Shown: piece after piece, positions 1 to 29,649 of the stretch | Position numbering within the stretch: position 1 is the first letter of the stretch | Layout of the letters: every line of letters begins with the position of its first letter | Virus record (IMG/VR): IMGVR_UViG_3300025164_000605 | Span: 1 to 29,649 of that record | Strand: one strand, 5' to 3' | From: a virus | DNA: 29,649 bases | Notes under the pieces: generated by a model | What the model was told of the DNA's origin: nothing | Database searches by the model: none | What the model saw: the letters and a program-made list of their open reading frames with translations, nothing else | Made by a program: the position numbers and the translations under genes

Positions 1-362
1 TTATTATTTATTCTATTTATTTGTAATCCTTCTTGATAACCATTACTTAATGACCAATCCCTGAATACAATATAATCATTTGCCCATTCAGGGCAGATAG
101 TAATGCCTCTACCGCCATAATCTTTATATCGTTTATTATTTGGATTTGTACATCTTGTCTTTATGTTTGTCCAAACGCCATACAATCTTATTTTTCTATC
201 CCCATGTTTTATATTTTTATTACATCCACAAGATTTGGCTTTTACCCCTGAATCCAATCTCATTTCTACATAAATTTTGCAATGTTCACATAAAAATATT
301 GCCCATTTTCTTAACCATCCTTTTTTATCTCTTCTTGATTCTATTTCTTTGATCAATTCCAT
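1..362 (-). CDS. Homing endonuclease, 3' part outside window
   Basis: This gene starts at ATG 360-362 and runs off the left edge after 120 codons. The N-terminal 50 residues carry C25-x2-C28 and C45-x-C47, a probable zinc module. It is the same, at the same residue numbers, in the endonucleases at 10502 and 20625. From about residue 59 the protein switches to another family: RLYGVWTNIKTRC, DYGGRGITICPEW, FRDW and LQINRINN match the protein at 28407, which continues to the NYGPFNCNWVT motif. It is therefore most likely a free-standing phage DNA endonuclease that promotes its own spread. It starts 7 nt after the stop of the upstream gene and has no clear Shine-Dalgarno. The catalytic end lies outside the window, so activity cannot be judged. 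Confidence 0.75.
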   Translation of the reverse strand, partial: MELIKEIESRRDKKGWLRKWAIFLCEHCKIYVEMRLDSGVKAKSCGCNKNIKHGDRKIRLYGVWTNIKTRCTNPNNKRYKDYGGRGITICPEWANDYIVFRDWSLSNGYQEGLQINRINN

Positions 363-369
363 AAATAAT

Positions 370-1062
370 TTATTCTTCGTCTTTTTTAGAGTATAAACTT
401 TGTATCCTTGAAGCTGAATCTTTTTTCATCCCACCCTTTTTTGCTGAAGGTTTCATTGCTATAATTTTCTGTAACTCTTTAAGAATCTGTATATATGTCT
501 TTGTAAAACTTAAATAATGCCGTGAAACGGCTGTGTGCATTTTGATATCCCCTGCATCATCTTTATATAAAATATTGCTTTCTTTATCGCATAATAAATA
601 ATCATTTACCATTGAACTAAATAATAATAACCTACAAGCTTCATCTAACATGCTCATTTCTATACTGTTAAGATTTTCTTCCCCGCCAAGTTCTTGGAGC
701 CATTTCTCTCTTTCTTTATGAACAAATTCAAGCAGATATCTTTTCTTTTTGGGAACTCTGCCACTGGATAAATAACTGTAGGCCCCATGCTCCTCCCAGG
801 GTTCTTTCTCAATTAAACCTTCTTTCAGTTTTCTTTGATATTCTTTTGCGGCCTTTGATACAGCATCTTTTTGTGCTTGTGAAGCAGGAATACCTAATGG
901 GCGTCCTACGGGATTTTTTGTTTGAGGCTCCGTATCTATTTTATTTTCTTCCATAATTTCAGAATCTTCTTGAACAGAGGTTCCTTCTAATACAACATCT
1001 TCTTTATCTTCCCCAACATCTTCTTTATCTTCCCCAACATCTTCTGGATATTCCTCTTCCAT
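370..1062 (-). CDS. Possible terminase small subunit, acidic N-terminus
   Basis: This 230-residue protein is the third gene of the TerL operon. An acidic N-terminus with a tandem EDVGEDK repeat (residues about 7-23) is followed by NPVGRPLG, an AT-hook-like GRP motif (about 51-58), and a basic helical region. The C-terminal half (about 130-205) is helical and ends HTAVSRHYLSFTKTYIQILKEL, resembling the C-terminal pattern of P27-type small terminases that bind packaging sites. I infer the small terminase role from the helical layout and the TerL neighbourhood. The family match is weak, and the position downstream of terL is unusual because terS normally precedes it. The Shine-Dalgarno AGAGGGGTG sits just before the start. 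The alternative is an unrelated DNA-binding phage protein. Confidence 0.45.
   Translation of the reverse strand: MEEEYPEDVGEDKEDVGEDKEDVVLEGTSVQEDSEIMEENKIDTEPQTKNPVGRPLGIPASQAQKDAVSKAAKEYQRKLKEGLIEKEPWEEHGAYSYLSSGRVPKKKRYLLEFVHKEREKWLQELGGEENLNSIEMSMLDEACRLLLFSSMVNDYLLCDKESNILYKDDAGDIKMHTAVSRHYLSFTKTYIQILKELQKIIAMKPSAKKGGMKKDSASRIQSLYSKKDEE
995..1045 (-). repeat. 21-bp tandem repeat inside the 370-1062 gene
   Basis: Two full 21-nt units (995-1015 and 1016-1036) and a 9-nt partial third unit encode the acidic heptad EDVGEDK. The repeat is in frame, so its copy number could change without breaking the gene. Confidence 0.85.
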
Positions 1063-1458
1063 TCACACCCCTCTTTTTATAATATCAATTATTTCCTCAA
1101 AAGTCAACAAACTTTTTTGATATTCTAACCACTGTTTTCTTTTTTTAATCTTTTTGCGGTCTTTTCTTCTTCTTCTTTTTGCTTTAATCTTTTTAATTTC
1201 GATTTGTAATTGTTTAATTTCTTCTTTAATTTTCGTAATCTTGTTTTTTGTGCATAAAGTTTGTTCCTGTATAAGGAGAGGTCTGATAAGAGTGTTATAT
1301 TTTTCAATTTTACTCCTGCTTATTTTTATACAATTTTCTAATTGTTTAATTCTTCTTTCAAGTTCTGGAATTGGGGATTTAAAAAAATGTTTTTGAATAT
1401 CCTTTTCTTTTTGTTCCTTAGTTTTAGTAAGCCATGTTCTCCCATCTGGATTCCCCAT
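1063..1458 (-). CDS. Basic coiled-coil protein, unknown function
   Basis: I do not recognise this 131-residue protein. It is very rich in Lys, Arg, Glu and Ile and is probably almost wholly alpha-helical. Residues about 32-80 form a likely coiled coil (ELERRIKQLENCIK, EEIKQLQIEIKKIK), followed by a strongly basic stretch KAKRRRRKDRKKIKKRKQW (about 93-111). It begins 1 nt after the TerL stop and ends 1 nt before the next start, so the three genes form one operon. Its place and its basic helical character are compatible with a packaging accessory or DNA-binding role, but nothing in the sequence proves this. No good Shine-Dalgarno is visible, which suggests translation coupled to terL. Confidence 0.6.
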   Translation of the reverse strand: MGNPDGRTWLTKTKEQKEKDIQKHFFKSPIPELERRIKQLENCIKISRSKIEKYNTLIRPLLIQEQTLCTKNKITKIKEEIKQLQIEIKKIKAKRRRRKDRKKIKKRKQWLEYQKSLLTFEEIIDIIKRGV

Positions 1459-1459
1459 T

Positions 1460-3037
1460 TTAAAATTGTCGTTTTATAAACTGATGCAATTTTGGGGATT
1501 CAAAGAATTCTTCCTTCTTAATACTTTTTGGATTTTCTATAACCTCAATAAAATCCCTTTTTCCCCCTGCTCTGAAAATTGAGGATTGATCAAGAAATCC
1601 TAAATCCGCTAAATCTTTACCAGTAAATTGATCCATCATTCTTTGCATTGCGATTACGGCAGCCATACCAAGGCCCATTGTGATGTCGCTACTTGTATCC
1701 TCACTATGATCAATTCTCCAACCATAATTTTTTTCCACAACTTGTAAACCTTTTAATTCATCTTCAAGTTTTGGATATCTTGGTGAATCTATGCTTTGAT
1801 TTTTAAATAGATAAAACAAATTTCTACTAAGTTTACCAATATTTTCTGCTGTTAAATAATATTCAATAACTTCAATACCAGATGCCCTAAATCTTTGAAT
1901 AGTACCCATCAATTGCCAAGGGTCACATACCAATACGCAAGCATTAAAATTTGTAAGAATCATTATTAACTCTTTTTCAATTTCAGATATTTCTACAGGA
2001 TTTTCAGAACTTCCTAACCATCTTCTATAAAGATCTACAACTAATTTTTTATGTTCTCCATGTAGAACAGTAAGAGCTGCTGCATCTTTTTTCAATCCAA
2101 GATCAACTCCTACATAATGAGGCCCATTATAACATATTGATTTTTCTGACATAAAATTTTTAAAACATCCCCAACCCTCTTCTGGCATAAAAGGGTTTTC
2201 CCCCTCATCAACCCAGAGGTTTTTCCTAAATCTATTGAATACTTTTGGTGGCATTGATTTACGTTCTATCTCAAGCCATTGCTCAGATATCCAAGGAGTT
2301 TTTAATGAATCAAGCAATACACCTGTGGGTTCAAAAAAATAGAAATTTTTGAATTCTTGTGACTTACATAACTCGTGGACTTCCCAGCAAATAGATTTTT
2401 TATCATAACCAGCGTTTGTAATTATTATTCCCTGAGAACTTGGTTTAGCTGCTTGCCCAAGAAACATGGTATCAAATAAATCTCTATTGGGTTGATTCCA
2501 AAACTCATCAAATATGTAAAAATCTGGGTTACGTCCTTGTTTAGAAGATGCTTCTGAACTCATTACTTGAATCATCGCTCCTGTTGATTCTACAATTATC
2601 TCATTTTTATATATTGTAAATAAATCAACAAAATTAGGATTACGAGCAATAAAATCCTTAATTTTTTGCAATAAGTATGTGGCTTGAAATTTGTCCCCTG
2701 CTAAGATATAATTCTCTTCGGTGGGTCTGGGGGAAAGTAATAATTGAACAAGACCTTCCCCTCCTAGGAGAGCTGTTTTCCCCCACTTTTTTGGTAAACC
2801 TATATATAATAATCTATATGTAGGAAAGCCATCCTCATCTCTTTTATCAATAGGCTCATATATATAATCTATCTGCCATTGTTGACATAAATCTCCGAAA
2901 AGTCCCCCATTTGGGAAATCTATAGAAGGTTCTAGTACAAATTGCTCCTTGCGGAAGGTCATACGATTACTCATATATTCTTTGAGTTTAGCATCTGTTA
3001 ATTCGGGGGGGGCAACTTTTTTCTTTTTAATAAGCAT
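1460..3037 (-). CDS. terL: Terminase large subunit (TerL)
   Basis: This 525-residue protein is the ATP-driven DNA packaging motor and genome-cutting nuclease. The ATPase part has a Walker A loop GLPKKWGKT at residues 80-88, Walker B FYIFDE at 173-178 and a coupling motif IIITNAG at 204-210. The RNase H-like nuclease domain shows the expected acidic residues: D312 in YVGVDLGLKKDAA, D372 in LVCDPWQ and D451 in SSDITMGLGMA. Length and domain order are normal for TerL. The gene reads leftward, away from the portal, whereas in many phages the two are co-directional. A Shine-Dalgarno (AAGGAAG) precedes ATG 3035-3037. A promoter of the shared phage type lies just upstream, with its -10 at 3071-3076. 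Confidence 0.95.
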   Translation of the reverse strand: MLIKKKKVAPPELTDAKLKEYMSNRMTFRKEQFVLEPSIDFPNGGLFGDLCQQWQIDYIYEPIDKRDEDGFPTYRLLYIGLPKKWGKTALLGGEGLVQLLLSPRPTEENYILAGDKFQATYLLQKIKDFIARNPNFVDLFTIYKNEIIVESTGAMIQVMSSEASSKQGRNPDFYIFDEFWNQPNRDLFDTMFLGQAAKPSSQGIIITNAGYDKKSICWEVHELCKSQEFKNFYFFEPTGVLLDSLKTPWISEQWLEIERKSMPPKVFNRFRKNLWVDEGENPFMPEEGWGCFKNFMSEKSICYNGPHYVGVDLGLKKDAAALTVLHGEHKKLVVDLYRRWLGSSENPVEISEIEKELIMILTNFNACVLVCDPWQLMGTIQRFRASGIEVIEYYLTAENIGKLSRNLFYLFKNQSIDSPRYPKLEDELKGLQVVEKNYGWRIDHSEDTSSDITMGLGMAAVIAMQRMMDQFTGKDLADLGFLDQSSIFRAGGKRDFIEVIENPKSIKKEEFFESPKLHQFIKRQF

Positions 3038-3070
3038 TTTCTTCCTTATATATAATTGACAATTAAATTA

Positions 3071-3100
3071 ATTATATCACAGATAACAACAAAAAATAAA
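3071..3100 (-). promoter_or_regulatory. Phage-type promoter for the terL operon
   Basis: On the minus strand TTTATTTTTT (3100-3091) is followed after exactly 14 nt by TATAAT (3076-3071), about 34 nt before the terL start. The same box, spacing and -10 occur on the plus strand at 3113, 4388 and 12538. The match in spacing is the main support. Confidence 0.65.
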
Positions 3101-3112
3101 AAGTATTTTCTG

Positions 3113-3142
3113 TTTATTTTTTATGAGTTTTTATGGTAATAT
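3113..3142 (+). promoter_or_regulatory. Phage-type promoter for the zinc-ribbon gene and ncRNA region
   Basis: TTTATTTTTT (3113-3122), then 14 nt, then TAATAT (3137-3142). The sequence around the box is nearly identical to the promoters at 4388 and 12538, but the -10 is a poorer match. The box lies back to back with the terL promoter. The AAGGAG of the 3175 gene follows about 20 nt downstream of the -10. Confidence 0.6.
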
Positions 3143-3174
3143 AAGTTTATATTAGTTTATATAAGGAGTCTCTT

Positions 3175-3483
3175 ATGAACACTAAATGTAGTAATTGCAA
3201 CACATATATAGAAACTTTAACATTTTATCCACATCTTAAAGAAAATTTCTTTAAATCAAATATTGATATTTCTTCTGTCCCCATTGAAATAATGGAGGAT
3301 CTGCCTAAGTCACATCTTCATGTATTTTATGAATGCCCAAAATGTAAACGAAAACAAGCACTTGAAGATATTACATTATTAGAAGAAGATGAAATTGACA
3401 AAGTAATAAATAAAGGATATACTGTATCTGAAAAAAGAACTGTGCTTTATTGGCAAGAATGGTTGAAGAATAAAGAGAAATAG
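3175..3483 (+). CDS. Small zinc-ribbon protein, unknown function
   Basis: This 102-residue protein has two CxxC knuckles, C5-x2-C8 near the start and C54-x2-C57 (ECPKCKRK), the spacing of a zinc ribbon. Between them lies a stretch that reads like a short folded domain, and the end is acidic, then basic. I do not recognise a family. It is the first gene rightward of the divergent promoter region and has a good Shine-Dalgarno (AAGGAG, 7 nt before ATG). Because it is expressed from the same promoter class as capsid genes, it could be a small regulator or a packaging-associated protein. That is inference only. Confidence 0.6.
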   Translation: MNTKCSNCNTYIETLTFYPHLKENFFKSNIDISSVPIEIMEDLPKSHLHVFYECPKCKRKQALEDITLLEEDEIDKVINKGYTVSEKRTVLYWQEWLKNKEK

Positions 3484-3500
3484 TAAAATGGGGTCTTGGC

Positions 3501-3681
3501 ATGGAAGAAATAAAAGTAATAAGCAAAGAAGGAAAACAAAACTATATAAATACACAAAAAGTTCCCTTTCTAATGAAATTATTAACGAATCAAAAAAGTA
3601 GAAAAACCTTTTTTAATAAAAAAAGATGAAAAACAAGAAAGGATAGAAGCACAAACAAAAGGGCTTTCTTACAAAGATTGA
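3501..3681 (+). pseudogene. Broken or frameshifted small ORF
   Basis: From ATG 3501 one frame reads MEEIKVISKEGKQNYIN... and stops at 3627-3629. At the A6 run 3592-3597 the sequence makes better sense if one A is removed: the frame then continues VEKPFLIKKDEKQERIEA to the TGA at 3679-3681, giving a plausible protein of about 59 residues. So this is either a decayed gene, a homopolymer error, or frameshifted expression. A second tiny ORF (3488-3601, 37 residues, very basic) overlaps it. That ORF meets a classic slippery heptamer, A_AAA_AAG (3592-3598), immediately before its TAG, and a -1 shift there would enter the same downstream frame. Confidence 0.4.
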
Positions 3682-4290
3682 AACGGCAGCTAACATCCAT
3701 AGCATTCAATTTTAAGAAGAATACCCACCCCGATAGCATTTAGTAAATGTGACAAGGCAAAGGAACCCAAAAGGGTAGAGGGACTTCGGGGACAATAGCT
3801 TTTATATTGTAGGTGGACTAATGTTTCCACTAAAACAGCAAAAACATATATGTCCTGACTAACTATCTATTTTTGAAATCATTCCTTCTGAGGTTGAGTT
3901 TGGCTTCTGGGGTTTGGCTGGGTTGAATGGGTAGGAAAGATTAAACAAGTGGAATCTCTTTTAGGGAAAGGCATTTCTAAAAGGGATAAACTGTGTGATA
4001 TGTCAGGTACTACTTGAGGGTTTCAAGGAAAATAACTAAATAATTTCAACCTCACTTCCATTTATGTTTTTTATGGGGGGTAAGGGGGGTTGCCCTTAAA
4101 CTGTTTCATTCTGAAACATTATTAAGGAAATAAAACGATTCAGGTTTGGTTCGTTTCACTCACCTTCTGAATCGTGACGCACAGAAGTACCGTGCGTCAC
4201 ACAACGTAGTTGATTTACACTAAATACACTAAAACATAATTTATATTTTAATTTGAAGTCCTGAAAGGACTATTTTATAAGCCATTTTTA
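3682..4290 (+). ncRNA. Gene-free region with many stems: candidate large structured RNA
   Basis: No credible ORF occurs here, and base composition is less AT-rich than in the flanks. Perfect or near-perfect stems are: 3792-3797/3805-3810 (6 bp), 3813-3817/3826-3830 (5 bp), 3954-3964/3977-3987 (11 bp, one G-U), 4102-4108/4112-4118 (7 bp, triloop), 4135-4143/4167-4175 (9 bp), 4174-4182/4192-4200 (9 bp) and 4257-4262/4266-4271 (6 bp, followed by TATTTTAT). A long-range 9-bp pairing, 3889-3897 with 4046-4054, encloses the 11-bp hairpin. Two further 6-bp pairings, 3854-3859/4002-4007 and 3882-3887/4025-4030, would make pseudoknots. The size is like that of large phage-linked RNA classes (ROOL, GOLLD), but I cannot assign it to one. 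Strand is inferred from the promoter at 3113. Confidence 0.5.
4257..4278 (+). terminator. Weak terminator-like hairpin ending the structured region
   Basis: AGTCCT / AGGACT with a GAA loop is followed by ATTTTAT. The stem is short (6 bp) and the T run is interrupted, so termination is only possible. It lies between the structured region and the portal promoter. Confidence 0.35.
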
Positions 4291-4387
4291 TATCTTTACC
4301 CCCTGTTCCATTTTGGAGCATATCTATTTTTTAAAAATTCCCCAAAAAATTCAAATTTTTATAATTTTATAATTTTATAAGAAATTG

Positions 4388-4417
4388 TTTATTTTTTATG
4401 GTTTTTTATACTATAAT
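4388..4417 (+). promoter_or_regulatory. Phage-type promoter for the portal operon, probably leaderless
   Basis: TTTATTTTTT (4388-4397), 14 nt, TATAAT (4412-4417). The surrounding 35 bp differs at only 5 positions from the promoter at 12537. The ATG of the portal gene begins 7 nt after the -10, about where transcription should start, and no Shine-Dalgarno is present. Confidence 0.75.
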
Positions 4418-4424
4418 ATAGTAT

Positions 4425-6485
4425 ATGGCAAAATACAAACATTCTGAAAATTTTATAAAAAAACAAGAAATAAACCAATTATTTGGCAAAGACCCCACAT
4501 TGCTTGCTGATTTTACTAATTTTTTGGATAAAAAAGTTGGTAAAGTTGATTCAAGTGAACTTGCTAAACATGGGGGGCCTTTATCTAATATATATGGTTT
4601 TATTGCAGAGCATATTGGACAATACAATCCCGATGAAATATCTATAGATACATATAATAAAATGAGGATGAATGCCCAAATAGCTGCTGGGCTTAAAGTT
4701 ATAAAATTACCCATAATTGGCCAGCAATGGACAACTGTTTGTGATGATAAGGATATTGCAGAATTTATTGACCAATTATTAAGACCTTTATGGTATAACT
4801 TATTAACTTCTACACTAAGTGCTGTGGATTTTGGTTTTGCAGCTCATGAAATAGTTTATGATATAGAAGATATAAGTCTGAATAGAAAGTATGAAAATAA
4901 GCCTTTCTATAATGGCAAGGCTGTTGTGTGGAAAAAGTTTAAATCTTTATATCCTGATACAGTTACTATTAAATTAGATGAAAAAGAGAATTTTAATGGT
5001 ATTGTTCAAAAATGGGTAGGTAAAGATGTAATTCTTCCGGTGGAAAAATCTTTTATATTTACACATGATAAAGGTGATAGTTTTGGGAATTTGTTTGGAG
5101 TTAGTCGAATGAAACCTGCTTATGATGTTTGGTTCTTCTGGATAAATCTTTGTCAATTCATGATGAGATATTTTGAACGAAAAGGAACCCCTCCTACAAT
5201 CATAGGTTTTCCTTTGGGGCAAACAAAAGATGGAACAGATCATGCCGACATTGCTTTGGAGATAGGGAAGGCATTACAGGGGGAGAGCGTTGTTGCTGTG
5301 CCAAGTACAACGTATGAAAACACGCCAAAAAAGTGGACGGTTGATTATCTTCTTGACGATAAACGTGGGGAAATGTTCATTTCAGCACTAACTTTTTTTG
5401 AAAATAAAATCCTCCGTGCTATGTTTGTCCCTGAAAGAACAATTACGCAAGATTCTTCATCTAAAGCAGGGTCTTATTCTTTATCTCAGACCCACGCAGA
5501 TATGTTTCTTTTAGGTGAAGAAGCTTTGTTGGTAGATATAGAAAATCAAGTAAACAAATATGTGATTAGACGCCTTGTTGAATATAACTTTGGTGCTAAA
5601 GCACCCGAATGTTATATAAAAATTGAACGTATCACAGAGGCACGAAAAGGTTTTTTAAAAGATGTATTTATGGAAATGATAAAAAATGGATCTGCTATTC
5701 CTGCTGCAAGGGAGATTGCTGATGTTGTGGGAGTACCCCTTGATGATGATGGAAATCCAAATACAACTAATGATGATGGTCAAGGAAACCTTGACGGTTC
5801 AAATAAAAATAAGAAAGGTTCTGTAAAAGGTAACAAACCTGTTAAGAAAGAAGGAACAGATAATAAAAAATTTGGTGAAATTACTTGGTGGAGAGAACCC
5901 AATAAATTTGAAGACCCAAAAATGTTTTCTGAAATAGAAGAAAAATCAAATAAGATTGAAAAAGAATATTTAGATAATTTAGTAAATGAAATATGGATTA
6001 AACAGAGGGAACAAGTTATAAATAAGATAATAAAGATGTTATCTGATAAAGGTTCAGTAGAAGATATTTGGTATAAAAAAGTTATTGACCAAAATGATAC
6101 TGAAACTGTTACTTTATGGAGACCTTTAAACACAAAAATATTGGGGATATTTTCTTCTTTGATGAAAGAGGGGTATCTTTTTGGGCAAGCTACAGCGATT
6201 CAAGAATTGGGTATTGAAGATAAACCTATTTTGGATAAAGAAGGAAAATCTTTTATACAAGATAGAGCAAGAGTTATAACAGACCAATATTTTTCCAACA
6301 TGAAGTATAAAACGGAGATTGCTTTACTTTCAGCTTCATCTGAATTGAAAGAACAAGCAATTATAAATGATGTAAAAGCTCAATTTGATACCATAAAAGA
6401 TAAAAATTTAGTGGATATTGTTAATTCTGAATGGATGTTGTTCTTAAATAAAGGTAGAGCAAAAATTTCAAAGGAGTTTATTTAA
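4425..6485 (+). CDS. Portal protein, Mu gp29 / DUF935 type, with extended C-terminus
   Basis: This 686-residue protein forms the dodecameric head vertex through which DNA enters. Residues about 85-460 show the Mu gp29-like portal pattern: GLKVIKLPIIGQQW, DFGFAAHEIVYD, a central PPTIIGFPLG, then ENKILRAMFVPERTITQ followed by SYSLSQTHADMF. After a low-complexity linker (about 445-490, rich in Asp, Asn, Gly and Lys) the last 190 residues are mostly helical and look like the N-terminal part of a MuF/SPP1 gp7-type minor head protein. The zinc-like CRC part of such a protein is encoded by the next gene. Its ATG lies 7 nt after a strong -10 with no Shine-Dalgarno, so its mRNA may be leaderless. Confidence 0.88.
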   Translation: MAKYKHSENFIKKQEINQLFGKDPTLLADFTNFLDKKVGKVDSSELAKHGGPLSNIYGFIAEHIGQYNPDEISIDTYNKMRMNAQIAAGLKVIKLPIIGQQWTTVCDDKDIAEFIDQLLRPLWYNLLTSTLSAVDFGFAAHEIVYDIEDISLNRKYENKPFYNGKAVVWKKFKSLYPDTVTIKLDEKENFNGIVQKWVGKDVILPVEKSFIFTHDKGDSFGNLFGVSRMKPAYDVWFFWINLCQFMMRYFERKGTPPTIIGFPLGQTKDGTDHADIALEIGKALQGESVVAVPSTTYENTPKKWTVDYLLDDKRGEMFISALTFFENKILRAMFVPERTITQDSSSKAGSYSLSQTHADMFLLGEEALLVDIENQVNKYVIRRLVEYNFGAKAPECYIKIERITEARKGFLKDVFMEMIKNGSAIPAAREIADVVGVPLDDDGNPNTTNDDGQGNLDGSNKNKKGSVKGNKPVKKEGTDNKKFGEITWWREPNKFEDPKMFSEIEEKSNKIEKEYLDNLVNEIWIKQREQVINKIIKMLSDKGSVEDIWYKKVIDQNDTETVTLWRPLNTKILGIFSSLMKEGYLFGQATAIQELGIEDKPILDKEGKSFIQDRARVITDQYFSNMKYKTEIALLSASSELKEQAIINDVKAQFDTIKDKNLVDIVNSEWMLFLNKGRAKISKEFI

Positions 6486-6487
6486 TT

Positions 6488-7150
6488 GTGAAAATGCTTT
6501 CTTTAGATAGATTAAAAAACATGAAATTAGTAGACATAATTTCTCCAAGAATTGTTAGATTTAAATGGGTTGCAAAAGATGATCCAAAGACTTGTGTTTA
6601 TTGTGCAAGCAGATCTGGGATGGTTGTGGAAGCCACCGACCCAGAATATACTATTTATATGCCCCCGGCCCACCCCCATTGTAGATGTCTCTGGCAATCC
6701 CTAACTTCTGATGAAGAGTTTATCCCTGAAAGATCATGGATTAAACCTACTGAAAGTATGATAACAAGATATGCCCCTTTTCTTTTACTTGTTCCTTTTC
6801 TTAAAGGAAAAAAAGAAGAAATAATTGATATTATTCCTTTTTTACCAGAAGTACCAGAACCAAAATTTAATCCAGAAGAAATTTTGGTTATTAATAATAT
6901 AGAAAATACGAAAGAAAAAGTTAAAGATTCTTTAGTAAATAATATTATAGAAGTGGTTTTTATTGGTAAGAAAGGTGAAACAGTCCTGGATAAAGAATTT
7001 GAAATTGATTCTTCTTTTGATTTAACTATTAGGGAGGAAAAATTAGTTAAGGAAAAAGCCGTTGCATACATAATGGATACAAATTTTGAAGCATTTTCTA
7101 TATGGGAAGATGAAATAAAAAAGAAGTATTATTTGAAAAATAAATTTTAA
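6488..7150 (+). CDS. MuF/SPP1 gp7-like minor head protein, C-terminal module
   Basis: This 220-residue protein carries the hallmark of the phage head morphogenesis (Mu gpF/SPP1 gp7) family. KDDPKTCVYCASRSG (residues about 31-45) is followed by PPAHPHCRCLW (about 59-69), a CxxC and HPxCRC pair probably binding metal. The usual helical N-terminal part is missing here and seems to lie in the C-terminus of the portal. The remaining 140 residues are not recognised. The start is probably GTG 6488, 11 nt after AAGGAG, or ATG 6494 with poorer spacing. The gene begins 2 nt after the portal stop, so the two are translationally linked. Its likely role is in prohead assembly or as an internal protein at the portal vertex. 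Confidence 0.8.
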   Translation: MKMLSLDRLKNMKLVDIISPRIVRFKWVAKDDPKTCVYCASRSGMVVEATDPEYTIYMPPAHPHCRCLWQSLTSDEEFIPERSWIKPTESMITRYAPFLLLVPFLKGKKEEIIDIIPFLPEVPEPKFNPEEILVINNIENTKEKVKDSLVNNIIEVVFIGKKGETVLDKEFEIDSSFDLTIREEKLVKEKAVAYIMDTNFEAFSIWEDEIKKKYYLKNKF

Positions 7151-7174
7151 CATTTAAAAAGGAGTTTGATAAAC

Positions 7175-8125
7175 ATGCCTTGGACTTCTGGGGACGTTGA
7201 TGGTCATTACAAAGGTCTTGATAAAAAAGGGAAGGATTTGTGGGTAAAAGTTGCCAATTCTGCTTTAAGTCGTTGTGTGGAAAAAGGTGGGGATCAAAAA
7301 GAATGTGAAGTTTCTGCTATACGCCAAGCCGCTTCCGTTGTAAAAAAGAATTTAGAAGATCCTGAAAAATCTTTTTATTATTTAACAGATATTTCTGATA
7401 TTCAATTGGAAGAAAAAGAAGGGAAAAAGTCTTCTTGGATAGAAATATTTCGTATTGGTAAATGGTCCCACCCGAAATATGGAATAATAGAAGGCACAAC
7501 TAAGTTATTTGGTGATTTTATCAAAAATTGGAAAGACAGGGTTTTGGGGAGGGATATTTCTTTGGACAAGACCCATGAACCCTCTGATGGGGCTACTGGT
7601 TGGATTCAGGAGTTAAAAATAAAAGGTGATAGATTATTGGCTTTGATAGAATGGACCCCTTGGGGGATTGAACTCATTGAGCAGAAAGGCTTCAAATATT
7701 TTAGCCCAGAATATCGTGATTCTTATACTGATAAAGAAACTGGGAAAGAATATAAGAATGTACTTTTCGGCGGTGCCTTGACTAATCGCCCATTTTTAAC
7801 AGACCTTGCCCCAATAATCCTTAGTGAAGATATGGATATATTTCAAAAATATGAAGATTCAACTTTAAACAATGAATTAAAAGAAGAACTTTGGATTGCA
7901 TTAGAAGAATATGCAAACCATGATGAAGAAAAGATAAAAAATATTATGAATGTTATGAAAGAACACATGCAGGAAATGATGGATGAAATGAAAACCAAGA
8001 ATGGGGAAATGATGGTTAAGTCCATAATTAAAACTCACATGCAACAAATTATGAATGAAATTATGAACAATATGGATTGGGTAAAAAGTATGAATAATCC
8101 AAACGAAGTAAAATCTAATTATTAA
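7175..8125 (+). CDS. Prohead maturation protease, Mu gpI type, with ChaB-like N-terminus
   Basis: This protein has 316 residues from ATG 7175, chosen because AGGAG lies 10 nt upstream. Residues about 1-57 (MPWTSGDVDGHYKGL to AIRQAASVVKK) resemble the small ChaB-like domain often found at the front of such proteases. Residues about 85-215 match the Mu gpI protease pattern: GKWSHPKYGII, FGDFIKNWKDRVLG, DKTHEPSDGATGWI, LIEWTPWGIELI, YFSPEY and GALTNRPFL. The family self-cleaves and processes head proteins during maturation, with the conserved His of DKTHE and Ser of FSPE as catalytic candidates. The tail from about residue 220 is Met- and Glu-rich and helical, as in proteases that carry their own scaffold-like segment. 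Confidence 0.85.
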   Translation: MPWTSGDVDGHYKGLDKKGKDLWVKVANSALSRCVEKGGDQKECEVSAIRQAASVVKKNLEDPEKSFYYLTDISDIQLEEKEGKKSSWIEIFRIGKWSHPKYGIIEGTTKLFGDFIKNWKDRVLGRDISLDKTHEPSDGATGWIQELKIKGDRLLALIEWTPWGIELIEQKGFKYFSPEYRDSYTDKETGKEYKNVLFGGALTNRPFLTDLAPIILSEDMDIFQKYEDSTLNNELKEELWIALEEYANHDEEKIKNIMNVMKEHMQEMMDEMKTKNGEMMVKSIIKTHMQQIMNEIMNNMDWVKSMNNPNEVKSNY

Positions 8126-8141
8126 GGAGTTGTTTTAAAAC

Positions 8142-8939
8142 ATGTCCCATACAATTAGAAGAAAAGAAAATTGGGTTTTGTCGAATGCTGTTGAGGATGA
8201 AATAGCTCGTGGTTCTATAGAAGGTATATCAGAATTTTTAGGTTTTGGTGAAAGGGATGCTATTCAAGTTGTTGCTGGTGGTTCAGATTTATGGAGAGGT
8301 TCTTCAGTTACACAGCCTTGGCCTAATCAATCAGGAGGGGAACAAATGATGGTTTTATCCTCTTCTTATGATGATAGATTAACTGGTACAGGGATTCAAA
8401 AAGTAGAAATAGATTATTTAGATGCTATTGGGAATGAGCAATATGAAACTGTAAATATGAATGGAACAGCATGGGTTAGGGCTTTGGGAACAAATATAAG
8501 ATTTGTGAATGCTATTCATGCAATACAAGTTGGTTCAGGTACAGTTGCTCAAGGGGATATTTCTATATGTGCAAATGGAACATTGGCTGCTGTTTACAAT
8601 ATGATTTCTGTTGGTGGTAATATGTCTTTAAGTTGTCAAAGAATGGTCCCTTTTGGGAAAACTTTTTATTTGCATGAATGGTCTACTACTGGGGCTTCTT
8701 TAGCTACTGCTAATGGTGCAAGGGTTCGATTAAGAGCAACGACAATACATGGAACAAGGATAGTAAATGTTTTTTTATTTACTGATACTGCAATGCTTCA
8801 AAATTCCACATATAATAAAATATTCCATATACCAAAGAAAATACCACAGCTTTCAGTTATTAAAGCAAGTTGCGAAGTTAGTGGTGCTGGTCCTTATGTA
8901 GCAGCAAGTTATTCTGGAACATTGGAGGAGAATGAATAA
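8142..8939 (+). CDS. Virion beta-structure protein, probable fibre or decoration protein
   Basis: This 265-residue protein has no obvious catalytic motifs. Residues about 70-110 (LSSSYDDRLTGTGIQKVEIDYLD, then YETVNMNGTAWV) match a pattern frequent in uncharacterised phage structural proteins, in which a TGTG strand pair is followed by ETVxxNGT. The rest is rich in Gly, Ser, Thr and Ala and predicted mainly beta. It has a good Shine-Dalgarno (AAGGAG) about 13 nt before ATG. Its place between the protease and lysis genes is not diagnostic. It may be a head fibre, a capsid-associated protein or a baseplate-region protein. Confidence in virion location is moderate; the exact role is unknown. Confidence 0.6.
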   Translation: MSHTIRRKENWVLSNAVEDEIARGSIEGISEFLGFGERDAIQVVAGGSDLWRGSSVTQPWPNQSGGEQMMVLSSSYDDRLTGTGIQKVEIDYLDAIGNEQYETVNMNGTAWVRALGTNIRFVNAIHAIQVGSGTVAQGDISICANGTLAAVYNMISVGGNMSLSCQRMVPFGKTFYLHEWSTTGASLATANGARVRLRATTIHGTRIVNVFLFTDTAMLQNSTYNKIFHIPKKIPQLSVIKASCEVSGAGPYVAASYSGTLEENE

Positions 8940-9133
8940 TGGATAAATTTAAAGAGATTCTTAAATATGTGTTTTTAATAAGCATAGTTTGGTGTATTGT
9001 TGGTGGTTTAATTGTGTTTCACTTCTCAAAAAATGTGGAAGTTAAAAATTTACAAATAAAGACATTGGGTGTAGTCATTGGGGAGCTTACGAAATCCCCA
9101 TGCATGGAGCAAGAGAGGAAAGTAAATGAATGA
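8939..9133 (+). CDS. Small single-span membrane protein, possible holin
   Basis: This 64-residue protein has one clear membrane segment (residues about 9-29, YVFLISIVWCIVGGLIVFHF), a short basic N-terminus and a polar tail of about 35 residues. It overlaps the previous gene by TAATG and the following endolysin gene by 8 nt. A small membrane protein translated together with an endolysin is often the holin or a spanin component. One span and no lipobox are visible, so holin-like is the better guess. Function is inferred from position only. Confidence 0.6.
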   Translation: MDKFKEILKYVFLISIVWCIVGGLIVFHFSKNVEVKNLQIKTLGVVIGELTKSPCMEQERKVNE

Positions 9134-9647
9134 GGGTTTTGATAAAGCTTTTGAATTTACAATAGGGGTTGAGGGTGGTTATGTAAATGACCCTTCCGAT
9201 CCTGGTGGGGAAACAAAATTTGGGGTCAGTAAAAAATCTTATCCAAATTTAGATATTAAAAATTTAACAATAACTCAGGCCAAAGAAATTTATTATAAAG
9301 ATTATTGGATTCCTGCAAATTGTGACAAACTTGTTTCGGCTGGATACCCCATGTTAGCCAAGGTTTCTTTTGATGCAGCTATTAATTGTGGTGTTTCTAC
9401 AGCCAAGAAATTTATACAAAAATACCTTGGGTTGTTGGATGATGGGATAATTGGATCTCAAACATTTAGAGTACTATCTTTACAATCTGATTTAAAAGTT
9501 TCTATTGGAGCTGTATTTGAACGTGAAGATTATTATGATGAGATTGAGAAAAAGAATGAGAAGCTTTTAAAATATGAAAAAGGGTGGGAAAGAAGAATAA
9601 TAGATTTACTTGTAACAGAAATTGAAACATTTTATGTTAAAAAATAA
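9126..9647 (+). CDS. Endolysin, GH108 N-acetylmuramidase
   Basis: This 173-residue enzyme cleaves peptidoglycan to release progeny. FTIGVEGGYVNDPSDPGG (residues about 11-28) is the GH108 signature, with E16 of the EGGY motif as the catalytic acid. GETKFGVSK and AKEIYYKDYWIP continue the family pattern. The C-terminal part (about 70-173, AKVSFDAAINCGVSTAKKF and DDGIIGSQTFRVL) matches the associated peptidoglycan-binding domain. Length is normal for the family. No signal peptide is present, so export would need a holin; the overlapping small membrane protein upstream is the obvious candidate. The AGAGAGGAAAG stretch upstream serves as ribosome binding site. Confidence 0.9.
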   Translation: MNEGFDKAFEFTIGVEGGYVNDPSDPGGETKFGVSKKSYPNLDIKNLTITQAKEIYYKDYWIPANCDKLVSAGYPMLAKVSFDAAINCGVSTAKKFIQKYLGLLDDGIIGSQTFRVLSLQSDLKVSIGAVFEREDYYDEIEKKNEKLLKYEKGWERRIIDLLVTEIETFYVKK

Positions 9648-9659
9648 TGTATATATAAT

Positions 9660-10070
9660 ATGCAGACTCGTTTTGAAACAAAGGGGCAATACTTCTATTT
9701 TGACCTAATTCTGGATGATACTTTTTATTATAATACTTATAGTGATGTTGAAATAGATGCTTTCCCTGTAATAGATATTGACCAACTTTGGATAAATATT
9801 CTTTCAGATATACCTTCTTCTTTTTCCATACAAATATTTGATACATGGCCTATTCCAGAAGATTCGATAGAATCCTTAAATCTTATAGGGGCACATTATT
9901 TTACTTCTTTTGACAAGATAGATGAAGATCTCTTTAGCAAGGAGAGAGACGCTTTATTTTTTTATCAAACAGGATTTATTCTAAGAGGAATTAGAATTAA
10001 AAGATTGGGTAAAACTGGTGAACAAGACTGCATGGTTAGATTAAAATTTATTTGTAGAAAAACACAATAA
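9660..10070 (+). CDS. Unknown protein, probably virion-associated
   Basis: This 136-residue protein is not recognised. It is rich in Asp, Phe, Tyr and Ile and reads as alternating short strands, for example GQYFYFDLILDDTFYYNTY at the start and GIRIKRLGKTGEQDCMVRLKF at the end. That suggests a beta-sandwich of the kind common in phage virion proteins. It starts 12 nt after the endolysin stop with no Shine-Dalgarno; an AT-rich TATAAT abuts the ATG but is too close to act as its -10. It is followed 1 nt later by another beta protein, so the two are probably translated together. Confidence 0.5.
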   Translation: MQTRFETKGQYFYFDLILDDTFYYNTYSDVEIDAFPVIDIDQLWINILSDIPSSFSIQIFDTWPIPEDSIESLNLIGAHYFTSFDKIDEDLFSKERDALFFYQTGFILRGIRIKRLGKTGEQDCMVRLKFICRKTQ

Positions 10071-10071
10071 A

Positions 10072-10500
10072 ATGGCAATAATCTTACCAAGAACTTTTAT
10101 GGCAGCTTCTTACGATTTTTTGGAAGCAAGGGTAGCACAAAGTATTATTACTAGGTTCATCACAGCAGATGATAATTTAGTAACTTATGCAGGGACAGCT
10201 TGGGCTGAACAGAAGGAATTGAGGTTTGTTAGGAATACTTCAGAAATGGAAAGTAATACTTTGATTGTAAAAGCAGAAGCTATGGCTTCTGTAGGTACAA
10301 CCAATATAGGATTTTTTATTAATTCAGAAAGTAATCCAAGAAAGGTTCTTTCCACAGTTGGAACAGCTTTTACTTTGTTGGAAGGAACTTGTTATATAGG
10401 GGATTTACTAAACGGAATTAATTCTATAAAAATTAACTTACAGAATTTAGAATATGGGACATCTTATCAACAATTGATAGAAATTTGGGAGAAACGCTGA
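10072..10500 (+). CDS. Virion beta-domain protein, relative of the 11265 fibre C-domain
   Basis: This 142-residue protein has a short N-terminal tag (MAIILPRTF) and then a beta-rich domain. Residues about 48-139 line up with the C-terminal domain of the protein at 11265: KELRFVRNTSEM with [21 protein letters not shown] with TLITKTEMK, and GTSYQQLIEI at the end with [10 protein letters not shown]. The two are therefore probably paralogues. They are separated by an inserted homing endonuclease gene. The domain's role is unknown; a tip or attachment domain of a short fibre is a reasonable guess. No Shine-Dalgarno is evident, and the gene follows the previous stop by 1 nt. Confidence 0.6.
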   Translation: MAIILPRTFMAASYDFLEARVAQSIITRFITADDNLVTYAGTAWAEQKELRFVRNTSEMESNTLIVKAEAMASVGTTNIGFFINSESNPRKVLSTVGTAFTLLEGTCYIGDLLNGINSIKINLQNLEYGTSYQQLIEIWEKR

Positions 10501-10501
10501 A

Positions 10502-11245
10502 ATGGAATTAATTAGAAACTTACCAACAAGAAGAGATAAAAATGGATATGCAGTATCCTGGGCCGTTTTTAAATGCCTTGCTTGTTTACAAGAAGTTGAA
10601 AGAAGATTAACTAATGGTTTAAAACAAAACTCTTGCGGTTGTGTTCAATACAAATTATCTTCTGAATCAAATAAAGGTCAAAAAAGAACAGAAGAGTCAA
10701 GACAAAAAATGAGAGAAAGTCATTTAGGTAAAAAATATACAGAAGAAACTAAAAAAATATGGTCTAAGCAAAGAAAAGGTGAGAATAATCCCATGTATGG
10801 TAAAATAGTATCTGAAGAAACAAGACAAAAGATAAGAGAAAAAGCTATAGGTAGAAAACATACAGAAGAGGAGAATAGAAGGAATTCTGAAAGAAATAAA
10901 GGAGAAAATAATCCTATGTATGATACTCATAGATTTGGTGAATTATCAACTAATTGGCAAAATGGAAAATCCTTTGAAATATATCCCCCTGAATTCAATA
11001 AGGGATTTAAACAACAAATATTGGAAAGAGATAACTATACATGTCAAGACCCAAATTGTGAACATAAATCAAATACTTTAGATGCACATCATATAGATTA
11101 TGACAAAAAGAACAATATACCAGAGAATGTTATAACTTTATGTAGAAGTTGTCACATGAAAACTAATGGCAAAAATAAAAGGCAATATTTTACAGAATTC
11201 TACCAAAATATAATGATGGGTAAATTAATGGAATGCTTACTATAA
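10502..11245 (+). CDS. HNH homing endonuclease with NUMOD3-like repeats
   Basis: This 247-residue protein is a free-standing phage homing endonuclease. The N-terminal zinc module has C25-x2-C28 and C45-x-C47. Residues about 57-145 contain NUMOD3-like DNA-binding repeats ([44 protein letters not shown]). The C-terminal HNH nuclease has C181 and C186, the core [12 protein letters not shown] (H196, H197), PEN with N209, and C214-x2-C217-H218. The closest relative in the window is the gene at 20625, alike along its whole length at the DNA level. It starts 1 nt after the stop of the upstream gene with no Shine-Dalgarno. It separates two paralogous virion genes, consistent with insertion between them. 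Confidence 0.92.
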
Positions 11246-11264
11246 TAGAAAGGGGGTGATTTTC

Positions 11265-11933
11265 ATGGCTTTAAACTTAAGACGAGTGGGGGAAGTAGCT
11301 GACGGGTCTGTGACATCTGCCAAATTAGCAGATGGGGCGGTTATTACAGTTAAACTTGCAGATGATGCAGTTGTAACAGGAAAAATAGCTCCTGGAGCAG
11401 TTGGTTCAACAGATTTGGCTGATGATGCCGTAACCTCAGCTAAGATTGCTGCTGATGCAGTAACCTCAGCTAAGATAGCGGATGGTGCAGTAGGTTCTAC
11501 TGAAATAGCGGATGATGCTGTTATTGGGGCTAAAATTGCTTCTGGGGTTGTTGATGCGGAATTGTCTTCTAAGCACAAAACTTCTTTAGTTATTGGTGAT
11601 GATTCTGAAGTTTCTGTAACAGGGGTTACTCCAAGTATACAGAAAACACTTAGATTTGTGAAAGCATCAAATCTTCCAGGAACTACTTTAATAACTAAAA
11701 CTGAAATGAAAAGCAATAATGCTCTTTACACAGCTACAGTAAGATACAAAATTGATGGTGTTACAGTAGGTTCTGATGAGACTTCGGTGGCTACAACTTA
11801 TGAATTAAAAGAACAGGAAATAGATATTTCTGCAATAGCTAATGGAAGGCATTTGTTAGATGTAGAATTAGTTTCTGATGACGCTGCTGGAATTTCTTAC
11901 AATCAGTTAGTTGAATTACATTTAGGGGGATAG
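11265..11933 (+). CDS. Fibre-like protein with ten-residue repeats
   Basis: This protein has 222 residues from ATG 11265, chosen for the AAAGGGGGTGA 6 nt upstream; a GTG at 11256 overlaps that site. After [10 protein letters not shown], residues 11-100 are nine exact-register decapeptides of the pattern [10 protein letters not shown] / [10 protein letters not shown] / [10 protein letters not shown], a repeat typical of trimeric phage fibres. Residues about 104-222 form a beta domain related to the protein at 10072. I infer a short fibre or appendage attached through the N-terminus. Its strong ribosome binding site suggests many copies. A terminator-like hairpin follows at 11958. Confidence 0.75.
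11295..11564 (+). repeat. Nine 30-bp coding repeats in the fibre gene
   Basis: Nine consecutive 30-nt units encode decapeptides ending in K, D, E or L at every tenth residue. Units around 11430-11490 are almost identical at the DNA level, pointing to recent duplication. Confidence 0.85.
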
Positions 11934-11957
11934 TTTTCTATTTAATCTCACAGTTTT

Positions 11958-11985
11958 TTGGGTTTCTGCCAAAAACCCAATTTTA
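11958..11985 (+). terminator. Terminator-like hairpin after the fibre gene
   Basis: An 8-bp stem, TTGGGTTT (11958-11965) and AAACCCAA (11973-11980), with a 7-nt loop is followed by TTTTAT. It lies 25 nt after the stop codon at 11933. Confidence 0.65.
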
Positions 11986-12017
11986 TATAACTATTTGATA
12001 ATAAAGGAGTTTTTAAT

Positions 12018-12500
12018 ATTTTAAACCTAAGACGCACGTTTTGGAAAGAAAATTTATACTCTTGCTCCTTTAGATGGGGGACAGATGTCCCCCTTTTTTC
12101 TAATATCCTTGCTTTATGGAACCCATTAGGCAGTGGTAAAAACTTAAATATTTTGGAAATAAGTATGGGTGCTTCCGCAAGTGGAAGTATTACAGTTATA
12201 TCTCAAGCAGTTTTATTTACAAGCATCGGCAGTGGGCCTACTGATTTAACAGGAAATATAATTAAATATAATCCTAATTCTCCAAATTCAGTTGCCCAAA
12301 TATATGCCGGGGGATCTTTGACTTTAGGGAATGTTGTTGATAGAAGAACTTTCAATTTTTCTAATGGTTCACCACCACAAAGCATTGATTTTAAACAGGA
12401 ATTTGAACTTTTGCCGGGGAATGGGGTTTGTATAGTCCATGAATCTGAAACTTCTGGCAATGTTTTTTTACCCTGGAGCACTTTTTCTTGGTTTGAATAG
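12018..12500 (+). CDS. Small virion-like beta protein, start uncertain (ATT 12018 or downstream)
   Basis: The frame is open from 11991 to the TAA at 12498-12500. No ATG, GTG or TTG occurs early. AAAGGAG at 12003-12009 points at ATT 12018, and the codons there read LNLRRTFW, echoing the N-termini MALNLRR (11265 gene) and MAIILPRTF (10072 gene). The segment ALWNPLGSGKNLNILEISMG resembles the NPxGSGK opening of many small phage virion proteins, which supports coding upstream of the later starts (TTG 12153, ATG 12165). Full length would be 160 residues. A near-perfect terminator hairpin (12076-12099) lies inside the coding stretch. So the gene may use a rare ATT start, or be a partly decayed copy. 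Confidence 0.5.
   Translation: MLNLRRTFWKENLYSCSFRWGTDVPLFSNILALWNPLGSGKNLNILEISMGASASGSITVISQAVLFTSIGSGPTDLTGNIIKYNPNSPNSVAQIYAGGSLTLGNVVDRRTFNFSNGSPPQSIDFKQEFELLPGNGVCIVHESETSGNVFLPWSTFSWFE
12076..12099 (+). terminator. Strong rho-independent terminator, inside the open frame
   Basis: GGGGGAC (12076-12082), loop AGAT, GTCCCCC (12087-12093), then six T (12094-12099). This is the best terminator in the window. It lies about 60 nt into the frame that opens after AAAGGAG at 12003. Confidence 0.8.
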
Positions 12501-12537
12501 AGATTTTGGTTATAACTCCTTGTTTTTAAAAGAAAAG

Positions 12538-12567
12538 TTTATTTTTTTTAGGTTTTTGTACTATAAT
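12538..12567 (+). promoter_or_regulatory. Phage-type promoter for the capsid operon
   Basis: TTTATTTTTT (12538-12547), 14 nt, TATAAT (12562-12567). Nearly identical to the portal promoter at 4388. Unlike the portal, a leader of about 25 nt with AAAGGGGGTGA precedes the scaffold ATG at 12600. Confidence 0.75.
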
Positions 12568-12599
12568 ATATTATAGGATTGATATAAAGGGGGTGAAGT

Positions 12600-13304
12600 A
12601 TGGCTATTTTAGAGGAACAAAAAGTTAAATTTTTTCAATTTTTAGATAATATATTAAAAGAAAAATCAACTGCTTTGGTTGATGGGGGAGACCTCAAAAC
12701 AAAAGATTTGAAAAAAGAGGGGGGTGAAGATAATATGGCGGAAGAAAAGAGATTAGAGGATATGGAAAAGAAACTACAAGAACTTTCAGATACTTTTGCA
12801 AAGGATAAGAAAGCTATGGAGGATGCTCATAAGGCTTCTATTGCTGAAGTTGAGAAAAAGCTTTCTGAAGAAAATTCAAAGAAAATGGAAGAAACTAATA
12901 AAAAATTGGCTGATGCTGAAGCTAAACTTGCTGAAAGGGATAAAGACCTTCACACAGAAAAGGTTAAAAATACTTGTTCTGCTCTTGTAGAAAAAGGTTT
13001 TTGGCCCGCAGTGATTGCCAAGGTAGAAAAGGTCATGCTTTCAGATGTTGATGGAAAGTTTGCCACTATTAAACTTGATGATAAGTCAGATATGTCAATA
13101 AGTGAAGTATTGGTTGATATTCTTGAAACTATTCCAACAGAAGTTAGGGTCAATCTTGAAGAAATTGCTCATAACAAGAAAAATGAAGACCCTAATAAGA
13201 AATATATGAGCGATAAAGAAGTAGAAGAATATGCAAAGACAAATAAACTTTCTTATCAAGAAGCTTGTTCAGTTCTTACAAAAGAAGGTAAAATAGAATT
13301 ATAA
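12600..13304 (+). CDS. Capsid scaffolding protein, with internal start
   Basis: This 234-residue protein is charged and helical, with a coiled coil over residues about 50-125 (EEKRLEDMEKKLQEL, AEVEKKLSEE, KKLADAEAKLAERDKDL). A second helical part ends in a probable capsid-binding region (about 195-234, KKYMSDKEVEEYAKTNKLSY). Composition, length and position before the decoration and capsid genes are those of a scaffold, which shapes the prohead and is then removed. A second strong Shine-Dalgarno (GAGGGGGGTGA, about 12718-12728) lies before in-frame ATG 12735, predicting a shorter product of 189 residues. The gene has the promoter at 12538 to itself with decoration and capsid proteins. Confidence 0.8.
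   Translation: MAILEEQKVKFFQFLDNILKEKSTALVDGGDLKTKDLKKEGGEDNMAEEKRLEDMEKKLQELSDTFAKDKKAMEDAHKASIAEVEKKLSEENSKKMEETNKKLADAEAKLAERDKDLHTEKVKNTCSALVEKGFWPAVIAKVEKVMLSDVDGKFATIKLDDKSDMSISEVLVDILETIPTEVRVNLEEIAHNKKNEDPNKKYMSDKEVEEYAKTNKLSYQEACSVLTKEGKIEL
12735..13304 (+). other. Nested in-frame start giving a short scaffold form
   Basis: ATG 12735 (MAEEKRLEDM...) follows GAGGGGGGTGA with 6-7 nt spacing, as strong as the site for the full-length protein. The short form would lack the first 45 residues but keep the coiled coil and C-terminus. Nested scaffold genes are known in other phages, such as Nu3 within lambda C. Confidence 0.5.
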
Positions 13305-13331
13305 AAAATTTATTGAAGGGGGTGATTTTTA

Positions 13332-13961
13332 ATGCCACAGTTTTCTACAGGGGATAATAAAGGTGGTCATAGATCAGCAAAGTGGGTTCCTTCAAGTTAT
13401 GGGTTTGAAGGCCATGTTGTTAGAACTGCTATAGGAACTGCTGAAGCTGCTGAATATTGTCATACTGCTGCTGATATACCTTGGGGTATTTTAGCAAATG
13501 ATGGAACACAGAACAATCTTGTTACTGTTGCTACTGAAGGCGTAATTAATATGAGGAATTCACTTAATGGCACGGTTGCTTTAGGTGATCCTATTATATT
13601 GGATTATACAAATAGTGGGGGTACAACTGGTTTTGTTCGTAGTGGTTATACATCTCAAGCTATTGCATCTATAGCCGCAGGTGGGGATATAGGTACACAT
13701 GTTATACCACATGCAGGACTTAGTTTCAAGGCTGTTCCTGGGTCAGTAAGAGAGACAGGGACAAATTCTTTCTTGGTATTACAAGCAAGTGGGACTGTTC
13801 TTATGTCAGTTGATGCAGGTGCTTTCGGTGGTGGGAATTTCTATTATCAAATTGATCAACCTGTGCTTGGTTTTGCTAAGGAAGTTGCAACTACGCCAAG
13901 ACAGTTGTTTAAGGTTGAAATAGTTAAAGATAGATTTATTAAAAATAATACAGTAAATTAA
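13332..13961 (+). CDS. Capsid decoration (head stabilisation) protein
   Basis: This 209-residue protein is beta-rich with many Gly, Thr, Val and Ala residues. IPWGILANDGTQNNLVTVATEGVINM (about residues 49-74) and TVALGDPIILDYTNSG (about 80-95) match the pattern of small DUF2190-like decoration proteins, in which a GVL strand, a turn and VxVxxxG are followed by GDPV. It lies between scaffold and major capsid genes, the usual place. GAAGGGGGTGA before ATG 13332 suggests high expression. The probable role is binding the outer surface of the expanded capsid at three-fold or quasi-three-fold sites. Confidence 0.72.
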   Translation: MPQFSTGDNKGGHRSAKWVPSSYGFEGHVVRTAIGTAEAAEYCHTAADIPWGILANDGTQNNLVTVATEGVINMRNSLNGTVALGDPIILDYTNSGGTTGFVRSGYTSQAIASIAAGGDIGTHVIPHAGLSFKAVPGSVRETGTNSFLVLQASGTVLMSVDAGAFGGGNFYYQIDQPVLGFAKEVATTPRQLFKVEIVKDRFIKNNTVN

Positions 13962-13980
13962 TGAAAGGTGGTGGAAATGA

Positions 13981-14916
13981 ATGGCTATAACAATTCAAAC
14001 AGGGAAGATAAAGACTAATCAGCATTTGTCCAAAATTGCGGTTCAGTATAGTAATGCCGCTTTTGTGGCTGAAAAGCTTGCACCTTCCTTTTTTGTAACA
14101 AAAGAATCTGATATATATAGGAAGTATAAGAAAGATGGTTACTTCTCTGGTGCTCCTAAACGGGCTGATGGTGCTCCTGCTGAGGAAGCTTCTTTAGCGT
14201 ATGATGAAGATACATATTCAACATACGAAAGAGCACAGAAGGATATGGTAACTGACCGTGCAATGAACAATGCTGATAATGTATTCAATTTAAAGGCAGA
14301 TGTTACTAAATTCCTTGCTGAGAAAATAAAGCTTGGTGTGGAGATTGACGTTGCAACACTCCTAACAGGTGCTTCTGGTGGTATTTCTGCTGCTGCTCCT
14401 GATTTCATAGTTACTCCTTCAAATCTTTGGGATGATTACACAAACTCAGACCCAGAGAGCGATATAAGCACTGGGAAGGAAGCTGTTACTGCAAGAACTG
14501 GTAGGGTTCCAAATGTAATTTTGGTTCCTCCCCACGTTGAGCGGTATCTTGCACATCATCCACAGGTGAAGGAATTACGGAAATATGTGGATCTAACCAT
14601 GCTTACAAAAGGTGGATTGCCAAAAACCCTTTGGGATATGGAAGTTGTAATTGCTCCCGCTATTTACAATAGTGCTGTTCAAGGGCTTGCTCCTTCTATG
14701 GCTTATGTATGGGGTAAAAATTGCATCCTTGCTTATGTGAACCCTGCCGATACCATTACTCTTGCAAGAACATTTGTATTGTCAAGCCGTAATATGCAGG
14801 TTTCATCCTGGAGGGATGAGGAACGTGAAGGGGATTGGATCAGAGAGGTCCATAACTATGTTCCTAAAGTAATCTGTAATGATTGCGGATACTTACTTTC
14901 AGGTGTCATAACCTAA
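13981..14916 (+). CDS. Major capsid protein
   Basis: This 311-residue protein follows scaffold and decoration genes. Its codon use is less AT-rich than its neighbours', as expected for the most abundant virion protein. AAEKLAPSFFVTKES-like text near residues 30-45, YDEDTYSTYERAQKDMVTDRAM (about 74-95) and VTARTGRVPNVILVPPHVERYL (about 165-190) match HK97-fold capsid proteins with an N-arm, E-loop and P-domain spine helix. The C-terminal half has WDMEVVIAPAIYNS, MAYVWGKNCILAYV and VLSSRNMQVSSWRDEEREGDWI. A GGTGGTGG Shine-Dalgarno precedes ATG. No long cleaved N-terminal delta domain is visible, so the separate scaffold probably does that job. The first 20 residues are echoed by a tiny ORF at 15877. 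Confidence 0.88.
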   Translation: MAITIQTGKIKTNQHLSKIAVQYSNAAFVAEKLAPSFFVTKESDIYRKYKKDGYFSGAPKRADGAPAEEASLAYDEDTYSTYERAQKDMVTDRAMNNADNVFNLKADVTKFLAEKIKLGVEIDVATLLTGASGGISAAAPDFIVTPSNLWDDYTNSDPESDISTGKEAVTARTGRVPNVILVPPHVERYLAHHPQVKELRKYVDLTMLTKGGLPKTLWDMEVVIAPAIYNSAVQGLAPSMAYVWGKNCILAYVNPADTITLARTFVLSSRNMQVSSWRDEEREGDWIREVHNYVPKVICNDCGYLLSGVIT

Positions 14917-14937
14917 TTTTAGTTTTATTAAATTGAT

Positions 14938-14961
14938 GGGACCTCTATAAAAAGAGGTCCC
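14938..14961 (+). terminator. Perfect hairpin after the capsid gene
   Basis: A 9-bp stem, GGGACCTCT (14938-14946) and AGAGGTCCC (14953-14961), with the 6-nt loop ATAAAA lies 21 nt after the capsid stop. The following TATATTATT is not a clean T run. It may terminate partially, or protect the 3' end of the capsid mRNA. Confidence 0.6.
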
Positions 14962-14982
14962 TATATTATTGAGGGAATTTAA

Positions 14983-15234
14983 ATGCTTGTGCGATGCAAA
15001 CATTATAGCACCTTATATCCCAACGGTCCCCAAAATTTAGGGGATATTTTTGATATTACTAAAAATTTAGCAGAATATTATAAAGAACTTGGTTGGATCG
15101 AAATTCTTCCACAAGAGTTGCAGCCCAAAGGGAAAGTTGGTAAACGGAAAAAGGAAATAAATTTTGTAACAGATTTATCAAAAAGTGTTCTTGTTGATAA
15201 AAATTTAATACACAATTTTTCACATAAGAAATAA
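14983..15234 (+). CDS. Small unknown protein of the head module
   Basis: This 83-residue protein is not recognised. MLVRCKHYSTLYPNGPQNLGDIFDITKN reads like the first strands of a small phage head-associated domain of the FluMu type. ELGWIEILPQ ends the compact part at about residue 43, after which the sequence is basic and polar. It lies directly after the capsid gene and its hairpin, with GAGGG as a short Shine-Dalgarno. A head-completion role is possible from the neighbourhood only. Confidence 0.5.
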   Translation: MLVRCKHYSTLYPNGPQNLGDIFDITKNLAEYYKELGWIEILPQELQPKGKVGKRKKEINFVTDLSKSVLVDKNLIHNFSHKK

Positions 15235-15251
15235 AGGGGGTTAGATAATCA

Positions 15252-15515
15252 ATGGCTGATGTGATAGATAATAGTCAGTTTGGAATATATAGAGTTGGTC
15301 GGGTTCAATTGATGAGAGATAAGAATGTGGATGGATCATGGCTTATAAAAGTTCCCCAACATGTAATAACAGCTTTAAATAAATCAACTGCTCATACATA
15401 CGGAACTTCTTTTGATAATATGAAATCAGTGACTATATGGCAAGTCGGAGGCGGAACCTATGCTGGAGTTGCTGGAACCGCAATCGGAATTTTTATTGGG
15501 ACTGGGTTGATATAA
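15252..15515 (+). CDS. Small unknown virion-type protein
   Basis: This 87-residue protein has a strong ribosome binding site (AAAGGGGG). It reads as beta strands with a Gly-rich end (VGGGTYAGVAGTAIGIFIGTGLI, about 65-87), which could be a strand repeat rather than a membrane span because it lacks a charged anchor. Its TAA is immediately followed by the ATG of the next gene (TAAATG), so the two are coupled. It is not recognised; a minor virion protein is likely from context. Confidence 0.5.
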   Translation: MADVIDNSQFGIYRVGRVQLMRDKNVDGSWLIKVPQHVITALNKSTAHTYGTSFDNMKSVTIWQVGGGTYAGVAGTAIGIFIGTGLI

Positions 15516-15875
15516 ATGCCAAGAGACTTTGATCAAATTATAAGATCCAAGGAAACGGATTCATGGAATCGTAGATGGCATGGTTCTATAGGAACTGTTA
15601 GCGGTGGAACAGTTAGTTTATCTGTTGCCCCTACTTCTGGAAGAGATATTCAATTTATCACTGGTTTATCTTTTTCAAGTAATTTGGCTGGTTGTTCTGT
15701 TCAGTTCTTAAATGGTACAGCATTTTTATATTTTATGCAATTACCTACTGCTGATAAAATAAATGAATTTTTTGTAACCCCATTGAAAACTTCAGAAGGC
15801 ACTGCTTTGAATATAAAACTAAGTAATTTATTTGGCACAGCTTTTTTGAATTCACAAGGTTACACAGTTAAATAA
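15516..15875 (+). CDS. Virion beta-sandwich protein, unknown role
   Basis: This 119-residue protein opens with a charged tag (MPRDFDQIIRSKETDSWNRRW). A beta domain rich in Ser, Thr and Gly follows (SGGTVSLSVAPTSGRDIQFITGLSFSS, then FVTPLKTSEGTALNIKLSNL). It has the look of the small domains in the protein at 12018, but the match is too weak to claim homology. It starts directly on the previous stop and ends 1 nt before the capsid-mimic ORF. Its position among neck genes suggests a minor virion component. Confidence 0.5.
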   Translation: MPRDFDQIIRSKETDSWNRRWHGSIGTVSGGTVSLSVAPTSGRDIQFITGLSFSSNLAGCSVQFLNGTAFLYFMQLPTADKINEFFVTPLKTSEGTALNIKLSNLFGTAFLNSQGYTVK

Positions 15876-15876
15876 A

Positions 15877-15954
15877 ATGGCTATAACAAAACAAACACCT
15901 AAGATCAAAACAAATACATATTTAACAAAAATAAAACCTAAAAAGAAAAAATAA
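15877..15954 (+). CDS. 25-residue ORF copying the major capsid N-terminus
   Basis: The ORF reads MAITKQTPKIKTNTYLTKI then KPKKKK. The capsid protein at 13981 begins MAITIQTGKIKTNQHLSKI, so 14 of the first 19 residues are identical and most other changes are mild. DNA identity is also high (ATGGCTATAACAA...CAAACA). The copy ends in a Lys-rich tail instead of the capsid body. It lies 1 nt after the stop at 15875 and 1 nt before the next ATG, so it fits the operon neatly, although no Shine-Dalgarno is visible. It could be the remnant of a duplicated capsid gene, or a short peptide with an assembly-related role. That it is translated is not proven. Confidence 0.55.
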   Translation: MAITKQTPKIKTNTYLTKIKPKKKK

Positions 15955-15955
15955 T

Positions 15956-16444
15956 ATGTCAATAAATTATTCAACTGGGACACAAACCATTGAACGTATT
16001 TTAAGAATAGCCTATGGGAATCTTTCGATAGGCACAGCTATGACAGATTCGTTAGGAACTTCTGATGTAAGAGCTTACATTGAAGATGGGGAACGCTACA
16101 TAAATTCTCAACTTGAAGATACTGTTTCTTCCATTCCAGTAAGTCCTGCCCCAAATTCCCTTCAGTTTGCTTCAGATTATATGGGGGCATTTTTGCTTTA
16201 CAGTGCAGTATTCAGTGCAAATAAGCCAGGTGAGTTATCAGACGTAGTGAAGTCTTGGAAAGAAATGGTGGATAAAACTATCGAATCTTATAAGAAGGGT
16301 TACATCTCAGGAGCCAGTGGGGATACTTCTAATATGGCTGGATACACAAGTGCTACAAGGATTTTCAAAGATCGTGGTGTGCAAGGAATCGGAGACGGAT
16401 TGCTTGAAGATTCCAAGGACATAAAAACTCATTATAAAAAATAG
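15956..16444 (+). CDS. Head-tail connector (adaptor) protein
   Basis: This 162-residue protein is helical. SINYSTGTQTIERILRIAYGNLSIG is followed by DSLGTSDVRAYIEDGERYINSQL and LQFASDYMGAFLLYSAVFSANKPGELSDVVKSWKEMVDKTIE. The pattern of helices, with a paired 'DxxxYIxDxxxxIN..L' segment and a late 'W..mvd..I..Y' helix, matches gp6/gp15-like neck adaptors that dock under the portal. Its place after the capsid genes and before a gpG-like protein is the normal neck position. Family assignment is by layout, not by a unique motif. Confidence 0.6.
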   Translation: MSINYSTGTQTIERILRIAYGNLSIGTAMTDSLGTSDVRAYIEDGERYINSQLEDTVSSIPVSPAPNSLQFASDYMGAFLLYSAVFSANKPGELSDVVKSWKEMVDKTIESYKKGYISGASGDTSNMAGYTSATRIFKDRGVQGIGDGLLEDSKDIKTHYKK

Positions 16445-16446
16445 TT

Positions 16447-16956
16447 ATGATAACTTGGAAAGTAGAAATTGATGGTGCAACCGAAATTATAAGAGATTTT
16501 GAAGGATTAGATGAGGCACTAAAAAATAAAACTTTTACTAATGCTTTATGGAAAAATGTATTTGAACAAATTAGTGTTTTTATTAAGAAGCGTTTTGAAG
16601 AGGGGAAGTCTAATTGGAAGCCACTTACACCAATGTATAGAAAATGGAAAACAAGAGCAGTTAGCAAAGGATACAAAGTTAAGGTTGGTTCTTTTGGAAA
16701 AAGAGTATGCAAGTTAAACGAATTGGGACGCTTAACTAATACCATGTACACATCCGCAACAGAACGAGAGAAAGATGCTAACATATTTGAAGTTGATAAA
16801 ATAGCAAATGGGGTTCAATTCAGGTATGCTATTTCTGGATCGAAGTTGCCCTATGCTAAATTTTTTAACAATAAAAGAGAATTTTTCTTCATCACGGAAG
16901 AGGAAGCCGAGCAAGTATTTCAAATTATGGAAAAAGCTGTAGAGACTAATATATAA
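16447..16956 (+). CDS. Virion morphogenesis / tail completion protein, Mu gpG type
   Basis: This 169-residue protein fits the phage virion morphogenesis family (Mu gpG, tail completion). FIKKRFEEGKSNWKPLTPMYRKWK (about 49-72) is the typical 'F..eG.W..L.p.t...K' motif. KLNELGRLTNTMYTSAT (about 90-106) matches the 'L..tG.L..Si' motif, and VQFRYAISGSKLPYAKFFN near the C-terminus matches the 'YA.iHq' region. Proteins of this family help join head and tail. It starts 2 nt after the upstream stop and its stop overlaps the next start by 1 nt. Confidence 0.75.
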   Translation: MITWKVEIDGATEIIRDFEGLDEALKNKTFTNALWKNVFEQISVFIKKRFEEGKSNWKPLTPMYRKWKTRAVSKGYKVKVGSFGKRVCKLNELGRLTNTMYTSATEREKDANIFEVDKIANGVQFRYAISGSKLPYAKFFNNKREFFFITEEEAEQVFQIMEKAVETNI

Positions 16957-17411
16957 TGTCAAATCCTTCAGATACCACAAATTACATTGAAGACCTAATC
17001 ACAAATGTGCACACAGTTATAAGTAATTATAAAGATTACTTAGCTGTTGCAGATATTGCAAAAACTGAGGATAATTTCATCCCCAAATACCCCTATATCA
17101 CAATAGAATTGGATAGTATTACAGAAGCATGGAAGGAAATGCCTAGAAGAAAAACACTTTCTATGCAACTTTCCATAACATATTGGTATGCAAATTTAAA
17201 TGACCGAAATTCCCGCCAGGGGTTAAGGACGGGGCTTTCAAAATTGGGGAACGTTTTAAGGGAAAATTGGGACATAAATGATTATTGTCCTCAATTAGGA
17301 TCTGAAATTCTATCCATAACCCCTTATGTTTTGGCACGAGACCAAGAAATTGTTATGGGTGGAGTAGTCTCTCTGGTTTGCCATAAGATCATATCTGTTG
17401 TATTAACTTAG
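16956..17411 (+). CDS. Probable tail terminator / neck protein
   Basis: This 151-residue protein has the layout of small tail terminator or neck proteins: an N-terminal helix (NYIEDLITNVHTVISNY), a central beta region (YPYITIELDSITEAWKEMPRRKTLSMQLSITYWYAN), then a helix (QGLRTGLSKLGNVLRENWD) and final strands. Such proteins cap the tail tube and connect it to the head. The 'YPyi.i...s..e' and 'l.i.yw' patterns support this. It is the last structural gene in the window; the next gene starts 48 nt later and belongs to the glycan island. Confidence 0.6.
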   Translation: MSNPSDTTNYIEDLITNVHTVISNYKDYLAVADIAKTEDNFIPKYPYITIELDSITEAWKEMPRRKTLSMQLSITYWYANLNDRNSRQGLRTGLSKLGNVLRENWDINDYCPQLGSEILSITPYVLARDQEIVMGGVVSLVCHKIISVVLT

Positions 17412-17424
17412 ATCAAATAAAAAC

Positions 17425-17453
17425 TTGCCTTTTATAAAATAATAAGATATAAT
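17425..17453 (+). promoter_or_regulatory. Sigma70-like promoter for the glycan island
   Basis: TTGCCT, a 17-nt spacer and TATAAT (17448-17453) form a near-consensus promoter in the 48-nt gap before the glycosyltransferase. The ATG at 17460 lies 6 nt after the -10, so a leaderless transcript is likely. It lacks the TTTATTTTTT box of the structural promoters. Confidence 0.65.
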
Positions 17454-17459
17454 ATATAA

Positions 17460-18530
17460 ATGAATATTGGAATTGTGTCTGTATATTTTGATCGTGGTTC
17501 TGGCGTAATTTGTCAACAGATTAAACAAGCTATTCAGTGGCATATACCAAATGCCAATATATCTATTCTTGCCAGAATGTCCATAGCTGACAACAGAAAG
17601 AAAATAAAATACTGGGACGATTACTTCCACCCAAATATCTTGCTTTATCCAAATTATAAGATAGAAGAAGGGGATTTTGAACAATGGATTATTGCAAATA
17701 AACTTGATATAGTAATTTTTGTAGAGGAACAACATACCAAAAATCTTGTCCCAATTTGCAACAAATTAGGGGTCAAAAGTATAAATTATGTCGTATGGGA
17801 ATTCATAAATCCGGCAGAACTTCAATATTATCAACAGTTTACACATATTGTTTGTCCTACCAAATCCTCATATAATCTCTTAAAAAACGATCATCTTTTA
17901 GATAATGCTGTTTTTGTTCCTTGGGGGATAGATTTAGACCAATATTCCTTCCAAGAACCTATCAAAAAAGATAAACCCTTAATTTTTTTCCCAGCAGGTT
18001 TTGGTGGGGTAAATGATCGTAAGAATGAAAAAGCTGTAGTAGATGCTTTTAGTTGGATTTGCCCAAGAGACAAAACTTTACTGCACATTCATACACAGCA
18101 GGAGAATCAATCAGTGAGGTCACAAAATGTTATAAAATCAAGTTCCACTGTCTCTACTCAGGAACTTATTAAATATTACCAAGAGGCAGATTTGGTGGTA
18201 TTGCCAAGCCGATGGGAGGGTAATTGCCTTCCGCAGATGGAATCTTTAGCATTGGGCAGACCTGTAATAGCAACTGATTGTGCTCCTCTAAATGAAAGGA
18301 TAATTGAGGGGGAAAATGGTTATTTAATAAAAGTTAAAGAGAAGAAAGAAATTCCTGGAATTTTCGTTAAATCTTGTGAGGTAGACATTGTAGATTTTGC
18401 TGAGAAAATGATAGAACTATCTGAAAACAAAGAGGAATTATATAAAATGCAATTAGCAAGTAGGAAGTATGCTGAGGCTAACCTTGGGTGGTTTGAGAAT
18501 TCTAAACATTTAATTGACATAATTGTATAA
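17460..18530 (+). CDS. Glycosyltransferase, GT4 family (GT-B fold)
   Basis: This 356-residue enzyme transfers a sugar from a nucleotide sugar and is probably cytoplasmic. The C-terminal donor half has the GT4 signature VLPSRWEGNCLPQMESLALGRPVIATD. The E-x7-E motif is E253/E261, and the residues after it match the usual 'ALG.PVIATD' segment. VPWGIDLDQY (153-162) is the linker motif found before the second domain. The N-terminal half is a Rossmann-like acceptor domain. Substrates cannot be read from the sequence. It opens the island and has its own promoter. Confidence 0.88.
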   Translation: MNIGIVSVYFDRGSGVICQQIKQAIQWHIPNANISILARMSIADNRKKIKYWDDYFHPNILLYPNYKIEEGDFEQWIIANKLDIVIFVEEQHTKNLVPICNKLGVKSINYVVWEFINPAELQYYQQFTHIVCPTKSSYNLLKNDHLLDNAVFVPWGIDLDQYSFQEPIKKDKPLIFFPAGFGGVNDRKNEKAVVDAFSWICPRDKTLLHIHTQQENQSVRSQNVIKSSSTVSTQELIKYYQEADLVVLPSRWEGNCLPQMESLALGRPVIATDCAPLNERIIEGENGYLIKVKEKKEIPGIFVKSCEVDIVDFAEKMIELSENKEELYKMQLASRKYAEANLGWFENSKHLIDIIV

Positions 18531-18547
18531 TATGATAATATTAAACT

Positions 18548-19033
18548 ATGAATAAAATAATAAAAAGGAAAAAAGAAGATTTTGGGTTGGATTGTCATAC
18601 ATATATTATGCATAGATTGGGATTTGTTCCTGACCCTTCTAAGGAGGAATCAAGAAAACCAGCAATATATATTGCAACTATATTGCAACTTTTATGCCAA
18701 TATTGTGTTAATTGTGTTCTTAGAAGAACCCTTGAAATTGATTATTTGTGGTGGGAATTTGAACATAAGAAATTTCAAATTAAACCAGAGGAAACTTATA
18801 ATGATGTAGTATTAACATATATTTCAAGTAGATTAACAGACCCAGAAAATGATTGGACACCTTCAAATGATTGGAATAATCATAGCATAGAAGAAAAGAA
18901 GGATTGGGTTGATGAAACTCTTTCCATTTTAGCCAATAGCAATGCTAAAGAAGCTATTAGTAAAATAATAGAAATTGATAATCTTTATAGTGAATTTGAA
19001 AACAAATTTGGGAGTAGGTATAAAAACAAATAG
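18548..19033 (+). CDS. Unknown helical protein, paralogue of the 19043 protein
   Basis: This 161-residue protein is not recognised. The N-terminal half includes a run PAIYIATILQLLCQYCVNCVLRR (about 38-60) followed by an aromatic helix (LWWEFEHKKF). The C-terminal end, IDNLYSEFENKFGSRYKNK, matches DFYEEFENKFGDRYE near the middle of the next protein, and the DNA there is also similar. The two genes are therefore probably related. It lies between two glycosyltransferase genes. No enzymatic motif is seen. Confidence 0.5.
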   Translation: MNKIIKRKKEDFGLDCHTYIMHRLGFVPDPSKEESRKPAIYIATILQLLCQYCVNCVLRRTLEIDYLWWEFEHKKFQIKPEETYNDVVLTYISSRLTDPENDWTPSNDWNNHSIEEKKDWVDETLSILANSNAKEAISKIIEIDNLYSEFENKFGSRYKNK

Positions 19034-19042
19034 AGGTATAAA

Positions 19043-19390
19043 ATGACAAAAAAAGAGGAAAAAAAGTTAAGACCTTTAGAAAATTTTGAAGACGACTTTA
19101 TAGAGTACGCAGTTAATAGGCTTTCCTTGAATGAAAAGGAAGATGATATAGAATTAACAAAAGATTCAATTTACCATGCCTTACATCTTTTGTGGCAGTT
19201 TGGGGAAACAGATAGAGATTATAGATTTTTAATTGGATTTTTATCCAATGTATATGATTTTTATGAAGAATTTGAGAATAAATTTGGTGATAGATATGAG
19301 ACGACTTGCTCATGTTGTCAAGAAAAATTGGAAAATGGGGAAGACCCTACAGTAGAAGTTGATTTGGAAGATGATGAGGAAGAAAATTAA
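19043..19390 (+). CDS. Unknown acidic protein with CxxC motif, paralogue of the 18548 protein
   Basis: This 115-residue protein shares the EFENKFG(S/D)RY segment with the preceding gene (residues about 74-84). It then adds a short CSCCQEKLENGED stretch with closely spaced cysteines (about 88-92) and a very acidic end (VEVDLEDDEEEN). The N-terminus is charged and helical. Function is unknown. It ends directly on the ATG of the GT2-methyltransferase gene, so it is part of the same transcript. Confidence 0.5.
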   Translation: MTKKEEKKLRPLENFEDDFIEYAVNRLSLNEKEDDIELTKDSIYHALHLLWQFGETDRDYRFLIGFLSNVYDFYEEFENKFGDRYETTCSCCQEKLENGEDPTVEVDLEDDEEEN

Positions 19391-20623
19391 ATGAAATTCT
19401 CAATTATAATTACTGCATATAATCAACCCCAGTTTTTGTCAGAAGCGGTGGAGTCTTGTTATAATCAAATATATAAAGAACCATTTCAAGTAGTAATTAT
19501 AGATGATTCAGATACCCCATCTACCTCAAAAGTTTTATTGCCGGATAGACCTGAAATAGACTTAATATACGTGAAGAATGAGCAAAATCTTGGCCTACAG
19601 AAGAGTCATAACATAGGAGTTTATTATTCTAAAGGTGAATGGTTAATTAGATTAGACCACGATGATGTTTTGATGCCAGATGCTTTGCAAAAACTTTCAA
19701 ATTTTATTGATAAGGAAGTAAATAGAAAGATTGGATTTATATATTCAGATCTTAAAATTTTAGGAACAAATCAGGTTAGAAAATATCCTGAATGGAAATC
19801 TGGAAGTATAAAGGATCTTCAAAATATTGGGCATCTTCAATGCTACAGAAGGGATAAAACATTAGAAATTGGGGGATGGGACACAACGCTTAAATATTCC
19901 GCAGATACGGATTTTATTATTAGACTTGTGGGGCATTCTGTTCAACTAAAGCATATATCAGAAGTTTTGGTAGAGAATCGTTTGCATTCTGAGCAATTTA
20001 CTCAGAAATGGGTAAGAGAAGGAAATGACCCTCAGTATTGGAAGAATTTAATATTTAATCGGGCACTCCAACGGAGACCCGACCTTTGGGTTGAGGGGAA
20101 ATTCAATATTATTTTACAAACATCTGGTAGTCATTTATGGAGGTCTGAGACAGAATTTATAAATAATTTTTTAAAGACACAAGAAAATATGTTGAACGGC
20201 CTGGATTTAGGTTGTAATAATCGAAAAAAGGTGAATTTTGCAGTTGGGGTGGATCAAGACAGAAATGGTGGGAAGACACCAGAATTAGTTTGGGATGGGA
20301 CAAAGGAATTACCTTTTAGAGATGAAACACTTGATTTTATTTGTGCTTCTCATCTTATCGAACATATTAAAGACCCTGTTCAAGCAGTAGAAGATTGGTT
20401 TAAGAAATTAAGAGTTGGAGGGGTATTGTTACTTATTGTTCCTCATAAAAGATATATTCCAAACATCGGGACAGAACAAGCAGACCCAACCCACATAAAT
20501 GACTTTTTGCCAGAAGATTTTAGGAACATGGTTTTAGCTAAATTACAAACACAATTTAAATTATTAAGTTTTGATAAAATTCAAAATTCATGGTCTTTTG
20601 ATTGTTTTTTACAAAAATTATAA
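19391..20623 (+). CDS. Glycosyltransferase 2 fused to a methyltransferase
   Basis: This 410-residue protein has two domains. Residues 1 to about 235 are a GT2 (GT-A) glycosyltransferase: FSIIITAYNQPQFLSEAVES at the start, VVIIDDS (34-40), NEQNLGLQKSHNIG, the metal-binding RLDHDD (D89-D92) and GGWD (161-164). Residues about 265-410 are a class I SAM methyltransferase: LDLGC (271-275), VGVDQD, LPFRDETLDFICASHLIEHI (H321-I326 region) and GGVLLLIVPH. Such a protein could add a sugar and then methylate it, or methylate the glycan end to stop growth. That coupling is inference. The next gene, a homing endonuclease, starts 1 nt after the stop. Confidence 0.88.
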   Translation: MKFSIIITAYNQPQFLSEAVESCYNQIYKEPFQVVIIDDSDTPSTSKVLLPDRPEIDLIYVKNEQNLGLQKSHNIGVYYSKGEWLIRLDHDDVLMPDALQKLSNFIDKEVNRKIGFIYSDLKILGTNQVRKYPEWKSGSIKDLQNIGHLQCYRRDKTLEIGGWDTTLKYSADTDFIIRLVGHSVQLKHISEVLVENRLHSEQFTQKWVREGNDPQYWKNLIFNRALQRRPDLWVEGKFNIILQTSGSHLWRSETEFINNFLKTQENMLNGLDLGCNNRKKVNFAVGVDQDRNGGKTPELVWDGTKELPFRDETLDFICASHLIEHIKDPVQAVEDWFKKLRVGGVLLLIVPHKRYIPNIGTEQADPTHINDFLPEDFRNMVLAKLQTQFKLLSFDKIQNSWSFDCFLQKL

Positions 20624-20624
20624 T

Positions 20625-21296
20625 ATGAAATTAATAAGAAAAACAAGAAAAGAGAAAAATAAGAATGGTAGATGGATTTATTATGGCATATTTTTATGTT
20701 CTTTTTGTTTACAAGAAGTTGAAAGACAATTAAGTAGTGGAAAAAGATGTAAATCCTGTGGTTGTCAGCAATATTCTAAGGAAAGAAATAAGAAAGTATC
20801 TGAATCTAAAAAGGGAAAGAACAATCCACAATTTGGAAAAAAGGGTGAAAAAAGCCCCTCTTTTGGTAAAAAAGTTACAGAAGAAACAAGATTAAAAATA
20901 AGAAATAAAGCTATGGGGAGAGAAGTGTTAGAAGAAACAAGACAAAAAATGTCTAAATATAGAAAGGGTAAATGGATAGGAAAAGATAACCCTATGTATG
21001 GGAAGAAACGGGAATTATCCCCAAATTGGAATGGAGGCTCTTCTTTTGAAATATATCCTAAAGAATTTAATAAAGAATTTAAACAATTCATTAAAAATAG
21101 AGATTTAAATATATGTCAAACACCTGGATGTATGAACACAGAAAATTTATGTATTCACCATATAGATTATGACAAGAAAAACAATAACCCAGAAAATTTA
21201 ATAACTTTGTGTGGTAATTGTCATTGTAAAACAAATGTACATAATAGGGAATATTGGACTAATTATTATTCTGAGATTGTGAGTGTTTATTTATAA
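20625..21296 (+). CDS. HNH homing endonuclease with NUMOD3-like repeats
   Basis: This protein has 223 residues from ATG 20625, the start aligned with the 10502 relative; a longer frame overlapping the upstream gene is unlikely. The zinc module has C25-x2-C28 and C45-x-C47. NUMOD3-like repeats follow over about 60-130 (KGKNNPQFGKK, GEKSPSFGKK, TEETRLKIRNKAMGRE, NPMYGKK). The HNH domain has C164 and C169, [15 protein letters not shown] (H178, H179, N191), then C196-x2-C199-H200. DNA around 20710-20735 and 21165-21205 is close to that of the 10502 gene, which suggests spread within this genome or between close relatives. It interrupts the glycan island. No Shine-Dalgarno is present. Confidence 0.92.
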   Translation: MKLIRKTRKEKNKNGRWIYYGIFLCSFCLQEVERQLSSGKRCKSCGCQQYSKERNKKVSESKKGKNNPQFGKKGEKSPSFGKKVTEETRLKIRNKAMGREVLEETRQKMSKYRKGKWIGKDNPMYGKKRELSPNWNGGSSFEIYPKEFNKEFKQFIKNRDLNICQTPGCMNTENLCIHHIDYDKKNNNPENLITLCGNCHCKTNVHNREYWTNYYSEIVSVYL

Positions 21297-21305
21297 AGGA
21301 TAAAT

Positions 21306-21911
21306 ATGGATTATCAAAAACATCTTTTTATCACGGGATTTTTTAGATCAGGGACTTCACTACTCACCAAATTTTTGCATGACTTAGGTTATAATACAGG
21401 AGGTTCTTGGAACGATTCCATAAATGCAGGTTTTGAAGACGAACAGGTACAAGCCGTTTTAACTACTTTTCAAAATAACCCTTTTTCAGAAGAACTAATT
21501 TTATTTTTGGAAAAAGAAATTGCTAAAATTGATAAAATTGTTATGAAGCACCCTCGTTTACTTTTTAATCCAAATATTTTAAAAATTTGGACTGTGGTAA
21601 AACCTAATATATCTGTTTTAATAACCTATAGGGAACCATTACACGCATTAGAATCAAAGAAAAGTCATGGTAATTTAGGATATTACACAAATTTCTCACC
21701 TGCTGAATTGGATGAAAAATTTAAAGTTTTTATAAATACGTGTATAAATCTTAGAATAAAACACCATATTTTGTATTTTCCCTATTTTCTTGAGAATTAT
21801 GATGAGGTTTATCATAGTATAAGTTCTTTGGGCATTCATATAGATAAGGATAGAGGAAGACAAATTTGGCATTCTATTGTAGATTTTGAAAAGGTACACT
21901 ATGGAAAATAA
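21306..21911 (+). CDS. Sulfotransferase-family protein
   Basis: This 201-residue protein has a 5' PAPS-binding loop ITGFFRSGTSLLTKF (residues 9-23) and a 3' phosphate motif ITYREPLHALESKKS in which R109 and S117 have the usual seven-residue gap. KHPRL at 81-85 is also typical. Sulfotransferases move sulfate from PAPS to hydroxyls or amines of sugars, proteins or lipids. Here the neighbours suggest a glycan target. The protein is short for the family but keeps both cofactor motifs. It follows the inserted homing endonuclease by 9 nt and overlaps the next gene by 11 nt. Confidence 0.8.
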   Translation: MDYQKHLFITGFFRSGTSLLTKFLHDLGYNTGGSWNDSINAGFEDEQVQAVLTTFQNNPFSEELILFLEKEIAKIDKIVMKHPRLLFNPNILKIWTVVKPNISVLITYREPLHALESKKSHGNLGYYTNFSPAELDEKFKVFINTCINLRIKHHILYFPYFLENYDEVYHSISSLGIHIDKDRGRQIWHSIVDFEKVHYGK

Positions 21912-22779
21912 AAAAAGAATACATTTGGTTGGGGCTAATACAAAGAACCCTAATGGGATGGAAAATTTTATTTCAAAAGCATTTAAAGATTTGGGTTATG
22001 AAGTAATAGAAACCGATTATAGAGTTATGAATAGACACGAAGTTTCTAATAGAATAAGATATATTACAGATGCAGAATTTTTGTTGGTAATTAAGGGGGA
22101 ACGCATAAACCCAGAGGATGTTTTTGCTTGCAGGATATGTAAAATACTATATTTGCAAGACTCTGTGCAAGCAAACCAAGAAGCCGCTTTCATTATTCAG
22201 ACAAAATCCCCTCTATTTGATATTGTATATTCCTTCACAGAAGCAGAGCTTCCTTTTTATAAACAATTCAATAAGAATTCTTTTTTCCTTCCATTAGCGG
22301 CGGATAAAGAAGTTCATAAAGATTTGCAAGTATCAAATAAATTAATAGATGTTGGGTTCGTTGGCAATCTGAATGTGAATAGGATCAATATGATAAACTA
22401 TTTATTGGATAAGGGAATCCCCATCCAGTATTCTTATACACATATAGATTATGTAAAAACAGTTAATGACACAAAAATCAATCTTAACATAGGAATAACA
22501 AACTCAGGATACCAAATGAGGGTGTTTGAAATTTTGAGTATGGGGGGACTTCTTCTAACAAATAAAGTGGAAGGGGAAACAGAATTATTTCAAGATGGGA
22601 TACACCTTAGATATTATAAAGACTTTGACGATTTGGTAAATCTATGTTACTATTATAATATACACAGAAGCGAAGCAAAAGAAATTGCAGGAAGAGGACA
22701 AGACTTGGTTTTAAGAAAACATCTATATACTCATAGAGTTCAACAAATCGTGGAGGATGTATGCCAGATGAAGAATTGA
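21901..22779 (+). CDS. Glycosyltransferase, CgeB-like (GT-B fold)
   Basis: This protein has 292 residues from ATG 21901, chosen because AAAAGG lies 6 nt upstream; an upstream TTG would overlap more of the previous gene. The second half carries the CgeB/DUF3880-type signature: DVGFVGNLNVNRINMINYLL, INLNIGITNSGYQMRVFEILSMGG, then TNKVEGETELFQDGIHLRYYKDFDDLV. Members are nucleotide-sugar-dependent glycosyltransferases involved in surface glycans, including spore-coat maturation. The N-terminal half has the expected Rossmann layout. It overlaps the sulfotransferase upstream and the methyltransferase downstream, so the three are tightly coupled. Confidence 0.82.
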   Translation: MENKKRIHLVGANTKNPNGMENFISKAFKDLGYEVIETDYRVMNRHEVSNRIRYITDAEFLLVIKGERINPEDVFACRICKILYLQDSVQANQEAAFIIQTKSPLFDIVYSFTEAELPFYKQFNKNSFFLPLAADKEVHKDLQVSNKLIDVGFVGNLNVNRINMINYLLDKGIPIQYSYTHIDYVKTVNDTKINLNIGITNSGYQMRVFEILSMGGLLLTNKVEGETELFQDGIHLRYYKDFDDLVNLCYYYNIHRSEAKEIAGRGQDLVLRKHLYTHRVQQIVEDVCQMKN

Positions 22780-23579
22780 GAGAAATTTATAATAAAGTTT
22801 ATGAAAATGACAAGGAAGAATTTTTCACATCTCCATTAGACCTTATATATTCCGAAGTTTATAAAATGATTAAAAATCATATAAATGGGAAAAAAATCTT
22901 GGATTTGGGGTGCGGGACAGGAAATTTCTTAACAAGATATGCAACTTTGGAAGAACCTTCTGAGCTTCACGGCTATGACTTTTCTGGGGTAGGAATAAAT
23001 AAAGCAAAAGAAAACGAAGTAACAGCGTTGCGAAAGATTGATTTTAGACATATATCATTTGAAGATCTAAAATTTGAAATTGAGGAAAATCTTTGTCTTG
23101 ATAAAGAACACTTTGATGTCATTGCATCAATCGGCGTTATCGAACACCTTGATAATCCTGAAATTTTGTTTTATATCGCAAATAAACTTTTAAAATCCGG
23201 TGGTTATTTTGTTTTGGAACATCCAAATTTTCTAAATCTTAGGGGTGTTATATGGAAAACATTAGAATTGTTTGTTGGAGCAGAAATGTCAAAAACAGAT
23301 AAACAAATGATTTTGCCTGATAAAATATTTGAATACATTAATCGCTATGATTTTGAATGTGAAACAATTTTAACCTTTGATCAAGAGAGGGGGATGTATT
23401 TAGATATGGTTAGAGATTTTGTTACAAGATTAAAACTATCAATGGAGGGCAAAGTAGCAGATTTGGATACAAAAATAGTTGCTTTTTTTGAATACTTAAA
23501 ATTTGTAACAAACGAAAGGATTTTTATATCGGGACCTGCAAATGGAGCGGAGATACTCTATAAATTTAGGAAGAAATAA
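22761..23579 (+). CDS. SAM-dependent methyltransferase
   Basis: This 272-residue class I methyltransferase has motif I KILDLGCGTGNF (45-56), an acidic partner in HGYDFSGVGIN (70-80) and the motif IGVIEHLDNPE (124-134). SGGYFVLEHPN follows as the strand 5 segment. The C-terminal 90 residues (about 180-272) are not part of the core and may bind the substrate. GGAGG lies 4 nt before ATG and inside the end of the previous gene. The neighbouring CgeB-like glycosyltransferase suggests O- or N-methylation of a glycan; the true target is unknown. Confidence 0.85.
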   Translation: MPDEELREIYNKVYENDKEEFFTSPLDLIYSEVYKMIKNHINGKKILDLGCGTGNFLTRYATLEEPSELHGYDFSGVGINKAKENEVTALRKIDFRHISFEDLKFEIEENLCLDKEHFDVIASIGVIEHLDNPEILFYIANKLLKSGGYFVLEHPNFLNLRGVIWKTLELFVGAEMSKTDKQMILPDKIFEYINRYDFECETILTFDQERGMYLDMVRDFVTRLKLSMEGKVADLDTKIVAFFEYLKFVTNERIFISGPANGAEILYKFRKK

Positions 23580-23599
23580 TTAATAAAAAGGAGACTAAA

Positions 23600-23803
23600 A
23601 TGGGGAGAAAGAAATTGGAAGTAGGTTCAACAGTAAAGGAAAAGGTATTTAAGTTTTTAGATGAAGCTGGGGGTAGTCTTTCTTATAATATGATTACATC
23701 GGTTTCTTTAAAAGAATCAACTTTCAGAACGATTCTCAGTCAATGGAGGAAAGAAAAGGGTGTTGTGGTAAAAAGAGGGGGAAGAAAGAAGGTAAATGAT
23801 TAA
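23600..23803 (+). CDS. Small basic protein, winged-helix-like
   Basis: This 67-residue protein is basic at both ends. VKEKVFKFLDEAGGSLSYNMITSVSLKESTFRTILSQWRKEKGVVVKRGG reads like a helix-turn-helix with a beta wing (helices at about 12-21, 28-36 and 38-50), a size seen in small DNA-binding regulators. It has a good ribosome binding site (AAAGGAG) and overlaps the following membrane gene by TAATG. It could regulate the island or host genes; there is no direct evidence. Confidence 0.5.
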   Translation: MGRKKLEVGSTVKEKVFKFLDEAGGSLSYNMITSVSLKESTFRTILSQWRKEKGVVVKRGGRKKVND

Positions 23804-23982
23804 TGAAACTAAAAAACAAAAAAAGACTTTTTGGTATTGGAGCAATGCTCGGATCTGTTTTTGTTGGGCAGTATAGAGTTAATATGGAAAATGATTATCT
23901 TTATTTTTTATACACAATTTCAGTAATTGCTTTATTTGTTTGGGGATTTTTTGTGACTCTTTTTAATGAACTTGAGAACTAA
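23803..23982 (+). CDS. Small membrane protein with two spans
   Basis: This 59-residue protein starts at the ATG that overlaps the previous stop (TAATG). A basic start MKLKNKKR is followed by a first hydrophobic segment (LFGIGAMLGSVFVGQY, about 9-24) and a longer second one (LYFLYTISVIALFVWGFFVTLF, about 33-54). The size and layout suit a small inner-membrane protein. I do not recognise a family. The next gene starts 2 nt after the stop. Confidence 0.5.
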   Translation: MKLKNKKRLFGIGAMLGSVFVGQYRVNMENDYLYFLYTISVIALFVWGFFVTLFNELEN

Positions 23983-23984
23983 AA

Positions 23985-24737
23985 GTGGAAAATAATTTAG
24001 AAAAACCTACATACAATACTACAGTTATTGTACCCATGAGATCAGGCTCAAAGGAAATAAAAAATAAAAATATTAAGAATTTCCTTGATCTACCACTTTA
24101 TTATTGGACCATCAAAAAATTATATCACTTATATAAGAATGGAAAAATTAATAAAGTAATAGTTTCTTCTGACAGTGATTGGTACTTGGAAATGGTAAAA
24201 TTGCACTTCGGATTAATATTTGATGAAGAGGCTTTAATTTTATCAAAAAGAATAGATGATTTAGCAACAAGTTTCACAACAACTGAGGAAGTATGCCTAA
24301 ACGAACTCTACAAGTATGGAATATATACAGGTATTTTGGGTATTGTTGAAGTGACTTCCCCCTTAATACCAATAGACTCATTAGATCTTATGCTTGATTC
24401 AATAGATGATTGTGTGGATTCTTCTTTTATCATTCATGAAGATATTGGGCAATTTTGGAAATGTCCGAGACCAAAGTTTGAATGGGAAGCATTATATACC
24501 GATAGGAAAATGAGGCAAAATGATGATGATACTTTATTTAGAGAAGTTGGAGCTTGGGCTATTAAAATAGAAAGATTTTTGAAGGATAGGGTTAGAATTG
24601 TTCATCCATGCAAACCAGTTATTATTGATAAATTATATGGTATAAGTATAAATGATGAAATTGATTTTGTTAATGCAGAAGCTTTAATGAAAGAAAATTC
24701 TGCTCAAATTTTTAAAAATACTGGAATTTATAAATGA
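23985..24737 (+). CDS. CMP-nonulosonate cytidylyltransferase (NeuA/PtmB-like)
   Basis: This 250-residue enzyme starts at GTG. VIVPMRSGSKEIKNKNI (14-30) is the CTP-binding signature of acylneuraminate cytidylyltransferases (usual form IPARxGSKGIPxKN). IVSSDSDWYLEMVKLHFG follows and VTSPLIPIDSLD (123-134) is the second motif. Such enzymes attach CMP to sialic, legionaminic or pseudaminic acid and so activate it for transfer. Which nonulosonate is used cannot be read here. The gene opens a run of coupled sugar genes: it overlaps the next gene by ATGA, and a NeuB-like synthase lies at the end of the window. In flagellar glycan clusters the same pair is called PtmB and PtmA. Confidence 0.85.
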   Translation: MENNLEKPTYNTTVIVPMRSGSKEIKNKNIKNFLDLPLYYWTIKKLYHLYKNGKINKVIVSSDSDWYLEMVKLHFGLIFDEEALILSKRIDDLATSFTTTEEVCLNELYKYGIYTGILGIVEVTSPLIPIDSLDLMLDSIDDCVDSSFIIHEDIGQFWKCPRPKFEWEALYTDRKMRQNDDDTLFREVGAWAIKIERFLKDRVRIVHPCKPVIIDKLYGISINDEIDFVNAEALMKENSAQIFKNTGIYK

Positions 24738-25495
24738 ATAAAAAAATAATACTCGTTGCTGGTGGTCACGGTTTACTTGGGGGTGAATTTGCATATACAT
24801 TATCCAAAGATGATAATAATGAAGTAATTATTTTGGATTTGCCAAGTAAAAAAATCAATAGATTGATTAAAAAATCACGTTTTTACCCAATAGATATTAC
24901 AGATGAAGAGGATGTTAAAACAACAATTTATCAAATATATGATAATTATGACAGAATTGATATACTTATTAATTGTGCTGCTATAAATTTTCCTCCAAAA
25001 GAAGGTGTGAATAACAGTTTTGAAATCTATAGTTTAGACAAATGGAATAAAACATTATCTGTTAATTTAACAGGAGCTTTTTTGCTTAGTAGAGAATGCA
25101 TAAAATATATGTTGAAAAATACAAATGAAGGGTTTAAGGGAACTATTGTGAATATAATATCAGACCTTGGTATAATAACAAGTGATCAAAGAATATATGA
25201 AAATGGATATATTAAACCACCAGATTATAGTGTCTCAAAAGCAGGTCTTATACATCTAACTAAGTACATTGCCAGTTATTATGGCAGTCAGATCAAGTCG
25301 GTTTGTTTATCCCCAGGAAGTGTGTATAATGGGCAATCAGATACTTTAAAAAAGAATTTGGAAGATAAAATACCGATCGGCAGGCTTGCCAAAGTTGATG
25401 AGTATAATGGTTCAATTAAATTTTTGTGTAGTTCAGACTCAGATTATATGCAAGGGGGTAATTTAATTTGTTGTGGAGGTAGAGATATAATATGA
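24734..25495 (+). CDS. Short-chain dehydrogenase (PtmA-like)
   Basis: This 253-residue short-chain dehydrogenase has cofactor motif GGHGLLGG (10-17), NCAA (80-83), and the catalytic set S143 with Y165-x3-K169 (YSVSK). D35 in IILDLPSKK suggests NAD rather than NADP. It overlaps the NeuA-like gene by 4 nt, the same gene pair as PtmB/PtmA of Campylobacter legionaminic acid flagellar clusters. A sugar-nucleotide or nonulosonate precursor is the probable substrate. It ends with another ATGA overlap to the isomerase gene. Confidence 0.85.
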   Translation: MNKKIILVAGGHGLLGGEFAYTLSKDDNNEVIILDLPSKKINRLIKKSRFYPIDITDEEDVKTTIYQIYDNYDRIDILINCAAINFPPKEGVNNSFEIYSLDKWNKTLSVNLTGAFLLSRECIKYMLKNTNEGFKGTIVNIISDLGIITSDQRIYENGYIKPPDYSVSKAGLIHLTKYIASYYGSQIKSVCLSPGSVYNGQSDTLKKNLEDKIPIGRLAKVDEYNGSIKFLCSSDSDYMQGGNLICCGGRDII

Positions 25496-26322
25496 ATAAT
25501 ATCGGAATAATGCAAGGAAGATTAATCCCACCAAGGGGAAGAGAGCATGTGCAATTTAATCCCTATGGTCAGGAAATAAGCGAAGAATTTGAAAAAATTA
25601 GTGAGATTGGATTAGACTATATTGAATGGATAATACCAAAAACAAACCCCAATTTATTTTTAGGTGATTTTTATTCCTGTGGCACGATCCAGAGTTTAAT
25701 TAAATATTTTAAAGTTCCAATTAATGCCGTTTGTTTAGATTATTTAATGGATATGGATTTGAATAAGGATGAAAATTTAATTTTTGCAAAAAAGTTATTG
25801 ACTTGGATAGCTAATATCGCATATAGGGTTGATTGTGGGTTATTGGTTATTCCCATATATGTAAAAAATATGGATTTTCCAACAATTCAAGCATTGTTAT
25901 CTTCAGTCATAGAAAATTTCCATGTAAGAATAGCTTTTGAATTTTTAGATGTAAATAGTTTTGCAGGAATAAATTTTATAAATGATCTAACTTACCCTGA
26001 TAAATTAAATTCAAGATCGGGTAGAATAGGGTGTTGTTTTGATATTGGAAATAATTATAATAGAGATGTAATTAAAGAAATGGAAAATTATAATGATTAT
26101 AATATGTTACATCATATTCATATAAAAGAAAAGGATTCTAAAGGAAATACAGTTCCATTGGGCGAAGGTGTTATTGGAAGAAATGGATGGAAGGATTTAT
26201 TTACATTTTTAAGAAGGGTGGATTACTTGGGAAATTTTACATTACAAGTCGCTCGTGGCGTGGAAGGGGAAGAAGTAGAAACTATCAAAGAACAAATTGA
26301 ATTTGTTAGGGATTTATTATAA
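25492..26322 (+). CDS. Xylose isomerase-like TIM-barrel sugar isomerase/epimerase
   Basis: This 276-residue protein opens with NIGIMQGRLIPPRGREHVQFNPY, a start typical of xylose isomerase-like (AP endonuclease 2 fold) proteins that occur in surface sugar gene clusters. Likely metal ligands are spread over the barrel: the Glu in IEWIIP (about 45), FEFLD (about 152), FDIGNNYN (about 183) and HHIHIKEK (about 206-209), plus the final LQVARG strand. It could interconvert a sugar in the nonulosonate route or act as a lyase. It is linked by ATGA overlap to the dehydrogenase, and its stop is immediately followed by the next ATG. Confidence 0.78.
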   Translation: MNNIGIMQGRLIPPRGREHVQFNPYGQEISEEFEKISEIGLDYIEWIIPKTNPNLFLGDFYSCGTIQSLIKYFKVPINAVCLDYLMDMDLNKDENLIFAKKLLTWIANIAYRVDCGLLVIPIYVKNMDFPTIQALLSSVIENFHVRIAFEFLDVNSFAGINFINDLTYPDKLNSRSGRIGCCFDIGNNYNRDVIKEMENYNDYNMLHHIHIKEKDSKGNTVPLGEGVIGRNGWKDLFTFLRRVDYLGNFTLQVARGVEGEEVETIKEQIEFVRDLL

Positions 26323-26778
26323 ATGATGGCAGAAGATAAAAATTTTATAAAGTCTTTAAATTTGCAGGGCAGAACTTTAGATGTTGGTAGTTTGGATATA
26401 AATGGTTCTATAAAAAGTTTATGTGAAGGTTTTTATATCGGAATAGATATAAGAAAAGGCAAAAATGTAAATATTCAAGCATCAAGTCACAATTTACCAT
26501 TTAAATCAAATAGTTTTGATAATGTTATTTCTATAGGAACATTGGAGCATGATACTTGTTTTTGGACAAGTTTAGATGAGATGAAAAGGGTGTTAAAAGT
26601 GGGTGGAAAATTAATATTAAGTGTTCCTGAGTATAAGTTCAAATATCATGAACACCCAAAAGATTATTGGAGATTTAGTTTAGATGCTGTAAAATTATGT
26701 TTTAATCATTTTTCAAATATTATTATATGGGAATCAAAAATTAAAGATGATTGCATAAGAGTTTGGGGGATTAAGTAA
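26323..26778 (+). CDS. Small SAM-dependent methyltransferase
   Basis: This 151-residue methyltransferase keeps the core only: TLDVGS as a modified motif I (18-23; LDVGS instead of LDxGxGxG), GIDIRKGKNVNI with the acidic SAM residue, LPFKSNSFDNVISIGTLEH, then VLKVGGKLILSVPEY. HPKDYWRFSLDAVK is typical of methyltransferases in glycan clusters. Either ATG 26323 or ATG 26326 may be used. It is probably a glycan methyltransferase by context. Confidence 0.78.
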   Translation: MMAEDKNFIKSLNLQGRTLDVGSLDINGSIKSLCEGFYIGIDIRKGKNVNIQASSHNLPFKSNSFDNVISIGTLEHDTCFWTSLDEMKRVLKVGGKLILSVPEYKFKYHEHPKDYWRFSLDAVKLCFNHFSNIIIWESKIKDDCIRVWGIK

Positions 26779-26780
26779 AA

Positions 26781-27425
26781 ATGGAGAGAGAAACTTTTTA
26801 TAAAAAATACAATGATACTGAAAAAGTTAATAAAATAATTCAAGATTTTCATGACTTGTACTATGAATCCTCTTGTATTGGTGGAACTTGGAAAAACACT
26901 AATTGGTTGGGAGTTCCTATTCAGAAATGTCCATTAGATTGTTGGATATATCAAGAATTAATTTGTAATATAAGACCTGATTATATTATAGAAACTGGGA
27001 CTAAAGTTGGGGGTTCTGCATTGTTTTTTGCATCAATATGTGATATGATAGGTAATGGGAAAATTATAACAGTAGATACTAATGGTAAGGGGAACTTGCC
27101 TGAACATGGAAGGATTTCTTATCTCTGGGCTAATTCTGTTGATGAAGCTACAATAAATTTTATTAATCCAAAGGTGAAAGATAAAAAAGTTATGGTTATT
27201 CTTGATAGTGACCATTCTAAAAGTCATGTTTTAAAAGAACTTGAAATATATAGTAAATTTGTTTCTGTAGGGTCTTACATTATTGTGGAAGATACAAATA
27301 CAGCAGAACCATTAGAAGCTGTTTTTGAATTTATTGGTAATTCCAAGAATTTTATAATTGATAGATATTGTGAAAAATTTTATTTAAGTTTTGCTCCGTA
27401 TGGATTTTTGAAGAGGGTGAAATAA
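26781..27425 (+). CDS. CmcI-family hydroxylase/methyltransferase
   Basis: This 214-residue protein matches the CmcI family (cephalosporin hydroxylase-related, mostly methyltransferases). WLGVPIQKCPLDCWIYQELI (42-61) is the family signature, followed by YIIETGTKVGGSALFFA (68-84), IITVDT with D99, VILDSDHSKSHVLKEL (139-154) and GSYIIVEDT. Relatives methylate sugars such as rhamnose in surface glycolipids. The start has no strong Shine-Dalgarno and lies 2 nt after the previous stop. Confidence 0.8.
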   Translation: MERETFYKKYNDTEKVNKIIQDFHDLYYESSCIGGTWKNTNWLGVPIQKCPLDCWIYQELICNIRPDYIIETGTKVGGSALFFASICDMIGNGKIITVDTNGKGNLPEHGRISYLWANSVDEATINFINPKVKDKKVMVILDSDHSKSHVLKELEIYSKFVSVGSYIIVEDTNTAEPLEAVFEFIGNSKNFIIDRYCEKFYLSFAPYGFLKRVK

Positions 27426-27426
27426 T

Positions 27427-28401
27427 ATGAAAAACTTTTTAATTTGTGGGGCGGGGAATATAGCACAAAGGCATTTCAGGAATCTTAAAACTTTATTGCC
27501 TGATTGTGTAATTGATATTTATTGTTCTAAAAGAGAACAATATAGAATTTTTGATAATAATTTGAACATTACACTTAGCAATAATTTATTAGATTTTTAT
27601 GCTATAAATGAAATTTATCATGATTTAGATGAAGCATTATTAAATAAATATGATGCTGCTTTTGTTTGTTCATTGCCTCCTGAAAGGATAGATATAGCAA
27701 TAGAAATAGCAAAGAGGGGATTTAATCTTTTTATAGAAAAACCTTTATCTAACAATTTAGCCCAAATTTATAGATTACAAGATAAAGTTGAAGAAAATAA
27801 TTTGAAATGTGCTATGGGATTTCAGATGCGATTTCATCCAAATCTTCAAAAATTAAAAAATATGGTGGATAATAATGAATTTGGGGATATTTATAGAATT
27901 GAAGCATATCATTGTAATAGTATTTATAATTGGACAAATGGTAGAGATTTAAAAGACTTTTATGCTTTGAAAAATGAAGCGGGGGGTGGGGTTCTCAATA
28001 GCCAAAGCCATGAGATAGATTATTTAACATGGATTTTTGGGCAACAGTATCCTATATCAGCTATTTATAGCAATAGATTAGGGTATGGGGTTGAGGATAA
28101 TATTACTATTTTAAGTTCTTTAGAATTAGATAATAAATGTATTCCTATAATAATAAATTTAGATTTTTTATTAAAAGTTCCTACAAGAAAAATTACTGTT
28201 TATGGTATAGAAAAAATAGAAACTTTTGATTTATTGCCTAATAATTCTGATGATTGGAATGATTTGTTTTATCGTGAGATGGAAGCATTTATTGGTTTGA
28301 TAAATGGAAAAAAGCAGTTAAATTTAGCAACTTTAGAGGATGGAATACAAAGTCTTGTGTACGTTTATGACATAAAATCAAATTTTCATCAAAATAATTA
28401 A
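27427..28401 (+). CDS. Gfo/Idh/MocA-family oxidoreductase
   Basis: This 324-residue NAD(P)-dependent sugar oxidoreductase has ICGAGNIAQRH (6-16) as nucleotide loop, AAFVCSLPPERI (77-88) and the family hallmark EKP (E104-P106, in LFIEKPLS). GFQMRFHPNL and GGGVLNSQSHEIDYLTWIFG (about 187-205, H195 and D198 as catalytic candidates) complete the pattern. Such enzymes often oxidise or epimerise sugars in sialic and legionaminic acid clusters. The homing endonuclease that follows starts 5 nt after the stop. Confidence 0.85.
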   Translation: MKNFLICGAGNIAQRHFRNLKTLLPDCVIDIYCSKREQYRIFDNNLNITLSNNLLDFYAINEIYHDLDEALLNKYDAAFVCSLPPERIDIAIEIAKRGFNLFIEKPLSNNLAQIYRLQDKVEENNLKCAMGFQMRFHPNLQKLKNMVDNNEFGDIYRIEAYHCNSIYNWTNGRDLKDFYALKNEAGGGVLNSQSHEIDYLTWIFGQQYPISAIYSNRLGYGVEDNITILSSLELDNKCIPIIINLDFLLKVPTRKITVYGIEKIETFDLLPNNSDDWNDLFYREMEAFIGLINGKKQLNLATLEDGIQSLVYVYDIKSNFHQNN

Positions 28402-28406
28402 AGTAT

Positions 28407-28961
28407 ATGAATTATTATTCTCATACATGTAAATGTGGTTGTGGTGGTCAAATAGAAATAAAGAGACATCATAATTGGTGTGGTATTCCTAATTATATAC
28501 AAGGACATCATAGTAAAGATAATAATCCTAATTATAGACATGGGGGTAAAGGAACAAGATTGTATAATATTTGGAGAGAGATAAAAAGAAGAGTTTACAA
28601 TTCAAATTTTAAACAGTTCAAAGACTATGGTGGAAGAGGGATAACAGTATGCCCAGAATGGACAAACAAGTTAAATGGATTTATTAATTTCAGGGATTGG
28701 GCAGTAAATAATGGGTATAAGGATAATTTACAAATAAATAGAATAAATAATGATGGTAATTATGGACCATTTAACTGTAATTGGGTAACTGCAAAAGAGA
28801 ACACAAGAAATACAAGGCAAGTCATTTTAACTTTAGAAAAAGCTAATGAAATTAGAAAGTTACACAAAACAGGAAATTATACACAAAAGGAATTGGGTAT
28901 TGAATTTAATATGGATGCATCAAGTATTTCACTTATTATTAGAAATAAATCATGGATATAA
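28407..28961 (+). CDS. Homing endonuclease, second catalytic type
   Basis: This 184-residue protein has an N-terminal CKCGCGG (8-14) and GHH (33-35), a possible metal-binding start unlike the module of the 10502 gene. The central part shows TRLYNIWREIKRRV (50-63), DYGGRGITVCPEW (73-85), INFRDW and LQINRINNDGNYGPFNCNWVTAKEN (109-132), the pattern of phage endonucleases related to HNH/AP2 types. Its C-terminus (about 144-182) is a NUMOD1-like helix-turn-helix, TQKELGIEFNMDASSISLIIRNKSW. Its catalytic part is the same type as the fragment at 1-362. It sits between the oxidoreductase and a small gene, with no Shine-Dalgarno. Confidence 0.85.
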   Translation: MNYYSHTCKCGCGGQIEIKRHHNWCGIPNYIQGHHSKDNNPNYRHGGKGTRLYNIWREIKRRVYNSNFKQFKDYGGRGITVCPEWTNKLNGFINFRDWAVNNGYKDNLQINRINNDGNYGPFNCNWVTAKENTRNTRQVILTLEKANEIRKLHKTGNYTQKELGIEFNMDASSISLIIRNKSWI

Positions 28962-28991
28962 AAGATAACATGATAAAAATAAGGAGGATAT

Positions 28992-29177
28992 ATGAGAGGA
29001 AAAACAGCAAAACGTTTGAGAAATCTTGCTAAAAAATCAGGTGAAACGGAATCAACAAAATATCTTTGTACAGATGGTTCTATTATTTGGAAGGGGTTAA
29101 TTAGGATTTATAGAGATTTAAAAAAGGAATGGAAGAGAAAGAAATGGGATTTGAATAAGGGGGAATTTATAAAATGA
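28992..29177 (+). CDS. Small basic protein, unknown function
   Basis: This 61-residue protein is strongly basic (MRGKTAKRLRNLAKK ... DLKKEWKRKKWDLNK). It has a very good ribosome binding site (AAGGAGG) 6 nt before ATG. It is probably helical. It overlaps the NeuB-like gene by ATGA. Small basic proteins with this kind of start are common in phage genomes, but no role is known to me. It is not obviously part of the sugar pathway. Confidence 0.55.
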   Translation: MRGKTAKRLRNLAKKSGETESTKYLCTDGSIIWKGLIRIYRDLKKEWKRKKWDLNKGEFIK

Positions 29178-29649
29178 ATTCTGTGATATTGGTTGGGGAG
29201 ATTGGAATAAATCATAACGGGGACATGCGTATTATTAAACAACTTATAGATACTTGTTCTGATCTTAATATCCCCTACGTGAAGTTCCAAAAACGAGATA
29301 TAACTTTATGTTACACAAAAGAATTTTTAGATAGCCCTAGAGAAAGCCTTTTTGGAAAAACCCAGAGAGCACAGAAGGAAGCTCTCGAACTATCTTTAGA
29401 ACAGTATCAAGAAATTGATGAATATTGTAAAGAAAAAGGAAATGTATCTTGGTTTGCAAGTCCTTGGGATTTACAATCAATAGCTTTTCTTAAATCTAAT
29501 TTTCCAAACATGTCTTATTTAAAGATTCCATCAGCAAAGGTTACAGATGAAGTTTTTTTAAAAAAATGTGTAGAAACAGGATTTGATTTAATAATGTCCA
29601 CCGGAATGTGCGATTTGAAAATGGTGGGTAAAGCAGTTTCTACAATTAC
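29174..29649 (+). CDS. neuB-like: NeuB-like nonulosonic acid synthase, 3' end outside window
   Basis: The gene starts at ATG 29174, overlapping the previous stop, and runs off the right edge after 158 codons. VGEIGINHNGDMRIIKQLID (7-26) is the signature of N-acetylneuraminate / legionaminate / pseudaminate synthases. IPYVKFQKRD, NVSWFASPWDLQSI, YLKIPSAKVTD and LIMSTGMC follow the TIM-barrel order of the family. These enzymes condense a six-carbon amino sugar with phosphoenolpyruvate to make the nine-carbon acid. The SAF antifreeze-like C-terminal domain would lie outside the window. With the NeuA-like gene at 23985 it gives the two hallmark steps for a CMP-activated nonulosonate. Which acid is made cannot be told. 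Confidence 0.88.
   Translation, partial: MNSVILVGEIGINHNGDMRIIKQLIDTCSDLNIPYVKFQKRDITLCYTKEFLDSPRESLFGKTQRAQKEALELSLEQYQEIDEYCKEKGNVSWFASPWDLQSIAFLKSNFPNMSYLKIPSAKVTDEVFLKKCVETGFDLIMSTGMCDLKMVGKAVSTI

Follow-up and report, generated by a model that had tools for sequence, protein, structure and literature searches.

The ORF-free stretch at positions 3682-4290 (plus strand) of the window, i.e. the whole 29.6-kb fragment of an uncultured phage that was analysed, is best explained as the gene of a lineage-specific, fast-evolving structured phage RNA outside the catalogued families, and we assign this reading a probability of roughly 0.5. The locus is conserved in related phages, its 3′ hairpin covaries, and G·U pairs of the plus strand occur in the relatives. 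The support is moderate at the level of the locus, whereas it is weak for the fold proposed for the window. The first-pass annotation had described a candidate large structured RNA; what remains of that description is a conserved, ORF-free and fold-prone locus with a covarying 3′ hairpin and with G·U pairs in a 5′ hairpin, but not the long-range and pseudoknotted architecture.

Gene-free gap and promoter motifs

The window is 92% coding, and 3484-4424 (941 nt) is its sole gap of more than 250 bp. The gene order around the gap is the terminase large subunit gene terL (1460-3037, minus strand; PF03354, phrog_9), which is divergent from the RNA and portal side, a gene for a 102-aa putative zinc-ribbon protein (3175-3483, plus strand), the 941 nt without a gene, and a Mu-type portal protein gene (4425-6485, plus strand; PF06074, phrog_113). 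The longest stop-free run in the gap is 58 codons, which is shorter than the shuffle mean of 67. These results confirm the earlier claim that the stretch is gene-free. The zinc-ribbon protein is 48-52% identical to its counterparts in three relatives with the CxxC pairs kept; nothing in Pfam, PHROG or PDB matched it above threshold, it had no confident family or fold, and structure prediction followed by a fold search gave no usable match. The plus-strand spacer between this gene and the candidate RNA (3484-3681) possibly contains a decayed remnant of the DUF559 nuclease, which occupies the same place in two relatives, L005 and L006.

Elsewhere in the window, translations suggested HNH-type homing-endonuclease-like ORFs at 10502-11245, 20571-21296 and 28407-28961, located among structural and sugar-modification genes. 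Also judged from translations, genes resembling those of glycosyltransferases, methyltransferases, nucleotide-sugar enzymes and dehydrogenases follow one another over a long distance at 17460-28401, an unusual content for so short a phage fragment.

A common promoter motif, consisting of TTTATTTTTT, a spacer and a TATAAT-like box, was found before terL, the zinc-ribbon gene and the portal gene, and in the relatives as well. The copy on the terL side (TTTATTTTTT...TATAAT; 3064-3099, minus strand) was obtained by a pattern scan. The phage-type copy before the 102-aa gene (3111-3143, plus strand) is an 82% identical repeat of the portal promoter (4386-4424, plus strand; motif at 4386-4418), which is conserved in all four relatives; flanking promoters had been predicted at 3113 and 4388, in agreement with these positions. 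An equivalent of the 3111-3143 promoter precedes the zinc-ribbon gene in two relatives, L005 and L007. The same motif also occurs at 12533-12575 of the window, before a gene starting at 12600. In each of the five phages, the portal −10 box and the ATG are only about 10 nt apart, so that the portal mRNA is probably leaderless. Because the portal gene has a separate promoter, the stretch would be part of the transcript of the zinc-ribbon gene rather than of a portal leader, and the promoter at 3111-3143 would serve the RNA as well.

Viral contigs were scanned with the portal, terL and zinc-ribbon proteins, and each scan gave the same few records: copies nearly identical to the window, plus four relatives that are independent, namely L005 (a 73-kb record, G001), L006, L007 and L008 (a short contig ending before the zinc-ribbon gene). 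The searched collections therefore held five independent sequences, including the window. No match was obtained in a DNA search of 50,697 phage records or in a portal scan of genome contigs. All four relatives keep 450-600 nt free of ORFs before the portal gene; this stretch is accompanied by the portal gene in L005-L008 and by the zinc-ribbon gene in L005-L007, the three in which the terL side and the zinc-ribbon gene are visible. In these three, a tRNA-Gln gene is located 0.1 kb 5′ of the zinc-ribbon gene; no tRNA gene was found in the window.

Folding and covariation

The fold energy of 3682-4290 corresponded to z −2.3 on the plus strand and −4.1 on the minus strand (60 shuffles), and that of 3640-4300 to z −4.1 and −7.4, respectively (only 20 shuffles). 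Among 147 scanned segments, the core at 4001-4250 ranked second on the plus strand (z −4.4) and first on the minus strand (z −6.0). Plus-strand folding also surpassed shuffles in all four relative stretches (z −2.4 to −3.8), and minus-strand folding was equal to it in some of them. On the other hand, the number of long hairpins in the window was equalled in 18-57 of 200 shuffles. It is therefore apparent that the stretch as a whole folds beyond chance and that its single features do not. Since the minus strand of the window folds at least as strongly as the plus strand, the window by itself cannot separate an RNA from DNA palindromes.

The three local stems reported earlier were each found exactly in place on the plus strand. 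The stem 3954-3964/3977-3987 (11 bp including one G·U) extends to 14 bp (3954-3967/3974-3987; hairpin at 3954-3987) and is without comparative support. The hairpin at 4135-4175 (4135-4143/4167-4175) has nine Watson-Crick pairs, and its 23-nt loop holds the 15-nt word GTTCGTTTCACTCAC (4149-4163), which is identical to positions 438-452 of L008 (0 of 300 shuffles). The hairpin at 4174-4200 (GTGACGCAC/GTGCGTCAC, 4174-4182/4192-4200) likewise has nine Watson-Crick pairs and has two bases in common with the preceding stem. A long-range pairing of nine Watson-Crick pairs (3889-3897/4046-4054) is present as described, but it does not exceed chance, since the number of 9-bp long-range complementary pairs was matched in 18 of 200 shuffles; the pseudoknots once proposed have no support of their own by the same count.

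The conserved 3′ hairpin AGTCC-TGAAA-GGACT (4257-4271, plus strand) is present once in the window and twice in each of the four relatives. It takes the form xGTCC-UGAAA-GGACx, in which the UGAAA loop is invariant; every further occurrence of the hairpin word in these records falls within coding sequence. In the nine copies from five phages, 95% of the cells were paired, both sides changed in a compensatory manner in four of the five pairs, and the covariation score was higher than that of all shuffles (0 of 500 reached it). The outer stem likewise covaried (six copies). These 3′ hairpins are purely Watson-Crick with zero G·U pairs and, taken alone, could therefore be DNA. A scan with a double-hairpin pattern gave four new matches, all of which were within coding sequence and were rejected as chance.

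L005, L006 and L007 each have, in their 5′ part, a 9-bp hairpin whose loop is A/T-rich (AAATA, GAATA and TTAAATATA). It was 100% paired, with compensatory changes in 4 of 9 pairs, and 10 of its 27 cells were G·U, which indicates plus-strand RNA because only the plus-strand RNA forms these pairs. The trio was picked by eye, including the match in L007, and 8 of 500 shuffles reached its score, which is modest support. In L005, near-identical hairpins at 5366-5391 and 5460-5485 (TTCCTAT, loop GTNNNATTTG, ATAGGAA) represent an internal duplication.

The stretches were further compared with a home-made structural aligner using reversed and shuffled controls, and all but three pairs were covered. 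The alignment of L005 with L006 scored above all of its controls, i.e. 40 shuffles and the two reversed sequences (z 3.5), the match of L005 with L007 was hardly above the reversed-sequence control, and the window showed a weak likeness to the relatives (z 0.1-2.1). The 5′ domain could thus be aligned clearly only between L005 and L006. A covariance model built from these two found neither the window nor L007 nor L008 and gave no new member, and a pattern derived from their 5′ domain matched those two only. An automatic alignment of all five stretches was unreliable in the 5′ part, and this alignment was kept out of the covariation analysis. Covariation in relatives, named beforehand as a check, was obtained for the 3′ hairpin in five phages and for the 5′ hairpin in three, and not for the window's own large fold. 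Beyond the 3′ hairpin this fold is without covariation support because its 5′ part is not securely alignable to any relative, and comparative support for the window comes only from the 3′ hairpin and the 15-nt word in common with L008.

Alternative explanations

A DNA element at the genome's divergence point, either a cos/pac packaging site or an origin of replication, with palindromes that function as DNA, is an unlikely explanation that still deserves serious weight. It would account for the adjoining terL, for the equally strong folding of both window strands, for the purely Watson-Crick 3′ hairpins, and for the ends of contigs L002 and L017 near the region. In addition, the GC and AT skews of the 73-kb relative are lowest at 10.97-11.16 kb, where terL and the zinc-ribbon gene diverge, and highest at 48-49 kb, where the gene orientations converge; an origin might thus be situated close to the stretch but outside it. 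However, the skew minimum is about 1.2 kb away from the RNA stretch, within the AT-rich tRNA/promoter gap, and could arise from gene orientation alone. Protein-binding DNA repeats keep their sequence and do not covary, and the 5′ hairpin of L005-L007 requires G·U pairs. Furthermore, zero iterons were seen, and DnaA-like words were only scattered. A search for end repeats in the 73-kb record found none. The coordinates 10.9-11.2 and 48.2-49.3 kb divide this record into two near-equal arms, as if replication proceeded bidirectionally from the terL gap.

It is rather improbable that the stretch is a hot spot of selfish elements, at which free-standing nucleases (relatives of DUF559 and DUF7487) and palindromes gather, no RNA function is involved, and the 5′ parts are swapped instead of evolving. 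This reading would fit the DUF559 nucleases immediately 5′ of the stretch in L005 (4702-5355) and L006 (4744-5415), which are 47% identical while their neighbours are much closer, the DUF7487 ORF on the 3′ side of the stretch in L008, and the flanks of L005 and L007, which are 84% identical around a stretch that BLAST could not align. A possible nuclease remnant in the window at 3610-3648 points the same way, although this 13-residue match (69%, E 0.07) is weak. On the other hand, the covarying helices, the constant position and the 3′ element imply selection on structure, and the nuclease relative in the crAss-like phage cr106_1 is followed by tRNA genes and not by such a stretch. A coupling of nuclease and RNA was also considered and rejected, as the nuclease relatives found elsewhere yielded no such RNA. 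The two DUF559 nucleases contain C2H2-like zinc fingers and overlap the end of the zinc-ribbon gene.

There is little to recommend a cis-acting leader or attenuator that controls read-through into the portal operon. The stretch lies directly 5′ of the portal gene on the same strand, and the window has two terminator-like sites, one of which is the conserved 3′ hairpin followed by ATTTTAT; the hairpin copies of L005-L008 have no U-run, however, and the portal gene's own promoter in the five phages would place the stretch outside the portal mRNA. A very divergent ROOL, GOLLD, or group I or II intron is scarcely credible, since, despite the size, the phage setting, the upstream tRNA-Gln in three relatives and a conserved 3′ and variable 5′ part as in GOLLD (PMC12286853), nothing fitting the stretch was found at E<=10 and direct searches for ROOL, GOLLD, group I introns and one part of group II introns were negative.

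Proposed RNA and comparison with known systems

For the structured phage RNA that we favour, transcription of the plus strand would start from the promoter at 3111-3143 and pass through the 102-aa zinc-ribbon gene to yield a noncoding RNA of roughly 0.45-0.6 kb. Its 5′ part would be a chain of hairpins evolving very fast, and its 3′ part would end in the conserved two-tier hairpin with the invariant UGAAA loop, in one or two copies. Since its loop is conserved on a stem that covaries freely, this hairpin is most readily interpreted as a putative site of recognition or processing at the 3′ end of the RNA. The body of the RNA may act in trans after the manner of GOLLD, ROOL or the ICP1 RNA, and the adjoining zinc-ribbon protein could be its partner. 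A bolder version, to be held only tentatively, is that the stretch represents a new class of large phage RNA: its body would evolve fast, its tail would be the conserved UGAAA hairpin, a dedicated zinc-ribbon protein would be made together with it, and in the infected cell it might assemble into an RNA or RNA-protein particle.

Large phage RNAs of the kind of GOLLD, ROOL and the ICP1 RNA are abundant but still lack an explanation. If the proposed reading is true, a further family exists in a lineage without a cultured member, which would mean that phages have acquired RNAs of this kind repeatedly; the constant protein neighbour would provide a handle on their function. If the stretch instead turns out to be a DNA element for packaging or an origin, it shows where these sites lie in an unstudied phage group.

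The first-pass annotation had likened the stretch to ROOL or GOLLD. As membership, this likeness failed in direct covariance-model searches and in Rfam scans: cmscan of the window and relatives found no relevant family at the gathering threshold or at E<=10. The ROOL model (RF03087) matched none of six records at E<=10, a search in which the control genomes were also silent, so that the cmscans are the firmer basis; GOLLD (RF02032) matched one relative only by chance, at 5.3 bits and outside the stretch. No covariance-model match to the group I intron core (RF00028) was found, and neither RF01998, which models a group II domain, nor any group II model of Rfam gave a match.

By description, ROOL resembles the candidate in its length near 600 nt, its phage setting and the tRNA nearby in three relatives, and differs in that the stretch has no ROOL match at E<=10. 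The long noncoding RNAs of phage K, which are abundant and have been likened to GOLLD and ROOL (PMC9241854), are also comparable by description and belong to a different phage group. GOLLD is a large phage RNA, often near tRNA genes, with a conserved 3′ and a variable 5′ region (PMC12286853). The candidate has the same division and, in three relatives, the same tRNA vicinity, whereas its conserved 3′ part comprises one or two small hairpins and its length is about 450-600 nt compared with more than 800 nt in many GOLLD members. The noncoding RNA of ICP1, about 800 nt long, occupies an ORF-less gap in a compact phage genome and needs no tRNA (PMC7567579). The stretch fills such a gap as well, but beside portal and terL, whereas the ICP1 gap adjoins the lysis cluster; the ICP1 RNA was shown by RNA-seq, whereas the candidate is known from sequence and is likened to it by description. 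The resemblances to GOLLD and the ICP1 RNA are likenesses, not membership.
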